A stretch of DNA of 64,000 nucleotides. Source: Brevibacterium permense (GTDB lineage Bacteria; Actinomycetota; Actinomycetes; Actinomycetales; Brevibacteriaceae). The stretch covers positions 124,001 to 188,000 of the forward strand of contig NZ_JABSSX010000006.1 of assembly GCF_013280495.1 (NCBI RefSeq), written 5' to 3'. The position numbers and the translations under genes were made by a program. Positions 1 through 64,000 of this stretch are shown here, piece after piece (positions within the stretch are counted from its first letter, which is position 1; every line of letters starts with the position of its first letter). The notes beneath the pieces were generated by a model. The model was not told the origin of the DNA. It did not search any database and saw only the letters and a program-made list of their open reading frames with translations.

Positions 1-1
1 T

Positions 2-358
2 CGGGTCCGCGCCACCGTCGAACTGCTCGGGGACAATGAACGAGCTACCGGCGACGAGCATGGTGCGCGCATCAGTGCCATCGGCGACCTGTTGGTGGCC
101 TCCCACGAATCTCTGCAGCACGACTACGAGGTCTCCTGCGTCGAACTCGACGTGGCGGTGGCCGCCGCGATGGGAGCCGGAGCGCTTGGGGCGCGGATGA
201 TCGGCGGCGGCTTCGGCGGTTCCGCGATCGCCCTCATCCACGCACACCAGGTTGTTCAAGTCGGCGACGCCGTCACCGCGGCATTCGCCGAGCACGGCTA
301 CGGGGAGCCGGACATCTTCGCCGTCAGCGCGGGTCGGGGCGCTGCCCGATTCGACTGA
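2..358 (+). CDS. galK: Galactokinase, C-terminal part (cut by window edge)
   Basis: The reading frame is open from base 2 to the stop at 356-358, so this is the C-terminal ~118 residues of a longer protein. It carries the DYEVSC-ELD segment and the glycine-rich GHMP-kinase motif 3 (GARMIGGGFGGSAIAL), which in galactokinases follows the ATP-binding domain. Galactokinase phosphorylates galactose to galactose 1-phosphate in the Leloir pathway. The nearby sugar-type sodium symporter and DeoR repressor suit a galactose locus, but that link is inferred from position. The rest of the gene lies left of the window. Confidence 0.88.
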   Translation, partial: RVRATVELLGDNERATGDEHGARISAIGDLLVASHESLQHDYEVSCVELDVAVAAAMGAGALGARMIGGGFGGSAIALIHAHQVVQVGDAVTAAFAEHGYGEPDIFAVSAGRGAARFD

Positions 359-488
359 GCCTGTTTCGGCTGAGCCGCTGATTCGGCCGAGCTGGGCAGG
401 CGAGCCGGGCAGGCGTTGACCTCCCGAACTGTCGCGGTTCATGCTTGAACCTCAGATGAGGATGCACTCAAGCAGGCGGGGGAGCGGA

Positions 489-930
489 ATGGGTATCTGC
501 GACGTCAATGGAGTGAGCCTCGGCGTCGACCAGTTCGGTGAGGCGGATGCGCCGCTGGTTCTCTGCCTCGGCGCCCCGACGATGCTGTCCTGGCCCGATG
601 CTCTGTGCGAGCAGCTGGCAGAACAGGGGCGTCACGTTGTGCGCTGCGACCTCCGCGATGCCGGGGCCTCGAGCCATGGTGATCTCGAATCACCGGACTA
701 CACGCTGCGAGACCTCGCTGCTGACCTGCCGGATTATGATGAGGCGACGATGGGTCCGCTCTTCTCCCGTACGCAGCCGGACTGGACGGACGTCGACTCG
801 GTGGCCGACTTTATAGCCGAAGGTGCACAGATCCTCGGCAATCCCCGGCTGCTGACCCTCGAGAACGCCTCGACCGTCGTACCGACCGCCGACATCCCCG
901 AGGTTGCGGCAGCGATGGCAGCGCTCTGGG
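489..930 (+). pseudogene. Alpha/beta-hydrolase remnant with two internal deletions
   Basis: The start is taken at 489 because GGGAGCGGA precedes it. The N-terminal ~75 codons read like an alpha/beta-hydrolase (VNGVSLGVDQFG, then LCLGAPTMLSW, then RCDLRDAGASS). The frame then jumps from the end of the first strand-helix unit (DLAADLPD) to the cap region (DWTDVDSVADFIAEGAQILGN), skipping the part that should hold the GxSxG nucleophile elbow. It jumps again to the very C-terminus (LLTLENA...VPTADIPEVAAAMAAL). Two in-frame deletions are the simplest reading. The frame stays open to 1379, but only as the reverse of the next minus-strand genes. Not expected to be an active hydrolase. Confidence 0.75.
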
Positions 931-953
931 CGGACCGACGCAGACTGAGGCGA

Positions 954-1232
954 TCAGTCGGTGCCAGGCGCGCCCGCCTCATCGTCGGGGGTTTCGACGA
1001 TGCGGATCGGGCGCAGCTTCGCCCAGATGAGGAAGACGGCTGCGGCGATGATGAGGCCGATTCCGGTCCACAGGTTCGCATCGACCCCGCCGGTGCGCTC
1101 TGCTTCGTCAGGGGTGAAGCCGACGATTCCGGCGATCGTGAGGATGACGCCGAAGATCGCCAGCAGCGCACCGATGAAGTTGCGGACGTCGAAGGCGCCT
1201 GCGGTCTTGGTCAGTTCGTTGGATTTGCTCAT
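954..1232 (-). CDS. Small two-helix membrane protein downstream of an SSS symporter
   Basis: A 92-residue protein beginning MSKSNELTK. It shows two hydrophobic segments, about residues 19-38 (FIGALLAIFGVILTIAGIVG) and 55-70 (LWTGIGLIIAAAVFLIWA), joined by a short acidic loop, with a hydrophilic acidic tail. It starts 17 nt after the symporter stop, so the two are almost certainly co-transcribed. I recognise no named family with certainty; small two-helix proteins beside SSS carriers may be accessory subunits. That role is an inference. Confidence 0.75.
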   Translation of the reverse strand: MSKSNELTKTAGAFDVRNFIGALLAIFGVILTIAGIVGFTPDEAERTGGVDANLWTGIGLIIAAAVFLIWAKLRPIRIVETPDDEAGAPGTD

Positions 1233-1249
1233 GGGTCTCACTGGCTCCT

Positions 1250-2947
1250 TCAGCCGAATGTCACGTTGAGGATGATGACGAGCACCAGAGCGACACCCGC
1301 GACGGGCACGGGGCGCTTCCAGAACGGCGCCTTCGGTTCGCCGAGGTCCTCGAAATCGGACTTCGGGGTCTCCGAGTAGACGAGTCCGCGCAGCTCCGCG
1401 GCGGGCTTCGGCGTGGTGAACAGGGTGACGATCACCGACAGAACGATGTCGACGACGAACGCCGTGCTGGCCGCGAGGAATGCGGCACCCTGACCGGGCA
1501 GATCGAGGACTCCGGTCTCGGCGAGGATGAACACGAACACGGCCGAGATCGTGCCGCCGACGAGGCCGACCCAACCGGCGGTCGCCGACATCCGCTTCCA
1601 GAACATACCGAGGATGAACGTGGCGAACAGTGGGGCGTTGAAGAAGCCGAACAGCGTCTGCAGGTAGTCCATGAGGTTGGAGAAGTTGCCCGCGATGAGC
1701 GCTGTGAAGATCGCGACGACACAGGCACCGATCGTCGCCCACCGGCCGATCTTCAGGTAGTAGTCGTCTTCGCGGTCCTTGACCACGTACTGCTGCCACA
1801 GGTCATAGCTGAATACCGTGTTGAACGCGGAGATGTTCGCGGCCATACCGGCCATGAACGCGGCGAGGAGGCCGGCGATCGCCACACCGAGGAGACCGTT
1901 GGGCAGGACCTCGCGCATGAGCAGCAGGAGCGCATCGTTGTACGTCACGCCCGTCTGCTCCAGCGCGGTCGCCTCGTCGATGGAGGCCGAGATCTCCTTG
2001 AACTGCGTCATCTGCGGTACGAGTACCGCGGCGATCATGCCGGGAACGACGACGATGAAGGGGATGAGCATCTTCGGGAACGCGCCGATGATCGGGGTCA
2101 GGCGCGCTGCATTGATCGACTTCGAGGCCATAGCGCGCTGGACCTCGACGAAGTTCGTCGTCCAGTAGCCGAAGGAGAGGACGAAGCCGAGGCCGAAGAC
2201 GATGCCGACGACCGAGAGCACGGGGTTGGAGAAGCCGGAGAGCTGCTCGCCGGGCCAGCTGCTCAGCTGTTCGGCGCCGAGCATTCCGTCATTGCTCACC
2301 CGGTCGACCAGCCCGTCCCAGCCGCCGACGCGGTTGAGGCCGATGAGGGTCAGCGGCAGGAGGGCCGCGACGATGACGAAGAACTGCAGCACCTCGTTGT
2401 AGATGGCCGCGCTCAGCCCGCCGAGGGTGATGTAGGACAGGACGATCGCGGCGGCGACGATGAGAGTGATCCACAGCGGCCAGCCGAGCAGGCGATTGAC
2501 GATCGTGCCGAGCAGGAACAGGTTGACGCCGGCGATGAGCAGCTGTGCGACCGCGAAGGACAGCGCGTTGACGAGGTGAGCGCCCGTACCGAAGCGCTTG
2601 CGCATGAACTCCGGAACCGACCGGACCTTTGAACCGTAGTAGAACGGCATCATCACGACGCCGAGGAACAGCATCGCCGGGACCGCGCCGATCCAGAAGT
2701 AGTGCATCGTCGGCATGCCGTACTGGGCACCCGTGGCGGACATGCCCATGATCTCCACGGCGCCGAGGTTGGCCGAGACGAACGCGAGAGCCGTGACCCA
2801 AGCAGGCAGGCTCCGTCCGGAGAGGAGGAACTCGATGCTCGAGGAGATCCCGCGCTTGGCGAACCACCCGATGCCGAGGACGAAGATGAAGTAGATCGCT
2901 ATCAGCAGATAGTCGATCCACTGTGCGTCCAAGCGGATTGCTTCCAA
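1250..2947 (-). CDS. Sodium/solute symporter (SSS family), probably sugar-type
   Basis: A 565-residue polytopic membrane protein of usual SSS length, with about 13-14 hydrophobic segments. Family marks include the N-terminal FLLSGRSLPAWV-ALAFVSANLGAVEIMG stretch, the SYITLGGLSAAIYNEVLQFF segment and the long C-terminal helix. SSS proteins import sugars, amino acids or organic acids with Na+; the N-terminal motif and the galK/DeoR neighbourhood point to a sugar (SGLT-like), but the substrate is not proven. The start is a TTG at 2947-2945, preceded by GGAGGAACC. Paired direct repeats lie just upstream of the ribosome site (2958-2994). Confidence 0.85.
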   Translation of the reverse strand: MEAIRLDAQWIDYLLIAIYFIFVLGIGWFAKRGISSSIEFLLSGRSLPAWVTALAFVSANLGAVEIMGMSATGAQYGMPTMHYFWIGAVPAMLFLGVVMMPFYYGSKVRSVPEFMRKRFGTGAHLVNALSFAVAQLLIAGVNLFLLGTIVNRLLGWPLWITLIVAAAIVLSYITLGGLSAAIYNEVLQFFVIVAALLPLTLIGLNRVGGWDGLVDRVSNDGMLGAEQLSSWPGEQLSGFSNPVLSVVGIVFGLGFVLSFGYWTTNFVEVQRAMASKSINAARLTPIIGAFPKMLIPFIVVVPGMIAAVLVPQMTQFKEISASIDEATALEQTGVTYNDALLLLMREVLPNGLLGVAIAGLLAAFMAGMAANISAFNTVFSYDLWQQYVVKDREDDYYLKIGRWATIGACVVAIFTALIAGNFSNLMDYLQTLFGFFNAPLFATFILGMFWKRMSATAGWVGLVGGTISAVFVFILAETGVLDLPGQGAAFLAASTAFVVDIVLSVIVTLFTTPKPAAELRGLVYSETPKSDFEDLGEPKAPFWKRPVPVAGVALVLVIILNVTFG

Positions 2948-2957
2948 GGTTCCTCCA

Positions 2958-2994
2958 AATGCGTCAGTGCATCGCTTCGTAATGCGTCAGTGCA
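2958..2994 (-). promoter_or_regulatory. Paired 14-bp direct repeats upstream of the SSS symporter
   Basis: AATGCGTCAGTGCA occurs at 2958-2971 and again, identically, at 2981-2994, so the copies repeat every 23 bp, close to two helical turns. They sit just upstream of the symporter ribosome site (minus strand). On that strand TAAAGT lies further upstream and could be a -10 box. This layout fits an operator pair for a sugar regulator such as the neighbouring DeoR protein, though the binding protein is unknown. Confidence 0.5.
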
Positions 2995-3097
2995 AGGCAG
3001 CGTGTGGTGTAAGACACCCGAGTGGACACTTTAGAGGATTGTGAGCCCGATCGCTAGTGATCGAACCTGAACAGTTTTGATCGTTTGCTGGCGAGGG

Positions 3098-3856
3098 TCA
3101 GACGACCTCGACCTCGACGCCCGCCTCGCGCAGGGCGGTGAGTTCGGATTCCTCGCTCTTCGAGTCGGTGATGAGCTGCTGGATTCGCTCGGTCGGAACG
3201 GTGAGCACCGATGAGCGGAGGCCGACCTTCGTATGATCGACGAGCGCGGTCACGCGTCCTGCCCCGGCGGCCATGGCCCGATCCGTATCGGCGACGGGGA
3301 ACGCCGGTGTCGACAGGCCGAAGTCCGCGGCCAGTCCGTTCCCGGATAGGAAGACTGTGTCGGCGCGCAGGCCGAGCAGCTGAGACACCGTGCCGCCGCC
3401 GACGAAGGCCCGGATCGAATGGCGCAGCAGTCCGCCGACGACGATGACCTCGTTGTCGGGGGAGGAGACCATGGCCTCGGCGACGAGCAGCGAGTTCGTC
3501 ACCACGCGCAGACCCGAGCGCGTCACGAGCTCCTTGGCCAACAGCTCTGTCGTCGTTCCCGGCCCGAGGGCCACGACATCGCCGTTGCGCACCTGCGTCG
3601 CCGCAGCGCGGGCGATCGCCGACTTCTCGGCCAGCGCCTGCTCGAGCTTCTCCGCATAGCTCGACTCCCGCGCGCTCGAGGCGAGGACGGCACCGCCGTG
3701 GGTGCGGATGAGTCTGCCCTCCTCGGCGAGCTGATCGAGGTCACGGCGAATGGTCACGGCCGAAGTATCGAGCTTCTCCGACAGGGAGGTGATGGAGACG
3801 GCGCCGTCTCTCTCGATCGTATCGACGATGATGTTGCGTCTCTGAGCGGCGATCAT
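3098..3856 (-). CDS. DeoR-family transcriptional regulator
   Basis: A 252-residue cytoplasmic repressor. The N-terminal winged helix contains the DeoR signature region (ITSLSEKLDTSAVTIRRDL, then IRTHGGAVL). The C-terminal DeoRC sugar-phosphate sensor follows (VALGPGTTTELLAKEL, VTNSLLVAE, VVGGLLRHS). The start at 3856 (MIAAQRRNIIVDTIE) is preferred to an upstream in-frame codon because it begins at the usual family N-terminus. DeoR proteins repress sugar-uptake and catabolic genes and are released by phosphorylated sugars. The adjacent symporter is the obvious candidate target. Confidence 0.88.
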   Translation of the reverse strand: MIAAQRRNIIVDTIERDGAVSITSLSEKLDTSAVTIRRDLDQLAEEGRLIRTHGGAVLASSARESSYAEKLEQALAEKSAIARAAATQVRNGDVVALGPGTTTELLAKELVTRSGLRVVTNSLLVAEAMVSSPDNEVIVVGGLLRHSIRAFVGGGTVSQLLGLRADTVFLSGNGLAADFGLSTPAFPVADTDRAMAAGAGRVTALVDHTKVGLRSSVLTVPTERIQQLITDSKSEESELTALREAGVEVEVV

Positions 3857-3991
3857 GGGGCCATAGTACAAGCCCGGTGGCTGGGCCGACTTCAAGGGCG
3901 GTGCACGACCGCGCGCCCGGAGTGATGATCCTCCAGGCCCGCGGTCACACCGTTCGCCGCTGGGCGAGGTGCGATGGGAGCAGAGTCGGAC

Positions 3992-4708
3992 TCAGCCGCG
4001 CACGAGTGCCTCGGTCAGAGCACGCGCGGCGTCGATGACCGATTTCGCGTGCAGGCGGCCGGGCTGGCGGGTGAGCCGGTCGACCGGTCCGGAGATCGAA
4101 ACGGCCGCGACCACCCGATTGCTCGGCCCGCGCACGGGAGCCGACACCGAGGCGACGCCCCGTTCGCGTTCGGCGATGGACTGGGCCCAGCCTCGGCGAC
4201 GGACCCCGGAGAGCATAGTCGCGGAGAACCGGGCACCTCGCAGACCCGTGTGCAGGCGGTCTGGTTCCTCCCAGGCCAGCAGCACCTGAGCTGCAGAGCC
4301 GGCGCGCATCGACAGCGTCGCGCCGACCGGCACGGAGTCGCGCAGCCCCACGGGGCGTTCGGCCGCGGCCACGCACAGACGCAGATCGCCCTGACGGCGG
4401 AAGAGCTGAGCGGACTCGCCCGTCTGATCGCGCAGCTGACCGAGCACCGGCCCGGCCGCGGCCAACAGGCGGTCCTCGCCGGCGGCCGACGACAGTTCGG
4501 CCAGGCGCGGCCCGAGGACGAAACGTCCCTGAAGGTCGCGACCGACGATGCGGTGGAATTCGAGGGCAACAGCCAGGCGGTGCGCGGTGGGGCGTGCCAG
4601 TCCGGTCAGCGTCACCAGTTCGGCGAGAGAGGCGGGTCCGGCCTCAAGTGCGGAGAGAACCATTGCGGCCTTGTCGATGACCCCGACGCCGCTACCATTG
4701 CTTGTCAT
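3992..4708 (-). CDS. ndgR: IclR-family regulator divergent from leuCD (NdgR/LtbR-like)
   Basis: A 238-residue protein with an N-terminal IclR helix-turn-helix ([36 protein letters not shown]) and a C-terminal effector domain ([37 protein letters not shown]). Start at 4708 ([14 protein letters not shown]). In actinobacteria a regulator of this type, NdgR or LtbR, lies divergent to leuCD and controls leucine and related amino-acid genes. Here the same arrangement is seen, with a 175-bp shared intergenic region. The symbol rests on synteny and family, not on direct comparison. Confidence 0.8.
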
Positions 4709-4722
4709 AGGCACCATTGTGC

Positions 4723-4743
4723 GCGTCTCAGTGGGCGAGATGC
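4723..4743. promoter_or_regulatory. Imperfect palindrome between ndgR and leuC
   Basis: GCGTCTC (4723-4729) and GAGATGC (4737-4743) form an inverted repeat with one mismatched pair around a 7-nt centre. It lies 15 bp upstream of the ndgR start codon, in the region shared with leuC. It is a plausible operator for the IclR-type regulator, for autoregulation and leuCD control. No promoter of good quality could be placed beside it. Confidence 0.4.
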
Positions 4744-4883
4744 AAGTTCGCATTGCGATACGGCCGAGTAGATTTCGAATACGCACTCACTCCAGTGCAC
4801 ACATCGCAGTTCATCGACGCGCCGAACCTCGGCCCGTCAGGTCTACATCGGGTGCAGAGATCCCTGCACCGGCGGGAGGAACC

Positions 4884-6368
4884 ATGCCACGCACATTGGC
4901 CGAGAAGGTCTGGGCCGATCACGTCGTCTCACTTGGTGCTGACGGTGCGCCGGACCTCATCTACATCGACCTCCACCTCGTCCACGAGGTGACCAGCCCG
5001 CAGGCCTTCGACGGACTCCGACTCGCCGGGCGCCCCGTGCGCCGCCCCGACCTCACCATCGCCACCGAGGACCACAACACCCCGACGTGGGACATCGACA
5101 AGCCGATCGCCGAACCGACCTCGGCCACGCAGATCAACACCCTGCGCAAGAACGCGCAAGAATTCGGCATCCGCCTGCACAGCCTCGGCGACGCCGACCA
5201 GGGCATCGTCCACGTCGTGGGACCGCAGCTGGGCCTGACCCAGCCGGGCACCACCGTCGTCTGCGGCGACTCGCACACCTCCACCCACGGTGCCTTCGGA
5301 GCGCTCGCCTTCGGCATCGGCACCTCCGAGGTCGAGCACGTCCTCGCCACGCAGACGCTCAGCCTCAAGCCCTTCAAGACGATGTCGATCACCGTCGACG
5401 GCGACCTGCCCGAAGGCTCGAGCGCCAAGGACATCATCCTCGCCATCATCGCGAAGATCGGCACCGGCGGGGGACAGGGCTACGTGCTCGAATACCGCGG
5501 CTCGGCCATCCGCCAGCTGTCCATGGAAGCCCGGATGACGATCTGCAACATGTCGATCGAAGCCGGTGCCCGCGCCGGAATGGTCGCCCCCGACGAGACG
5601 ACCTTCGAGTACGTCAAGGGCCGTCCCCACGCCCCCGAAGGCGAAGACTGGGACGCCGCCGTCGAGTACTGGAAGACCCTCTACACCGACGAAGGCGCGG
5701 AATTCGACGCCGAGGTGGTCCTCAAGGCCGAAGACATCGAACCCTTCGTCACCTGGGGAACGAACCCCGGCCAGGGCCTGCCGCTGTCGGCGAGCGTGCC
5801 CAGCCCAGACGATTTCACCGACGAGAACGACAAGGCCGCCGCCGCCAATGCGCTGGCCTATATGGGCCTGACCCCGGGCACTCCGCTGCGCGAGATCGAA
5901 GTCGACACCGTGTTCCTCGGATCCTGCACGAACTCCCGGATCGAAGATCTCCGGGCCGCCGCCGAGGTGGTCCGCGGACGCAAGAAGGCCGACAACGTGC
6001 GCTTCATGGTCGTCCCCGGCTCCGCGAAGGTCCGGCTCCAGGCCGAAGAAGAGGGCCTCGACACCATCTTCAAGGACTTCGGCGGCGAATGGCGCTTCGC
6101 CGGCTGCTCGATGTGCTTAGGCATGAACCCGGACCAGCTGGCCGAAGGCGAACGCTGCGCCTCGACCTCGAACCGCAACTTCGAAGGCCGCCAGGGCAAG
6201 GGCGGTCGCACCCACCTCGTCTCGCCGCTCGTGGCCGCGGCCACCGCGGTGCGCGGCACGCTGTCGTCACCGGGCGACGTCGCAGACCTGCCGCGGGATG
6301 CCGAACCCGTGGAATGGGCCGACAATCGCCTGTCGCTGAACCTGACACCCGTCTCGGCGAACGACTGA
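4884..6368 (+). CDS. leuC: 3-isopropylmalate dehydratase large subunit
   Basis: 494 residues, the usual length. With LeuD it isomerises 2-isopropylmalate to 3-isopropylmalate in leucine synthesis (cytoplasm). The aconitase-type [4Fe-4S] ligands are visible: Cys348 in GSCTNS and Cys408/Cys411 in GCSMC. Other marks are [40 protein letters not shown] and the [20 protein letters not shown] tail. The ATG at 4884 follows GGGAGGA, which decides the start over in-frame codons upstream. leuD follows after 15 nt. Confidence 0.96.
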
Positions 6369-6383
6369 TAAGGAGGACGAGCC

Positions 6384-6983
6384 ATGGAAGCTTTCACCAC
6401 CCACACCGGCATCGGCGTTCCTCTGCGCCGATCCAATATCGACACCGACCAGATCATCCCCGCGAAGTTCCTCAAACGGGTCACCCGAACCGGCTTCGAG
6501 GACGCCCTGTTCTACCGCTGGCGAACCAACGACGACTTCGTCCTCAACGACCCCGATTTCGCATCCGGCTCCGTCCTCGTCGCCGGCCCCGACTTCGGCA
6601 CCGGCTCCTCCCGCGAACACGCCGTCTGGGCGCTCAAGGACTACGGCTTCCGGGTCGTCCTGTCCTCCCGCTTCGGCGATATCTTCCGCGGCAACTCCGG
6701 CAAGGAGGGCCTGCTGGCCGCCCAGCTCGAACAGGCCGACATCGAACTCATCTGGAAGATCCTCGAGAACCATCCCGGCACCTCGATCACCGTCGACCTG
6801 AACGAGAAGACCGTGACGTGCGACACCGTCACCGTGTCCTTCCAGATCGACGACTACACGCGCTGGCGCCTGCTCGAAGGCCACGACGACATCAGCCTCA
6901 CCCTGGCCAAGGAAGACGAGATCGTCGCCTACGAATCCTCCCGCTTCGCCTTCAAGCCGACGACCCTGCCCGCCAAGGTCTGA
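6384..6983 (+). CDS. leuD: 3-isopropylmalate dehydratase small subunit
   Basis: 199 residues, the swivelling domain that completes the LeuCD active site. Seen: [14 protein letters not shown] near the N-terminus, [17 protein letters not shown] and [18 protein letters not shown], all typical of LeuD. A strong AAGGAGGA site precedes the ATG, and the gene is 15 nt behind leuC, so the two are co-transcribed and probably share control by the IclR regulator upstream. Confidence 0.96.
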
Positions 6984-7100
6984 CCCTCACCTAAGCCGGC
7001 CCACCCGCCCCGATCCACCCTCGCCGAGGATGCCCACCGTCACGTCCGGACGTGACCTCGGGGCCGCCTCGGCGAATCGGTGGGATACCGTCGGCTGGGT

Positions 7101-7139
7101 TAGTCTAGGACGGTGCCCGCAGCAATCGTGGGCACCGTC
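7101..7139 (+). promoter_or_regulatory. Candidate murA promoter with overlapping hairpin
   Basis: TAGTCT at 7101-7106 resembles a -10 box; I see no good -35. Directly after it, GACGGTGCCC (7109-7118) pairs perfectly with GGGCACCGTC (7130-7139) around an 11-nt loop. Transcription would start in the left arm, so the palindrome may work as an operator over the start point or as a 5' mRNA structure. It lies about 50 nt upstream of the murA start. The same TAGTCTAG string recurs upstream of ffh. Confidence 0.4.
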
Positions 7140-7187
7140 TCCGGGTGGCATCCCGCCCGGATCCGATCATCGGAATCAGGGAGGAAC

Positions 7188-8504
7188 ATGCTCGAAGTAC
7201 GTGGGGGAAGTCCGCTGGACGGCACCGTCCGAGTCCGCGGCGCCAAGAACCTGGTGCCCAAGGCGATGGTGGCCTCTCTGCTCGGTGAGACCCCGTCCGT
7301 GCTGCGCGGCGTGCCCAACATCCGCGATGTCGAGATCGTCACCGGACTCCTCGAACTCCACGGAGTCCGCGTCACCTCCGGTCCCGACGGGGACCAGCCC
7401 GACGGCGAACTCCACCTCGATCCGGCCGATGTGGCTCAGGGCTCCATCGTCGACATCGACGCCCACGCCGGATCCTCCCGGATCCCGATCCTCTTCTGCG
7501 GACCTCTCCTGCACAGCCTCGGTCAGGCGTTCATCCCCGACCTCGGCGGCTGCCATATCGGCGACCGCCCCATCAACTTCCACCTCGATGTGCTCCGCAA
7601 GTTCGGAGCCGAGGTCGACAAGACCCCCGGCGGCATCATGCTCAAGGCGCACAGCCGCCTGCAGGGCACCAAGGTCGAACTGCCCTACCCCTCCGTCGGA
7701 GCCACCGAGCAGGTGCTGCTGACCGCGGTCCGCTCCGAAGGTGTGACCGAGCTGCGGGGAGCGGCCATCGAGCCGGAGATCATGGACCTCATCGCGCTGC
7801 TGCAGAAGATGGGCGCGATCATCACCGTCGACACCGACCGCGTGGTGCGCATCGAAGGCGTCGACACCCTCCGCGGGTTCATCCACCGCGCCCTGCCCGA
7901 CCGCAACGAGACCGCATCCTGGGCCTCGGCAGCACTGGCCACCGGCGGAGAGATCTTCGTCGAAGGCGCCAGCCAGCCGGAGCTCATCACGTTCCTCAAC
8001 GTGTTCCGCAAGATCGGCGGCGAATTCGATGTGCAGGAGAACGGCATCCGCTTCCGCCACCCCGGCGGCAAACTCCGATCCTTCGCTCTCGAGACCGACG
8101 TCCACCCTGGCTTCATGACCGACTGGCAGCAGCCGCTGGTCGTCGCGATGACTCAGGCCGAAGGTCTGTCGATCATCCACGAGACCGTGTATGAGAACCG
8201 GTTCGGCTTCACCGACGCCCTGCGCGATATGGGTGCGCAGATCCAGCTCTACCGCGAATGCCTCGGCGGCACCCCCTGCCGCTTCGGACGGATGAACTAC
8301 CAGCATTCGGCGGTCGTGTCGGGACCCACCGACCTCAAAGGCACCCGCATCGACGTGCCTGATCTGCGCGGCGGCTTCAGCCACCTCATCGCCGCACTCG
8401 CCGCCCAGGGCACGAGCGAAGTCCACGGCATCGAGCTGATCAACCGCGGATACGAGAACTTCCTCGATAAGCTCATCGGACTCGGTGCCGAGGTCTCCGC
8501 ATGA
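7188..8504 (+). CDS. murA: UDP-N-acetylglucosamine 1-carboxyvinyltransferase
   Basis: 438 residues. It transfers enolpyruvate from PEP to UDP-GlcNAc, the first committed step of peptidoglycan synthesis (cytoplasm). The N-terminal VRGAKNLVPKAMVASLL holds the substrate-binding Lys-Asn. The active-site Cys is present as Cys122 in DLGGCHIGDRPINFH, so a fosfomycin-type inhibitor would find its usual target residue. The start at 7188 is set by AGGGAGG. The stop overlaps the plsC start by 4 nt (ATGA). Confidence 0.95.
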   Translation: MLEVRGGSPLDGTVRVRGAKNLVPKAMVASLLGETPSVLRGVPNIRDVEIVTGLLELHGVRVTSGPDGDQPDGELHLDPADVAQGSIVDIDAHAGSSRIPILFCGPLLHSLGQAFIPDLGGCHIGDRPINFHLDVLRKFGAEVDKTPGGIMLKAHSRLQGTKVELPYPSVGATEQVLLTAVRSEGVTELRGAAIEPEIMDLIALLQKMGAIITVDTDRVVRIEGVDTLRGFIHRALPDRNETASWASAALATGGEIFVEGASQPELITFLNVFRKIGGEFDVQENGIRFRHPGGKLRSFALETDVHPGFMTDWQQPLVVAMTQAEGLSIIHETVYENRFGFTDALRDMGAQIQLYRECLGGTPCRFGRMNYQHSAVVSGPTDLKGTRIDVPDLRGGFSHLIAALAAQGTSEVHGIELINRGYENFLDKLIGLGAEVSA

Positions 8505-9268
8505 GCGCCGACATCGAACCGGACGCGAACGACCACGATCTCGTCTCCTTCGACCCCGCCTCGGTGCGTTCCCAGAACCGGGCCGGCACCGTCGCCGCCA
8601 CAGCGGCCTTCGGGCTCATGCGCACGGCTACGAAGATGAGCGTGCGGGGAGTCGAGCACCTGCCGCCGGCCGGCACCGGCATCATCGTCGCCGCCTACCA
8701 TGCCAACCATCTCGACCCGATCCTCGTGGGGCTGGCGCTGAAGCGCAACGGTCGGATGCCGCACTTCCTCGCGAAGTCGACGCTGTTCACCGGCGTGCTC
8801 GGCAAGATCCTCAAGACCATCGGGCAGATCCCGGTGCTGCGCGCCTCGGCCTCGGCCGGCGACTCCCTCGAATACGCGAAGGACGCCCTGGCCCATGGCC
8901 AGACCGTCGTCATCTACCCCGAGGGCACGCTGACGAAGGACCCCGAGCTGTGGCCCCAGCACTTCAAGACCGGCACCGCTCGACTGGCATTGGAGACCGG
9001 AGCCCCGATCATCCCCGTCGCCCACTGGGGACTGGACACGGTCTACCCACGTGGGCAGAAGAAGGTCCGCTTCCGCCCCTTCAGCCATGACACTGTCGTG
9101 GCGTTCGGCCCCGCCATCGACTATACGGACCTGTGGGAGCACCGGGATGAGAAGAAGACGATGGGAGTCCTCTCCCAGCGCGTGAAGAACACCGTGGCGG
9201 CGATGGTGGCCGAACTGTCCGAACGCGAACTGCCGCAGCGTTTCTCAGCTAAGGAGACAGGTGAATGA
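8501..9268 (+). CDS. plsC: 1-acylglycerol-3-phosphate O-acyltransferase
   Basis: 255 residues. PlsC-type enzymes acylate lysophosphatidic acid to phosphatidic acid at the inner face of the membrane. The catalytic HX4D motif is seen in HANHLDP and the glycerol-phosphate-binding motif in YPEGTLT. The gene overlaps murA and gpsA by 4 nt on each side, so lipid-precursor and wall-precursor genes are translated together. Confidence 0.88.
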   Translation: MSADIEPDANDHDLVSFDPASVRSQNRAGTVAATAAFGLMRTATKMSVRGVEHLPPAGTGIIVAAYHANHLDPILVGLALKRNGRMPHFLAKSTLFTGVLGKILKTIGQIPVLRASASAGDSLEYAKDALAHGQTVVIYPEGTLTKDPELWPQHFKTGTARLALETGAPIIPVAHWGLDTVYPRGQKKVRFRPFSHDTVVAFGPAIDYTDLWEHRDEKKTMGVLSQRVKNTVAAMVAELSERELPQRFSAKETGE

Positions 9269-10278
9269 GCGTCGACAAGATCACCGTCCTCGGAGCCGGT
9301 TCGTGGGGAACCACCTACGCCGCGGTCATCGCCGACGCCGGATACCCCGTCACCCTGTGGGCCCGCCGTCCCGAGGTCGCCGAAGAGATCAACTCCACGC
9401 ACACCAACGAGCGCTACCTGGGCGAGCGAGTCCTGCCCGAAGGTCTGAGCGCGACCGCTGACGATATCGCCGCGGTCACCGACGCCGAGGTCATCGTCCT
9501 CGCCGTCCCCGCCCAGACCCTGCGGGAGAACCTCACCCGGTGGAAGCCGCATCTGCGTGAGGGCGTGAAGCTCGTGAGCCTGATGAAGGGCATCGAAGTC
9601 GACACCGGCAAACGCATGTCCGAGGTCATCGCCGAGGTCGCCGAGGTCGACGAATCCCAGATCGCCGTCGTCTCCGGACCCAATCTGGCGCGTGAGATCG
9701 CCGACCGGCAGCCCACCGCCACCGTCGTCGCGTCCTCCGACATCACCACCGCCGAGGTGGTCGCGGAGATCAGCGCGAACGCGTACTTCCGCCCGTATAC
9801 GAACACCGACGTCGTCGGCGTCGAGATCGGCGGAGCGATCAAGAACATCATCGCCCTGTCCGTGGGCATCGCCGACGGACAGAAGCTCGGCGACAATTCC
9901 AAGGCGTCGATCATCACCCGCGGGCTCGCCGAAACCTCTCGCCTGGCCGCGGCCATGGGCGCCGGGGCGCACACCCTGTCCGGACTCGCCGGGCTCGGCG
10001 ACCTCGTGGCCACCTGCGCCTCGCCCTTGTCGCGCAATCGCACCTTCGGGCGCCACCTCGGTGAGGGGATGAGCCTCGAGGACGTCATCGCCCACACCTC
10101 ACAGACGGCCGAAGGCGTGAAATCCGCTCCTGCCGTCCTCGCCCTGGGTCGACGCAACGGCGTCGACCTCCCCATCACCGAGGCGGTCTGTGCGGTTCTC
10201 AGCGGAAAGCTGCAGGTTGACGAACTCGCCGGATTGCTGTTGTCTCGGAAGCGTAAGCACGAAGGACCACCTGCTTGA
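9265..10278 (+). CDS. gpsA: Glycerol-3-phosphate dehydrogenase [NAD(P)+]
   Basis: 337 residues. It reduces dihydroxyacetone phosphate to sn-glycerol 3-phosphate for phospholipid synthesis. The N-terminal Rossmann motif is VLGAGSWGTT. Further marks are the active-site region GVEIGGAIKNIIALSVGI and GLAGLGDLVATCASPLSRN. It supplies the backbone later acylated by PlsC-type enzymes and activated by CdsA (57983). Overlaps plsC by 4 nt. Confidence 0.95.
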   Translation: MSVDKITVLGAGSWGTTYAAVIADAGYPVTLWARRPEVAEEINSTHTNERYLGERVLPEGLSATADDIAAVTDAEVIVLAVPAQTLRENLTRWKPHLREGVKLVSLMKGIEVDTGKRMSEVIAEVAEVDESQIAVVSGPNLAREIADRQPTATVVASSDITTAEVVAEISANAYFRPYTNTDVVGVEIGGAIKNIIALSVGIADGQKLGDNSKASIITRGLAETSRLAAAMGAGAHTLSGLAGLGDLVATCASPLSRNRTFGRHLGEGMSLEDVIAHTSQTAEGVKSAPAVLALGRRNGVDLPITEAVCAVLSGKLQVDELAGLLLSRKRKHEGPPA

Positions 10279-10322
10279 GCCACATCGAATCTCAGGCACC
10301 CGCTGGAAAACTAGGAGCACTC

Positions 10323-10856
10323 ATGAGCGCCAACTCACCGTTCTTCAACCTTCCCGAACTTCCCACCTTCACGCTGACGAGCACCGACATCGAAGACGGT
10401 GGGGTGCTCACCGGCCCCCAGCTCTCCGGCGCCATGGGCGTGCCCGGCGGTGAGGACGTCTCTCCGCAGCTGTCCTGGTCCGGGTTCCCCGAAGAGACCA
10501 AGGCCTTCGCCGTGACCTGCTACGACCCCGACGCTCCCACCGGTTCGGGCTTCTGGCACTGGGTCGTCACGGACCTCGACGCCTCGGTGACGAGCCTCGA
10601 GACCAACGCCGGCGACCCGGCCGCCGACCTCCTGCCCAGCGGAGCCGTGACCCTGCGCAACGACGCCGGCGAACCCCGCTTCGTCGGTGCCGCCCCACCG
10701 GAGGGCCATGGACCGCACCGCTACTTCTTCATCGTCACCGCCCTGGCCGAACCGCTGGGCATCGACGAATCCGCAACACCTGCCTTCGCCGGCTTCAACA
10801 TGTTCTTCAAGGGCATCGGCCGGGCGTGGCTGGAATGCACGTACGAGGCCAAGTGA
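10323..10856 (+). CDS. YbhB/YbcL-type phosphatidylethanolamine-binding protein
   Basis: 177 residues with the PEBP/Raf-kinase-inhibitor-like fold marks: SPQLSWSGFPEETKAFAVTCYDPDAPTGSG split over two strands, then FWHWVVTDL and GPHRYFFIVTAL. Bacterial members bind small anionic ligands; cellular roles are poorly known. I prefer the ATG at 10323 with AGGAG five bases upstream. A TTG at 10275 overlaps the gpsA stop and would add 16 residues; it is the alternative. Confidence 0.85.
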   Translation: MSANSPFFNLPELPTFTLTSTDIEDGGVLTGPQLSGAMGVPGGEDVSPQLSWSGFPEETKAFAVTCYDPDAPTGSGFWHWVVTDLDASVTSLETNAGDPAADLLPSGAVTLRNDAGEPRFVGAAPPEGHGPHRYFFIVTALAEPLGIDESATPAFAGFNMFFKGIGRAWLECTYEAK

Positions 10857-10948
10857 GCTAAAGTCTTTCAGTCCGCGCACACCTGACCCGCTGTGCGCAC
10901 CCGTGTCCGGTCCGAGGGCACGGGAGTACCACTTCAGCAAGGAAACTC

Positions 10949-12064
10949 ATGGCAGACAACGATCACCGGCCCCTTGTCGCAGTCCTCTTCGGAGGCCGTT
11001 CGAGCGAGCACTCCGTCAGCTGCGTCACCGCGGCCGGTGTGATCGGTGCCATCGACGCCGATGCCTTCGACGTACTGCCGATCGGCATCACGAAGACCGG
11101 TGTGTGGCGGGTCGTCGACGACTGGGCGAGCATGCGCTTCGACCCGGACAACATGCCTGAGGTCACGGACAACGGCACCGAGGTGATCCCTCCGGTCTCC
11201 GCCGACGGGTCACCGCTGCTGCACCGTGATGCCGAGGGCAATTACACCGAACTGGGTGCGGTCGACGTATTCTTCCCACTCCTGCACGGACGCTTCGGTG
11301 AGGACGGAACCCTGCAGGGACTGTTCGAACTCAGCGATACCGCATTCGTCGGTTCCGGAGTGTTCTCCTCCGCCGCGAGCATGGACAAGCACTACACGAA
11401 GTCACTCATGGCCCACGCCGGAATCCCCACCTGCCCGTGGGAGCTCGTGACCGAGACGATGTGGGCCGCAGACCGCGCGGAGGCGGAGAAGCGAGTGGCC
11501 GCGCTCGGCCTGCCCGTGTTCGTCAAACCCGCCCGGGCCGGATCGTCCATGGGAGTCAGCCGGGTCGCCGAGGTTGCCGACCTCGAAGCCGCCCTGCTCG
11601 GCGCCTTCGAGCACGACTCCAAGGTCATCGTCGAACCCGAGGTCAGTGGTCGTGAGGTCGAATGCGCCGTGCTCGGTTCCGTCTATGACACGGAGCTGCG
11701 AGTGTCCTCTCCCGGAGAGATCCGGGTCAGCGGCGACCACTCCTTCTACGATTTCGACGCCAAGTACCTCGACCTTGCCGCCGCGGAGGTCACCTGTCCG
11801 GCCGATCTCGACGAGACGGTGACCGCCCGGGTTCAGGAGCTGGCCGCCTCGGTGTTCCGTCTCTTCGACTGCACCGGTCTGGCCCGCGTCGACACCTTCG
11901 TCACGGACACCGGCGAGGTCGTCATCAACGAACTCAACACCCTGCCCGGGTTCACCCCAACCTCGGCGTACCCGTTCATGTGGGCGCAGTCGGGACTCGA
12001 GTATTCCGAACTCATCGGCGAACTCATCTCGATCGCCCTGATCGACCACGCCCGCGCGAAGTAG
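10949..12064 (+). CDS. ddl: D-alanine--D-alanine ligase
   Basis: 371 residues. It joins two D-alanines with ATP for the peptidoglycan stem peptide. N-terminal VLFGGRSSEHSVSCVTA, the serine-rich loop KPARAGSSMGVSRV and the C-terminal INELNTLPGFTPTSAYP with Mg-binding residues are all present, giving a complete ATP-grasp enzyme. It is in the same direction as murA-plsC-gpsA, a common actinobacterial order. Confidence 0.95.
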   Translation: MADNDHRPLVAVLFGGRSSEHSVSCVTAAGVIGAIDADAFDVLPIGITKTGVWRVVDDWASMRFDPDNMPEVTDNGTEVIPPVSADGSPLLHRDAEGNYTELGAVDVFFPLLHGRFGEDGTLQGLFELSDTAFVGSGVFSSAASMDKHYTKSLMAHAGIPTCPWELVTETMWAADRAEAEKRVAALGLPVFVKPARAGSSMGVSRVAEVADLEAALLGAFEHDSKVIVEPEVSGREVECAVLGSVYDTELRVSSPGEIRVSGDHSFYDFDAKYLDLAAAEVTCPADLDETVTARVQELAASVFRLFDCTGLARVDTFVTDTGEVVINELNTLPGFTPTSAYPFMWAQSGLEYSELIGELISIALIDHARAK

Positions 12065-12117
12065 GCACACGGGCCCCGGAGCTATCGCGTCCGCGGAGCA
12101 GCCGCGTCTTCGGCGCT

Positions 12118-12642
12118 CTAGCCGGCGATGTCCTCGGCGCCGACGCACTCGTTCTCCGGAGGGAACTTCGACAGGGTCGGTGAGATCGCGGCGAGCACGT
12201 CATTGCCTGACTCGGCCTTGCGGTTGACGAGCACCTCGACGGCGGGGGTTCGCCCGTAGCTGGTGAACCTCCACGTCGAATCATCATCCTCGACCGGCTT
12301 CGAGATCCAATCGACCCCGGACACGCTCACGCATTGATCCGTCGTCGGGCCGGGAGGAGTGACTCCGCAGCGCAGCACCGCGACGTTGGGATCTCCCCAG
12401 GCCTTCGTGCCCTGCGAGGAAGTCGTGCGTGCCTTCTCACCCGAGATCTCATCGGGCAGGGTGAGCAGGATGTCGGCACACTTCGGATTCGCTGCGTCCT
12501 TGGCCGGTTCGACGATGACGGTGCGCGAACACCCGGTCACTGCCAGACCGGTGAGCACCGTGGCCAGAGCGATGAAGGTGAGAGAACGACGACGGTGCGC
12601 GGGCCGAGCGCTGCGGCGCGTCGAAGCAGGGCGAGATCTCAT
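12118..12642 (-). CDS. DUF3515-type lipoprotein
   Basis: 174 residues from the start at 12642. A basic N-terminus, a hydrophobic segment (LTFIALATVLTGLAVTG) and a lipobox-like VTGC indicate an exported lipoprotein. The DUF3515 hallmark WGDPNVAVLRCG follows, with VDWISKP further on. This family commonly sits between ddl and thiL in actinobacteria, as here, transcribed against both. Function unknown. The upstream end faces the thiL start 32 nt away, so the two promoters overlap. Confidence 0.82.
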   Translation of the reverse strand: MRSRPASTRRSARPAHRRRSLTFIALATVLTGLAVTGCSRTVIVEPAKDAANPKCADILLTLPDEISGEKARTTSSQGTKAWGDPNVAVLRCGVTPPGPTTDQCVSVSGVDWISKPVEDDDSTWRFTSYGRTPAVEVLVNRKAESGNDVLAAISPTLSKFPPENECVGAEDIAG

Positions 12643-12674
12643 AGGACTACCGTATCGCCCGATAACCTGGAGCC

Positions 12675-13712
12675 ATGACCCGACTGTCCGAACTTGGCGA
12701 ATCACACATCATCTCCCGCGTGCTGGGCCGCAATCCCAGCAGCGCACACGTGATCGTCGGACCCGGAGACGATGCGGCAGTGACCGCACCGGAAGGTCGA
12801 CTCGTCTCGACCGCGGACATGCTCGTGGAGAACGAGGACTTCACTCGCGAGTGGTTGGACTGGACGAAGCTCGGAGTCAAGGCAGCGGCCCAGAACCTCG
12901 CCGACGTCTGCGCCATGGGGGCGACCCCGCACGGACTGCTCGTCTCCGTCGCCGTCCCCGATGACACAGACATCGCAGACCTCGAGGCCCTGTACACCGG
13001 ACTCTTCGACGAAGCAGAACGAGCAGGGGCGGCTTTGGACTGCACAGTGCCGATCATCGGCGGGGACCTGTCGTCCTCGGGCCTCATCGTCATCGCCATC
13101 ACCGCACTCGGAACCGTGGGGGAGGAGCTCGCGATTCTGCGCTCCGGCGCCCGGCCTGGGGACGGGCTCTTCTTAGCCGGGTCCGTCGGTCGGGCGGCCG
13201 CCGGACTCGACCTGCTCTTCGCCGGAGCGCGACCTGACACCGCCGGACCGCAACTCCGCTCGCTCATCGACACCCAGCTGGCGCCACAGCCTGACTACGG
13301 TGCGCTGCGCACGGTCGGGCCTGCCTCGGCGATGATCGACGTCTCCGACGGGCTCAGCCTCGACCTCGCCCGGGTGGCGACCGCCTCGGGGGTGGGAATC
13401 GAGCTTGACCGTTCCCTTTTGCGCGACCTCATCGACCCGCTGCTGCCCGCAGCCGAATTCGTCCTCGAAACACGGGCGACGGGCGGTGCGCCGGACGCGG
13501 ACGGTGGGGCCGATTACGCCACGGCCTCCGAGGATCTGGCGCTGTCCTGGGTGCTCGACGGGGGTGAGGACCACGGCTTCGCCGCGTCTGCGCCGCCTGC
13601 CGCCGTGCCTGGAGTAGGCTGGCGGAGAATCGGTGAGATCCGCACCGGACACGATGTCAGCCTCGACGGCACGCCCGTGCCGGCGAGCGGTTTCAGCCAT
13701 TTCGGGAAGTGA
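12675..13712 (+). CDS. thiL: Thiamine-monophosphate kinase
   Basis: 345 residues. ThiL phosphorylates thiamine monophosphate to the diphosphate cofactor. The AIR-synthase-like fold is shown by GPGDDAAV, the STADMLVENEDF segment, the NLADVCAMGATP motif, GGDLSSSG and the late SDGLSLDLARV. A Gly/Ala/Asp-rich insertion (nt ~13475-13540) interrupts the C-terminal domain. No thiamine riboswitch precedes it. The next gene starts 1 nt after the stop. Confidence 0.93.
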   Translation: MTRLSELGESHIISRVLGRNPSSAHVIVGPGDDAAVTAPEGRLVSTADMLVENEDFTREWLDWTKLGVKAAAQNLADVCAMGATPHGLLVSVAVPDDTDIADLEALYTGLFDEAERAGAALDCTVPIIGGDLSSSGLIVIAITALGTVGEELAILRSGARPGDGLFLAGSVGRAAAGLDLLFAGARPDTAGPQLRSLIDTQLAPQPDYGALRTVGPASAMIDVSDGLSLDLARVATASGVGIELDRSLLRDLIDPLLPAAEFVLETRATGGAPDADGGADYATASEDLALSWVLDGGEDHGFAASAPPAAVPGVGWRRIGEIRTGHDVSLDGTPVPASGFSHFGK

Positions 13713-13713
13713 C

Positions 13714-15351
13714 ATGAGCAACGCCATCAGCCTCAACGGTCGTTTGGCCGCCCGCTGGGCCCGCCGTGCGGTCGACCGGCTGCGCAAGGAACGCACCGAG
13801 ATCGACGAGCTCAACGTCTTCCCAGTCCCCGACGGCGACACCGGCACGAACATGTACCACACCCTGCGCGCCGCCTATCTCGCCGTCGAAGAACTCACCG
13901 GCCCCGTCACCCTCCCACAGGTCGTCGCGGCACTGGCCGCCGGAGCCGGACGCGGTGCGCGCGGCAACTCCGGACTCATCCTCGCCGTCGCTCTGCAGGG
14001 AGTCGCCGATGCCCTGGCCGGAGTCACCGTGGCCACCGCCGACGCCATGGCCACCGCCCTGGAGACCGCGTCCGACCGGGCGCGGGCCGCCGTCGCCCGA
14101 CCCGTCGACGGCACCATGCTCACTGTGCTCGACGCCATGGCCACCGAGGCCCGTGAGCAATCCGACGACGGAGCCTCCCTGATCGACGTCATCGCGGCCG
14201 TGCGGGAACGCTCCCGGTCGGCGCTGCGCGAAACCACCGGACAGCTCACCGTGCTGCGCGAAGCCGAGGTCGTCGACGCCGGATCGACGGGCATCGTCGA
14301 ACTCTTCGACCTCCTCTACGCCACCGTCACCGGCCGCACTCCCCAGGATTCGATGCTCGCCGAGGTGGCCCGCGCCCCGAAGATCATCCACGAAGCCACC
14401 GCCGACGAACTCGAGATCGTGGCCATCCTCGCCGACACCCCCGCGGACGCGCTCGCCGAGGATCTCGACCGCCTCGGCGGGACCTCCATCGTCATCAACG
14501 CGGCCAAGGTCCACGTCCACGTCGCCGACGAAACGACCGCCGCGACCGTCATCGACCGCCTCGGCGAATATGGGATCGCCCGGCTCGATATGGAAGACCT
14601 GCGGATGCACGAGGAGGAGGGCGAGACGAAGCTCATCGCCCTGGTCAAGGGCACGGGACTGCTCATGCACACCGCGCTCAACGGGGCCACGGCGCTGACC
14701 CCGGAGGTGGGAGACCTGTTCGAGACGATGTCCGAACTCATCGCCGCCGAGGACCGGGAGGTCATCGTAATCCCCAGCTCCACCTCGGCGCTGAAGTCTC
14801 TGAGCGGCCTGGGGGCGCACGTCGTGCGCTCCCGCAACGTCGGCACCCTGCTCTCGGCGCTGGCCGTCTACGATCCCTTCGCTCCGGCGGGGGAGATCTT
14901 CGCGGATATGACCGAAGCGGCCGCGGGCACGAGGGTGGGCACGATCTACTCGGCCGATCAGCTCGCCACCGACCCTCCGACGGGGATGCTGCCGGTGATC
15001 CGCGAGGACGAAGGATCGACGGCGAGCGCGGGAGCCTCTTCGGGGGCATTGGATCGTTCCGGTCCGAGCGGGGGCACGGCAGTGGCGGCTCATCCGGCGC
15101 AGTTCTACCGGGTCTTCATCGAAGGCCGCGCGAAGACCCAGAGCACGGAGCTGCGGACCCTGGTCGAGAAGCTCGCCGATCGACTGCTCGGGGCCGGAGG
15201 AGAGCTGCTCACCGTCGTCCACGGACCCGACTGCGCTCCGGAGGTGCTCGACCACCTGCGGGACTGGATCCAGAAATCGCATGAGACCGTCCACTTCCAG
15301 GACATCGATGCCAGAGATTCCGGGGTCCTCGTGATCATGGGGGTCGAATGA
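13714..15351 (+). CDS. DAK2-domain protein (YloV/FakA-like)
   Basis: 545 residues. The N-terminal DAK2 kinase-type domain shows VFPVPDGDTGTNM (nucleotide/Mg binding) and GARGNSGLI. A middle domain and a DegV-like C-terminal part follow. In Firmicutes such proteins (FakA) phosphorylate fatty acids bound to FakB; whether that holds in actinobacteria is not established. A Ser/Gly/Ala-rich linker (nt ~15010-15085) lies before the last domain. The stop overlaps the recG start by 4 nt, a conserved pairing. Confidence 0.85.
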   Translation: MSNAISLNGRLAARWARRAVDRLRKERTEIDELNVFPVPDGDTGTNMYHTLRAAYLAVEELTGPVTLPQVVAALAAGAGRGARGNSGLILAVALQGVADALAGVTVATADAMATALETASDRARAAVARPVDGTMLTVLDAMATEAREQSDDGASLIDVIAAVRERSRSALRETTGQLTVLREAEVVDAGSTGIVELFDLLYATVTGRTPQDSMLAEVARAPKIIHEATADELEIVAILADTPADALAEDLDRLGGTSIVINAAKVHVHVADETTAATVIDRLGEYGIARLDMEDLRMHEEEGETKLIALVKGTGLLMHTALNGATALTPEVGDLFETMSELIAAEDREVIVIPSSTSALKSLSGLGAHVVRSRNVGTLLSALAVYDPFAPAGEIFADMTEAAAGTRVGTIYSADQLATDPPTGMLPVIREDEGSTASAGASSGALDRSGPSGGTAVAAHPAQFYRVFIEGRAKTQSTELRTLVEKLADRLLGAGGELLTVVHGPDCAPEVLDHLRDWIQKSHETVHFQDIDARDSGVLVIMGVE

Positions 15352-17495
15352 CGACTCGGCTCGAAGACAACTTCCGGCCGGCCGATCGGAAGAACCTCGC
15401 CAAGCGCGGGGTGCATTCGGTCACCGACCTGCTCCGATTCTTCCCGCGGCGCTACCTCGTGCCCGGGGAGCGCACGGAACTCGGCGGCCTGCCGCTGGGG
15501 GAGACCGCGATCATCCAGGCCGAAGTCATCAAGGTGGAGACGCGGCGGATGAAGCAGCGGAAAGGCACGATCACCGAGGTCATCGTCCATGACGGGAAGC
15601 AGTCGATGAAGATCGCGTTCTTCAACCAGCACTGGTTGGAGAAGGCGCTGAAGCCGGGACTGACCGTCGTCTTCGGCGGCAAGGTGGAATCGTTCCGCGG
15701 GCAGCTGACCCTGGCGTCTCCGGTATGGCTCAACCGCACCGAGGATGACCACGAGTGGACACCCGAGGACCTCAACTCGCCGTTCCCCATCTACCCGGCT
15801 GTTAAGAAGATCGCGCAGTCCCGGCTGTGGAGTTCGATCAAGACCCTGCTCACCGTCGCTGGGCCCGAGGAGTTCGAGGACCCGCTGCCGAAGGGACTGC
15901 GGGAGGCACATGAACTTCCGGATCTGCGCACAGCGCTGGAGGACATGCACCGGCCGCGGAAGATCGAGGACGTCGAACTGGCCCGGCTGCGGTGGAAATG
16001 GGAAGAGGCGCTCGCCCTGCAGACCGAATTCGCCGCCCGCAAAGCGACTCTGGCCGCGGAGAAGGCGACGCCGCTGCTCACGCAGGGGACGAAGAGCCGC
16101 CGCTTCGACGAAAACCTGCCCTTCACCCTCACCGCATCCCAGGTCAGGGTCGGTGAGGAGATCGCCGAGGACATGGCCGCAGACCGGCCGATGCACCGGC
16201 TCCTGCACGGTGACGTCGGTTCGGGTAAGACCCTTGTGGCACTGCGAGCCATGCTCACCGCGGTCGACTCCGGTGCCCAGGCCGCCATGCTCGCCCCCAC
16301 CGAGGTGCTCGCCACTCAGCATTTCCATTCGATCCAGACATTCCTCGATGAGCAGATGGCGCTGTCGCCGCTGCTGTCCGACGACGACCAGGTGACGGTG
16401 GCGCTGATGACCGGGTCGATGCCGGCGAAGGACCGTCGCGAACTCGCGCTCGACCTCGTCGCCGGCAACATCGACATCGTCGTCGGCACGCATGCACTGC
16501 TGTCGGAGTCGACGATGTTCTCAGATCTCGGTCTCATCGTCGTCGACGAACAGCACCGCTTCGGTGTCGAACAGCGGGAAGCGCTGCGCGCGAAGGGCGG
16601 GGACACGACGCCGCACACTCTCGTGATGTCGGCGACGCCGATCCCGCGCACCGTGGCGATGACGGTCTTCGCCGACCTCGATATCTCGACCTTGAAGGAG
16701 ATGCCGGCCGGGCCGAAGGACATCGCCACCCATGTGGTGCCGATCGTCGACCAGCCTAAGTGGTACGTCCGGGTGCGGGAGCGCATGCGGCAGACCGTCG
16801 AGGCTGGGAAGGGAGTCTTCGTCGTCTTCCCACGGATCGAACCGACGGACATCGAAGATCCGGAGTCCGGGGACGTCGTCGGACAGAAGCAGGGCATCGA
16901 GGACATCACGCGGAAGCTGTCTGAGACCCCGGAACTGGCTGGTCTGAAGTTCGGTCTGCTGCATGGGCGGATGTCGACGGCGGAGAAGGATCGGGTGCTC
17001 GCGGACTTCGTCAAAGGCGACATCGAGATCCTCGTCTCGACGACGGTCATCGAGGTCGGCGTCGACGTGGCGAGGGCGACGATGATGGTCATCATCGAAG
17101 CCGAGAACTTCGGTGTCGCACAGCTGCACCAGCTGCGCGGACGCGTCGGACGTGACGGCAGCTCGGCCCTGTGCTTCCTGCTCACAGAGATGAGTGCTGA
17201 GGATGAGAGCTATGGACGGCTGCAGGCGGTGGCCGAGACGCTCGACGGTTTCACTTTGGCCGAATACGATCTAGACGCCCGAGGCGAAGGCGATGTGCTC
17301 AGCGGCTCGCAGTGGGGCGGATCGTCGCTGCGGCATCTGTCGATCCTCCGCGACTCCGAGATGGTCGCCGAAGCGAAGACGATCGCTGAGCAGATCGTCG
17401 CCATCGACCCCACACTTGAGGCGGTGCCCGCGCTCAAGGCCTTCATCAGGCGCGTCCTGCCCGAGGACGACGCCCACTTCATCGAGGCAGGCTGA
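15348..17495 (+). CDS. recG: ATP-dependent DNA helicase RecG
   Basis: 715 residues. RecG remodels stalled forks and recombination intermediates. The N-terminal wedge/OB domain is followed by a superfamily-2 helicase: Walker A GDVGSGKT (from about Gly288), DEQH box (Asp400) in VVDEQHRFGVEQR, VMSATPIPRT, then VSTTVIEVGVDV and QLRGRVGRDGSSALC. Full length for the family. It follows the DAK2 gene with an ATGA overlap and precedes rsmD. Confidence 0.96.
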   Translation: MTTRLEDNFRPADRKNLAKRGVHSVTDLLRFFPRRYLVPGERTELGGLPLGETAIIQAEVIKVETRRMKQRKGTITEVIVHDGKQSMKIAFFNQHWLEKALKPGLTVVFGGKVESFRGQLTLASPVWLNRTEDDHEWTPEDLNSPFPIYPAVKKIAQSRLWSSIKTLLTVAGPEEFEDPLPKGLREAHELPDLRTALEDMHRPRKIEDVELARLRWKWEEALALQTEFAARKATLAAEKATPLLTQGTKSRRFDENLPFTLTASQVRVGEEIAEDMAADRPMHRLLHGDVGSGKTLVALRAMLTAVDSGAQAAMLAPTEVLATQHFHSIQTFLDEQMALSPLLSDDDQVTVALMTGSMPAKDRRELALDLVAGNIDIVVGTHALLSESTMFSDLGLIVVDEQHRFGVEQREALRAKGGDTTPHTLVMSATPIPRTVAMTVFADLDISTLKEMPAGPKDIATHVVPIVDQPKWYVRVRERMRQTVEAGKGVFVVFPRIEPTDIEDPESGDVVGQKQGIEDITRKLSETPELAGLKFGLLHGRMSTAEKDRVLADFVKGDIEILVSTTVIEVGVDVARATMMVIIEAENFGVAQLHQLRGRVGRDGSSALCFLLTEMSAEDESYGRLQAVAETLDGFTLAEYDLDARGEGDVLSGSQWGGSSLRHLSILRDSEMVAEAKTIAEQIVAIDPTLEAVPALKAFIRRVLPEDDAHFIEAG

Positions 17496-17505
17496 GGGAG
17501 CAGAT

Positions 17506-18105
17506 ATGAGAATCATCGCCGGCGCACACAAAGGCGCCAAACTGACCTCACCGTCGGGGGCGAACACCCGGCCGACGTCCGACCGCGTCAAGGAGTCACT
17601 GTTCTCCATGCTCGACGGCTACGGGGTGCTGCATGCAGCGAACGTCCTCGACCTCTTCGCCGGTTCCGGTGGGCTCGGCTTCGAGGCGATGTCTCGGGGG
17701 GCAGCACAGGTCGACTTCGTCGATTCATCCCTGGCGGCGACCCGTGCTCTGGAATCCAATGCGGACAAGCTCGGTCTCGACCATTCGGCCGAGGTCCACA
17801 CTGGGGACGTGCTCCACTTCCTCGCCGGGCTGCCCGGACCGGAGAATCCGGAGTCACGTGTCTTCGACCTCGTGTTCATGGACCCGCCGTACCCGTTGGG
17901 GGAGGACGCTGTCACGCAGATCCTCAGGCGTCTGCGAACGCACCTGGACATGGAGTCCATCGTCGTGGTCGAACGTGCCGCGCGTTCGCCGGAGCCGACG
18001 ATGCCCGACGGGCTCGAAGTGTTTCGGGCGAAGACCTTCGGCGAGACCGCGATCCACTTCGTCCAGCTCGCAGGCGAGGACGAAGCGAGTGCCGCAGAGG
18101 ACTAG
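17506..18105 (+). CDS. rsmD: 16S rRNA (guanine966-N2)-methyltransferase
   Basis: 199 residues. The SAM-binding motif VLDLFAGSGGLGFEAMSRG and the catalytic DPPY motif (FMDPPYPLG) are present, and the N-terminal MRIIAGAHKGAKL...RPTSDRVKESLF block is typical. Methylates G966 in 16S rRNA. GGGAG sits upstream of the ATG. The stop codon shares the sequence CTAG (18102-18105) with the stop of the convergent ehuA. Confidence 0.94.
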   Translation: MRIIAGAHKGAKLTSPSGANTRPTSDRVKESLFSMLDGYGVLHAANVLDLFAGSGGLGFEAMSRGAAQVDFVDSSLAATRALESNADKLGLDHSAEVHTGDVLHFLAGLPGPENPESRVFDLVFMDPPYPLGEDAVTQILRRLRTHLDMESIVVVERAARSPEPTMPDGLEVFRAKTFGETAIHFVQLAGEDEASAAED

Positions 18106-18914
18106 AGCACGCTGGAGAGGAACTTGCGCGTGCGTTCGTGCTGCGGATTGTTGAAGATCTGATCCGGCGGACCCTCTTCGAGCACCTGACCGCCGTCGAA
18201 CATCATCACGCGGTGAGAGACGTCGCGGGCGAACTGCATTTCGTGGGTGACCAGCAGCATCGTGATGTCCGTGGTCTCGGCGATATCACGCAGCACCCCG
18301 AGCACGTCACCGACGAGTTCGGGGTCAAGAGCGGAGGTGACCTCGTCGAGGAGGAGGATCTCCGGGTTCATCGCCAGCGCCCGCGCGATCGCCACACGCT
18401 GCTGCTGACCGCCGGAGAGACGAGTCGGGTGAGCGTCGGCCTTGTCGGCCAGTCCCACCCGTTCGAGCAGCTCCTTGGCTTCCTTGGTCGCTTCTGCCTT
18501 GGACTTGCCGAGCACATGGACAGGAGCTTCGATGATGTTCTCGAGCACGGTCATGTTCGGGAACAGGTTGAATTGCTGGAAGACCATCCCGATGCGCGTG
18601 GTCATCTCACGCGTGCGCTTCTTCGGCAGTTCCACGCGTTTGCCGCCGCGGTCCTCGTGCGTCAGCGGCTGACCGTCGACGAAGATATATCCGCCGGTGA
18701 GCTCCTCGAGCGTCATCACCAGGCGCAGGATCGTCGTCTTGCCCGAACCGCTGGGCCCGATCAGGGTGACGCGTTCGCCGGGAGCCACCGTGAAGTTGAG
18801 GTCCTTGAGCACGGTGGTCGGCCCGAAGCTCTTCTCAACGTCCTTGAACTCGATCGCCGGGGTGCCCGCGCCGGGAGTGGAGGAATTGGCTGGGGTGTGG
18901 TCAGTAGGTGGCAA
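18102..18914 (-). CDS. ehuA: Ectoine/hydroxyectoine-type ABC importer, ATP-binding subunit
   Basis: About 270 residues if the TTG at 18914 is the start; no ATG or GTG is better placed, so the start is uncertain. Walker A GPSGSGKT near residue 53, signature LSGGQQQRVAIARAL, Walker B LLLDEVTSALDP and switch His in LLVTHEM are intact. The segment LTHEDRGGKR and the phrase IIEAPVHVLGKSKAEAT are as in EhuA proteins rather than general GlnQ. It overlaps the end of ehuD by 14 nt and is last in the ehuBCDA order. Confidence 0.8.
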   Translation of the reverse strand: MPPTDHTPANSSTPGAGTPAIEFKDVEKSFGPTTVLKDLNFTVAPGERVTLIGPSGSGKTTILRLVMTLEELTGGYIFVDGQPLTHEDRGGKRVELPKKRTREMTTRIGMVFQQFNLFPNMTVLENIIEAPVHVLGKSKAEATKEAKELLERVGLADKADAHPTRLSGGQQQRVAIARALAMNPEILLLDEVTSALDPELVGDVLGVLRDIAETTDITMLLVTHEMQFARDVSHRVMMFDGGQVLEEGPPDQIFNNPQHERTRKFLSSVL

Positions 18915-19557
18915 GGCGTCGATCCAATCTCTGAATGAGCAGTGAGGTCGGGTAGCTGGCGGCGAGGAAGATGATTCCGGCCAGGGTGAAGGCTTCCGTG
19001 TAGGCGAAGGTCGAACCGCCGAATTCCTTCGCAGCAGTGACGAGCTCGACGACGGAGATCGCGAACAGGAACGGAGTGTCCTTGAACATCGCGACCGCGT
19101 AGTTGCCCAGCGACGGAATGGTCGCCCGCAGCGCTTGCGGCAGCACGATCGCGGTGAAGGTGCGGACCGGCGGCAGCGAGAGGGCAGTCGCGGCCTCGAA
19201 CTGGCCCGGCGGGACGGCATCGATGCCTGCACGGTAGCTTTCGGACATATACGTCGAATAGTGGATGCCGATGACGATGAAACCGATGACCAGAGCGGGC
19301 ACATCGACGAGTCCTGGAATATCGGAGAACGCATAGTAGACGAACAGCAGCTGGACGACCAGAGGGGTGTTGCGGATGAACGCGACGATGAGTCGGACCA
19401 GCCAGTTGATCCAGCGCGGCAGACCGCGGATGGCCACGGCAAGGATGAGCCCGAGGACGACGGCGATGGCGGTGCCGACGACGGTGGCGATCAAGGTGTT
19501 GACGAAACCGCGGAGCAGAATCGGCAGGGCCTCGGCGGCGAATTCCCAGTTCCACAT
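18901..19557 (-). CDS. ehuD: Ectoine/hydroxyectoine-type ABC importer permease
   Basis: 218 residues with about five transmembrane helices. The EAA loop that docks the ATPase is seen in GIDAVPPGQFEAATALSL followed by VLPQALRATIPSLGN. The N-terminus MWNWEFAAEALPILLRG and the FIRNTPLVVQLLFVYY segment are typical of polar-amino-acid/ectoine permeases. The ATG overlaps the ehuC stop by one base. Confidence 0.82.
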   Translation of the reverse strand: MWNWEFAAEALPILLRGFVNTLIATVVGTAIAVVLGLILAVAIRGLPRWINWLVRLIVAFIRNTPLVVQLLFVYYAFSDIPGLVDVPALVIGFIVIGIHYSTYMSESYRAGIDAVPPGQFEAATALSLPPVRTFTAIVLPQALRATIPSLGNYAVAMFKDTPFLFAISVVELVTAAKEFGGSTFAYTEAFTLAGIIFLAASYPTSLLIQRLDRRLATY

Positions 19558-20369
19558 CAGAGGCCACCTCCCTGTCCTGGGAACGGACCTTTGGAGCGGT
19601 CAGCACCTTCACCAGCGGCAACGTGTGACTTGAGACGGTCTTGGCGCGCGGCATCGGCACGGGCTGCACGCTTGGCCTCACGACGATCGGTGCGAGAGTT
19701 CGGGCGACGACGTCCGAGGGCCTTCGTCGCTCTGCGTTCGAGGAAGTTCATGAATTCCTGGACCAGCCATGCCAGTGCGAAGTAGATGAGGAGGCTGATC
19801 GAGTAGGCGAACATCGTGTCGCCGGTCGACTGGCGCAGCTGTTCGGTCTTGTCGGTGAGGTCGGAGAGCGTGATGAAGGAGACGACCGCCGTGCCCTTGA
19901 GCAGCTGGATGAGCAGGGTCGCCAGCGATGGGATCATGAGCGCCCAGGCCTGAGGGAAGATCACGCGGATCATCCGGCGGGTGGGGGAGAGGCTCAGCGC
20001 GATTGCTGCTTCCCACTGACCGGGGGCCACGGTCTTGATCGAGGACCGGACCACCTCGGCGGAATAGGCTCCGTAGTTGAGTGCCAGAGCGGCGACTCCG
20101 CAGGCCATAGGGTCGAAATCGACGCCGAGGAGCGGGAGCACGTAGAACAGCCAGAACAGCTGCACGAGCAGAGAAGTGCCGCGAAAGAACTCGACGACGA
20201 TGCGGGCCGGGATGCGCAGCCAGGCGCTCGGCGAGGTCATCGTCAGACCGAGGACGAGTGCGATGAGGACGGCGCCGATGCTGCCGGCCACCGTGAGGAT
20301 GATGGTTGTCTGAACTCCCTCCCACAGCTGTGGGAGGAAGTTCAGCAACGTGGAGACATTGTCATTCAT
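19557..20369 (-). CDS. ehuC: Ectoine/hydroxyectoine-type ABC importer permease
   Basis: 270 residues. His/Glu/Asp/ectoine-type permease with FFRGTSLLVQLFWLFYVLP, the EAA loop SIKTVAPGQWEAAIALSL and FPQAWALMIPSLATLLIQLLK. After the last helix there is a basic, hydrophilic extension of about 50 residues (RRRPNSRTDRREAKRAARAD...), longer than usual and of unknown purpose. It pairs with EhuD to form the channel. Confidence 0.82.
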   Translation of the reverse strand: MNDNVSTLLNFLPQLWEGVQTTIILTVAGSIGAVLIALVLGLTMTSPSAWLRIPARIVVEFFRGTSLLVQLFWLFYVLPLLGVDFDPMACGVAALALNYGAYSAEVVRSSIKTVAPGQWEAAIALSLSPTRRMIRVIFPQAWALMIPSLATLLIQLLKGTAVVSFITLSDLTDKTEQLRQSTGDTMFAYSISLLIYFALAWLVQEFMNFLERRATKALGRRRPNSRTDRREAKRAARADAARQDRLKSHVAAGEGADRSKGPFPGQGGGL

Positions 20370-20389
20370 GGTGCGTGAGAGGAACCGAC

Positions 20390-21268
20390 TCAGGAGTCAG
20401 CGGTGGGAAGTTCGCCCTTGCACAGCTGATCGGTCGTGATCGAACCGTCGGGGCGCTCTTCGGCCGTGAAGCCGTAGTCGCCGACGGCGTCGAGGTAGGA
20501 CTTCTCATCGGAGACGATCTTCTCCAGGCCCTTGTTCCATTCGTCGCGCAGTTCCTTGTCATCGCTGCGGAAGACCGTGGCACCGGCACCGACCTGTGGG
20601 ACGCCGTCGATCTCCTGGACGAAGGAATCGCTGACTTCGACACCGGAATCTTCGGTGTTCTTCTCCATCCAGTTGAGCGAGATGGCGGTGAGCGCGAAGA
20701 CGTCGGCGCGACCGGTGGTCACGGCGTCCATGCCGTCCTGCGGGGTGCCGACCTGCTGGGTCTTGATGCCGAGGTCCTTGGCGTAGTCGGACTCGATGGC
20801 GCCGGTCATGGTGGCGAGCTTGACGCCCTTCTCCTTGACGTCGTCGAGGTTCTTCATCCCGTCGAGCTTGCCCTCCTTGGTCATCAGGGCAGTGGTGTAC
20901 ATGAACTCGGGATCACCGAAGGACGCCTGTTCGCAGCGGTCGGGCAGGATCGACATGCCGGCCGAGATAGCATCGAAGCGGTCGGCGTTGAGGCCGGGGA
21001 TGAGCGAACCGAACTCGGTGTTGACGCCCTCGACGTCGTCGACGCCGAGCTCCTTGAACACCGCCTTGGCCAGTGCCACCGACGCTCCCTGGAGTTCGCC
21101 GCCCTCTTCGAAGCTGTATGGTGCCTCACCAGCGAAGCCGACAGTGATCTTTCCTTCGTCGACGGCCTTCTGCAGTGCGGACTCGTCGGAGTCGCTTCCG
21201 CCGCAGGCACCGAGGCTGAGCGTCAGCGCGAGGATCGATGTCGCGGCGGCCAGTCCTTTGAGTTTCAT
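20390..21268 (-). CDS. ehuB: Ectoine/hydroxyectoine-type substrate-binding lipoprotein
   Basis: 292 residues. Signal peptide with lipobox LGAC near residue 23, so an anchored extracellular solute-binding protein. VGFAGEAPYSFEEGGELQGASV and the following VFKELGVDDVEGVNTEFGSL-IPGL read like EhuB, which binds ectoine and 5-hydroxyectoine. Related amino-acid-binding proteins are the alternative. First gene of the minus-strand operon, facing the GntR regulator with palindromes between them. Confidence 0.8.
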   Translation of the reverse strand: MKLKGLAAATSILALTLSLGACGGSDSDESALQKAVDEGKITVGFAGEAPYSFEEGGELQGASVALAKAVFKELGVDDVEGVNTEFGSLIPGLNADRFDAISAGMSILPDRCEQASFGDPEFMYTTALMTKEGKLDGMKNLDDVKEKGVKLATMTGAIESDYAKDLGIKTQQVGTPQDGMDAVTTGRADVFALTAISLNWMEKNTEDSGVEVSDSFVQEIDGVPQVGAGATVFRSDDKELRDEWNKGLEKIVSDEKSYLDAVGDYGFTAEERPDGSITTDQLCKGELPTADS

Positions 21269-21322
21269 GTGCTGTTCCTTCCTTGAATGTCGACACAGCG
21301 TAGTGACGTGCGTCTCATGGAC

Positions 21323-21365
21323 AGTATTCAATACTCATGTTGTCCGAATGTCACACTGTCTGACA
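21323..21365. promoter_or_regulatory. Two palindromes between ehuB and gntR
   Basis: AGTATTCAATACT (21323-21335) is a perfect 13-nt palindrome, and TGTCTGACA (21357-21365) is a perfect 9-nt palindrome ending 7 nt before the regulator start. GTTGTC (21339-21344) is also matched by GACAAC (21362-21367). FadR-type GntR proteins bind short palindromes with a GT...AC core, which the second one fits. They are good operator candidates for the divergent regulator; binding is not shown. Confidence 0.55.
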
Positions 21366-21372
21366 ACGTTAT

Positions 21373-22143
21373 ATGATCGTGACCGTGACGAATCCTCCGA
21401 CTTCCGAGCTGCCGGTGCTGCGCAAAGTGGTCCGCTCTTCGACGATCGACCTCATCGTCGACCAGATCCGCAACGCCATCTATTCCGGCTCGCTCGAGCC
21501 CGGTCAGTCGATCAACGAAGTGCGCACGGCCGAGCTGCTGGAAGTCTCACGGCCGTCTCTGCGGGAGGCTCTGCAGCGCCTCATCAGCGAAGGTGTGATG
21601 ACGCATGCTCCAGGACGAGGTGTGCATGTGAGACGGATGCGCACGGCCGATATCGACGACGTCTATGCCGTGCGGGAGGCGATCGAATCGCAGGCGGTCA
21701 AGCTCGTTGTCCGGGGCGGAAATTCGACGGCGCGGATCAGCCGCGCGCTGAGGGAGCTCGAGCGTGCGATCGAGGAGAATGTCGCGCGTACGATCGGCGA
21801 CGCCGACCTCAACTTCCATCACTCGATCGTCGCGTGCTCCGGATCAGCGCGGCTGACCGACCTCATGAAGGTCTCGATGGTTCACACCCGCCTGCTGTCG
21901 CTGTCGGACAAGCGCGGATATGAGGTCCGGTGCGATGTCCTGGACAGTCACAGGAATCTCGCCGAGGCGGTCGCCGCCGGTGACGAACCCCGTTCCCTTG
22001 CCATCGTCGCCCGGGTCATGGCCGAGGCGGCCTCCCGCCTGCACGGAACGGTTGATGATTTCGACGGTCAAGTGGTCAAAGGCACCGACGCTGAGACACC
22101 CGCCGACGATCAGTGGCTGCGGCTGCGGGAACAGGCACACTGA
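21373..22143 (+). CDS. GntR-family regulator, FadR/FCD type
   Basis: 256 residues. The winged helix-turn-helix is visible (IDLIVDQIRNAIYSGSLEPG, LLEVSRPSLREALQRLISEG), followed by an all-helical FCD domain with the metal/ligand residues D-x3-H (DADLNFHHSIV) and later His. Such proteins sense small organic acids or amino acids. Its divergent position to ehuBCDA makes control of the ehu importer likely. It is not the MocR-type EnuR known from proteobacterial ectoine operons. Confidence 0.85.
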   Translation: MIVTVTNPPTSELPVLRKVVRSSTIDLIVDQIRNAIYSGSLEPGQSINEVRTAELLEVSRPSLREALQRLISEGVMTHAPGRGVHVRRMRTADIDDVYAVREAIESQAVKLVVRGGNSTARISRALRELERAIEENVARTIGDADLNFHHSIVACSGSARLTDLMKVSMVHTRLLSLSDKRGYEVRCDVLDSHRNLAEAVAAGDEPRSLAIVARVMAEAASRLHGTVDDFDGQVVKGTDAETPADDQWLRLREQAH

Positions 22144-22214
22144 CGGTTGCGACCTCACGTGTCCGTGACACGGATCTGCCCGCCTCTGATCGGGGCAGAC
22201 GATACGATGAGGGC

Positions 22215-22727
22215 ATGAAGGTCGTCTGTCCCGGTTCCTATGACCCGATCACCGTGGGTCATCTCGATATCATCGCCCGCAGCTCTCGGATGTTCGAAGA
22301 GGTCGTCGTGGCAGTGGTCCACAATCCTTCGAAGTCCGGTCGCTTCGACCCGGAGATCCGTGTCGACCTCATCCGCCAGTCCCTGGCCGAGGATCAACGC
22401 ACTCAGAATGCGCAGAACATCACGATCGACCTCGTCTCCGGGGGCCTCCTCGTCGACTACTGCACGAGAATCGGCGCTCCCGCCGTCGTCAAGGGCCTGC
22501 GGTCGGGCACCGACTTCGCCTACGAACTGCCGATGGCGCTGATGAACAAACACCTGTCCGAGCTCGAGACGATCTTCGTCCCCGGTGATCCGAAGTTCGA
22601 ACACGTCTCCTCCTCACTCATCAAGGAAGTCCACGCGAATGGCGGGGACATCGAGGGGCTCGTCCCCGCCTCGGTGCTCGAGGCGCTGCGCAGCAGCGGC
22701 CCCGGTGCCGGCGACGTCGCGCGCTGA
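22215..22727 (+). CDS. coaD: Phosphopantetheine adenylyltransferase
   Basis: 170 residues, normal length. CoaD makes dephospho-CoA from 4'-phosphopantetheine and ATP. The nucleotidyltransferase motif is CPGSYDPITVGHLDII, and VSSSLIKEVHANGG carries the ISSTxxKE-like motif. KGLRSGTDFAYE is also typical. Start ATG at 22215 after GATGAGGGC. The MFS gene begins 3 nt after the stop. Confidence 0.95.
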   Translation: MKVVCPGSYDPITVGHLDIIARSSRMFEEVVVAVVHNPSKSGRFDPEIRVDLIRQSLAEDQRTQNAQNITIDLVSGGLLVDYCTRIGAPAVVKGLRSGTDFAYELPMALMNKHLSELETIFVPGDPKFEHVSSSLIKEVHANGGDIEGLVPASVLEALRSSGPGAGDVAR

Positions 22728-22730
22728 GGG

Positions 22731-23918
22731 ATGAGCGCCGGAACTCCAGCCAACAAGGCCTGGTTCACGGGTCTCGTCGTCCACACGGTCATCGCCCACG
22801 CCACCTACAACGGGGTGCGGGTCCTCATCTCCTACCGCACGCTCGAACTCGGCGGGTCCGGAGTCGTCCTCGGTCTCATGACCGCCGTCTACTCCCTCGT
22901 TCCTCTGCTGACAGCGCTGCTCATCGGCCGCCTCGTCGACCGCGGGTACGCGACGGCGGTGCTGTGGGTCGGAACCGTTCTGTCGATCCTGCCCGTCGCG
23001 CTAGCAGCCATCGCCCCCAACCTCGGCGTGCTCCTCCTTGCCACGATGAGCCTGGGCTTCGGCCAGCTGCTCACCACCGTCGCCTCCCAGGCCCTCATCC
23101 CGCAGAGCTTCCCGGCCTCGCGGCTGACCGCGAAGTTCGGCCACCTCACCCTCGGGGTCTCGATCGGACAGACCATCGGCCTACCCCTGGCCGGCATGGT
23201 CGCCGACGCCACGGCCGGGGACGCCCACATCACGAACGCGCTGTGGTTCATGACCGGGCTGTCGGCTCTCACGCTCATCGCCGCCGTCATCGTCATGCTC
23301 CGCGGGCGCACCCCGCACGTCTCCCGCGCCGAGGCGGCCGAAGGCGCCATCGCCCCGTTGGCGCTGCTGTCGGTGCGGGGGATGAAGCCCGCGATCTTCG
23401 CCTCCATGGCCACGCTCGCCGCCGTCGACCTCATGACGGCGTACCTGCCGCTCATCGGTGAGCAGAACGGCCTGTCCATCACCGTCGTGACCTGGCTGCT
23501 CGCGCTGCGGACGCTCGCCTCGGTGATCTCACGGCTCTTCATCGGCTACCTCACGCGGAAGTGGAAGAACCTCTCGCTCCTGTGGATCGCCTCGGCGGTG
23601 GCAGGGCTGTGCGTCGTCCTCATTCCTGTGCTCAGCCAACCGTGGACGCTCGGCCTCCTGCTCACCATCGCGGGCTTCTGCTTCGGTCTGACTCAGCCGC
23701 TGACGATGACCTGGGTGTCGACGCTCTCGGATCCGGCGAACCGCGCTGCGGTGCTGTCGATCCGCCTGGCGGGCAACCGTCTCAGCCAGGTCGCGATTCC
23801 CTCGGCTGCCTCGGCGCTCACCGCCCTTGCCGGCTCCGGAATCGTCTTCACGATCTCCGGTGCACTGCTCGTGCTCGCCGGAGGAGTGACCTGGCGCAAC
23901 CAGCACGAGAAGTGGTGA
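22731..23918 (+). CDS. Major facilitator superfamily transporter
   Basis: 395 residues with about 12 hydrophobic segments in two halves. Motif A is recognisable in LLIGRLVDRGYATAVLW after helix 2. The central loop is short (RGRTPHVSRAEAAEG). The substrate cannot be told from sequence; small drug/metabolite exporters look similar. It follows coaD by 3 nt and is probably co-transcribed. Confidence 0.8.
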   Translation: MSAGTPANKAWFTGLVVHTVIAHATYNGVRVLISYRTLELGGSGVVLGLMTAVYSLVPLLTALLIGRLVDRGYATAVLWVGTVLSILPVALAAIAPNLGVLLLATMSLGFGQLLTTVASQALIPQSFPASRLTAKFGHLTLGVSIGQTIGLPLAGMVADATAGDAHITNALWFMTGLSALTLIAAVIVMLRGRTPHVSRAEAAEGAIAPLALLSVRGMKPAIFASMATLAAVDLMTAYLPLIGEQNGLSITVVTWLLALRTLASVISRLFIGYLTRKWKNLSLLWIASAVAGLCVVLIPVLSQPWTLGLLLTIAGFCFGLTQPLTMTWVSTLSDPANRAAVLSIRLAGNRLSQVAIPSAASALTALAGSGIVFTISGALLVLAGGVTWRNQHEKW

Positions 23919-24041
23919 AGGGCGGGGTACGGTCGCGGTGCGCGTCGGTGACGCCGTCGTCTGGGGCGGCGGGGATCGGGGAAACGGGCGGCCGCCTCGG
24001 CGAGAGTGAGCAGGAACACCCGACGAGTATCATCGGCCCGA

Positions 24042-24071
24042 TTGGTAATGACCGACCAAGATGATTAGAAT
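24042..24071 (+). promoter_or_regulatory. Candidate promoter of the DUF177-rpmF-rnc-mutM group
   Basis: TTGGTA at 24042-24047 and TAGAAT at 24066-24071 are separated by 18 bp, a fair match to a housekeeping-sigma promoter. It is the clearest -35/-10 pair in the window and lies 58 bp upstream of the DUF177 start. Confidence 0.5.
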
Positions 24072-24128
24072 GGTGAGTCGCGTGTGAACGCAGGAGCGAC
24101 ATCCTCAAACGCACCAGGAGGACAGGGC

Positions 24129-24647
24129 ATGAAGGACAGATCTGAATTCGTCTATGATCTCAGATCCATGGGATTGCTCGGTCATCCGGGTGAGTGGGAA
24201 CGGGTGAACACCACCTTGTCGGCTCCAGCGGATCTCAAGATCGAAGTGATCGGGGTTGCGGAAGGTTCACCACTGACGCTCGAGCTGATGTTCGAGAGTG
24301 TGTCGGAGGGGATCTACGTGTCGGGCACAGTCTCGGCGACGGCCCGCGGCGAAGACGCGAGGACGCTCGAACCCATCGAGCTGCCTATAGATGTGGACAT
24401 CCAGGAGATGTACGTCTATGAGCAGGCCGAAGGGGACGAGGACTCCTACGTCATCGACCGGGATCAGCTCGACCTCGAGCCCGCGATCAGAGACGCCGTC
24501 GTGATGGCTCTGCCGTTCAATCCCTCGCGGGATGAGAGCGAGGAGTTCAGCTACACCTTGGGGGAGGACCTCGAGGTGGACGAGGACGAATCCGAATCGC
24601 CGTTCGCATCATTGAAGAATCTGTTGGAAGAGAAGAAAGAGAGCTAG
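24129..24647 (+). CDS. DUF177/YceD-family protein
   Basis: 172 residues from the ATG at 24129, preceded by AGGAGGA. YceD-type proteins sit upstream of rpmF in most bacteria and have been linked to 23S rRNA/ribosome assembly. Here the gene ends 2 nt before rpmF. Seen: [10 protein letters not shown], the central [20 protein letters not shown] stretch and a strongly acidic C-terminus. The family's conserved cysteines are absent. Confidence 0.85.
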
Positions 24648-24649
24648 AC

Positions 24650-24853
24650 GTGGCTGTTCCGAAGCGTAAATTGTCGCGCAGCAACACCCGCCACCGTCGT
24701 TCGCAGTGGAAGGCCAAGGCTCCGAACCTGGTCAAGACTGTGGAGAACGGTCGCGTTGTGTACTCGCGCCCCCACCAGGCCAAGGTCGTCGAAGACGCAG
24801 CCGGCACCCCGCTGTACCTCGAGTACAAGGGCCGCAAGGTCGCTGACGTCTGA
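24650..24853 (+). CDS. rpmF: 50S ribosomal protein L32
   Basis: 67 residues, GTG start. N-terminal [20 protein letters not shown] is diagnostic of L32. The zinc-binding cysteines found in some L32 proteins are missing, so this is the zinc-independent form. It lies 2 nt after DUF177 and 4 nt before rnc. Confidence 0.95.
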
Positions 24854-24857
24854 GACT

Positions 24858-25562
24858 GTGGACACTGACACCACAGCAGCACTGAAGAAGAGTCTCGGGA
24901 TCGATATTGATCCCGAGACTTTTCGTCTCGCGCTCACGCACCGCTCTTTCGCCTTCGAGGCCGGTGGCATCCCCACCAACGAGCGCCTCGAGTTCCTCGG
25001 CGACTCCGTTCTGGGCCTCGTCGCCACCGAGTCGCTGTTCTACGACAACCCGGACCTGCCCGAAGGCCAGCTGGCCAAGATGCGTTCGGCCGTCGTCAAC
25101 ACGCGCGCCCTGGCATCGATCGCCCGCCGCCACGGCATCGGCGAGCACATTCTGCTGGGCAAGGGTGAGGAGCTGACCGGAGGGCGGAACAAGGACTCGA
25201 TCCTCGCCGACACGGTCGAGGCCCTCATCGGCGCGACCTTCGTCTCCCGCGGACGCGAAGAGGCCTTCGCCTTCGTCCACCGCCTCATCGACGGAATGCT
25301 CGACGACGCGGTCAACCTCGGTGCCGGGATGGACTTCAAGACCACCCTGCAGGAGGCCGCTGCCGATCTCGACCTCGGGGCCGTCAGCTACGAGATCACC
25401 TCGGCGGGTCCCGACCACGCGATGGTCTTCACCGCCACCGCGATGCTCGGCGCGAACAACTGGGGTGCCGGCGACGGATCCTCGAAGAAGGCCGCCGAAG
25501 CCGCGGCCGCCGAGGTGGCCGTCAAAGCCATCCGCACCATCTACCCGGACTACCGGCGCTGA
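24858..25562 (+). CDS. rnc: Ribonuclease III
   Basis: 234 residues from a GTG start at 24858, 4 nt after rpmF. The signature ERLEFLGDSVLG contains the catalytic Glu/Asp, and DTVEALIGATF carries the second acidic pair. The C-terminal double-stranded-RNA-binding domain begins around residue 158 (DFKTTLQEAAADL) and ends with KKAAEAAAAEVAVKAI. It processes rRNA precursors and structured mRNAs. Confidence 0.95.
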   Translation: MDTDTTAALKKSLGIDIDPETFRLALTHRSFAFEAGGIPTNERLEFLGDSVLGLVATESLFYDNPDLPEGQLAKMRSAVVNTRALASIARRHGIGEHILLGKGEELTGGRNKDSILADTVEALIGATFVSRGREEAFAFVHRLIDGMLDDAVNLGAGMDFKTTLQEAAADLDLGAVSYEITSAGPDHAMVFTATAMLGANNWGAGDGSSKKAAEAAAAEVAVKAIRTIYPDYRR

Positions 25563-25623
25563 GTTTCCCCGTGGTCTCCTTGTGCGCTCACGGGCACATG
25601 CCTGATCGAATCGAGGGTCACTG

Positions 25624-26541
25624 ATGCCTGAGCTTCCCGAGGTCGAAAGCGTTCGTCGCGGCGTCGACGAATGGACGGCCGGGACCACGATCACCGGCGC
25701 CGAGGTGCTCGACCCGCGAATTCTGGGCACGACGTCCCAGCGGCGCATCGATGCATCCGCGGTCTCCGGGTTCGTTTCCGCCGTCACCGGGGCGCACATC
25801 CTGAAGGCCGAACGGCGCGGGAAGTTCATGTGGCTGAGCCTGGTGGAGGGGGCTGATCTCTCCACTGCGGACCCGGTCACTTCACCTGTGTCGAGACCCG
25901 AGCTCGGCATCCTCGTGCATCTGGGCATGAGCGGACAGCTGCGCATCCACTCGCCCGGCGAGGATATCCACCGTCATACTCGTGCGGTTCTGCACCTCGA
26001 CAGCGACCGCGAACTGCGGTTTGTCGACCAACGGATCTTCGGCCATATCGGCGTCCAACCTCTCGTCCACGGGTACGGTCGGCTCGTCCCCGCCTCGGCG
26101 GTGCACATCGCGGCCGATCCGCTCGAGCCCGCGTTCGATCCGGAGGCCGTTGTCGGTGAACTGGCGAAGAAGCGCACCGCGATCAAGGCCGCGCTGCTCG
26201 ACCAAACGCTGGTCAGCGGAATCGGAAACATCTATGCCGACGAGGCACTGTTCCGGGCGGGAGTCCACCCCTTGGCGGTGCCGGCCCGGACGCGGAAGAG
26301 CCGCCTCGTCGCGGTGCTCGAATCCGCGACGAAGGTGATGAGCGATGCCCTGGCCGTGGGCGGGACGAGCTTCGATGCGCTCTACGTCAACGTCAACGGC
26401 GAATCCGGTTACTTCGAGCGTTCTCTGACGGTTTACAAAAAACACGGGACCCCATGTAAGCGCTGCGGCACCACCATCGCACGTGAAAAGATCGGCGGTC
26501 GCTCGAGTCATTTTTGCCCGCGCTGCCAGCGAAGGCGCTAG
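25624..26541 (+). CDS. mutM: Formamidopyrimidine-DNA glycosylase
   Basis: 305 residues. The mature N-terminus PELPEVE provides the catalytic Pro/Glu, Lys61-type KAERRGKFMWL follows, and the C-terminal zinc finger is complete (CKRCGTTIAREK...FCPRC). It removes 8-oxoguanine and opened purines. An insertion (EGADLSTADPVTSPVSRPEL, nt ~25845-25905) lies before the conserved LVHLGMSGQLR. smc, usually next or one gene away in actinobacteria, is here displaced by ~6 kb. Confidence 0.95.
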   Translation: MPELPEVESVRRGVDEWTAGTTITGAEVLDPRILGTTSQRRIDASAVSGFVSAVTGAHILKAERRGKFMWLSLVEGADLSTADPVTSPVSRPELGILVHLGMSGQLRIHSPGEDIHRHTRAVLHLDSDRELRFVDQRIFGHIGVQPLVHGYGRLVPASAVHIAADPLEPAFDPEAVVGELAKKRTAIKAALLDQTLVSGIGNIYADEALFRAGVHPLAVPARTRKSRLVAVLESATKVMSDALAVGGTSFDALYVNVNGESGYFERSLTVYKKHGTPCKRCGTTIAREKIGGRSSHFCPRCQRRR

Positions 26542-26559
26542 TTTGAGCGGTTGTGTCCG

Positions 26560-26938
26560 GCGCGACGATGAGCGGCCGCGCGGGTTTCGAGAGCGCAGTG
26601 CCCCCCGCTTCTGCGTCGTGCTGTCGTTGCTTCGGCGGCTTGACGAGCTGCGGCCGAACGAAGTCTTCTCGGACTTCAACGGTTCCGGGCGATTCCACCC
26701 GTTTTGGGCCGACGGCAATCCCGCCCTGGACGTCGACCAGGGCCTCTGACCCGTGGACGATCTGACGCCCGGGATCCGAAGGATGATGGGCGGTGACGAT
26801 CGGGTCGCCGCGTGAGCCGCGCGGCAGCGGGCAACGGCGCTCCACGTCGGCACGCATGAGGCCGCGGTCGACGACGTCCTTCGACGAATGCGTGACGAGG
26901 CTGACCGGCGCACCGAGGCGTACCTCTACCGAGTGCAC
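26560..26938 (-). pseudogene. Unrecognised coding remnant
   Basis: The minus frame from 26938 has the strong third-position G/C bias of genes in this window down to about 26560, then runs into the reverse of mutM. It reads MHSVEVRLGAPVSLVTHSSK... and contains RGDPIVTAHHPSDPGRQIVH. I do not recognise a family. Absence of a proper end and its place beside other remnants suggest a fragment. It overlaps the end of the LysR remnant by 13 nt. Confidence 0.35.
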
Positions 26939-27437
26939 CTGAAGCCGTCTAATTCGCCTCCTGGATGGGGATCGGTTGCCATACGCGCCAGGGCCGGCCG
27001 TCGAGTGTGCTCACCGATCTGCATCTCAGTTTCGGCGAGCAGGCTGACGGCGTGTTGGAGTTCGGGGTGGACGGGCTCGTGCCAGACCAGCTCGACAGGG
27101 GCCAGCAGGGGTGGGGCGAGGGGACGGACTGCGATTCCGGAGACCGAGACGTGCTCTAGCATCGCCGGAGCGACCGGTGCCACCCCGTCACCTGCAGCGA
27201 CCGAGCGGAGTACGGCTTCGGGGAGTTGATGAGGTCTGGTTGGGTGAGCACCTGGTCCGGATAGGGTGCGACGGCGGGGAGCAGGTGGCCGATGATGTGG
27301 TCCCAGATGCCAAGGAAGAGTTGGCGGGGGAACATCACAATCGTCTCGGCGACGAGGTCGGCGATCCAGACTTCTCCGTCGTCGGCGAGCCGGTGCCCGG
27401 CCGGCAGGGCGAGGTGTATCGGCACCTGGCGCAGGCA
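26926..27437 (-). pseudogene. LysR-family regulator remnant, effector domain only
   Basis: The minus strand encodes the C-terminal effector domain of a LysR regulator. One frame gives LRQVPIHLALPAGHRLADDG...VMFPRQLF...IWDHIIGHLLP, then around 27210-27230 the sense moves to a second frame that gives EAVLRSVAAGDGVAPVAPAML...VWHEPVHPELQHAV to the stop at 26926. So a frameshift is present, and the whole N-terminal helix-turn-helix half is missing. The break at about 27437 is followed on the other strand by a truncated dehydrogenase. Confidence 0.7.
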
Positions 27438-27447
27438 TGGCGCCGAG

Positions 27448-27583
27448 GATCAGGTGTTGACCCTGAACCGTCTGATGCAGTCGGTGCAGTTCACCGGCGG
27501 CATCGGTGTGGTCGGCGTCTTTCCGCCCCAGGCCCCCGATGCCCACCAGAACTTCGACGAGCACAACGACGGCTGGACCAAGG
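27448..27583 (+). pseudogene. Zinc-dependent alcohol/formaldehyde dehydrogenase remnant
   Basis: About 45 codons resemble the C-terminal part of glutathione-independent formaldehyde dehydrogenase-like proteins: LNRLMQSVQFTGGIGVVGVF, then PQAPDAHQNFDEHNDGWTKV. In intact homologues the PQ-P phrase and the final D-GWTKV phrase are far apart, so an internal deletion has joined them. The zinc-site and Rossmann regions are gone. Confidence 0.6.
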
Positions 27584-27675
27584 TGTGCCGCACCCAGACC
27601 ACGTTGACTGGTAAGGGCAGCGTACGACGTGCCCGCCGCGGGCAGGTCAATACCTCTCACAGAATGGACCGGATC

Positions 27676-28051
27676 ATGGCAGGCGAATTGATTCGGGAGC
27701 GGATCGCGATCCTGGCCGCGGACGGCGTGGAGCGCGTGGAACTGGAACAGCCGCGACAGGCTCTACACGATGCTGGGGCCACGACGGAGTTGCTGTCACT
27801 GCACGAGGGCGAGACTCAGGCCCGCAACAACGACTTGGCTCCGGCCGGAACGTTTCCGGTCGAGGCTCTGGTGAAGTCAGCCTCGGTCGACGACTACGAC
27901 GCCCTGTTGCTTGCGCAAACCCGGCGCGAACGTCGTGGACGAAGCGGTGGCACGCGGCGGGAATCTGATCACCAGCCGTTCACCCGACGTTCTCCCAGCC
28001 TTCTGCTCCGCGATCGTGGAACTGTTCAGCCAGGCGGGTGAGGTACCATGA
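27676..28051 (+). pseudogene. DJ-1/PfpI-family protein remnant with deletion and frameshift
   Basis: The N-terminal part (RIAILAADGVERVELEQPR, then ATTELLSLHEGETQARNNDL, VDDYDALLL) is a type 1 glutamine-amidotransferase-like PfpI protein. After LLL the frame is lost, and the C-terminal piece continues in another frame as ANVVDEAVARGGNLITSRSP and LPAFCSAIVELFSQAG, ending with TGA at 28049-28051. The central part with the nucleophile Cys elbow (usually CHGPW) is deleted. Confidence 0.7.
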
Positions 28052-28181
28052 TCGAGGCGGCTATGTCGGCAATCGTGCGGGCCAAGCCCGCCACGGACAA
28101 TGACGTCGAACTGAAGAGAGACAGTACCAGCCAATCGGTCGACGCAGTTGGATTCACCAGGCACACGACAAGGAGGTACTC

Positions 28182-28595
28182 ATGACCATCAAGTTCGAAT
28201 CCGTATCGCTCGAGGACGCTCAGCGCGTGATCGCCGCCGGTCAAAGTGAGGCGAGCAAGATCGGGTCGCCGAGCAACGTCGCGGTGGTTGACGCGGGTGG
28301 CAATCTGGTCGCCCACATCCGCATGGACAACGCGTGGGTGGGCAGCGTCGACATCTCGATCAATAAGGCCTTCACGGCACGCGCCTTCGACACCGCCACC
28401 AATGATTTGGCCGAACAAGCTCAGCCCGGCGAGCAGTTCTACGGCATCCAGGGGTCGAACCATGGTAGGGTCATGGTCTTCGCCGGTGGAATCCCGCTAC
28501 GCCGCGACGGACTGGTCGTCGGGGCGGTAGGAGTCAGCGGGGGCAGCGGCGAGCAGGATCAAACGGTCGCCGAGGCAGCCGCAGCGGCGTTCTGA
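28182..28595 (+). CDS. HbpS/GlcG-family protein
   Basis: 137 residues, intact. The family fold is recognised from VSLEDAQRVIAAGQSEASKIG, VAVVDAGGNLVAHIRMD, INKAFTARAF and GGIPLRRDGLVVGAVGVSGG. HbpS binds haem and senses oxidative stress in Streptomyces; many GlcG relatives have no known role. ACAAGGAGG precedes the ATG. It follows the broken DJ-1/PfpI gene and precedes an ABM protein, suggesting one former operon. Confidence 0.85.
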   Translation: MTIKFESVSLEDAQRVIAAGQSEASKIGSPSNVAVVDAGGNLVAHIRMDNAWVGSVDISINKAFTARAFDTATNDLAEQAQPGEQFYGIQGSNHGRVMVFAGGIPLRRDGLVVGAVGVSGGSGEQDQTVAEAAAAAF

Positions 28596-28637
28596 TCATC
28601 CCGGAAAACGCGAAACCGAGCAGAGGAGAGATCGAAA

Positions 28638-28949
28638 ATGGCAACAACACAGGTCAGCAAAGCACTTCTGGTACGCCTCGAAGCACTGCCCGGCAAAGAG
28701 GACGACGTCCGCGACTTCTTGAACCAGGGGCTGTCGATCGTCGACGGGGAACCCAAAACCGTCCGGTGGTTCGCAATCCAGTTCGGACCCGCGTCGTTCG
28801 GGATCTTCGATGCCTTTCCCGACGACGACGGTCGCCAGGCGCACCTTTCGGGCGAAGTCGCGAAAGCGCTCGGTGAGAAAACGGGTGAGCTCTTCGAGGA
28901 GCCCGTGATCGAGCAACTCGATGTCGTCGCGGAGAAGCAGCCCGCATAG
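28638..28949 (+). CDS. Antibiotic biosynthesis monooxygenase (ABM)-like protein
   Basis: 103 residues, intact. Small dimeric alpha+beta-barrel type: ALLVRLEALPGKEDDVRDFL, VRWFAIQFGPASFGIFDAFP, ALGEKTGELFEEPVIE. ABM-domain proteins are cofactor-free oxygenases of quinones/polyketides, or of unknown function. GAGGAGAG precedes the start. It is the last gene of the short plus-strand set starting at the dehydrogenase remnant. Confidence 0.8.
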   Translation: MATTQVSKALLVRLEALPGKEDDVRDFLNQGLSIVDGEPKTVRWFAIQFGPASFGIFDAFPDDDGRQAHLSGEVAKALGEKTGELFEEPVIEQLDVVAEKQPA

Positions 28950-29344
28950 AGCACGCCGCCGCGTCGCTGTGGTAGGACTATGACGCTGAGTTCCCGGGTT
29001 CGACTACGGGGCTGCAACTTGTAATCCTCTTGACCCGGGTCTTCCTCGTCCGCCCCGTTTTCCAGTCGTCGGAGGTCCGCTGCTGGGCAGTCGCTCGGGC
29101 GGTGGCTCGCGGTTGCGATCAAACGTCCACAGGAGGAGGTCGGGCCACGGATTCGGTGGCCCGACCCGGCCGCGCGGTTGCTCTACTCCAAGGCCTCCTG
29201 ACTGGCCGACACCCCCGCTAGGGCGAGACTCCGCCCTGTTGTGGGGTGTCGGCCGGTCACTCGCCCCGCAGGCTGAAGAGCTGTTCGGCGCAGACCCGAG
29301 ACTTCAATCCCCTGGATCAGAGTGCTGGTCGACAGCTAACCGAT
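28950..29344. other. Gene-free stretch holding two strong hairpins
   Basis: No convincing gene on either strand. At 29138-29166 an 11-bp perfect stem (GGTCGGGCCAC with its complement) closes a 7-nt loop. At 29201-29257 a 15-bp stem with one G-T pair (core GGCCGACACCCC at 29204-29215 with 29243-29254) encloses a second 6-bp stem (29220-29225 with 29232-29237). Neither is followed by a T-run. GACCCGGGTC, a 10-bp palindrome, lies near 29034. They could end transcription of the ABM gene or belong to an old mobile element. Confidence 0.5.
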
Positions 29345-29843
29345 TGCCAAGATCATTTACGTCGTGTCTCCTTTGTCGGCGGATCCTTGTCAGGATCTCG
29401 CTGATCACGATGGCCGGTCGATAGATGACTGCGAGCTTGTCATACCTCGTCTCCGGCCCTCGCCATTGCCTGACTTAGGCAAACCAACGCTCGACGACAT
29501 TGCGGTTGCGATAAGCTCCGGAATCGAACGCCGGCGGCCGTCCACTTTTGCCGACGCGTTTCGTACCAGTTGCGTTCTGGTCTTTCCTCTCCGGGATCTC
29601 CGCCCGAATTCCACGTGAACGCAGGTATTCGAGTGGCTTCTTGATCCATAAGCACGATCGTCCAAGACCACAGCTGGAGGTCTGCGAGGATGACCGGCAC
29701 CGCCGAAGATCGACTCTTACCGTCACGGCACGGTGGATCTTCACCGTCAGCCCACCACGCGAGCGACAGATGCTGTGGTCGGCCGGTCGCGGTGCCGCAT
29801 GCGAACACAGTATCAAGACGTCAGTGTCAGAATCTCCTCGCAA
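29345..29843 (-). mobile_element. IS5-type transposase remnant
   Basis: Three minus-strand frames each carry pieces of an IS5-group DDE transposase: SICRSRGGLTVKIHRAV, then DDRAYGSRSH, then RGIRAEIPERKDQNATGTKR followed by GRPPAFDSGAYRNRNVVERWFA, and finally VRQWRGPETRYDKLAVIYRP. Several frameshifts separate them and the N-terminal third is missing, so it is dead. I could not define terminal inverted repeats. Its upstream end overlaps the last codons of the PH-like gene. Confidence 0.75.
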
Positions 29844-30300
29844 GATACACTTTGTGGCCGTCGATGAGCGCGCGTTGCGCCTCGGTGTGGTCAGGCGGGG
29901 AGAGAATGTTCGCCGGGTTCGTCGGAGATAACCACAGTGAGTCGATTTCGACGATCCGACCGTCTCGCAGGCGCGCTGCCCCAGCCAGCCGATAGCGTGA
30001 ACCGGGAGCCGGTAGGAGAATGCGGTCGAGATCCCGCCAGGCGATCCGATGAGGTCTGCCGGTGAAGCCGCACCAGATGAACTCCTCTGGAGTGATCTCC
30101 AACCGGGCGCGTGAACCCATGTGGAAATTCACCCACGCGCCGATGAGCGCGATGACCGGTGTGAAGAGGAAGATGAGAAAGAATGGTTCGGCGAAGATCG
30201 CCAGGAGGATCACCGTGATGGACGCGAGAATCGCCATGACGACGAGCATCCAGCCGACGAATGTCGAGATGTTCCCCTCGCGTCTGATGACGTTGTTCAT
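29827..30300 (-). CDS. Membrane protein with PH-like C-terminal domain
   Basis: 157 residues. Two hydrophobic segments near residues 14-35 and 38-58 are followed by a soluble part with a bacterial PH-like pattern (RLEITPEEFIWCGFTGRPHRIAWRDLDRILL, shown here in two parts: RLEITPEEFIWCG and RPHRIAWRDLDRILL). Function unknown. The last few codons lie in the IS remnant, so the original C-terminus may have been altered by the insertion. A long hairpin separates it from the BCCT gene upstream. Confidence 0.6.
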   Translation of the reverse strand: MNNVIRREGNISTFVGWMLVVMAILASITVILLAIFAEPFFLIFLFTPVIALIGAWVNFHMGSRARLEITPEEFIWCGFTGRPHRIAWRDLDRILLPAPGSRYRLAGAARLRDGRIVEIDSLWLSPTNPANILSPPDHTEAQRALIDGHKVYLARRF

Positions 30301-30324
30301 CTATCGACGTCCTTTCCCTCAGAA

Positions 30325-30380
30325 CTACCTGACGGCGGCCCAGCAACCTCGCGCGAGGTAGCTGGGCCGCCGTCAGGTAG
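30325..30380 (-). terminator. 56-nt near-perfect hairpin downstream of the BCCT gene
   Basis: The 20-nt arm at 30325-30344 is exactly complementary to 30361-30380, and the sequence between them, ACCTCGCGCGAGGT (30346-30359), is itself a perfect palindrome. Only the A/A pair at 30345/30360 does not match. It begins 11 nt past the BCCT stop, reading minus strand, without a strong T-run. A terminator is likely; because the stem is so long it may also be a dispersed repeat. Confidence 0.7.
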
Positions 30381-30390
30381 CAATTGGGGG

Positions 30391-32175
30391 TTAGTTCTTC
30401 GCTGAGGTGTCCTTGTCGTCGGCAGGGTCGTCCTCGATGTGGAGTTCCGAGGTTTCGAGGCCGAAGATCTCGCCGTCGTACTCGTCGACCGCGGTGGCCA
30501 CCGAGGTCTCGAGCACGTGTGCGGCCAGCTGTTCCTGGATGATGAGAGGATCCTTCGACAGGTCCTTCCAGACAGCCACGCACAGCAGCAGCATGACGAT
30601 GACGAACGGCAGGGCGGAGACGATCGTGATGTTCTTCAGTCCGTCGAGCGCCTCGGCGGGGTCAGTTCCGCCCGCCAACAGCATGACCGCAGCCACGGCA
30701 CCGGTCGCGGTGCCCCAGAAGATGACGAGGCCCTTGCCCGGCTCCTGCATGCCATTGGCCGACAGCGTGCCCATAACGATCGACGCGGAATCCGCACCGG
30801 TGACGAAGAAGATCGCGATGAGGACGACCGTGACGATCATGAGGATGATCGCAATGAGGTTCGGCAGCGGCAGAGCGCCGAGGAGGTCGAACAGGATCGT
30901 GTCCATGTTGATGTCCGGTTCGCCGTCGACGACCTTCGCCAGCGTCTTGACCGTGCCCTCGCCGCGTTCGGCGCGTTCCTGGATGCCGATGGCGCCGCCG
31001 CCGAAGATCGCGAACCAGATGGTCGAGACGACGGAGGGGACGATGAGGACGCCGGTGACGAACTGACGGACGGTGCGACCTCGCGAGATGCGCGCGATGA
31101 ACAGGCCGACGAAGGGCGACCATGACACCCACCATGCCCAGTAGAAGACCGTCCACGACGACAGCCACTCATTGACACCCTGACCGTGGGCAGCCGTGCG
31201 CGAAGCCAGCTGCGGCAGGTCCTGGATGAACGCACCCACCGAGGAGGGGATGACGTTGAGGATGAACAGCGTCGGTCCGCCGATGAAGACGATGAGGGCG
31301 ACGATGACAGCGAGCACCATGTTGATGTTCGACAGCCACTGGATGCCCTTCTCCACGCCCGACACCGCCGAGGCGACGAATGCGGCCGTGAGGATCGCGA
31401 TGATGGTGACGAGCACCGGTGAGGAGACATCGGACATGATGCCTGCGGACTCGATGCCGCCGCCGATCTGGATGGCACCCAAGCCCAGCGAGCAGGCCGA
31501 ACCGAACAGAGTCGCGAGGATCGCGAGGATGTTGATGACCTTGCCGCCGATTCCGTTGACGGCGCGTTCGCCGAACAGCGGGGTGAACATCGACGAGAAC
31601 AGCTGCGAGCGTCCCAGACGGAACGAGCCGTAGGCCACGCCGAGACCGACGATGGCGTACATCGCCCACGGGTAGAGCGTCCAGTGGAACAGAGTGGTTC
31701 CCATGGACGTGCCCATCGCCTCGGCGGTCGAGCCGTCGACGGTGTTCGGTGGAGGCGACATGTAGAAGAAGAGAGGCTCGCCGACCGCGGAGAACACGAG
31801 TCCGATGCCCATGCCCGTGGCGAACATCATCGCGATCCACGAGGAGGTTTTGAACTCCGGCTTCTCATCGTCCTTGCCCAGAGGGATCCGACCGAACTTG
31901 CTGACGGCGACGACGATGACGAAGATCGTGAAGATCGTGGCGGCGATGACGAAGAGCCACCCGAAGTTGTCCATCACTCCGGTCAGCAGCGTTCCCGCCA
32001 CCGAACCGAGGGTCTCGGGGGACACGAAGCCCCAGACGACGAAAGCGACGGCGAGGATGCCGGCCGCGAAGAAGACCACTTTGTCCAGACCCTCACGTTT
32101 GAAAGGCCGGAGCGCGGTCGTCGGATGCTTCAGGTGCTCGATGAGCTCCTGAGTCTTTGTATGTTCACTGCTCAT
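30391..32175 (-). CDS. BCCT-family betaine/choline/carnitine transporter
   Basis: 594 residues with 12 expected helices. The family signature is clear in WTVFYWAWWVSWSPFVGLF followed by IARISRGRTVRQF, and GMGIGLVFSAVGEP is the glycine-rich segment of helix 3. An acidic C-terminal tail of about 60 residues ends the protein; in BetP-type carriers the tail senses osmotic stress. Likely imports a quaternary ammonium compatible solute with Na+. Start at 32175 (MSSEHTKTQEL). The substrate is not determinable here. Confidence 0.9.
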   Translation of the reverse strand: MSSEHTKTQELIEHLKHPTTALRPFKREGLDKVVFFAAGILAVAFVVWGFVSPETLGSVAGTLLTGVMDNFGWLFVIAATIFTIFVIVVAVSKFGRIPLGKDDEKPEFKTSSWIAMMFATGMGIGLVFSAVGEPLFFYMSPPPNTVDGSTAEAMGTSMGTTLFHWTLYPWAMYAIVGLGVAYGSFRLGRSQLFSSMFTPLFGERAVNGIGGKVINILAILATLFGSACSLGLGAIQIGGGIESAGIMSDVSSPVLVTIIAILTAAFVASAVSGVEKGIQWLSNINMVLAVIVALIVFIGGPTLFILNVIPSSVGAFIQDLPQLASRTAAHGQGVNEWLSSWTVFYWAWWVSWSPFVGLFIARISRGRTVRQFVTGVLIVPSVVSTIWFAIFGGGAIGIQERAERGEGTVKTLAKVVDGEPDINMDTILFDLLGALPLPNLIAIILMIVTVVLIAIFFVTGADSASIVMGTLSANGMQEPGKGLVIFWGTATGAVAAVMLLAGGTDPAEALDGLKNITIVSALPFVIVMLLLCVAVWKDLSKDPLIIQEQLAAHVLETSVATAVDEYDGEIFGLETSELHIEDDPADDKDTSAKN

Positions 32176-32424
32176 AGTGATCGGGCCGATCGGGGCGGGT
32201 CCTCGGTGACACGAATGAGAACGGGCTGCCGGCTCGGCGTTCCTTCCTTGAATGGACTGCATCGGACAGGTGGCCGAAGGGATCCGAGCCGAGTGTGCAC
32301 CCGAACGCCTCTCGCACATGATCATGACAGCCCATGGGCGATGATGGTCGGAGTCCCCTCATCTCGGACCACCATCGGTCGCCTTTCGCTGTGCTTCACC
32401 GTCACACAGATGCGGCGAATAGTG

Positions 32425-32454
32425 AGGGGCCCTGCCGCGCACGACAGGGCCCCT
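32425..32454 (-). terminator. Terminator of tRNA-Asn
   Basis: AGGGGCCCTG (32425-32434) pairs perfectly with CAGGGCCCCT (32445-32454) around a 10-nt loop. It is 6 nt beyond the 3' end of tRNA-Asn on the minus strand. Confidence 0.65.
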
Positions 32455-32459
32455 TCCAG

Positions 32460-32532
32460 CTCCCCCGGCTGGGCTCGAACCAGCGACCCTTCGATTAACA
32501 GTCGAATGCTCTGCCAACTGAGCTACGGAGGA
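32460..32532 (-). tRNA. tRNA-Asn (anticodon GTT)
   Basis: Read on the minus strand, a 73-nt cloverleaf: acceptor TCCTCCG with CGGGGGA (one G-T pair) and discriminator G; D-arm around AGCTCAGTTGGCAGAGC; anticodon stem TTCGA/TCGAA closing loop CTGTTAA; T-arm GCTGG TTCGAGC CCAGC. CCA is not encoded. It stands between the BCCT gene and smc. Confidence 0.95.
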
Positions 32533-32619
32533 AAACGGCGCAGTCGCCTACGCACGAGGAGAAACTCTACCAAAAGATTCGGGATCTCGCCGCCGCCTGC
32601 GGATATGCTGGTGCCCAAT

Positions 32620-35600
32620 ATGCATCTCAAAAGCCTGACACTGCGGGGGTTCAAGTCCTTCGCCTCGGCGACGACCCTTCGATTCGAGCCGGGAATCACC
32701 TGCGTCGTCGGACCGAACGGCTCGGGCAAGTCCAATGTCGTCGACGCCCTGTCCTGGGTGATGGGCGAACAGGGTGCGAAGAATCTGCGCGGCGGAAAGA
32801 TGGACGACGTCATCTTCGCCGGAACCTCGAAACGTCAGGCCCTGGGACGCGCCGAGGTGACTCTGACCATCGACAACACCGACGGAGCCATCCCCGTCGA
32901 CTACACCGAGGTGACCATCTCGCGGACCCTGTTCCGCACCGGCGGATCCGAGTACGCCGTCAACGGGGCACCGGCGAGGCTGCTCGACATCCAAGAGCTG
33001 CTCAACGACTCCGGCCTGGGCAAGGAGATGCACGTCATCGTCGGTCAGGGCCGCCTCGACGCGATCCTCCATGCCGACCCGCTGGAGAGGCGCAGCTTCA
33101 TCGAAGAGGCCGCCGGGGTGCTCAAGCACCGACGCCGCAAGGACAAAGCGGTCCGCAAACTCACCGGACTGCAGACGAACCTCGACCGGCTGACGGATCT
33201 GCGCACCGAACTCAACCGGCAGCTGGGGCCCTTGGGGCGGCAGGCCGAAGCCGCCGCGAAGGCAGCGACCGTGCAGGCGACGCTGCGTGACGCCACCGCC
33301 AGACTGCTCGCCGACGATGCCGTGCGGATGCAGTCCTCCTTGGCCTCGACGAGCGAGGGCGAAGATCACAGCGACCGCATCGCCGAACTCGACCACCGCC
33401 GCACCCGCGCCGAGGCGCGCCTGTCGGAGATCGAAGCTCGGCTGTCCGAACTCGACAGCGAACTCGACGTCCAACGCACCGCCGAATCGCGGACACAGAC
33501 GCAGGTCGTTCGTGCTCAGGGCTTAAGCCAACGTGCCGCGGACAAGCGCTCCCACCTGCTCTCGGAGGTCACGAGCCTGGGGCAGAGGGAAGCGAAGTCA
33601 CCCGAAGAGCTGCGCGCCCAGGCCGAACGCAACCGCTCCGAACTCACCGACGCCGAGGCGGCCGTGACCGAGAAGACGAACGCACTCGAGGCCAGCCAGC
33701 AGCGGAAGGAAGAGCTCACCCGAGCCTTGCGCACCGCCGAAGACGAGGTCAAGGCCGCACAGATCGCCATCACCGAAGCAGTGAAGAACCGCTCGGCGCT
33801 GCAGTCCAGGCAGACGCAGGCGGCCGAGCGGATCACCGACCTCAAGACCCGGATCGAAGCCAACCGTGCGGAGATCGACACCGTCACCGCCCGCATCGCC
33901 GAGCGTGAGAGCGAACTCGAATCGGCCGAGACCGGTGTCGAGGACGTCGAAGCCGGTGAGACCGAACTCGACTCCGCCTACGAGGCGGCGCAGGAGAGCC
34001 TCGAGAAGCTGGAAACCGAACGCACTCAGCTGCAGGAGCAGCGGGCGCAGGTCGTCTCCGAACTGTCATCGGCGAAAGCCCGCGCGGAAGCTCTGGCGTT
34101 GGGCACGGCTCTGGAAGCCGATCTCGAAGACATCGTCAATGCGGACCTGCCGGGAGTGCGCACGGCCGTAACGGAACGCCTGAGCGTCGACCACGGGTTC
34201 GAAATGGCTGCGGCCGCGGCCCTGTCGACGACGGTCTCCGGCGTCATCGTCGACGACAGCGCAGCGGCGCTGGCAGTGCTCGACCACCTCGGCGAGGACA
34301 CGAATGTGTCGCTGACGATCCCCGCCGGGGTCGAACCAGCAGCCGGGAAAGGCGGTGGGAGTGCCCTTGACTCTCTGCCGGAACTGCCGGGGCTGGGGGA
34401 CCTGCGATGGCTCTCCGACGTCGTCGACAGCGACGTCCCCGAACTGCGCGCTCTGCTGGCCCGGGCCCTGCACGGTGTCGTCTGCGTCCCCGATGCGCGC
34501 ACCGGAATCGAACTCACCGCGGCCCGGCCCGAACTCACCGCCGTCACCGTCCACGGTGAGGTGCTCACCGCGACCCGCATCAGCCGGGCCCGCACCGCCT
34601 CGGGCACACGGCTGGCCTCACAGACCGCGCTCGAGGACACCCATTCCCTCATCGCCGATCTCGACGGCCGGGCGGAAAAGCTCGACGCCTCCTTGAGGGA
34701 ACTCGAACCGCGCCTGACCGCGGCACGTGAGGAATCAGCCGCAGCCCTCGACGCTCTCCACTCCTCGGATGCGAAGATCATGGCCGCGGCCGAAGAGGTC
34801 TCGCGCATCACCGGCGAGATCGGTGTGGCTCGCACTCGCCTGCAGCGCGCGCAGGAGAACGCGACCGAACTCGAATCCCGCCTCGCCGCCGCCGAACGTG
34901 ACTCTCAGTCGGCCGCGGCAGCACTGGCCGGAGCCGCCGAGGTCAACGAAGTCGTCGATACCGCCGCTCGGGACGAACTCAGCACACAGGTCGCCCAATC
35001 CTCGGAAGACCTCGTCGAAGCCCGCATCAGCCACCGGTCGGCTGCCGACCGGGCGCGGTTCTTAGGCGACCGGGTCGACTCCCTCCTGCGGGCGGCGAAG
35101 GCCGAAGAAGCGGCGCGGGAGCAGACACAGCGCACGATCGCGAAGAAGAAGCGCGCGGCCGCCTCGGTGCAGCTCATCGCCGAAACCGCAGCCGAAGCCG
35201 CGGAGCTGGCCACCTCCACGGTGGCCGAGCTCGGTGAGGCGATCCAGGTCCTCGTCGACGAACGCGGCGGTCTGCGCGAAGAGAAAGGCCGCCTCGGCGA
35301 GGAATTGGGATCGACGCGAACCCAGCTGCAGAAGCTCAAGGACGCCGCCGCCGAAGCCGAACTCGCGAAAGAGCGTTTCCGGCTGAGGCTCGAGGAGATC
35401 GCGCATCGATCGGAGGAGGAGACGGGGCTGGGAATCGACCGTCTCATCGACGAATTCGGCCCGCACCTGCCCGTTCCGTCGTTCGAGGAGGACGCCCAGG
35501 ACCGCGCGTATGTGCGCGCCGAAGTGGAGAAGCGGCAGAAGCAGGCGGCGTCCCAGCTCAAGCGCATCGGCACGGTCAATCCGCTCGCGCTCGAGGAGTA

Positions 35601-36159
35601 TGAGGCGCTGAAGGAACGGCATCAGTTCCTCGAGAAGCAGATCGCGGACATCGAATCCTCCCGCAAGGACCTCATGCAGCTCGTCGAGGAGGTCGACCGA
35701 CACGTCGAACGCGTCTTCGCCGAAGCCTATGCGGATACGGCGCGGGAGTTCGAAGACATCTTCGCCCGCCTCTTCCCCGGCGGTGAGGGCGCACTGAGCC
35801 TGACCGATCCGAACGATATGCTCACCACCGGCGTTGACGTTCACGCCCGCCCGGCCGGAAAGAAGGTCAAACGTCTGTCTCTGCTCTCCGGAGGGGAGCG
35901 GTCGCTGGTGGCCGTAGCTATGCTCGTCGCGATCTTCAAGGCCCGGCCGAGCCCGTTCTACGTCATGGACGAGGTCGAAGCGGCCCTCGACGATCTCAAC
36001 CTCTCGCGGCTGCTCACAGTGTTCAAGGAGCTGCAGGATTCCTCGCAGCTCATCGTCATCACCCACCAGAAGCGGACGATGGAGATCGCCGACGCCCTCT
36101 ACGGAGTGACGATGCACGGCGACGGGGTGTCGAAAGTCATATCGCAGCGGATTCCGTGA
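32620..36159 (+). CDS. smc: Chromosome segregation protein SMC
   Basis: 1179 residues, full length. N-terminal MHLKSLTLRGFKSFASATTL and Walker A GPNGSGKS (residues 31-38); coiled-coil arms; hinge around residues 495-650 (with a Gly/Pro-rich insert); second coiled coil; C-terminal signature LSGGERSL (from 1089) and Walker B FYVMDEVEAALDD (from 1113). It compacts and segregates the chromosome with ScpAB, which are not in this window. ATG 32620 is chosen over the ATG 15 nt upstream because it matches the family N-terminus. Confidence 0.96.
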   Translation: MHLKSLTLRGFKSFASATTLRFEPGITCVVGPNGSGKSNVVDALSWVMGEQGAKNLRGGKMDDVIFAGTSKRQALGRAEVTLTIDNTDGAIPVDYTEVTISRTLFRTGGSEYAVNGAPARLLDIQELLNDSGLGKEMHVIVGQGRLDAILHADPLERRSFIEEAAGVLKHRRRKDKAVRKLTGLQTNLDRLTDLRTELNRQLGPLGRQAEAAAKAATVQATLRDATARLLADDAVRMQSSLASTSEGEDHSDRIAELDHRRTRAEARLSEIEARLSELDSELDVQRTAESRTQTQVVRAQGLSQRAADKRSHLLSEVTSLGQREAKSPEELRAQAERNRSELTDAEAAVTEKTNALEASQQRKEELTRALRTAEDEVKAAQIAITEAVKNRSALQSRQTQAAERITDLKTRIEANRAEIDTVTARIAERESELESAETGVEDVEAGETELDSAYEAAQESLEKLETERTQLQEQRAQVVSELSSAKARAEALALGTALEADLEDIVNADLPGVRTAVTERLSVDHGFEMAAAAALSTTVSGVIVDDSAAALAVLDHLGEDTNVSLTIPAGVEPAAGKGGGSALDSLPELPGLGDLRWLSDVVDSDVPELRALLARALHGVVCVPDARTGIELTAARPELTAVTVHGEVLTATRISRARTASGTRLASQTALEDTHSLIADLDGRAEKLDASLRELEPRLTAAREESAAALDALHSSDAKIMAAAEEVSRITGEIGVARTRLQRAQENATELESRLAAAERDSQSAAAALAGAAEVNEVVDTAARDELSTQVAQSSEDLVEARISHRSAADRARFLGDRVDSLLRAAKAEEAAREQTQRTIAKKKRAAASVQLIAETAAEAAELATSTVAELGEAIQVLVDERGGLREEKGRLGEELGSTRTQLQKLKDAAAEAELAKERFRLRLEEIAHRSEEETGLGIDRLIDEFGPHLPVPSFEEDAQDRAYVRAEVEKRQKQAASQLKRIGTVNPLALEEYEALKERHQFLEKQIADIESSRKDLMQLVEEVDRHVERVFAEAYADTAREFEDIFARLFPGGEGALSLTDPNDMLTTGVDVHARPAGKKVKRLSLLSGGERSLVAVAMLVAIFKARPSPFYVMDEVEAALDDLNLSRLLTVFKELQDSSQLIVITHQKRTMEIADALYGVTMHGDGVSKVISQRIP

Positions 36160-36397
36160 TCGGCAGTCCGCTCTTCGGCCGGCGCGCCCGAGGTGGCAGG
36201 CCCGCCGCTGGGGCACAAGGCCGTTTGACGGTGATGCCCAGGACAGTCCCAGGGAATTTTGCAACCGCCGCACGGCGGGCGAGCACAATAGTCGTGGCCG
36301 GGGACTATAGACTTGGGCCGAGACACAGGAATTCGAAGAACGTGAGGAGCGCGACGTCCATGGCCGAGGCTGCTGTACTGCGAGGTGGCTCGAGGGC

Positions 36398-36799
36398 ATG
36401 AATTCGGTACTTGTCGTCATCGTCGGACTCGCGATCTCCTTCGCCCTGGCACTCGTCGTCGTCCTTCTCGTGGCTCTGCCCGGCCTGCGCGCCGAAGGAC
36501 GCCTGCGATACTCCTCCGACGTGCAGCGATTCCGTCTGCCGCCCGAGTGGACCGGCTACGACGACGAAGTCCACGAATTCTTCGGCCATGATGACGGCAC
36601 CTCCCACTTAGCGACCAGGGAACAGGCGGCGGTGACCGCGATCCGCGATCACTCCTATGTGCTCCGGCCGCAGCCCCGACGCCATGCCGCGCCCTCGCTC
36701 ATCACGGTCCGCCCGCGCACCCGCCACTGGAAGATCCCCGAGTCCGGAACAGGGTGGAAGACCACCGCCGGGCTGCTCTTCGGCAGCCGCGGATCCTGA
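36398..36799 (+). CDS. Hypothetical single-pass membrane protein
   Basis: 133 residues. An N-terminal helix (VLVVIVGLAISFALALVVVL, then LVALPGL) is followed by a polar, arginine/histidine-rich region ending in a serine-rich tail. No family recognised. It lies between smc and ftsY in the same direction. Codon bias is normal for the window, so a real gene is likely. Confidence 0.6.
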   Translation: MNSVLVVIVGLAISFALALVVVLLVALPGLRAEGRLRYSSDVQRFRLPPEWTGYDDEVHEFFGHDDGTSHLATREQAAVTAIRDHSYVLRPQPRRHAAPSLITVRPRTRHWKIPESGTGWKTTAGLLFGSRGS

Positions 36800-36959
36800 C
36801 CTGAGACCCATGCGGCCTTGAGCGGTCGAGGCCCGCGACAATGGAGACCGCGCCGACTGATTCCGGCGCGCTCACCGACACACTGACACCACCGGAAGAG
36901 TCCGGGAACTCGAGTGCCGGCGGCCCGAACGGCGGCACTCAAAGGAGGACGGAAGAACC

Positions 36960-38102
36960 ATGGATCAGCCGATCATCTTGCTCATCGTCGCGGCGATCGT
37001 GTTCGCTCTCGTCGTCGGCGTGGGCATCTCGCTGCGCGTCAATGCGCGCAAGAAGGGCCTCGATGACAGGCGCGGCATCGATGCGGAGGTCACCGGTGAG
37101 CTGAGCATCGATGACGTCGCCGAGGCGGTCGAGAAGGACAAGGCCGAAGCGCGCGGTTCCGAGGTTCCCACCGAACCGGCCAGCCGCCTCGTCCGCCTGC
37201 GTGAGCGCCTGGCGAAGTCGAACAGCGGGCTCGGGCGCGGATTGCTCAACCTCCTCTCCCGTGACAATCTCGACGAGTCCGCCTGGGAGGAGATCGAGGA
37301 TACGCTCATCCTCGCCGACGTCGGCGTCGAACCGACGACCGAGCTCGTCGACCGCCTGCGCGAACGCGTCAAGGTGCTCGGCACCCGGGATCCCGAAGAG
37401 GTCCGCGGGCTGCTGCGCGAAGAGCTCATCAAACTCGTCGATCCGACGATGGACCGCTCGCTCGCCGATACCGGCAAGGACGGTGACCCCTCCGTCATCC
37501 TCGTCGTCGGGGTCAACGGTGCCGGGAAGACGACGACGGTGGGCAAGATCGCCCGTGTGCTCGTCGCCGAGGACAAGTCAGTTCTGCTCGGCGCCGCGGA
37601 CACCTTCCGCGCCGCCGCGGCCGAACAGCTGTCCACATGGGGTGAACGCGTCGGCGTCGAAACCGTGCGCAAGGAAGAAGGCGCCGATCCCGCCTCGGTG
37701 GCCTACTCGGCCGTCGAGAAGGGACAGGCCGACGGTTCCGACGTCGTCCTCATCGACACCGCCGGACGTCTGCAGAACAAACGCGGACTCATGGACGAAC
37801 TCGGCAAGGTCAAACGAGTGGCCACCCGACCGCTGGGGGAGGGCCACGAGATCGACGAGGTGCTCCTCGTCCTCGACGCGACCACCGGTCAGAACGGCAT
37901 GCAGCAGGCGAAGGTCTTCGCCGAGGCGGTCGACATCACCGGAATCGTGCTCACCAAGCTCGACGGCACCGCGAAGGGCGGAATCGTCGTCGCCGTCCAG
38001 CGTGAACTCGGGGTGCCGGTCAAACTCATCGGCCTCGGCGAAGGCGCGGACGACCTGGCCCCATTCACCGCCGAAGGGTTCGTCGACGCCCTGCTCGACT
38101 GA
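36960..38102 (+). CDS. ftsY: Signal recognition particle receptor FtsY
   Basis: 380 residues. An N-terminal membrane helix (PIILLIVAAIVFALVVGV) replaces the long acidic A domain of proteobacteria, as usual in actinobacteria. The NG domain has GVNGAGKTTTVGK near residue 184, DTFRAAAAEQL, DTAGRLQNK and TKLDGTAKGG. It docks Ffh-ribosome complexes to the membrane. AAAGGAGGA precedes the ATG. Confidence 0.96.
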   Translation: MDQPIILLIVAAIVFALVVGVGISLRVNARKKGLDDRRGIDAEVTGELSIDDVAEAVEKDKAEARGSEVPTEPASRLVRLRERLAKSNSGLGRGLLNLLSRDNLDESAWEEIEDTLILADVGVEPTTELVDRLRERVKVLGTRDPEEVRGLLREELIKLVDPTMDRSLADTGKDGDPSVILVVGVNGAGKTTTVGKIARVLVAEDKSVLLGAADTFRAAAAEQLSTWGERVGVETVRKEEGADPASVAYSAVEKGQADGSDVVLIDTAGRLQNKRGLMDELGKVKRVATRPLGEGHEIDEVLLVLDATTGQNGMQQAKVFAEAVDITGIVLTKLDGTAKGGIVVAVQRELGVPVKLIGLGEGADDLAPFTAEGFVDALLD

Positions 38103-38164
38103 GGGCTGATTGAACGCTCAGCAGTCCCGACGGCAGTGTCGCGCAACTGACCCCGCGCATTCTT

Positions 38165-38209
38165 CGAGCCTGGTCTCACCCGCATATTCGCAGGGTGAGA
38201 CCAGGCTCG
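38165..38209 (+). terminator. Terminator after ftsY
   Basis: A perfect 17-bp stem: CGAGCCTGGTCTCACCC (38165-38181) with 38193-38209, loop 11 nt. It starts 63 nt past the ftsY stop and separates ftsY from the amt control region. No T-run follows. Confidence 0.7.
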
Positions 38210-38242
38210 TCACATTCCGGAAACATTGACGACTCACCACTG

Positions 38243-38290
38243 TGACATGCGTCATGCAGACTATGTCTGCCCGGTTCGATTCGGAACCGG
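38243..38290 (+). promoter_or_regulatory. Cluster of three palindromes upstream of amt
   Basis: TGACATGCGTCA (38243-38254), GCAGAC-TAT-GTCTGC (38256-38270) and CCGGTTC-GATTCG-GAACCGG (38271-38290) follow one another within 48 bp and end 21 nt before the amt ATG. Ammonium transporter genes in actinobacteria are controlled by AmtR or GlnR; I cannot match these repeats firmly to either consensus. The last one may instead be an mRNA hairpin. Confidence 0.45.
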
Positions 38291-38311
38291 CCGAGACACG
38301 AAAGAGACGAC

Positions 38312-39532
38312 ATGGAACTCGATGCAGTGAATGTATGGATGATGGTCGCCGCGGGGTTGGTGCTGCTCATGACCCCCGGGGTGGCGTTCTTCTACGGAGG
38401 AATGACGCGGATCACCTCGGCGATCAATATGATGATGATGGTCTTCTCCGCGATGGCCGTCGGTGGACTCGTCTGGGTCCTCTTCGGCTACGGACTGAGC
38501 TCCGGTGACTCGATCGCCGGAATCGTCGGCAACCCGCTGTCCGAACTCGGACTCACCGGCTCGGTCGCGAACGACCCGGCCTCGCTGATCTCCATCGGCT
38601 ACGGTTCGACGTTCGCGATGATCGCGATCGCCCTCATCGCCGGCGCGGTCGCCGACCGGGCGAAGTTCTCCACCTGGCTGGTCTTCTCCGCCGCGTGGGT
38701 GACCCTCGTCTACTGCCCCCTGGCGTTCATGGTCTGGGGAGACGGACTGCTCAGCGAATCCGGTGCGATCGGCAGTCTGTTCGGGCCGGCCATCGACTTC
38801 GCCGGAGGCACGGTCGTCCACATCAATGCCGGCATCTCCGCCCTCGTGCTCGTCGTCGTCATGGGGCGTCGCGCCCGCTTCTCGACCCCGCACAAGCCGC
38901 ACAACATCCCGATCACCGTGCTTGGTGCGGCCCTGCTGTGGTTCGGCTGGTTCGGCTTCAACGGCGGTGCCGCCACCACCATCGAACAGGGCGGACTCAT
39001 CTGGATCAACACGCTGGCAGCACCTGCCGCCGGCATGATCACCTGGATCATGATCGAACGCCTGCGGGCCTCGCGACCGAGCAGCATCGGCAGCGTCTCG
39101 GGAGCGATCGCCGGCCTCGTCGCGATCACCCCGGCGTGTGCGAACGTCGATCCCTATGCGGCCATCCTCATCGGAATCGCGGCAGGCGCCGGTGCGATCT
39201 TCGCCGTCGAAGCGAAGAACCGTCTGCGCTATGACGATGCGCTCGATGTCGTGGCCGTCCACCTCGTCGCCGGAATCATCGGCACCGTGATGATCGGGTT
39301 CTTCGCCTTCCCGAACGAAGACGGACCGGCCGGCCTCTTCTACGGAGGCGGACTCGAACTCCTCGTTGCACAGGTGCTCGCCTGTCTCGTGGCCATCGTC
39401 TTCGCCGGTCTCGTCACGCTCGCGATCTCCCTGGTCCTGCGCTCGACGATGGGGCTGCGGATCGACCCGCGGGAGGAACTCGAGGGAATCGACACCTTCG
39501 AACACGCCGAGCAGGCCTACTCGTTCCGGTGA
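38312..39532 (+). CDS. amt: Ammonium transporter
   Basis: 406 residues, about 11 membrane helices. Typical blocks: FFYGGMTRITSAINMMMM, FAGGTVVHINAGISALVL with the first pore histidine, ALLWFGWFGFNGGAA and the late DVVAVHLVAGIIGT with the second pore histidine. The C-terminal tail (RSTMGLRIDPREELEGID) is short and contains the region regulated by PII proteins. No glnK follows, which is the common partner; it must be elsewhere. Confidence 0.94.
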   Translation: MELDAVNVWMMVAAGLVLLMTPGVAFFYGGMTRITSAINMMMMVFSAMAVGGLVWVLFGYGLSSGDSIAGIVGNPLSELGLTGSVANDPASLISIGYGSTFAMIAIALIAGAVADRAKFSTWLVFSAAWVTLVYCPLAFMVWGDGLLSESGAIGSLFGPAIDFAGGTVVHINAGISALVLVVVMGRRARFSTPHKPHNIPITVLGAALLWFGWFGFNGGAATTIEQGGLIWINTLAAPAAGMITWIMIERLRASRPSSIGSVSGAIAGLVAITPACANVDPYAAILIGIAAGAGAIFAVEAKNRLRYDDALDVVAVHLVAGIIGTVMIGFFAFPNEDGPAGLFYGGGLELLVAQVLACLVAIVFAGLVTLAISLVLRSTMGLRIDPREELEGIDTFEHAEQAYSFR

Positions 39533-39544
39533 CCCCAACAGACG

Positions 39545-39587
39545 CCCGTTCACGCGGCCGGTGGGTCTCGCCGGCCGCGTGAACGGG
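39545..39587 (+). terminator. Terminator after amt
   Basis: CCCGTTCACGCGGCCGG (39545-39561) pairs perfectly with 39571-39587 over 17 bp, loop 9 nt, starting 12 nt past the amt stop. Confidence 0.75.
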
Positions 39588-39611
39588 GGAGAGTGCGACG
39601 TCGTGCTCATT

Positions 39612-39656
39612 GATCGCCTCGGCAGGGTGGAAGCAGACCACCCCGCCGAGGCGATC
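39612..39656. other. Second long hairpin between amt and ffh
   Basis: GATCGCCTCGGC (39612-39623) pairs with 39645-39656, and inside it GGGTGG (39625-39630) pairs with CCACCC (39638-39643), giving an almost continuous stem. It stands 24 nt after the amt terminator and ~185 nt before ffh. It could be a back-up terminator or part of the ffh leader region. Confidence 0.55.
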
Positions 39657-39840
39657 GGCCGTTCCGAGTGCAGGTGAAGCATTTGTGCCGCCTCGTCGTT
39701 CGGCAATTGACGAATACGGGAAGGCCAGCGCCACCTCGGTGAGGGTTCACGGGGCATTAACAGCACTCTTGGTTTCAGCCCGGCACGGATGAGTTGCTAG
39801 TCTAGAGAGTCGACCAAACCATCGTGAAGAAGGCTTGTAC

Positions 39841-41451
39841 GTGTTTAACTCTCTGTCCGACAGGCTCACCGCGACTTTCAAGAATCTGCGCGGGAAGGGC
39901 CGGCTGTCCGAAGCCGACGTCGATGCCACCATTCGTGAGATCAGACGTGCCCTGCTCGACGCCGACGTCGCCCTGCCTGTCGTGCGTGCCTTCACCGGCC
40001 GGATCCGCGAGCGGGCGCTGTCCGAGGAGGTCTCGGGCGCACTCAACCCCGGCCAGCAGGTCGTCAAGATCGTCAACGACGAACTCGTCGGCATCCTCGG
40101 CGGCCAGACCCGTCGCCTCAACTTCGCCAAGCGTCCGCCGACGGTCATCATGCTCGCCGGCCTCCAGGGTGCAGGTAAGACCACCCTGGCCGGAAAGCTC
40201 GCCCACTGGCTGAAGTCCGAGGGCCATCGGCCGATGCTCGTCGCGGCCGACCTGCAGCGTCCCAACGCCGTCAACCAGCTCCAGATCGTCGGCGAGCGTG
40301 CCGGTGCCGTGGTCTACGCCCCGGAACCGGGCAATGGCGTCGGTGATCCGATCCAGGTCGCCACCGACTCGATCGAGGTCGCGAAGTCCAAACTCCACGA
40401 CGTCGTCATCGTCGATACGGCCGGCCGCCTCGGCATCGACGAGGAGCTTATGCAGCAGGCCGCGGACATCCGCAGCGCGGTCAACCCCGACGAAGTCCTC
40501 TTCGTCATCGACGCGATGATCGGTCAGGACGCGGTGAAGACCGCCGAGGCGTTCCTCGACGGCGTCGACTTCACCGGCGTCGTGCTCTCGAAGCTCGACG
40601 GCGACTCCCGCGGTGGTGCCGCGCTGTCCGTCGCAGAGGTGACCGGAAAGCCGATCATGTTCGCCTCCACGGGCGAATCGATGAAGGACTTCGAGCAGTT
40701 CCATCCGGACCGGATGGCCGATCGGATCCTCGATATGGGCGACATCATGACGCTCATCGAGCAGGCCGAGAAGAACTTCGACGAAAAAGAGACCGAGAAG
40801 CTCAAGAAGAAGGTCGAATCTGGTGAGGACTTCGACCTCAACGACTTCCTCACGCAGATGGCGGGCCTGAAGAAGATGGGCTCGATGAAGAAGATGCTGG
40901 GCATGATGCCCGGCATGAGCCAGTACAAGGAGCAGCTGGCGAACTTCGACGAGCGTGAGGTCGACCGGGTCGAAGCGATTGTGAGATCGATGACACCGCA
41001 GGAACGTTCCGACCCGAAGATCCTCAACGGCTCCCGTCGCGCTCGCATCGCCAAGGGCGCCGGCACCACGGTCACCGCGGTCAACCAGCTCATGGAGCGC
41101 TTCACCCAAGCGCAGAAGATGATGCGGTCGATGACCCGCGGCGGCGGAATGCCCGGAATGCCCGGTGGCGGAGGTATGCCGCAGATGCCCGGAATGGGCG
41201 GAATGCCTGGTGCCGCAGGTGGTAAGAAGAAGAAACCCGCAGGGAAGAAGAAGGGCCGCAAGGGCGGTCAGTCGGGCAACCCGGCCAAGCGTGCGCAGGA
41301 GGCGCAGGCGCTGGCGGACAAGAAGGCGGGCAAGACCCAGGACCCGGTCGGCTCGGCCTTCGGCGGAGTCGATCTGGGCAAGGACGAGGACTTCGATCCG
41401 GCGAATCTGCCCAAGGGCTTCGGCGGAATCTTCCCAGGTGGCAAGAAGTAG
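39841..41451 (+). CDS. ffh: Signal recognition particle protein Ffh
   Basis: 536 residues from a GTG at 39841, preceded by GAAGAAGG. The GTPase domain has GLQGAGKTT (from about Gly107), DLQRPNAV, VDTAGRLGID and SKLDGDSRGG. The methionine-rich M domain binds signal peptides and 4.5S RNA (GSMKKMLGMMPGM). The C-terminal GGMPGMPGGGGMPQMPGMGG stretch and a Lys-rich segment extend it. Partner of FtsY at 36960. TAGTCT at 39798-39803 is a -10 candidate. Confidence 0.96.
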   Translation: MFNSLSDRLTATFKNLRGKGRLSEADVDATIREIRRALLDADVALPVVRAFTGRIRERALSEEVSGALNPGQQVVKIVNDELVGILGGQTRRLNFAKRPPTVIMLAGLQGAGKTTLAGKLAHWLKSEGHRPMLVAADLQRPNAVNQLQIVGERAGAVVYAPEPGNGVGDPIQVATDSIEVAKSKLHDVVIVDTAGRLGIDEELMQQAADIRSAVNPDEVLFVIDAMIGQDAVKTAEAFLDGVDFTGVVLSKLDGDSRGGAALSVAEVTGKPIMFASTGESMKDFEQFHPDRMADRILDMGDIMTLIEQAEKNFDEKETEKLKKKVESGEDFDLNDFLTQMAGLKKMGSMKKMLGMMPGMSQYKEQLANFDEREVDRVEAIVRSMTPQERSDPKILNGSRRARIAKGAGTTVTAVNQLMERFTQAQKMMRSMTRGGGMPGMPGGGGMPQMPGMGGMPGAAGGKKKKPAGKKKGRKGGQSGNPAKRAQEAQALADKKAGKTQDPVGSAFGGVDLGKDEDFDPANLPKGFGGIFPGGKK

Positions 41452-41608
41452 AGCCTTCTGGCACAATTGACTCTTGTACTTTTGCTCTCGGTCCGGGCCC
41501 TCTCATCCGCGCCGAAGTGATAGTCCGAGCCGCGGCTTCCAGCAGATCAACCCCACGATTCTTCTGGTACAGCTGTGCACACAGAACACAAAAGGAGACA
41601 CCACTAAA

Positions 41609-42040
41609 GTGGCAGTCAAAATTCGTCTGACCCGCATGGGCAAGATCCGTGCACCCTTCTACCGCGTCGTCGTCGCTGACTCGAAGACTCGTCGTGACGG
41701 TAAGGCCATCGAACAGATCGGCATCTACCACCCGACCCGTGAGCCTTCGGTCATCGAGATCGATTCCGAGCGCGCGCAGTACTGGCTCGGCGTCGGCGCA
41801 CAGCCGAGCGACCAGGTCAAGGCTCTGCTCAAGCTCACCGGCGACTGGCAGAAGTTCAAGGGCGAAGGTGAAGCGGTCAACACCGTGAAGCCGCAGCCTG
41901 AGAAGGAATCCTACGTGGCCCCGAACGCCGAATCGGTGATCAAGGAAGCCATCACGCAGAAGGGCGGCAAGTCCGCTGAAGCTGCCGAGGAAGCAGCCGA
42001 AGCCGCACCTGAGGCCGCTGAAGAAAGCGCTGAAGCCTGA
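41609..42040 (+). CDS. rpsP: 30S ribosomal protein S16
   Basis: 143 residues from GTG 41609 after [31 protein letters not shown] is S16 ([18 protein letters not shown]). Beyond residue ~100 there is an alanine/glutamate-rich tail ([21 protein letters not shown], in part), an extension common in actinobacterial S16. khpA begins 1 nt after the stop. Confidence 0.95.
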
Positions 42041-42041
42041 G

Positions 42042-42272
42042 ATGTTGCCTGATTCGCTCGAACATCTGGTCCGCGGAATCGTCGATCATCCCGACGACGT
42101 CTTCGTTCGTTCGCGTTCTTCGCAGCGCGGCACGACCCTCGAGGTCCGGGTTCACCCCGAGGACCTCGGCCGGGTCATCGGCCGTGCAGGCAGGACCGCC
42201 AAGGCCCTGCGCACCGTGATGAACTCGCTGGCCGGCCGTGAGTCGGTGCGAGTGGACCTCATCGAGGCGTAA
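42042..42272 (+). CDS. khpA: KH-domain RNA-binding protein KhpA
   Basis: 76 residues, a single KH domain with GxxG motif in GRVIGRAGRTAKALRTVM. It lies between rpsP and rimM as in most Gram-positive bacteria. KhpA binds RNA, often with KhpB, and affects cell division in some species. Confidence 0.92.
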   Translation: MLPDSLEHLVRGIVDHPDDVFVRSRSSQRGTTLEVRVHPEDLGRVIGRAGRTAKALRTVMNSLAGRESVRVDLIEA

Positions 42273-42283
42273 TTCCAACATCT

Positions 42284-42321
42284 GAGAGGGGATGCAGCGC
42301 ACATGCGCTGCGTCCCCTCTC
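42284..42321 (+). terminator. Terminator after khpA
   Basis: GAGAGGGGATGCAGCGC (42284-42300) pairs with 42305-42321 over 17 bp with one G-T pair and a 4-nt loop. It starts 11 nt past the khpA stop. TACACT near 42346 could be the -10 of a new promoter for rimM. Confidence 0.75.
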
Positions 42322-42452
42322 GTGCATTCACTTAACCGTCGCCGACTACACTGGTGGCTGAGCACGGCGGCCCGCCGTACGACCGCAGAAGCGCAGTCAC
42401 CTCAGTGCAGGGCCGGCCGAACAGACAGCGACAGCAGACTTCGAGGAGCAGT

Positions 42453-42953
42453 ATGGACACGGTGATCGCCCGGCTGGGCAAGCCGCACGGAATCAAGGGC
42501 GAGTTCACCGTCGAGGTGCGCACCGACCGACCCGAGGACCGGCTCAATCCAGGGGCGACCTTCGCCACGGATCCCGATATCGGAGAGCTGACGCTGAAGT
42601 CGGCGAGGTGGCACCGCGATCGCCTGCTCCTGGCATTCGACGAGGTCCCCGACCGCAACCGCGCCGAGGAGATCCGCAACACCCTCATCCTCGCCGAGGC
42701 GGATGAGGACGAAGACGAAACCGACGCCTGGTACCTCGACGACCTCATCGGCCTCAAGGTCTATGAGAATGACGCCCTCGTAGGCGAGATCGTCGACGTC
42801 ACGAACGGGACCGCCCAGGATCTGCTCCACATGAAGCACACCGCCGGTCACGTTGTGCTCATCCCCTTCGTCACCGAGATCGTGCCCGATGTCGACATCG
42901 ACTCAGGACGCGTCACCGTCACCCCGCCCGCCGGCCTCTTCGACGCCGAGTGA
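42453..42953 (+). CDS. rimM: 16S rRNA processing protein RimM
   Basis: 166 residues from ATG 42453 after [28 protein letters not shown] marks the N-terminal RimM domain; [20 protein letters not shown] begins the C-terminal PRC barrel; [14 protein letters not shown] ends it. Needed for 30S head maturation with S19. Stop overlaps the trmD GTG by 4 nt. Confidence 0.94.
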
Positions 42954-43873
42954 GCGGACCGTTCCCGATGAATGGCAGCGACACTCCCACCGAGGCTATC
43001 GCAACGGACCCGGTGACCCAGGGTGCGACCCCCGCCGCGGCGGGCGGACCGCAGATGTCGATCGATATCGTGTCGATCTTCCCCGAATATCTCGCCGGAC
43101 TGCAGCTCTCGCTCATCGGCAAGGCCGTCGATCGTGGTCAGCTGAGCCTCGGCGTCCACGACCTGCGGGACTTCACCTTCGACCGGCACAACACCGTCGA
43201 TGACTCGCCCTATGGCGGGGGAGCGGGAATGGTCATGAAGGCCGAACCCTGGGCGCTGGCTCTCGAGCACATCCTCGCGGAACGCGGCAGCGCTGCGGTG
43301 GGTGAAGGTGCGGACGGTGCTCGGACCGCCGGTCCGGCAGCCGGAGGCAAGCCGACGCTCATCGTGCCCAGCCCCGCCGGGCAGGTGTTCGACCAGCGCA
43401 TCGCCGAGGATCTCGCCGCCCGCGACCACCTCGTCTTCGCCTGCGGACGCTACGAAGGAATCGACCAGCGAGTCATCGATTGGGCCGGGGAGCACTTCGA
43501 CCTGCTGCCCATGAGCATCGGCGACTATGTCCTCAACGGCGGTGAAGTCGCCTCGATGGTGATGATCGAAGCGGTCAGCCGCCTCATCCCCGGCGTCATC
43601 GGAAACCCCGAGTCGCTGACCGAGGAGAGCCACGAAGACGGACTGCTCGAATACCCGATCTATACGAAGCCGGCGTCCTGGCGCGGACGCAAAGTGCCCG
43701 AGATCCTGCTCAGCGGCAACCACGCCGCGATCGCCAGGTGGCGACGTGACCGACGTCTCGAACGCACCGCGGATGTCAGACCGGATCTGCTTGAGAAGCT
43801 CGATGACCTGAGCAAAGACGACCTGGCGGCGCTCGAGCGGTTTGAGTCTGAGCGCTCAACCGTGACAGAATAG
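42950..43873 (+). CDS. trmD: tRNA (guanine37-N1)-methyltransferase
   Basis: SPOUT-class methyltransferase with [27 protein letters not shown] and [19 protein letters not shown]. The usual family N-terminus ([13 protein letters not shown]) is at residue 36 (ATG 43055). The GTG at 42950 overlaps rimM by GTGA and would add 35 residues with normal codon bias but no known homology; the true start may be either. An Ala/Gly-rich insertion (nt ~43290-43350) lies in the middle. Confidence 0.93.
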
Positions 43874-43888
43874 AGCGTCGCGTTTGTT

Positions 43889-43919
43889 GGCACTCACCTG
43901 CTTCAGGGGGATGAGTGCC
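43889..43919 (+). promoter_or_regulatory. Inverted repeat in the rplS leader
   Basis: GGCACTCA (43889-43896) and TGAGTGCC (43912-43919) pair perfectly around a 15-nt loop, 16 nt past the trmD stop and ~130 nt upstream of rplS. It may be a weak terminator for trmD or an L19 leader structure controlling rplS; I cannot match it to a known leader family. Confidence 0.4.
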
Positions 43920-44046
43920 CACGGTGGCCCGTCGCATCGAATCGGCGGGTCGACGGGGAGAGATCCCGACAGACGATCCAGTTACCGGTTCACCGGTCCG
44001 ATATGCGTGTCCTCGACCTGAAGCAGAGGCCACAGGAGATACCACA

Positions 44047-44388
44047 ATGCAGAAGCTCGATGTTGTAGATGCAGCCTCGCTGAAGTCTGACGTTCCCGAA
44101 TTCCGTCCGGGCGACACCCTCAACGTTCACGTCAAGGTGATCGAAGGTTCGCGCTCGCGTATCCAGGTCTTCAAGGGAATCGTCATCCGTCGCCAGGGCG
44201 ACGGCGTTCGCGAGACCTTCACCGTCCGTAAGATCAGCTTCGGCGTCGGTGTGGAGCGTACCTTCCCGGTGCACTCGCCCAACGTCGACAAGATCGAGGT
44301 CCTCACCCGCGGCGCCGTGCGTCGTGCGAAGCTGTACTACCTGCGCGAACTGCGCGGCAAGGCTGCTCGCATCCGCGAAAAGGCCTGA
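44047..44388 (+). CDS. rplS: 50S ribosomal protein L19
   Basis: 113 residues. [41 protein letters not shown] and [17 protein letters not shown] are diagnostic. CACAGGAGAT precedes the ATG. A UUCG hairpin follows 46 nt after the stop. Confidence 0.96.
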
Positions 44389-44419
44389 TTTGCCCGGCAC
44401 TGTGGGAGATGATCACACG

Positions 44420-45043
44420 GTGCCGAACAGACATGAAGACGCGACCTTCGGGTCGCGTCTTCTGTCTTCGGCACGGTTCTGGAAGGCGATCGCGGCGATC
44501 GTCGTCGTCATCATCGTGCTCGGCGGATCGATCCGCGGATTCGTCATTCAGCGCTTCACCATTCCGAGTGCCTCGATGGAGCCGACGCTCAAGGTCGATG
44601 ACTCGATCACGGTGTGGCGCCCGGACGCCCTGCGCGGAGACCTCCAACGTGGAGACATCGTCGTCTTCGACGGCCGCGGATCGTTCGTCGACGATGCGCT
44701 GCCCACTCCTCTGCAGAAGATCGGTTCCTGGGTCGGACTCGGCCCTCGGGACGTCTACTACGTCAAACGCGTCATCGCCGTCGGCGGTGACAGCCTCGAA
44801 TGCTGCGACGCGAAGGGTCGGCTGCTGCTCAACGGCAAGCCGCTGAGCGAAGACTATGCGCCGACCCCCGCCTCGTCGGTGGAATTCTCCATCGAAGTCC
44901 CCGAAGGCACCATGTGGGTGATGGGCGACAACCGCAACGACTCCGCCGACTCCAGGTCGCTGCTGGGACGGCCCGGTGGGGGATTTATCCCCACCGACCG
45001 GATCGTCGGCCCCGTGATCGGGCACGGATCCTCGATCGACTGA
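44420..45043 (+). CDS. lepB: Signal peptidase I (first of two)
   Basis: About 207 residues if the GTG at 44420 is used; GTG 44402 and TTG 44390 are in-frame alternatives. One N-terminal helix (IAAIVVVIIVLGGSIRGF) is followed by the catalytic Ser52 in PSASMEPT and Lys116 in YVKRVIAVGGD, then VMGDNRNDSADS. It cleaves signal peptides outside the membrane. A terminator-like hairpin (44435-44462) lies within its first codons, so the real start could also be later. Confidence 0.88.
   Translation: MPNRHEDATFGSRLLSSARFWKAIAAIVVVIIVLGGSIRGFVIQRFTIPSASMEPTLKVDDSITVWRPDALRGDLQRGDIVVFDGRGSFVDDALPTPLQKIGSWVGLGPRDVYYVKRVIAVGGDSLECCDAKGRLLLNGKPLSEDYAPTPASSVEFSIEVPEGTMWVMGDNRNDSADSRSLLGRPGGGFIPTDRIVGPVIGHGSSID
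44435..44462 (+). terminator. UUCG hairpin at the start of lepB
   Basis: GAAGACGCGACC (44435-44446), loop TTCG, then GGTCGCGTCTTC (44451-44462): a perfect 12-bp stem with the very stable UUCG loop, followed by the pyrimidine-rich TGTCTTC. It is probably the terminator of rplS, yet lies inside the first codons of the signal peptidase reading frame. Confidence 0.65.
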
Positions 45044-45148
45044 GCGCACACACGGAACTGCGCTGAGGCTGAGTGTGCGGCGAGAGTCGTGCTGATACGC
45101 TCGGTTCAGTCCACAGCCGCAGTCCTGGTCCGATGTGAAAGCGAACGA

Positions 45149-45856
45149 ATGATAAGCGAATCCGAAGCTTCCCCGCCGCCCGCCTCGAAACGGTTCGCGC
45201 GCGGTCTGCTGGAGACCCTGGCGATCATCGTCGTCGCCCTGCTCATCTCGACGGCCCTGAAGACGTGGGTCGTCCGTTCTTTCTACATCCCGTCCGAATC
45301 CATGATGACCACTCTCCAGGTCGATGACCGAGTGCTCGTCAACCAGCTGGCTCACCGCTTCGGACCCGCCGACCGCGGCGACATCATCGTCTTCGACGAC
45401 CCGGACCATTGGCTCTCGGCCGCCGAGACCGCCGAATACACGCCCAACCCGGTCCTCGAATTCATCGGCTTGGCCCCGGCGGACTCGGGCAATCAGCTGA
45501 TCAAACGGGTCATCGGCGTCGGTGGCGACACGATCAGATGCTGTGACGCCGAAGGGCGCCTGCTGGTCAACGGCGAACCGATCGACGAAACCTACCTCGA
45601 TGAGGGCACCGCGCCCTCGGAGGTCGAGTTCGAAGTCACCGTGCCCGAAGGCCATTACTGGGTGATGGGTGACAACCGCAGCAACTCCGCTGACTCCCGG
45701 TACCACACAGACACCGACCCGTTCGTGTCCGAGGACGACGTTGTCGGCACCGTGTTCCTCATCAACTGGCCGTTCAAGCACTTCAGCTGGGTCTCCACAC
45801 CCGACAAGGTCTTCGCAGACGTGCCGGACACCGCCGAGGGACTCAGCGGGAACTGA
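45149..45856 (+). CDS. lepB: Signal peptidase I (second of two)
   Basis: 235 residues from ATG 45149. Helix LAIIVVALLISTALKTWVV, catalytic Ser51 in PSESMMTT, Lys119 in LIKRVIGVGGD, and YWVMGDNRSNSADSRYH. It is a paralogue of the gene just upstream, with a longer insert between the Ser and Lys regions. The stop overlaps the rnhB start by one base. Confidence 0.9.
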   Translation: MISESEASPPPASKRFARGLLETLAIIVVALLISTALKTWVVRSFYIPSESMMTTLQVDDRVLVNQLAHRFGPADRGDIIVFDDPDHWLSAAETAEYTPNPVLEFIGLAPADSGNQLIKRVIGVGGDTIRCCDAEGRLLVNGEPIDETYLDEGTAPSEVEFEVTVPEGHYWVMGDNRSNSADSRYHTDTDPFVSEDDVVGTVFLINWPFKHFSWVSTPDKVFADVPDTAEGLSGN

Positions 45857-46668
45857 TGGCCGCACGTGGACTGACCGACCTCAGCGTCGAACGGGAACTG
45901 CTGAGCGAGGGATTCGGCTACGTCATCGGCGTCGACGAGGTGGGCCGTGGTGCCCTGGCCGGGCCCGTCAGCGTCGGTGTGGCCCTGTTCGATCTGCGCA
46001 CTCTCACCGCCGCCGAGGTGCCCGCCGGCATCCATGATTCGAAGCAGCTGAGTGCGCAGTCGAGGCAGGAGGCCACCGACCGCGTACGGTCGTGGGCCAC
46101 CGCCGCGGCGGTGGGATCGACGACGCCGGCCGAACTCGACGAGGTGGGGATGACGATGGCGCTCAACCTGGCCGGACGTCGAGCCATGATCTCGATGCTG
46201 CGCGAATGGGCGGGCGCTCGTTCCGACGGACATGGTTCCGGACTTTCCGAGGGGAACAGTTCGGGCAGTGTCGACGTCAACGGCACGGCCGCCTCGGTGA
46301 GGGATTTCCCGGACCGGACGATGGTGCTCCTCGACGGCCGACACGATTGGCTTTCGGCCCCACTCACCCTCGATTGCCTGGGGATATTCGGTGACTGCGG
46401 CGACCTCGAACTGCCGCCTGTGCGCACCGTGATCAAGGGGGACGGCTCCGTTCCGGCGATCGCGGCGGCGAGCATCGTGGCGAAAGTGGCGCGCGACGAG
46501 ACGATGATCGCACTCGCGGAGGCCCATCCGCACTATGGTTGGGAATCGAACGTGGGATACGGGACGGTGAAGCACCGACAGGGCATCACCGAACTCGGAC
46601 CTTGCATCCACCACCGGAGAAGCTTCCGCCTGACCGCGGACTCAGGAGCGAAGGAGGGTCTGTCATGA
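45856..46668 (+). CDS. rnhB: Ribonuclease HII
   Basis: 270 residues. The first acidic residues are in IGVDEVGRGALAGPV, the next in LLDGRHDWLS, and DGSVPAIAAASIVAKVARD holds the C-terminal motif. It removes single ribonucleotides from DNA. A hydrophilic insertion of about 30 residues (nt ~46215-46305, Gly/Ser/Asn-rich) makes it longer than usual. Confidence 0.94.
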   Translation: MAARGLTDLSVERELLSEGFGYVIGVDEVGRGALAGPVSVGVALFDLRTLTAAEVPAGIHDSKQLSAQSRQEATDRVRSWATAAAVGSTTPAELDEVGMTMALNLAGRRAMISMLREWAGARSDGHGSGLSEGNSSGSVDVNGTAASVRDFPDRTMVLLDGRHDWLSAPLTLDCLGIFGDCGDLELPPVRTVIKGDGSVPAIAAASIVAKVARDETMIALAEAHPHYGWESNVGYGTVKHRQGITELGPCIHHRRSFRLTADSGAKEGLS

Positions 46669-46982
46669 GCGCCGATGATCTTGACGACTACGAAGCACAA
46701 CTCGAGCTTGCGCTGTACAAGGAATACCGGGACGTCGTGGGTCTCTTCGCCTATGTCGTCGAGACCGAGCGCCGGTTCTACCTCGCCAACCACGTCGACC
46801 TCAAGGCTCACAACGATGCCGGCGACGTGTACTTCGAACTCACCCTGCGCGATGCCTGGGTGTGGGACAGCTACCGGTCGGCACGGTTCATCAAGACAGT
46901 GCACGTGCTGACGTTCAAGGACGTCAACATCGAGGAGATCGCGAAGTCCGATCTCGAACCGCCGACGGCGATCCGCGGCTGA
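46665..46982 (+). CDS. DUF2469 family protein
   Basis: 105 residues. SADDLDDYEAQLELALYKEY, VVETERRFYLANHVDLK and WVWDSYRSARFIKTVHVLTF identify this actinobacteria-specific family, always near rnhB. Function unknown. ATGA overlap with rnhB. Confidence 0.9.
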   Translation: MSADDLDDYEAQLELALYKEYRDVVGLFAYVVETERRFYLANHVDLKAHNDAGDVYFELTLRDAWVWDSYRSARFIKTVHVLTFKDVNIEEIAKSDLEPPTAIRG

Positions 46983-47151
46983 GACGGGGCGCGGGGGCCA
47001 CCGGCGAGCCCTGGGCCCACTCACCCTTGCACCGATCGCTGTGGACGAGGCACTGACTCGACCGTCCTCGGCCTGTGGATGAGTCGGCCTCGTCCACAGG
47101 CCCTATTTCTGCTCTTTCCTGAAGTATTGCCGGCATGGTCATCTGACCGGT

Positions 47152-47571
47152 ATGGGACGGATACGAACACCAGGTCGGACACGAACGTCGAAGAGCACAC
47201 GGACCGTAAAGGGCCTGCGCAAGCAGGCGCTCGGCAGCAGGGGAGAAGACCTTGCCGCTGCGTTTCTCGAAGACGCTGGACTCGTCGTTCTCGAACGCAA
47301 CTTCCGGTGCCCTCGCGGTGAGCTTGACATCATCGCCCGGGACGGTGACACCGCGGTCTTCGTCGAGGTCAAGACGCGCCGCACGGCCATGCTCGGCTCA
47401 CCGCTGGAGGCCGTGACCCGAACCAAACTCGCCCGCATCCGCACACTGGCAGGGGTCTGGCTGAGCGGGCAGGACGAATATTTTCCCTCAACGCGCATCG
47501 ACGCGCTCGGGATCATCATGGAACCACGCGTCCAGTACCTCCACTGCCCGAACATCCAGGTCGACTCGTGA
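47152..47571 (+). CDS. UPF0102 (YraN) family protein
   Basis: 139 residues. KQALGSRGEDLAAAFLEDAG and the endonuclease-like core GELDIIARDGDTAVFVEVKTR (split: GELDIIARD, VFVEVKTR) match YraN, a PD-(D/E)xK fold protein of unknown substrate. The basic N-terminal ~20 residues are probably an extension. Stop overlaps the comM GTG by 4 nt. Confidence 0.88.
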   Translation: MGRIRTPGRTRTSKSTRTVKGLRKQALGSRGEDLAAAFLEDAGLVVLERNFRCPRGELDIIARDGDTAVFVEVKTRRTAMLGSPLEAVTRTKLARIRTLAGVWLSGQDEYFPSTRIDALGIIMEPRVQYLHCPNIQVDS

Positions 47572-49220
47572 GCGGGGAGACCCTGGGACGGAAGGAACCG
47601 CCGGGCGATTCGCTCGATCCGCCGGAGTCGGTTGATCCGCCGGAGCTGGTCGAGCCGGCCGAGGCTGAAGTCGAACCGACATCGTCGGCGCACATCATCG
47701 GGCGGGCCTCCGCCGTGGCCCTGTGGGGACTGACCGGGAAGATCGTGTCGATCGAAGCCAGCGTCAGCGCGGGCCTGCCGGGAATCGACATCGTCGGACT
47801 GCCGGATGCCTCGGTGAGCGAATCACGCAAGCGCCTTCGCGCGGCCCTGTCCTACCTCGGCAAACCAGTCGCCACAGAACACCTGACGATCAACCTCACC
47901 CCGGGAACGGTGCCGAAGATCGGCACCGGATTCGACCTCGGCATCGCTGTCGCCGTGCTCAGAGCACTCTCGTTGATCTCCAACGACGACACCGGCAGCG
48001 TCATCCACTGCGGTGAGATCGGGCTCGACGGCAGAATCCGTCCCGTCACCGGGGTGCTCCCGTCCCTGCACACAGCGCTGCAAGCTGGGCTCGACCGCTT
48101 CGTCGTCCCCATCGGCAATGCCGATGAGGCGGGACTCATCGGACGGGCACGAATCCTCCCGGTCGCCTCGCTGGCCGAGGTGGTCAATGCCTACGGAGGA
48201 TCGATGGCCGTACCCGCACTGCCTGCCGTCCTCGAAATGGATCGGCCCGTCCCCGTGAACCCGGAACTCCACGACCTCAGCGAAGTCCAAGGACAGGCCG
48301 AAGGACGTTTCGGCCTCGAAGTCGCCGCGGCAGGTGGCCACAACCTGCTCATGCGCGGAACACCCGGAGCGGGCAAGACATTGCTGGCCCAATGCCTGCC
48401 CGGAATCCTGCCGCCGCTGAACGACGACGAAGCTGTCGAAGTCGCCACCGTCCGATCTCTGCGCGGAGAACTCGACGGCAGCGACGGACTCGATCACCGC
48501 CCGCCGTTCGAGGCACCCCATCACCGCAGCACCGCCTCGGCGCTCATCGGCGGACGCCGCCCCGGAACGGTCGGAGTCCTCAGCCGAGCCCACCGCGGGG
48601 TTCTGTTCATGGATGAGGCACCCGAATTCTCACGCGATGTGCTCGAAGCCCTGCGACAGCCGATGGAATCCCGTCGCGTCCACATCCACCGCGCCTGGGG
48701 ATCGATGGTGCTTCCGGCATCCTTCCAGCTCATCATGGCCGCAAACCCCTGCCCCTGCGGAGTCGGGATGGCCGGCGCCGGCGGGGACTGCCGGTGCACC
48801 CCTCTGGACAAACGCCGCTATCGCAATCGGCTCTCCGGACCGCTGCTCGACCGCGTCGACCTGCAGCTTGAGCTCTTCCCCGTCTCTCCCGCCGACATCC
48901 GGCTCGGCGGAGACCAGGAGACCAGCACCACGGTGGCCGCCCGCGTACTCGACGCACGGAAGCGACAGGCAGAACGCTTCGCCGGCTGCGACTGGAGGCT
49001 CAACGCCGAAGCGCCCGGAACCTGGCTGCGCGAACACTTCGCACTCACACCGAAAGACCTGACGGACCTGGACCGGGCACTCGACACCGGCCGGATCACC
49101 ATGCGCGGCTATGACAGGGTGCTGCGCGTGGCAACAACTCTGGCCGACCTGGCGGGAAAGCAGGGTCCCGACCCCGACACGATGAGAACGGCGCTCGCCT
49201 TGCGGACACAGGAGTCATGA
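47568..49220 (+). CDS. comM: YifB/ComM family Mg-chelatase-like AAA+ ATPase
   Basis: 550 residues. N-terminal Lon-protease-like domain (ISVEASVSAGLPGIDIVGLP-like: IEASVSAGLPGIDIVGL), Walker A GTPGAGKTLL near residue 264, GVLFMDEAPEFSRDVLEALRQ-type Walker B, and the zinc-finger-like CPCGVG...CRC segment. ComM promotes branch migration in natural transformation of some bacteria. The N-terminal ~40 residues are Pro/Glu-rich and extra. Confidence 0.92.
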   Translation: MSGETLGRKEPPGDSLDPPESVDPPELVEPAEAEVEPTSSAHIIGRASAVALWGLTGKIVSIEASVSAGLPGIDIVGLPDASVSESRKRLRAALSYLGKPVATEHLTINLTPGTVPKIGTGFDLGIAVAVLRALSLISNDDTGSVIHCGEIGLDGRIRPVTGVLPSLHTALQAGLDRFVVPIGNADEAGLIGRARILPVASLAEVVNAYGGSMAVPALPAVLEMDRPVPVNPELHDLSEVQGQAEGRFGLEVAAAGGHNLLMRGTPGAGKTLLAQCLPGILPPLNDDEAVEVATVRSLRGELDGSDGLDHRPPFEAPHHRSTASALIGGRRPGTVGVLSRAHRGVLFMDEAPEFSRDVLEALRQPMESRRVHIHRAWGSMVLPASFQLIMAANPCPCGVGMAGAGGDCRCTPLDKRRYRNRLSGPLLDRVDLQLELFPVSPADIRLGGDQETSTTVAARVLDARKRQAERFAGCDWRLNAEAPGTWLREHFALTPKDLTDLDRALDTGRITMRGYDRVLRVATTLADLAGKQGPDPDTMRTALALRTQES

Positions 49221-50446
49221 CCGTGAACACACATGAGGACGTACGCATGGCCATCGCCTCACTGCTGCGCATCGGTGAGCCAGGCGACGGACTGCTCAAA
49301 AGACTCGTCGACGGAATCGGCCCGGTCGCCGCTCTGACGATCATCACGGCCGTCGGTCGCGGTGAGACCACCGCACACGATGCCGTCCAAGGCCTGGCCG
49401 ACACCGGTACCGAAGCGGCCGAACACAGTCAGCTGCCAGCAGCCATCGACCGGTGGGCTGTGCGAGCCTGCGAAGCCGACGCGGTCGGGAGCGACCTGGA
49501 CAAGATCGCGAGAATCGGCGGCCGACTGATCATTCCCGATGACGATGAGTGGCCCCGAATGCTCGACGACCTCGGCCCTGCAGCACCGCTGGGCCTATGG
49601 GTGAGAGGAGCAGCCTCCCTCAGCGCCGCACTGACTCGTTCCGTAGCCGTGGTCGGGGCCAGAGCAGCCAGCAACTACGGAACCAAATGCGCCTCTGACC
49701 TTGCGTGGGATCTTGCCGCTCGCGGAATCACCGTCGTATCCGGCGGTGCGTTCGGCATCGATGCGGCCGCCCACCGTGCCGCCATCGCCCGGGAATCGCC
49801 GACGGTGGCGTTCATGGCCGGGGGAGTCGACCGCTTCTACCCGGCGGCGAACGCCGAACTGTTCGAACAGATCCTCGCCACCGGTGCCATCGTGTCTGAG
49901 ACTGCACCCGGAATGACGCCGATGCGCCACCGGTTCCTGCTGCGCAACCGACTCATCGCCGCCTCGTCGCAGGTGAGCGTCATCGTCGAAGCCGGCTGGC
50001 GCAGCGGGGCACTCAACACCGCCCGGCATGCCCTCGAACTCTCCCGCCAGGTCGCGGCCTTCCCCGGGCCCGTGTACTCGGCGTCCTCGACCGGAGCACA
50101 CAAGCTCCTGCGCGAACACGAAGCGGAACTCGTCACCTGCAGCGACGATGTCATCGCGCTCATGGACGATGGCACCCCGGCACTCTTCGACACGGCCGTG
50201 CTCAGTGCTGCTGCTGGGAGTGGAGAACGCCCGCCGTCTCTCGATCCCCGCGAAGGGCTCGACGAGCGGGAGAAGATCTGTCTGAATGCGCTGACCGTGT
50301 CGAAGCCGCTCGACGTCGGCACCATCGCCTCCCGGGCAGGGCTGACGATCGCGGATGCGCTCAACTCTCTCACTGCGCTCGACCTGGCCGGATTGGCCGC
50401 ACGCCGCGACACCGGATGGGTGAAGCTGCGGAAACCGGGTGGCTGA
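49217..50446 (+). CDS. dprA: DNA processing protein DprA
   Basis: 409 residues. The Rossmann-like DprA core is seen in VAVVGARAASNYGTKCASDL, VSGGAFGIDAAAHRAAI, and LLRNRLIAASSQVSVIVEAG. A C-terminal winged helix (VGTIASRAGLTIADALNSL) follows. It loads RecA on incoming single-stranded DNA. Together with comM the gene pair is widely conserved even in bacteria not known to be competent. Confidence 0.93.
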   Translation: MTVNTHEDVRMAIASLLRIGEPGDGLLKRLVDGIGPVAALTIITAVGRGETTAHDAVQGLADTGTEAAEHSQLPAAIDRWAVRACEADAVGSDLDKIARIGGRLIIPDDDEWPRMLDDLGPAAPLGLWVRGAASLSAALTRSVAVVGARAASNYGTKCASDLAWDLAARGITVVSGGAFGIDAAAHRAAIARESPTVAFMAGGVDRFYPAANAELFEQILATGAIVSETAPGMTPMRHRFLLRNRLIAASSQVSVIVEAGWRSGALNTARHALELSRQVAAFPGPVYSASSTGAHKLLREHEAELVTCSDDVIALMDDGTPALFDTAVLSAAAGSGERPPSLDPREGLDEREKICLNALTVSKPLDVGTIASRAGLTIADALNSLTALDLAGLAARRDTGWVKLRKPGG

Positions 50447-50539
50447 ACACTGCGCCAACCGATCGGCCTGTCCGGCGATGTACGCGCGGCTGCACTCCGG
50501 CTCCATGATTGTGCACATCCACCCGCGTATCCTGGGGAC

Positions 50540-51655
50540 GTGAGCACATCATCGACCGTCGCCGAGGTGGTGTCCGGCTATGCCGACCACCTGCGGTCTC
50601 GTGACGTCTCCGAACACACTGCTCGTGCCTATGTCGCTGACGTCTCCGACTTCCTCGATCACGCCGTGCACTCGACGAAGCTCCGACAGGGGAGCGGAGA
50701 CGGACAGTCCGCGAAGTCATCCGGCGCACGGATCGACATCGCTGCTGTCGAACTCGATGATCTGCGGTCCTGGCTCATCGCCCTCGACGATGCCGGTGCC
50801 GCGAAATCGACGGTGGCTCGCAAGATCGCTGCCGTGCGCTCCTTCTTCGCCTACGGTGTGAGCAATCTGGGACTGCCGAACAACCCGGCCGCCCGTCTGC
50901 GGACTCCGAAGAAGGACTCCCGGCTGCCCACGGTGCTCAAACCTCAGCAGGCCGCCGACCTCATCTCCGCCGCCGAGAACCACCGAACCGGAGTCACCGG
51001 CGTGGGGCGGAGACGGAAAGGGGGAGTCGCCGACAACGGCATGGATACGAGTGGCTTGATGGCAGACGACTCCTCGACGAGCGACCCGGCGGCAGCTGAC
51101 GCCACGACGGGTGATTCCGCACGGCACGGCAAGAACGATCCGCTCGATGCTGCCAAACGCATCCGCGATGCCGCAATCCTGGAAATGCTCTACGCTACCG
51201 CTGTGCGCGTCTCGGAACTGACCGGACTCGACCGCAGCGACATCGATCACCGCGCATCGATGATCACCGTGCTCGGCAAGGGCAACAAAGAACGTCGCGT
51301 CCCGTTCGGGACCTCGGCACGCAGAGCCCTCGACGACTGGCTCGCCGCCCGCGAACTGTTGACCGGTCCTCACAGCGGCGACGCACTGTTCCTCGGCGTC
51401 CGCGGGGGACGCATCGGCGCCAGGCAGGTGCGCGAACTCGTTCACCGCTACGGATCCGACGACCCCAGCGCCCCGGACATCGGACCACACGGACTGCGAC
51501 ATTCTGCGGCCACACACATGCTCGACCGCGGTGCCGACCTGCGTCAGATCCAAGAGCTGCTCGGCCACTCCACGATGAGCAGCACCCAGATCTACACTCA
51601 GGTATCCATGCAGCGTCTGCAGGACACCTACCGGCGAGCACACCCGCGAGCCTGA
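50540..51655 (+). CDS. xerC: Tyrosine recombinase XerC
   Basis: 371 residues, GTG start after GGGGAC. Catalytic residues: Arg223 (AVRVSELTGL), His317 and Arg320 (HGLRHSAATHM), His343 (LLGHST), Tyr352 (IYTQV). N-terminal SAM-like core-binding domain present. About 55 extra residues (nt ~50990-51155; Gly/Asp/Ser/Ala-rich) lie between the two domains. It resolves chromosome dimers at dif with XerD or acts alone. No att-like sequences or prophage nearby. Confidence 0.9.
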   Translation: MSTSSTVAEVVSGYADHLRSRDVSEHTARAYVADVSDFLDHAVHSTKLRQGSGDGQSAKSSGARIDIAAVELDDLRSWLIALDDAGAAKSTVARKIAAVRSFFAYGVSNLGLPNNPAARLRTPKKDSRLPTVLKPQQAADLISAAENHRTGVTGVGRRRKGGVADNGMDTSGLMADDSSTSDPAAADATTGDSARHGKNDPLDAAKRIRDAAILEMLYATAVRVSELTGLDRSDIDHRASMITVLGKGNKERRVPFGTSARRALDDWLAARELLTGPHSGDALFLGVRGGRIGARQVRELVHRYGSDDPSAPDIGPHGLRHSAATHMLDRGADLRQIQELLGHSTMSSTQIYTQVSMQRLQDTYRRAHPRA

Positions 51656-51767
51656 GCGATTGACGGAGCGGTCCCTCGCCTCACGGATCAGCCCCTGCCC
51701 GCCCTGCCAAAAGCTTTCTCACGGTTTATTTGTTGAAAACCGGCAGAATGCCCGTAGCATTGGTCAC

Positions 51768-52219
51768 ATGGCAGAGACACTATGGGATTGGCTCGGGGAA
51801 CACCTGGCGGTCGACGTGCTCAACACCGTGCAGCGTCGAGGCGATGTGACTCATGAACTTCTCAACGAGCCGCAAGATCTTTCTTCGTGGTTGGGACATC
51901 AGGCCCATCGAGCGCCGGTGCCCGAGCCGGTTGACGTCGAGCTTCTGGAAGAGTTCGTGGCGGTTCGGGATGCGGCGCTGAATCTGGCGAGAGCGAGCGT
52001 GAAAGGCCGACTGCTGCCGGGCGCTGATGTCGAGACGATCAATGTCATCGCTCGGCGATCGATCTCCTGAGCGATCCGAATCTGCGTGATCTGAGCTTCT
52101 GTGACGCACCGAGCTGTGGCCAGTACTTCCACCGGTCTCGACCCAACCAACGGTGGTGCTGCGCTCGCTGCGGCGATCGCGCCCGATCGGCCCGGTCCTA
52201 CCGGGGATCACGGCGATGA
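51768..52219 (+). pseudogene. CGNR zinc-finger regulator, broken by deletion and frameshift
   Basis: The first frame (51768 to stop 52068-52070) gives the ABATE domain (WLGEHLAVDVLNTVQRRGD, VRDAALNLARASVKGR, DVETINVIARRS). In the +1 frame the sense resumes as AIDLLSDPNLRDLSFCDAPS and CGQYFHRSRPNQRWCCARCG, the CGNR-type zinc finger, ending TGA 52217-52219. About 50-60 codons between the two are missing compared with the usual 180-200-residue proteins. The junction is at CGATCGATC (52051-52059). It abuts the LysE gene. Confidence 0.75.
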
Positions 52220-52884
52220 TGCCTGATCTTGTGGGATTCCTCGTCGTCGTCATGATTGCCTACGTCATCCCCGGCCCGGACTTCTTTATCATTCTTCAGT
52301 CCTCAGCTTCCGGCCGACGGGCTGGACTCAGCGCGGCGATCGGTGCCCAGACGGGCCTGGCGGTGCATATGCTGTTGGCGGTCTTCGGCCTCTCGGCTCT
52401 GTTGGCGAAGTCGGCTATGGCGTTCTCGATAGTCAAGGCTGCCGGTGCCGTTTACCTAATCTGGCTCGGCATCCGCATCATCTGGTCCAGCCGAAAAGGC
52501 AGAGCGCAGTCTGACGGTGACGACCAGTCGAGAAAGAGCGGAAACGATCGACCTGACGAGACGGCAACCGGACTCCGGGACGGTTTTCTCCGGGGGCTGC
52601 TTACCAACCTCCTCAACCCGAAGGCTGTGGTTTTCTTCGTCAGCGTCATCCCTCAGTTCGTCGACCCCTCGGGGTCCGCTGTCGATCAGATTCTGCTGCT
52701 CGGCACGGTCGATATCGTCATCGGTGTGCTCTGGTGGTGTGCCCTGGTCCTGCTGCTGCAGAAGTTCGCGAGTCTCCTGAAGCGAACGACCGTGCGCAGA
52801 TGGTGGGACCGGGCTACAGGCTCGCTCCTCGCTACTGCCGGCGCAGTCTTGGGGTACACCGTGGCAACGTCAAAGGCGATCTGA
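52216..52884 (+). CDS. LysE/RhtB-family amino-acid exporter
   Basis: 222 residues from ATG 52216 (a second ATG follows directly). Six predicted helices. The LysE signature region is MIAYVIPGPDFFIILQSSASGRRAG (split: VIPGPDFFIIL, SGRRAGLSAAIG), then GAVYLIWLGIRI and LLTNLLNPKAVVFFVSVIPQF. A polar loop with charged residues is longer than usual. The ATG overlaps the stop of the CGNR zinc-finger frame, so it was formerly translationally coupled. Confidence 0.88.
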   Translation: MMPDLVGFLVVVMIAYVIPGPDFFIILQSSASGRRAGLSAAIGAQTGLAVHMLLAVFGLSALLAKSAMAFSIVKAAGAVYLIWLGIRIIWSSRKGRAQSDGDDQSRKSGNDRPDETATGLRDGFLRGLLTNLLNPKAVVFFVSVIPQFVDPSGSAVDQILLLGTVDIVIGVLWWCALVLLLQKFASLLKRTTVRRWWDRATGSLLATAGAVLGYTVATSKAI

Positions 52885-52895
52885 TCGGTCCTGAC

Positions 52896-53966
52896 CTACT
52901 TCCGGAACTCCCAGTGCCAGGGTTCGGGCAGGGATCCCGTCTGCCGTGCCCAACCTGGATGGATCCACCCGAACTTCGGCGCATTCGCCCGCATCCACTG
53001 GTGCTGCGCGGTGCCGAAGGAATTGATCCCGCTGCCGAGGTCGACTGCCAGCGCCCACCCGTGATTCGACGTTCCCGGTGTCGCCGCCATCCGCCCCTTT
53101 CGCCGTTTGAGGATCACCTGCGTGGCGTAGTCCCGGTAAGCATCGGTGACCGAGATCGGGGCGCCGAACCGAGCCTCGAACGCCGTCGAGAGTTGATCGA
53201 AAGCCGCTTGAGCATCGCAGCGCAGCATCTGCCCGGGGGCCGACTCCAACTGACACATCGCCGAGGCGGGAATCCGCCCATTGCTGTGACCGCCCCACGC
53301 TCCGGCGCCGGAGGTGGCCGAATCTCCGCCGCCTTTCGGCTCCTTCGCAGGCTTCCGTGACAGAGGCAGAAGTGCCGACTGCTCCTGGCCGAAGAACTTG
53401 CCCGGATCGACGTACCTCTTATCGCTCGCGGCCGGCCATGCTCCGATATGCAGACACGAACGCTGACAGTGGCCACCGCTTCCCACCGTGCCGATCTTCT
53501 CGCCGTCGGCAAATCCCTCATCCTTCTTTAACGACGTCGCGGCCGGCTGGAACGTGAGCACATGATCGGACTCGGTGAGGATGCTGACGGTCGCAGTCCC
53601 CGCCACCGTGCCGGCAAAGCGGATCGTCCCTTCCGTCGGTGCCCGCAGCGGCTCGCCCTCGACTGCGAGCACGTCGATCCCGCGATGCCCCTTGAGCCAC
53701 GGCTTGTCCGGAGGATCGAAGGCTTCGATGATCTCCATCGCCGGCACCGGTGTGACCCAATTCGTCGGAGCACTCCTCTGCAGGCTGCTCTGTGTCCGAG
53801 CCGATGCAGCCCCGGAGGCTGCGCTCGCCGCCGGGGGAGTGCCCGTGAGCACAAGTGCCGCTGCGATGATCACGGCAAGGAGCAGTTCCTGCGATGAGAC
53901 TAGTCTTAAGCGTCTCGTTCGTTGATGGAACAGCAGGCGGAGACGATCGAACGCGAAATGAGTCAT
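52896..53966 (-). CDS. Secreted M23-like plus M15 (VanY-type) peptidase fusion
   Basis: 356 residues from 53966 (MTHFAFDRLR). N-terminal helix with an AxA-like site (VLTGTPPAASA) suggests secretion. An M23/LytM-like domain follows: HRGIDVLA (His..Asp ligands) and CLHIGAW, where the first His of the usual HxH is Cys. A Gly/Ser linker leads to an M15 D-Ala-D-Ala carboxypeptidase-type domain: VTDAYRDYATQ, SNHGWALAVDLG and EPWHWEF. It likely trims peptidoglycan stem peptides. Stop lies 11 bp from the convergent LysE stop. Confidence 0.85.
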   Translation of the reverse strand: MTHFAFDRLRLLFHQRTRRLRLVSSQELLLAVIIAAALVLTGTPPAASAASGAASARTQSSLQRSAPTNWVTPVPAMEIIEAFDPPDKPWLKGHRGIDVLAVEGEPLRAPTEGTIRFAGTVAGTATVSILTESDHVLTFQPAATSLKKDEGFADGEKIGTVGSGGHCQRSCLHIGAWPAASDKRYVDPGKFFGQEQSALLPLSRKPAKEPKGGGDSATSGAGAWGGHSNGRIPASAMCQLESAPGQMLRCDAQAAFDQLSTAFEARFGAPISVTDAYRDYATQVILKRRKGRMAATPGTSNHGWALAVDLGSGINSFGTAQHQWMRANAPKFGWIHPGWARQTGSLPEPWHWEFRK

Positions 53967-54517
53967 GGGAGCATGCAAACCCCTAGTACACGGTCGTGTC
54001 ACCCGTGAGAATCACTGCTGTGGACGGGCCACCTCCATCCACAAGTCAACGACGTTCGAGTGCGGCGACCGTCCACAGGAAGCGATGGCCGAGTGCACCG
54101 AATCGATGGCGATCCGGCTCCCCACGGCAGACGGGACCCTGCGCTCCGGAGCTCGCCCACACCCATCGATCCCCACCCGTCGACGTACGAGTCGGTACGA
54201 CGATACGGCCCGGTGGGCTGCCTCGGCGGAGGATCGATCTCGATTGGAAATGACTTGCCCAGCCGGGATAGACTTAAGCTCAGCAGAAGCGTGTCTTCTG
54301 ACTACGCGTATCCGAATTCTTCTCCTTCCCATGGTGCAGGCAGCCGTCAGGTGTGCCTGTGGGGCGGACGAACCGGGTACCAGGAATCAACCGAAAATGT
54401 CATCGACGCATCCCGTCGATCGAATCGATGCGGACCTTTAAGGGTCCGCCTTGAGAACGATCGACGCGCGCGTGACGTAAAAGCACCCTGAGGGTGCACA
54501 GAAAGGAGGGCGTCGGC
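53967..54517. promoter_or_regulatory. Long intergenic/leader region before rpsB
   Basis: 551 bp without a convincing gene. TTGGAA (54244-54249) and TAGACT (54269-54274), 19 bp apart, form a weak promoter that would give a leader of ~240 nt. Near the gene are two small hairpins: GCGGACC/GGTCCGC (54430-54436 with 54443-54449) and GCACCC/GGGTGC (54483-54488 with 54492-54497), the second ending 7 nt before the AAAGGAGGG ribosome site at 54504. They could provide S2-dependent control; no known leader family recognised. Confidence 0.45.
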
Positions 54518-55435
54518 ATGGCCGTCGTCACCATCCGCCAGCTGCTCGACAGCGGCGTTCACTTTGGACACCAGACCCGTCGTTGGAACCCGAAGATGAA
54601 GCGCTTCATCTTCACCGAGCGCAACGGCATCTACATCATCGACCTGCAGAAGTCGTTGGGCTACATCGACAACGCCTTCGAATTCGTCAAGGAGACCGTG
54701 GCCCACGGCGGCTCGATCCTCTTCGTCGGCACCAAGAAGCAAGCCCAGGAATCCATCGCTGAGCAGGCTCAGCGCGTGGGCCAGCCCTACGTCAACCAGC
54801 GTTGGCTCGGCGGTATGCTCACGAACTTCCAGACCATCTCGATGCGTCTGCGCCGCCTCAAGGAACTCGAAGAGATCGACTTCGACGACGTTGCAGGTTC
54901 CTCGCACACCAAGAAGGAACTGCTCATCCTGCGTCGCGAGAAGGACAAGCTCGAGAAGACCCTCGGCGGCATCCGCGACATGCAGCGCACCCCGTCGGCC
55001 GTCTGGATCGTCGACACCAAGAAGGAACACCTCGCGGTCGACGAAGCCAAGAAGCTGGGCATCCCGGTCATCGGCATCCTCGACACCAACTGCGACCCGG
55101 ACGACGTCAACTACCCGATCCCGGGCAACGACGACGCCATCCGCTCCGTCTCGCTGCTGACCCGCGTGGTCGCCGACGCCGTTGCCGAGGGCCTCATCGC
55201 CCGCCACTCCTCGGACGACGCGAGCGGTGAGAAGAACGTCTCCGCCGTCGAGCCCATGCCCGAGTGGGAGCGCGAGCTCCTCGAAGGCAAGACCGAAGAG
55301 AACGGCACCGAGGCTGCTGCCCCGGCCGAAGAAGCCGCTCCTGCTGCTGAGGCTGCACCTGCGGCCGACGCCGAGAACGCTGAAGCTGCTCCGGCCGCTG
55401 AAGCCGCCGACTCCACCGAGTCGACCGAGTCCTGA
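54518..55435 (+). CDS. rpsB: 30S ribosomal protein S2
   Basis: 305 residues. [36 protein letters not shown] and [15 protein letters not shown] are S2 hallmarks. The last ~55 residues form an Ala/Glu-rich acidic tail ([19 protein letters not shown]). Start chosen by AAAGGAGGG. tsf follows after 33 nt, the usual pairing. Confidence 0.96.
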
Positions 55436-55468
55436 TTTCGTTTAACTCCACCATCCTGAGGAGAAAGA

Positions 55469-56296
55469 ATGGCAAACTACACTGCCGCTGATATCAAGGC
55501 ACTGCGCGAGAAGACCGGCGCCGGAATGATGGACGTCAAGAAGGCTCTCGACGAGTCCGACGGCGACCAGACGAAGGCCATGGAGGCCCTGCGCATCAAG
55601 GGCCTCAAGGGCGCCACCAAGCGCGAGGGCCGCTCGACCTCCGACGGTCTGGTCGCGACCTCCGTCGAAGGCGGAGTCGGCACCATGATCGAGCTCAACT
55701 CGGAAACCGACTTCGTTGCGAAGTCCGAACCGTTCGTCAAGCTCTCCGAAGAGGTCCTCGAGCTGGCCGTGGCCAACAAGGCCGATTCGGCCGAGGCACT
55801 CCTCGCCGCTGAGACCGACGGCAAGCCCGTCTCCCAGTTCATCACCGAATCCGGTGCCTCGCTGGGCGAGAAGGTCGAACTGCGTCGCGTGGGCCGTCTC
55901 GAAGGCTCCAAGATCGCCTCCTACCTGCACCGCACCAACAAGGACCTGCCCCCGCAGGTCGGCGTGCTGCTGGCATTCGAAGGTGACGACGAGACCGTGG
56001 CACACGATGTCGCCGTGCACATCGCCGCTATGGCCCCGAAGTACTTCTCCCGCGAAGACGTTCCCGCCGACCTCGTCGAGAATGAGCGTCGCATCGCCGA
56101 AGACACCGCGAAGAACGAAGGCAAGCCCGAACAGGCTCTGCCGAAGATCATCGAAGGTCGCGTCAACGGCTTCTTCAAGGAGAACTGCCTGCTCGACCAG
56201 GGATTCGCCAAGGATCCCAAGCAGTCCGTGGCCAAGGTCCTCGAGGCCGCTGGCGTCAAGGCAACCGGCTTCCTGCGCTACCGCGTCGGAGCCTGA
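55469..56296 (+). CDS. tsf: Elongation factor Ts
   Basis: 275 residues. LREKTGAGMMDVKKAL and the following ALRIKGLKGA are the N-terminal signature; VELNSETDFVAKS-type core is seen as IELNSETDFVAKSEPF. It exchanges GDP for GTP on EF-Tu. GAGGAGAAAG precedes the ATG. A strong terminator follows. Confidence 0.96.
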   Translation: MANYTAADIKALREKTGAGMMDVKKALDESDGDQTKAMEALRIKGLKGATKREGRSTSDGLVATSVEGGVGTMIELNSETDFVAKSEPFVKLSEEVLELAVANKADSAEALLAAETDGKPVSQFITESGASLGEKVELRRVGRLEGSKIASYLHRTNKDLPPQVGVLLAFEGDDETVAHDVAVHIAAMAPKYFSREDVPADLVENERRIAEDTAKNEGKPEQALPKIIEGRVNGFFKENCLLDQGFAKDPKQSVAKVLEAAGVKATGFLRYRVGA

Positions 56297-56370
56297 TACA
56301 CCACTGACCGCGAAGCAGACAGATCTCTGCTTCCCAGGTTCACCGAGTGAGTGAGAACTCACCCGAGGAG

Positions 56371-56403
56371 CGGGGTCGGACCAATCGGTCCGGCCCCGTT
56401 TTT
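56371..56403 (+). terminator. Intrinsic terminator after rpsB-tsf
   Basis: CGGGGTCGGACC (56371-56382), loop AATC, GGTCCGGCCCCG (56387-56398), then TTTTT: a 12-bp stem with one G-T pair and a U-run. It is the clearest intrinsic terminator in the window. Confidence 0.92.
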
Positions 56404-56480
56404 CGCTAAACTGACCCAGACGCCCGATCACAGTGACGATCCCACCGGGTACAGACCTGCCCGCACGGAAGAAGGACTCC

Positions 56481-57233
56481 ATGACAAGCACCCCTGTTCA
56501 CGAATCCAGCTACGCCAGCCGCGCGGTGCGCACTCATCGCCGCCGCGTTCTGCTCAAGCTCTCCGGCGAGGTCTTCGGCGGCGGCAAGATCGGCGTCGAT
56601 CCCGACGTCGTGGCCGCAGTCGCCCGCGAGGTGGCTCCCACCACCGAGGATGTCGAGGTCAGCATCGTCGTCGGCGGCGGCAACTTCTTCCGCGGAGCCG
56701 AGCTCTCCCAGCGTGGCATGGACCGCACCCGTGCCGACTACATGGGCATGCTCGGTACCGTGATGAACTGCCTGGCACTGCAGGACTTCCTAGAACAGAC
56801 GGGTGTCGACACCCGCGTGCAGACCGCGATCCCCATGTCGCAGGTCGCCGAATCGTATATTCCCCGTCGCGCTATGCGGCACATGGAGAAGAACCGCGTC
56901 GTCATCTTCGGCGCCGGCGCCGGACTCCCGTACTTCTCCACCGACACCGTGGCCGCCCAGCGCGCACTTGAAGTGCATGCCGATGAGGTCCTCATCGCCA
57001 AGAACGGTGTCGACGGCGTCTACACCGCCGACCCCAAAGTCGACCCGAAGGCCGAGAAGATCTCCGAGATCAGCTACCAAGACGCCCTGCAGCGAGGCCT
57101 CAAGGTCGTCGACGCGACCGCCTTCAGCCTGTGCATGGACAACAAGCTGCCGATGCACGTCTTCGGTATGGAAGGCGAGGGCAACCTGCGCAAGGCCATC
57201 ATCGGTGAGAAGATCGGCACGGTCGTCCGCTGA
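56481..57233 (+). CDS. pyrH: Uridylate kinase
   Basis: 250 residues from ATG 56481 (GAAGGA upstream). [48 protein letters not shown] and [12 protein letters not shown] are diagnostic. It makes UDP from UMP. Starts a new transcription unit after the tsf terminator. Confidence 0.96.
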
Positions 57234-57247
57234 GACCCACCCCACCG

Positions 57248-57297
57248 AGGCGGTCCGACGCTGAATGCAGGCGGGTTCTCACGGCGGGGGACCGCCT
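57248..57297 (+). terminator. Long-loop hairpin after pyrH
   Basis: AGGCGGTCC (57248-57256) pairs with GGACCGCCT (57289-57297), loop 32 nt. GTTCTCAC (57274-57281) within the loop also matches GTGAGAAC near 57333, so an alternative fold is possible. It separates pyrH from frr (192 nt). TAGAAT (57384-57389) may be a -10 for frr. Confidence 0.4.
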
Positions 57298-57425
57298 TCG
57301 CCGAGACGGTCGGCCGTCTGGTATCCACGCAGGTGAGAACACCCCTGCGCTGCTTCGGTGCGGCATTTTTCAGTGATGACCCATAGAATGAACCCAAAGC
57401 TTTAAGAAGAGGGAAAGAGGCAACC

Positions 57426-57983
57426 GTGATTGAAGAGACACTGGCCGAAGCCAGAGAGAAGATGGACAAGGCCGTCGAATTCACGCAGGAGGACTTCGCG
57501 TCGATCCGCACCGGCCGTGCCAACCCCGCACTGTTCGCCGATATCGAGATCGACTACTACGGGGCTCCGACACCGCTGCAGCAGCTCGCCTCGTTCCAGA
57601 CGCCCGAGGCACGCACGATTCTCGTGACCCCCTACGACAAGGGCACGCTGACCGATATCGAGAACGCTCTGCGCAACTCCGACATCGGCGCGAACCCCGC
57701 CAACGACGGCAACGTCATCCGCGTCGTCCTCCCGGACCTCACCGAGGAACGCCGCAAGGAATACGTCAAGATCGTCAAGGGCAAGGCCGAAGACGGCAAG
57801 GTCTCCATCCGCAACATCCGTCGTCAAGCCAAAGAGACGCTCGAACGCATCAAGAAGGACGGCGAAGCCGGCGAGGACGAGGTCAATCGCAGCATCTCCG
57901 AGCTCGACGATCTGACGAAGAGCAAGGTGGAAAACGTCGACAAGCTGCTTGCGCAGAAGGAAGCTGAGCTGCTCGAGGTCTGA
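57426..57983 (+). CDS. frr: Ribosome recycling factor
   Basis: 185 residues, GTG start. [23 protein letters not shown] and the central [20 protein letters not shown] are RRF marks; the helical bundle ends in [12 protein letters not shown]. It splits post-termination ribosomes with EF-G. The stop TGA overlaps the cdsA ATG by one base. Confidence 0.96.
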
Positions 57984-59005
57984 TGATCGCCGTGACAGGG
58001 TCCGACAGCCCCGCAACGGATCCGGCTCCCCTCGGGGAGCCGGATCCGTCAGGCGAGGCCGCGCGGGTTGAGACCCCTTTCCCGAAACGTCGAGACCTGC
58101 GCAACTCGGACAAGCCGTATTCGCCTGACGACCGGGAATCGAATCCGACCGCCGAGGCGGCTGCGACCGATTCCGAACCTGAACCGAAGGATTACGGTCG
58201 AGCCGGACGCAACCTGCCGGCCGCGATCGGCATGGGACTGCTCATCGGCGGCGTGGTGCTCGCGTCTCTGATCTTCCTGCCGATCTCGTTCCTCTTCATC
58301 GTCCTCGTCGGCATCGTCGCCGCAATGTGGGAGCTGGCCAACGCTCTGTCACGTTCCGGCTCCCTCGTCTCCCGCGTGCCCACCATGGTGTCGGCGGCCT
58401 GTATGGTCGTGGCCACGTTCATCGGGGGCCGCGAAGCGCTCTGGGTGACCTTCGCCGCCAGCGCCGGAGCAGTCATGCTCTTCACGATGGTCGAGCGCCG
58501 GAAGAACGCAGTCAAAGACGTCTCGCTCTCCCTCTTCGCTCTCACCTATGTCGGCCTCATGGCCTGCTTCATCGTCTACATCCTCACCCAGCCGGACGGC
58601 AACTTCTACGTCATCATCTTCCTCGCCGCGGTCGTCGCCTCCGACACCGGCGGCTACGTCTTCGGCGTGCTGTGGGGCAAGCATCCCATCGCCGCGCGGA
58701 TCTCGCCGAAGAAGTCCTGGGAAGGCTACCTCGGCTCGACCGTCTTCGCCGCGGTGGTCGCAACGGTCCTCGCCGTCACCGTCGTCGATGCTCCGTTCTG
58801 GACCGGTCTGGTCATCGGTGCCGTCATCCCCGCTTTCGCCACTCTGGGCGACTTCAGCGAATCGATGATCAAACGCGACCTCGAACTCAAGGACATGGGC
58901 ACCCTGTTGCCCGGCCACGGCGGCGTAATGGATCGACTCGACTCGATTCTGCCGACCGCTCCCGTCGCGCTCGTTCTCTTCTCGGTCCTGCCCGGCTACC
59001 TCTGA
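57983..59005 (+). CDS. cdsA: Phosphatidate cytidylyltransferase
   Basis: 340 residues. The first ~75 residues are hydrophilic and acidic/Pro-rich; about eight membrane helices follow. The CDP-diglyceride synthetase signature is complete at the end: SMIKRDLELKDMGTLLPGHG then GVMDRLDS. It makes CDP-diacylglycerol, downstream of GpsA and PlsC. Confidence 0.94.
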   Translation: MIAVTGSDSPATDPAPLGEPDPSGEAARVETPFPKRRDLRNSDKPYSPDDRESNPTAEAAATDSEPEPKDYGRAGRNLPAAIGMGLLIGGVVLASLIFLPISFLFIVLVGIVAAMWELANALSRSGSLVSRVPTMVSAACMVVATFIGGREALWVTFAASAGAVMLFTMVERRKNAVKDVSLSLFALTYVGLMACFIVYILTQPDGNFYVIIFLAAVVASDTGGYVFGVLWGKHPIAARISPKKSWEGYLGSTVFAAVVATVLAVTVVDAPFWTGLVIGAVIPAFATLGDFSESMIKRDLELKDMGTLLPGHGGVMDRLDSILPTAPVALVLFSVLPGYL

Positions 59006-59116
59006 CCGGCCCGCCGACTCGGTTACCCGGCTGCTTCTGACCCTGTCCGGTTCGCACCTGCCCGACGTGGCGGCTCACACACGACAGCCGTGCAACGAAC
59101 ATGAGACAATGGCCGT

Positions 59117-60421
59117 GTGAGTTCTCAACCAGGCAGAAGGCAGACCAGGCCCGTCGTCGAACATGCCGACGGCACGACATCGAAGACCCCGATGCGCGAT
59201 GGCCGTCCCCTTCTCAATTTCAAGTCCGCACGGGTCAAGCAGCCTCCTCAGCATCTGGCTGATATGACGATGGACGAACGCATCGACGCGGTCACGGAGA
59301 TGGGACTGCCCGCTTTCCGGGCCAAGCAGATCTCCACCCACTACTTCAGCCACTATGTCACCGACACCGAGGCGATGACGGACCTGCCCAAGGACAAGCG
59401 GGCAGAGATTCAGGAACGGTTCTTCCCGCATCTGCTCACCGAAGTGCGCCGCCTGCGCACAGAGAACGGCGACACCATCAAGTTCCTGTGGCGCCTCTTC
59501 GACGGGGCACTCGTCGAATCCGTGCTCATGCGCTACCGCAACCGGGTCACCCTGTGCGTGTCCAGCCAGTGCGGCTGCGGAATGAACTGCCCGTTCTGCG
59601 CCACCGGCCAGCAGGGGCTGACCAGGAACATGTCCACGGCCGAGATCGTCGAACAGGTCGTCCGCGCCAACCAGGTCATCGCCGCCGGCGAACTCGCCGA
59701 AGCCCCGAAGTCGGATATGCCCGGTGCCGGAGAGACCGCGCTCGGCGCGGAGGCCGATGATGACGAAGCGGCGGGAGAAGCCGGATTCGACGGGGAGGTC
59801 ACGGCCGCCTCGGCGAGAGGCCCCGAACGGGTCTCGAACATCGTCTTCATGGGCATGGGCGAACCCCTGGCCAACTACAAGCGAGTGATGAACGCGGTGC
59901 GCCGGTTCGTCGGACCGAGCCCCGAAGGACTGGGCATGTCGGCCAGGCGGATCACGATCTCCACAGTCGGACTCGTGCCCGGCATCAACAAACTCGCCGC
60001 CGAGGACATCCCCGTCACCTTCGCCCTCAGCCTCCACGCACCCGATGACGAACTGCGCGATGAGATGATCCCGGTCAACACGCGCTGGAAGGCCGACGAG
60101 GCCATCGACGCGGCTTACAACTACTACCAGGTGACCGGTCGGCGGGTGAGCATCGAATACGCGCTCATCAAGGACATGAACGACCACGCCTGGCGTGCGG
60201 AACTGCTGGCGAAGAAGCTCAACGCCCGCGGACGCGGCTGGGTCCACGTCAACCCGATCCCGCTCAACCCGACCCCGGGGTCGGTGTGGACGGCCTCCGA
60301 ACCGGAGGTCGCCGACGAATTCGTCCGCCGCCTCATCGATCAGGGCATTCCGACGACGATCCGCGACACCCGCGGCTCCGACATCGATGGCGCCTGCGGA
60401 CAGCTCGCCGCAGCCGACTGA
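59117..60421 (+). CDS. rlmN: 23S rRNA/tRNA (adenine-C2)-methyltransferase RlmN
   Basis: 434 residues, GTG start. The radical-SAM cluster cysteines are Cys154, Cys158 and Cys161 ([14 protein letters not shown]) and the C-terminal methyl-relay Cys427 lies in [20 protein letters not shown] is conserved. Between helix [12 protein letters not shown] and RVSNIVFMG there is an acidic Ala/Gly-rich insertion of ~45 residues (nt ~59690-59830). Confidence 0.94.
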
Positions 60422-60521
60422 TCGACGCCCGTTTCGGCAACTGCCGACCGCGGCAACGCAAATTCTGCGGCTTCCATCTATCATGGTGGAAACACCACAG
60501 CCACTCGCTTCTGGAGGAGAC

Positions 60522-61082
60522 ATGGCGGACACGACTTTCCCTCGAATGTCCGGTTGGAAGAACGGATACGACCCCAAGCAGGTCGACAGCTTCTTCAAGC
60601 GTGCACGTGAGTCCTTCGAACGGCCGACGCCGCAGCCCGGCGACCTCGATTCCCGCGCGGTGCGCACGGTCGGATTCGACCTTGTCCGCAAGGGCTACCA
60701 CGTCGCCGTCGTCGACGCCGCACTCGATCGCCTCGAAGACGCATTCGCCAAGCAGGCCCGAGACCGCCTCATCGCGCAGTCCGGTCAGGACGCCTGGGTC
60801 TCCGAACTCACCCGTGTGGCCGCGTCCCTGCGGGGACGCCTGGTCCGTGAGCCCGGTGAACGCTTCGACAACCCGCCTCCCGGAGTCATCGGCTACGACA
60901 TCACTCAGGTCGACGACATGTGCGACAAGGTCAACTCGTACTTCACGCAGGGTGTGGCGATGAGCGTCGACCAGGTCCGCCGCGTGCTGTTCAAGACCGC
61001 AAAGGGCAAGAAGGCATACAACGAGGACCAGGTCGATGCGTTCATCGACCGCGTCGTCGAAGTGATGGCCTCCGTTGACTGA
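60522..61082 (+). CDS. Small protein with three DivIVA-type motifs
   Basis: 186 residues after GGAGGAGA. The motif YxxxQVDxF occurs three times: GYDPKQVDSFFKRA (from 15), GYDITQVDDMCDKV (from 124) and YNEDQVDAFIDRV (from ~166). DivIVA domains bind curved membranes at poles and septa; this protein lacks the long coiled coil of Wag31. A role in cell-envelope positioning is inferred only. Its end overlaps the next gene by 8 nt. Confidence 0.75.
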   Translation: MADTTFPRMSGWKNGYDPKQVDSFFKRARESFERPTPQPGDLDSRAVRTVGFDLVRKGYHVAVVDAALDRLEDAFAKQARDRLIAQSGQDAWVSELTRVAASLRGRLVREPGERFDNPPPGVIGYDITQVDDMCDKVNSYFTQGVAMSVDQVRRVLFKTAKGKKAYNEDQVDAFIDRVVEVMASVD

Positions 61083-61749
61083 TTTCCACTACTTCGCGGT
61101 CCCGACCGCGACCGACCCCGGCACGCTCAACCCGGTGTACGAACTCCTTGACTTCCCGATCGCGATGGGCAATGCCGAAGACATCGTGCTCACCGGACCG
61201 GCCCCGGAGAAACCGCTCGTCGACGGTCGCGAGGTCACCGATCCCCGCCTGATCAAGGCGCTGTCCGTTCCCGTCGAGCTCGACCGCGCCGAGGTGCTCG
61301 ACCGCAGTTCGAAACTCGCCGGAGTGCTCCGTGCCATGGGTGTGGTTCCCGAATCCGGTGCCCGGCTCACCTTCGCCGAGGATGTCCCTCCGTTGGCGCG
61401 GGCGCTCGGTGCGTTGGCCGCCGCCCGGATCGGGCTCGTCGTGGATCTGCGGACAGGGGCTTCCTCTGACTCTGTCTCAGACTTAGTGGTTCTCCACGCC
61501 ATCGAAGACGCACCGATCGAGCCGGGGCGTGCCTCTGTGCGAGTCACCCGGTCGCGTTTCGAAGGCATCGGAGTGACGATCGGTTCCGAGACCGCGAACC
61601 TCGACCAGGCGATGCGTGACTCCCGCGTCGAATTCGCCGCAGTAGTGCCGCTCGACCCGCAGCGCACACTGGTGCTCACCGACGACGGTGATCTTGAGGC
61701 GGGTACGAGCCTCGACTGGTACCGCACCGAGGTACTTTCTGCCTCCTGA
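61075..61749 (+). CDS. Conserved-type hypothetical protein
   Basis: 224 residues from a TTG at 61075 that overlaps the previous stop by 8 nt (the start is uncertain). RAEVLDRSSKLAGVLRAMGV and PPLARALGALAAARIGLVVDL faintly resemble the N-terminal lobe of AMP-forming acyl-CoA ligases, without any ATP-binding motif. No function assigned. Codon bias is normal. Confidence 0.55.
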   Translation: MTDFHYFAVPTATDPGTLNPVYELLDFPIAMGNAEDIVLTGPAPEKPLVDGREVTDPRLIKALSVPVELDRAEVLDRSSKLAGVLRAMGVVPESGARLTFAEDVPPLARALGALAAARIGLVVDLRTGASSDSVSDLVVLHAIEDAPIEPGRASVRVTRSRFEGIGVTIGSETANLDQAMRDSRVEFAAVVPLDPQRTLVLTDDGDLEAGTSLDWYRTEVLSAS

Positions 61750-62725
61750 GCCCCGGACTCCTGGGGGCTTTGACGCCGACGATGGTGTCGACGTTCCGGC
61801 TTCCGCGGACCCGCGGTCTGCTGATCCTCGTTCGGCTGAGACGGTGGCTGCTCTGCGCGCGGCCGGCTGCGTCTTCGCCGAGGACGAGGCGGCGATCCTC
61901 ATCGAGGCGGCGGCCGGATGTGATGACGACTCCGCGTCAACACTCGAGGAGCTGGTGGCTCGCCGCGTCACCGGCGAACCCCTCGAACAGATCGTCGGTT
62001 GGGTCGATGTTGCGGGTCTGCGACTGAGCGTGCGTCCCGGAGTGTTTGTGCCGCGGCAGCGAACGGCTCTGCTCGCCGCGCATGCGGTGTCCGCGACCCG
62101 GCGGATGACGGACTCGCGAGGGAACGGAAGAGGGACAGACGCTGGCGTCGCTGCTGTGCGACCTGTTGTGCTCGAAGCGTTCTGTGGCGTCGGACCGGTC
62201 GCCTCGGTGGTGGCCGGCAAGGTGCCGGGGGTGGAGATCCACGTCGGTGATGCGCAGGCGGAGGCCGTGCGGTGTGCAGTGGAGAATGTCGAACACTGCA
62301 TCCAGGCGGGGGAGTCTGCGCAGGCAGGCGGGTCCGAACAAGCAGATGAGTCCGGCACTACCGTGGCGGGACATGTCCTCGACTGTCTCCTCGGACTGCC
62401 CGGCACACTGCGGCAGTCGATCTCCGTCATCGCGGCCGTGCCGCCCTACGTACCTGAAACGGCAGCCGACTTTCTGCCGCATGAGGCCCTCGACTTCGAA
62501 CCGAGCAGCGCGCTCTTCGGCGGCTCCGACGGCCTCGACCTTATCCGTCGACTCATCACGGAGTCGTTGGACTGGCTGGCCCCGGATGGTTTGCTGCTCA
62601 TCGAGCTTTGGCGAGGTCAGGCTGCAGAGGCCACCGGGATCGCAGCCGAGCAGGGGCTGGAAGCCAGGAGCCACCTCGGCGAGGATGAACAGACCGTGGT
62701 CCTCGAACTGCGTCGTCGAAACTGA
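61688..62725 (+). CDS. PrmC-like N5-glutamine methyltransferase paralogue
   Basis: Up to 345 residues; GTG 61688 overlaps the upstream gene by 62 nt, and GTG 61844 (VAALRAAGCVFAEDEAA) is a good alternative. RRVTGEPLEQIVGWVDVAGL, LSVRPGVFVPRQRT and the SAM-binding region VLEAFCGVGPVASVVA are PrmC-like. The catalytic (N/D)PPY motif reads AVPPYVP, so the usual Asn is absent. Two hydrophilic insertions (nt ~62100-62155 and ~62300-62365) are present. Confidence 0.75.
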   Translation: MILRRVRASTGTAPRYFLPPEPRTPGGFDADDGVDVPASADPRSADPRSAETVAALRAAGCVFAEDEAAILIEAAAGCDDDSASTLEELVARRVTGEPLEQIVGWVDVAGLRLSVRPGVFVPRQRTALLAAHAVSATRRMTDSRGNGRGTDAGVAAVRPVVLEAFCGVGPVASVVAGKVPGVEIHVGDAQAEAVRCAVENVEHCIQAGESAQAGGSEQADESGTTVAGHVLDCLLGLPGTLRQSISVIAAVPPYVPETAADFLPHEALDFEPSSALFGGSDGLDLIRRLITESLDWLAPDGLLLIELWRGQAAEATGIAAEQGLEARSHLGEDEQTVVLELRRRN

Positions 62726-62779
62726 CAACGGCCGGCCGAAATCGAGTGATTTCACCCGGCTGGTGTCTGCGAATACAGC

Positions 62780-62813
62780 ACGCCCGCCGAACCTCAGCAG
62801 GATCGGCGGGCGT
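62780..62813. terminator. Terminator between convergent genes
   Basis: ACGCCCGCCGA (62780-62790) and TCGGCGGGCGT (62803-62813) pair perfectly, loop 12 nt, between the convergent methyltransferase and dehydrogenase genes; it can act on both strands. Confidence 0.65.
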
Positions 62814-62854
62814 TGACTGTGTTCAGAGGAGGGCGGGTGCCCTGCTCACTGGTT

Positions 62855-64000
62855 TCAGTTCGCGAAGGCGTTGATTCCGGTCATCGTGCGGCCCAGAGTC
62901 AGCTGATGCACCTCGTGCGTGCCTTCGTAGGTGAGCACTGTCTCGAGGTTGACCGCGTGACGCAGCGGCGGGTATTCGCTCGTGATGCCCGACCCGCCGA
63001 ACAGGGCGCGCAGGTCACGGCAGACATTCATCGCGGTGTCGACGTTGACCATCTTGCCCAGGCTGATCTGCTCGGGACGCACACCCTTCTCGGAGTCCTT
63101 GAGCTTGCCCAGGTGAGCGGCGAGCAGAGTGATCTGCGAGTACTGGCCGAAGGCCTTCGCCAGCTTCTGCTGAGTGATCTGGAACGACGCCAGCGGGCGG
63201 TCGAACTGCACACGGGTGCCGGTGTACTCCAGAGCGGAGAGCAGGGCGTCGCGGGCGGCACCGGTGACGCCGAAGACGATGCCGTAGCGGGCCTCGGACA
63301 GGCAGGACAGGGGCCCCTTGAGTCCCTTGGCCTTCGGCAGCATCGCATCCTCGGGCAGACGGACGTTGTCGAGGACGATCTCACCGGTGATCGAGGCGCG
63401 CAACGAGATCTTGCGGTGGATCTCCGGGGTCTGCACACCCTCGGTGTTCGAGGGGACGACGAAGCCGCGGACGACGTTATTGCCCTTGTCGTCGACCTCT
63501 TCGGTCTTGGCCCACACGACCATGACATCGGAGACCGGGGAGTTCGTGATCCACATCTTCGCGCCGTTGAGGATCCAGTCGGATCCGTCCTTCTTCGCGG
63601 TCGTCTTCATCCCCGACGGGTCGGAGCCGACATCGGGTTCGGTCAGACCGAAGCAGCCGATGGCCTTGCCGGCGGCCATCTTCGGCAGCCATTCTTCCTT
63701 CTGTGCTTCCGATCCCCAGTGGTGGATGGCGAACATCGCCAGCGAACCCTGCACGGAGACGAGGGAGCGCAGACCGGAGTCGACGGCTTCGAGTTCACGG
63801 CAGGCCAGTCCGTACTGAGTCGCCGTCGACCCGCCGCAGCCGTAGCCGTCGAGGTGCATGCCCAGCAGACCGAGCTCGCCGAGTCCCTCGGCCAGTTCCC
63901 GAGCGGGGATGGTGGCGTCGAGGAAGTAGTCGCCGATCTTCTCCCGGACGTTCTCGTCCAGCCATTTCTTCACGATCGATGCGAATTCGAGGTCATCGGA
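62855..64000 (-). CDS. gcdH: Acyl-CoA dehydrogenase, probably glutaryl-CoA dehydrogenase (cut by window edge)
   Basis: The minus frame is open to the right edge, so the N-terminus is missing; 381 residues are visible. CFGLTEPDVGSDPSGMKT is the FAD-binding signature, and TYEGTHEVHQLTLGRTMTGI contains the catalytic Glu in the position used by glutaryl-CoA dehydrogenases. SLRASITGEIVLDNVRLPED and FGQYSQITLLAAHLGKLKD fit too. It would oxidise and decarboxylate glutaryl-CoA in lysine/tryptophan breakdown. Other short-chain members remain possible. Confidence 0.82.
   Translation of the reverse strand, partial: SDDLEFASIVKKWLDENVREKIGDYFLDATIPARELAEGLGELGLLGMHLDGYGCGGSTATQYGLACRELEAVDSGLRSLVSVQGSLAMFAIHHWGSEAQKEEWLPKMAAGKAIGCFGLTEPDVGSDPSGMKTTAKKDGSDWILNGAKMWITNSPVSDVMVVWAKTEEVDDKGNNVVRGFVVPSNTEGVQTPEIHRKISLRASITGEIVLDNVRLPEDAMLPKAKGLKGPLSCLSEARYGIVFGVTGAARDALLSALEYTGTRVQFDRPLASFQITQQKLAKAFGQYSQITLLAAHLGKLKDSEKGVRPEQISLGKMVNVDTAMNVCRDLRALFGGSGITSEYPPLRHAVNLETVLTYEGTHEVHQLTLGRTMTGINAFAN

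What the first reader, a model, noticed from the sequence alone, without database searches (positions are those of the whole stretch)
30325..30380. Very long near-perfect hairpin after the BCCT gene
A 56-nt element with 20-bp arms and a palindromic centre that leaves only one unpaired position. This exceeds what a terminator needs and resembles a nested palindrome or a REP/MITE-like unit. DNA cruciform or RNase III processing is possible.
Basis: seen in the sequence. Interest (0 to 1): 0.5.

Follow-up and report, generated by a model that had tools for sequence, protein, structure and literature searches.

The report
Brevibacterium gene-end palindrome, a transposon landing site
The hairpin is one of dozens of near-identical 56-base palindromes that sit just after gene stop codons across Brevibacterium genomes, and two unrelated jumping genes, one of them RNA-guided, use it as their landing site.

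Summary
The hairpin at 30325-30380 is real: 20-bp arms plus a nested palindromic centre with one A·A mismatch, the strongest hairpin in the window. It is not a single terminator. It belongs to a repeat family. In its own Brevibacterium genome the arm occurs 73 times forward and 80 reverse (2 and 1 for the reversed control), and I read 65 complete copies. The family is dense in a subset of the genus and essentially absent from the rest of the order. Copies sit immediately after stop codons: 49 of 55 lie within 25 nt of a gene end pointing at them, against 12% of random intergenic bases, and their flank often supplies a TAA stop. There is no U-tract, and no RAYT (Y1_Tnp) gene in 41 genus genomes. 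Variants spread between sites within a genome. Two unrelated transposons land only on it in the genomes probed: an IS3-family IS at its exact centre (21 of 21 copies) and an RNA-guided IS110-family IS at its edge (14 of 14), with guide-like segments matching it. It works like an enterobacterial REP, but fails two REP-defining tests. Function is inferred.

The parts
30325..30344 (.). left arm of the palindrome (20 bp)
   Evidence: the arm recurs 73 forward / 80 reverse in the genome at <=3 mismatches
30345..30360 (.). nested palindromic centre, one A-A mismatch; the corresponding spot in other genomes is the insertion point of an IS3-family IS
   Evidence: 21 of 21 IS3 copies in 3 other genomes sit at the centre of sister copies
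30361..30380 (.). right arm of the palindrome (20 bp); the outer 3 bases mark the insertion edge of an IS110-family IS in sister copies
   Evidence: 14 of 14 IS110 copies split sister copies at CAGG/TAG or a variant of it
30381..30389 (-). type A flank (CCCCAATTG read on the minus strand), on the side where the BCCT gene ends
   Evidence: A-type flank is associated with gene-3'-end sides (G000 60A/13B against 14A/23B on 5' sides, p 8.7e-6)
30314..30324 (-). type B flank (TTCTGAGGGAA read on the minus strand), exit side towards the next gene; no U-tract
30391..32325 (-). BCCT-family transporter gene; TAA stop at 30391-30393, 10 nt before the hairpin (start codon uncertain: 32325 or 32175)
   Evidence: PF02028 E 8.7e-163
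29827..30300 (-). small membrane-protein-like gene (157 aa, no Pfam or NCBIfam match), starting 24 nt after the hairpin on the same strand

Best explanation
The hairpin is one copy of a REP-like, species-group-specific family of 56-bp (near-)perfect palindromes in Brevibacterium. Copies are lodged directly behind stop codons, mostly between convergent or same-direction genes, and are transcribed as the 3' end of the upstream mRNA (inferred). I think they act there as very stable RNA hairpins that protect mRNA 3' ends and block or weaken read-through in both directions, without a U-tract (inferred). At the window locus the next gene starts only 24 nt after the hairpin, so it would more likely damp than abolish read-through from the BCCT gene into it (inferred). 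The copies are kept alike by exchange of sequence between sites (shown as shared species-specific variants; gene conversion as the mechanism is inferred). The family also serves as a harmless landing pad: an IS3-family element inserts at the exact centre and an RNA-guided IS110-family element inserts at the outer edge of an arm (positions shown; that the guide RNA does the choosing is inferred from matching guide-like segments).
For: Multi-copy. Genus-restricted. Gene-end position, convergent excess (22 of 55 and 27 of 52 copies against 94 of 477 background gaps), divergent deficit (4 of 55, 3 of 52 against 103 of 477) and element-supplied TAA stops (20 of 23 and 20 of 21 stops lying exactly 3 nt away, against 39 of 658 genome stops). 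Arm covariation at paired positions (p 5e-4 and 2e-5; two further at 0.02). Same sites occupied in relatives. Concerted variants: 1-nt-deleted centre in 9 of 52 copies of G032 and 0 of 56 of G000, and paralogues within G032 (2.15 differences) closer than orthologues (2.41). IS3 at centre 21 of 21. IS110 at edge 14 of 14; transposase families; guide-like segments unpaired in an internal loop.
Against: No transcript data. The exit flanks have only 2.1-2.5 T in 8 nt (>=5 T in 1 of 65), so classical intrinsic termination is unlikely at these sites. Alignment-wide pair counting on 99 copies with flanks included was not better than shuffles (cells paired 85.2% against 85.9%), because most arm columns hardly vary and the flanks do not covary within a copy; only 4 arm pairs and the innermost pair covary. 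Orthologues are still closer than random pairs, and copies within G000 differ more (3.67) than orthologues do, so homogenisation is partial. How the family first spread is not explained: no RAYT, no clean empty site. 4 of 55 and 3 of 52 copies lie between divergent genes by my simple gene caller.
Confidence: 0.66

Rival explanations
1. A repeated factor-independent (or Rho-assisted) transcription terminator and nothing more: selection for efficient termination in both directions explains copy number and position.
For: Position directly behind stop codons and excess between convergent genes. At the BCCT site G024 has an ordinary GC-rich hairpin in place of the palindrome (L220).
Against: No U-tract on exit sides; the terminator scan does not report it; sequence, not only structure, is conserved (22 of 76 columns invariant in 99 copies); next gene starts within 60 nt in 12 tandem copies, one of them the window's (by a simple gene caller).
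Confidence: 0.3
2. A MITE moved by a DDE transposase that recognises the palindrome ends.
For: Short, dispersed, inverted-repeat element; differs in copy number between species.
Against: Nearly all comparable sites are shared between G000 and G032 at about 95% flank identity; the one site empty in G012 shows no clean insertion or target duplication. The two IS elements found do not share its ends: they use it as target.
Confidence: 0.1
3. A DNA-level site: binding or cruciform site for a nucleoid, topoisomerase or recombination protein.
For: Perfect palindrome at DNA level; high sequence conservation at the window site across species (2 of 56 differences from consensus in G059 although the neighbouring protein is 66% identical).
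Against: Strong bias to gene 3' ends and away from divergent intergenic regions is unexpected for a pure DNA site, although it could reflect harmless placement.
Confidence: 0.2
4. The palindromes are by-products of the IS elements, for example sites rebuilt or seeded by IS110 or IS3 excision.
For: Both IS families sit only on palindromes in the genomes probed.
Against: Each IS probe was found in only 3 of 10 genomes; G012, G032 and G068, rich in palindromes, had neither.
Confidence: 0.04

Closest known systems
REP elements (repetitive extragenic palindromes; GTAG and CGTC superfamilies, PMC3733652)
   Same: High copy, extragenic, mostly between convergent and same-direction genes, close to the 3' end of the upstream ORF, ends supply stop codons to flanking ORFs (PMC3733652, abstract, passages and genome-distribution section read); targets of dedicated IS elements including IS3 and IS110 families (PMC1525189, abstract and passages).
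   Different: 56 bp and (near-)perfectly palindromic rather than 20-40 bp; no unpaired GTAG/CGTC tag (GTAG is inside the paired arm); no RAYT gene in 41 genus genomes; found in an actinobacterium (the word Actinobacteria does not occur in the PMC3733652 text).
IS621 (IS110 family) and its bridge RNA, targeting E. coli REP (PMC11208160, passages)
   Same: RNA-guided IS110-family transposase; non-coding region upstream of the transposase with a target-binding-loop-like fold holding a left and a right guide-like segment; target is a palindromic repeat at gene ends; a guide-G/target-A mismatch is tolerated in both.
   Different: Different target sequence, host phylum and guides; bridge RNA function not tested here.
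IS1397 / ISKpn1 (IS3 family) inserting into enterobacterial palindromic units (PMC1525189, passages)
   Same: IS3-family element that inserts specifically into a palindromic repeat; here two ORFs and a 3-4 bp target duplication.
   Different: Different IS and repeat; target is the exact centre of a 56-bp palindrome.
Intrinsic (Rho-independent) terminator
   Same: GC-rich hairpin directly after a stop codon.
   Different: No U-tract, far longer stem, multi-copy with conserved sequence.

Membership tests
REP (GTAG/CGTC superfamilies) | high-copy dispersed extragenic palindrome | tested here: met
REP (GTAG/CGTC superfamilies) | located downstream of genes, between convergent or same-direction ORFs | tested here: met
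   with background from 800 kb of two relatives
REP (GTAG/CGTC superfamilies) | unpaired GTAG or CGTC tetranucleotide at one end | tested here: not met
   GTAG and CTAC are paired within the 20-bp arms
REP (GTAG/CGTC superfamilies) | associated RAYT (Y1_Tnp) transposase (GTAG REPs) | tested here: not met
   PF01797: 0 of 41 genus genomes, with controls ringing in E. coli and 4 others; a RAYT too diverged for this model is not excluded
REP (GTAG/CGTC superfamilies) | target of dedicated IS elements | tested here: met
   IS3 family 21 of 21, IS110 family 14 of 14
MITE | target site duplication at a clean insertion | tested here: inconclusive
   no clean filled/empty pair found among G000/G032/G012
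MITE | terminal repeats shared with an autonomous transposon | tested here: inconclusive
   two IS found at the repeat do not share its ends; no full transposon survey was made
Intrinsic terminator | U-tract after the hairpin | tested here: not met
   1 of 65 exit flanks has >=5 T in 8; not reported by the terminator scan
Intrinsic terminator | transcripts end at it | not testable with these tools
   no transcript data
IS110 family (the edge-inserting IS) | DEDD and C-terminal transposase domains | tested here: met
   PF01548, PF02371; NF033542 201.7 bits over cut-off 140
IS110 family (the edge-inserting IS) | bridge RNA with target guides matching both target sides | tested here: inconclusive
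   guide-like segments lie unpaired on the two sides of an internal loop of the consensus fold and match the target; single-sequence folds pair part of the right segment; binding and recombination not assayed
IS3 family (the centre-inserting IS) | two ORFs, OrfB with rve integrase core | tested here: met
   PF00665 and others; NF033516 301.1 bits over cut-off 160

The most novel reading that the evidence does not exclude
A palindromic gene-end repeat with no RAYT, homogenised across the genome by recombination between copies, is the programmed docking site of an RNA-guided IS110 transposon whose guide sequences change together with species-specific variants of the palindrome. In G078 the guide-like segment CGTCACG matches the altered arm CGTGACG, while in G059 CGTCAGG matches CCTGACG. 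Repeat and RNA-guided transposon would then be co-evolving partners in a safe-harbour relationship.
Probability: 0.42. Interest if true: 0.66.

Novelty: new variant of a known kind. Interest (0 to 1): 0.52.

Why it matters
It extends the REP-like way of life (gene-end palindromes plus palindrome-specific insertion sequences) to an actinobacterial genus, with no RAYT found that could have spread it, so how such families arise and stay uniform becomes testable in a second setting. It also offers a natural multi-copy target with a matching RNA-guided IS110 and several guide/target variants for studying guide-target co-evolution. For annotation, it explains hairpins after many genes in these genomes and some contig breaks in their draft assemblies.

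Tried and rejected
Single-copy terminator: rejected by copy number. RAYT-driven REP: PF01797 found in 0 of 41 genomes. Known RNA family: no Rfam match in 29500-31000. Uptake-signal-like single arms: apart from copies split by an IS or by a contig end, arms occur in pairs in what I read. Apparent plus-strand-only arms between 1.13 and 2.86 Mb of G032 in the listing: a listing effect, since both arms are there. Template-switch extension of the palindrome into the flanks: rejected, flank pairs do not covary within a copy. Palindromes as general breakpoints: only 1 of 26 indels >=700 bp between G012 and G032 over 400 kb lies at palindromes. Clean empty site: the single site empty in G012 (G032:181555) does not align cleanly. 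Literature: searches and passages of two Brevibacterium genome papers (PMC5719810, PMC6579920) show no description of this repeat; most subscription journals are not in that library, and ISfinder was not available, so the two IS elements may already be named.

Rows dropped: 9 of 65 own-genome copies within about 250 bp of contig ends were left out of the counts, because assemblies seem to fold back at perfect palindromes (the flank of L094 repeats that of L100); one further copy lacked a gene call on one side, leaving 55. The first count (57 of 65) included them. The exit-flank count used gene calls and only gene ends within 40 nt. Alignment A1 used 99 of 117 copies (56 bp only, <=3 mismatches per arm). 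One search used 34 of 42 paired sites.

Full report
OBSERVATION. The window reads CTACCTGACGGCGGCCCAGC-AACCTCGCGCGAGGTA-GCTGGGCCGCCGTCAGGTAG at 30325-30380. It folds at -65.1 kcal/mol as RNA, z -10.4, and is by far the best hairpin of the 64-kb window. On the minus strand the order is BCCT gene (TAA stop at 30391-30393), CCCCCAATTG, palindrome, TTCTGAGGGAAAGGA..., then the start codon of a 157-aa gene 24 nt further on. BCCT is PF02028, E 8.7e-163; the 157-aa protein has no Pfam or NCBIfam match.

A REPEAT FAMILY. In the window's own genome (G000, 3.70 Mb, 40 contigs) the 20-base arm with up to 3 mismatches occurs 73 times forward and 80 reverse; the reversed control gives 2 and 1. I fetched 50 stretches and read 65 complete copies (64 plus the window's own) and 5 half copies. 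The consensus is a perfect 56-bp palindrome. Among 59 genomes (own genome included) the arm with <=2 mismatches is found in 22: 16 of 37 of the same genus, often 40-78 per strand, and 6 of 22 outside it, with 1-3 each. Over 198 genomes of the order, 32 have a match at E<=1e-4; the 23 outside the genus have 1-6 matches each. Matching contig lengths identify several hosts: B. sediminis FXJ8.269 (G010), B. iodinum ATCC 49514 (G007), B. permense Ln26 (G034), B. epidermidis NBRC 14811 (G001) and B. linens ATCC 9172 (G069).

WHERE THE COPIES SIT. Gene positions come from a simple codon-usage caller of my own. Leaving out copies near contig ends, 55 copies in G000 lie between convergent (22), same-direction (29) or divergent (4) genes; 52 in the closed genome G032 are 27, 22 and 3. 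In 800 kb of two relatives the intergenic gaps of 20 nt or more are 94 convergent, 280 same-direction and 103 divergent. A gene end points at the palindrome within 25 nt in 49 of 55 (G000) and 44 of 52 (G032), against 11.8% of random intergenic bases. Where the stop codon lies exactly 3 nt away it is TAA in 20 of 23 and 20 of 21 cases, although TAA is 39 of 658 stops overall, so the element's flank (TAATTG/TAATTA) supplies the stop. Sides that face a gene end carry the AATT flank (60 A to 13 B in G000) and sides that face a gene start more often the TTCTGGGG flank (14 A to 23 B), Fisher p 8.7e-6; in G032 62/14 against 13/15, p 9.8e-4 (all). Many sites are shared between the two genomes, so the two sets are not independent.

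AGE AND SAMENESS. 42 of 65 own copies were paired automatically with a palindrome at the same place in G032, at about 95% flank identity. Of the sites examined in further stretches of G032, those whose flanks aligned were also occupied, with one local exception where G000 has two copies about 400 bp apart and G032 one. At the window site the palindrome is present in 11 of the 13 orthologous loci in which, by eye, the BCCT end lies upstream; 6 further hits of the 157-aa gene have other neighbours. In G024 a different GC-rich hairpin stands there instead; in G033 nothing similar is seen. The palindrome at this site differs from the consensus at 2 of 56 bases in G059, where the neighbouring protein is only 66% identical. 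Within a genome, variants are shared between sites: a 1-nt-deleted centre occurs in 9 of 52 copies of G032 and 0 of 56 of G000. Mean differences are 2.41 between orthologues, 2.15 between copies within G032, 3.67 within G000 and 3.07 between non-orthologous copies of the two genomes; orthologues remain closer than random pairings (0 of 5000 permutations). I read this as partial concerted evolution by exchange between copies. Two-sided changes in the arms exceed chance at two paired positions (p 5e-4 and 2e-5) and weakly at two more. The whole-alignment test with flanks does not exceed shuffles, because most arm columns hardly vary and the flanks do not covary.

NOT A CLASSICAL TERMINATOR. Exit flanks have on average 2.5 T (same-direction) or 2.1 T (convergent) in the first 8 nt, and 1 of 65 has 5 or more. 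The terminator scan of 29000-46000 does not list it. Rfam has no match in 29500-31000. In 12 same-direction copies, including this one, the next gene starts within 60 nt by the simple caller, so complete termination there would silence it unless it has its own promoter.

TWO TRANSPOSONS USE IT. Half copies at contig ends revealed an IS inside the centre. The element is about 1.54 kb, with ends TGGAGTGGTCCCC; OrfB matches the IS3-family transposase (NF033516, 301 bits; PF00665) and OrfA HTH families. Junction-selected loci are a biased sample, so I probed 10 genomes with the first 100 bases of the IS alone. It is in 3 of 10, in 21 copies (8 G074, 4 G019, 9 G078), and all 21 lie at the centre of a palindrome; the far side, seen in 16, is the other half each time. 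The duplication is 3-4 bp within the central GCGC. A second IS, 1385 bp, abuts the outer edge of an arm. Its 355-aa transposase is IS110 family (PF01548, PF02371; NF033542 'RNA-guided', 201.7 bits). A 99-base probe finds it in 3 of 10 genomes, in 14 copies (4 G019, 3 G078, 7 G059), and all 14 split the palindrome edge between CAGG (or its variant) and TAG. In two loci (L310, L314) both IS types occupy one palindrome.

GUIDE-LIKE SEGMENTS. In IS621 the bridge RNA pairs with both sides of its target, through a left guide and a right guide in its target-binding loop; in an insertion assay 144 of 173 insertion sites were in REP elements (PMC11208160, passages). In the 302-nt region upstream of the IS110 transposase here, a consensus fold of four versions has a long stem closing an internal loop. 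Its 5' side reads TCTAATTGCTACT (G019) and its 3' side CTCGTCGGGATCT, both unpaired; single-sequence folds keep the outer stem but pair part of the right segment. The 5' side resembles the left target CAATTGCTA; the 3' side CGTCGGG can pair with the right target CCTGACG with one G-T pair. In G059 the right segment is CGTCAGG, fully complementary to CCTGACG in 6 of 7 targets. In G078 (L311, L314) it is CGTCACG, fully complementary to the altered target CGTGACG in 2 of 2. The left segment matches 8 of 8 in three copies (two of four in G019, and L307), 7 of 8 in the other two G019 copies and in all seven of G059, and only 5 of 8 in the two G078 copies with the TTCTGGGG flank (matches counted by eye). 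Function of this RNA is not shown.

RECOMBINATION. In G012 a 21.4-kb segment lies between palindromes at 213841 and 235306, while G032 has one palindrome at 204646 joining the same outer flanks. This is 1 of 26 indels of 700 bp or more in 400 kb, so palindromes are occasional, not general, exchange points.

COMPARISON. PMC3733652 (abstract, passages and the genome-distribution section read) describes REPs as 20-40 bp, mostly tagged by an unpaired GTAG or CGTC, between convergent or same-direction ORFs, close to upstream 3' ends, and sometimes supplying stop codons. PMC1525189 (abstract and passages) shows IS3- and IS110-family elements that target REPs. The present family matches in place and in its parasites but not in the tag, the length or the RAYT. 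I therefore call it REP-like and do not file it as a REP.

VERDICT. The biological role at the mRNA 3' end remains inference. The strongest new result is that two unrelated transposon families are found only on this palindrome in the genomes probed, one of them with guide-like RNA segments that match it.

Noticed in passing
L233:2047-3585 (G074); ends also at L073, L074, L082, L092 of the own genome: IS3-family element of about 1.54 kb found only at the centre of the palindromes (21 of 21 copies in 3 genomes), with a 3-4 bp duplication.
   Followed up: yes
L243:298-1365 (G019); ends also at L059:2069-2167 and the start of L060 in the own genome: IS110-family RNA-guided transposase gene in a 1385-bp element inserted only at the palindrome edge (14 of 14 copies in 3 genomes); guide-like segments in its non-coding region match the palindrome.
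   Followed up: partly
G012:C1:213841-235361 (L277-L278) against G032:C1:204646 (L297): A 21.4-kb segment bounded by palindromes in G012 is replaced by a single palindrome in G032, consistent with exchange between two copies.
   Followed up: partly
ends of G000 contigs C3, C5, C7, C8, C9, C12, C16, C17, C22, C28, C36, C37: Many contig ends of the own assembly fall within a few hundred bases of a palindrome; some end flanks look like fold-back chimeras (L094 and L100 share a flank) or low-quality sequence (L057).
   Followed up: partly
G078 loci L248-L266: In G078 palindrome copies carry arm variants (CGGCGCCCCAGC, GGGCCCCCAGC, GGGTCCCCAGC); where the far side was seen it is complementary, so the arms changed on both sides.
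   Followed up: no
L220, orthologue of the window site in G024: A different GC-rich hairpin (GCCCTGCTCCCCTTCGGTGGGGGCAGGGC) stands after the BCCT gene where other species have the palindrome.
   Followed up: no
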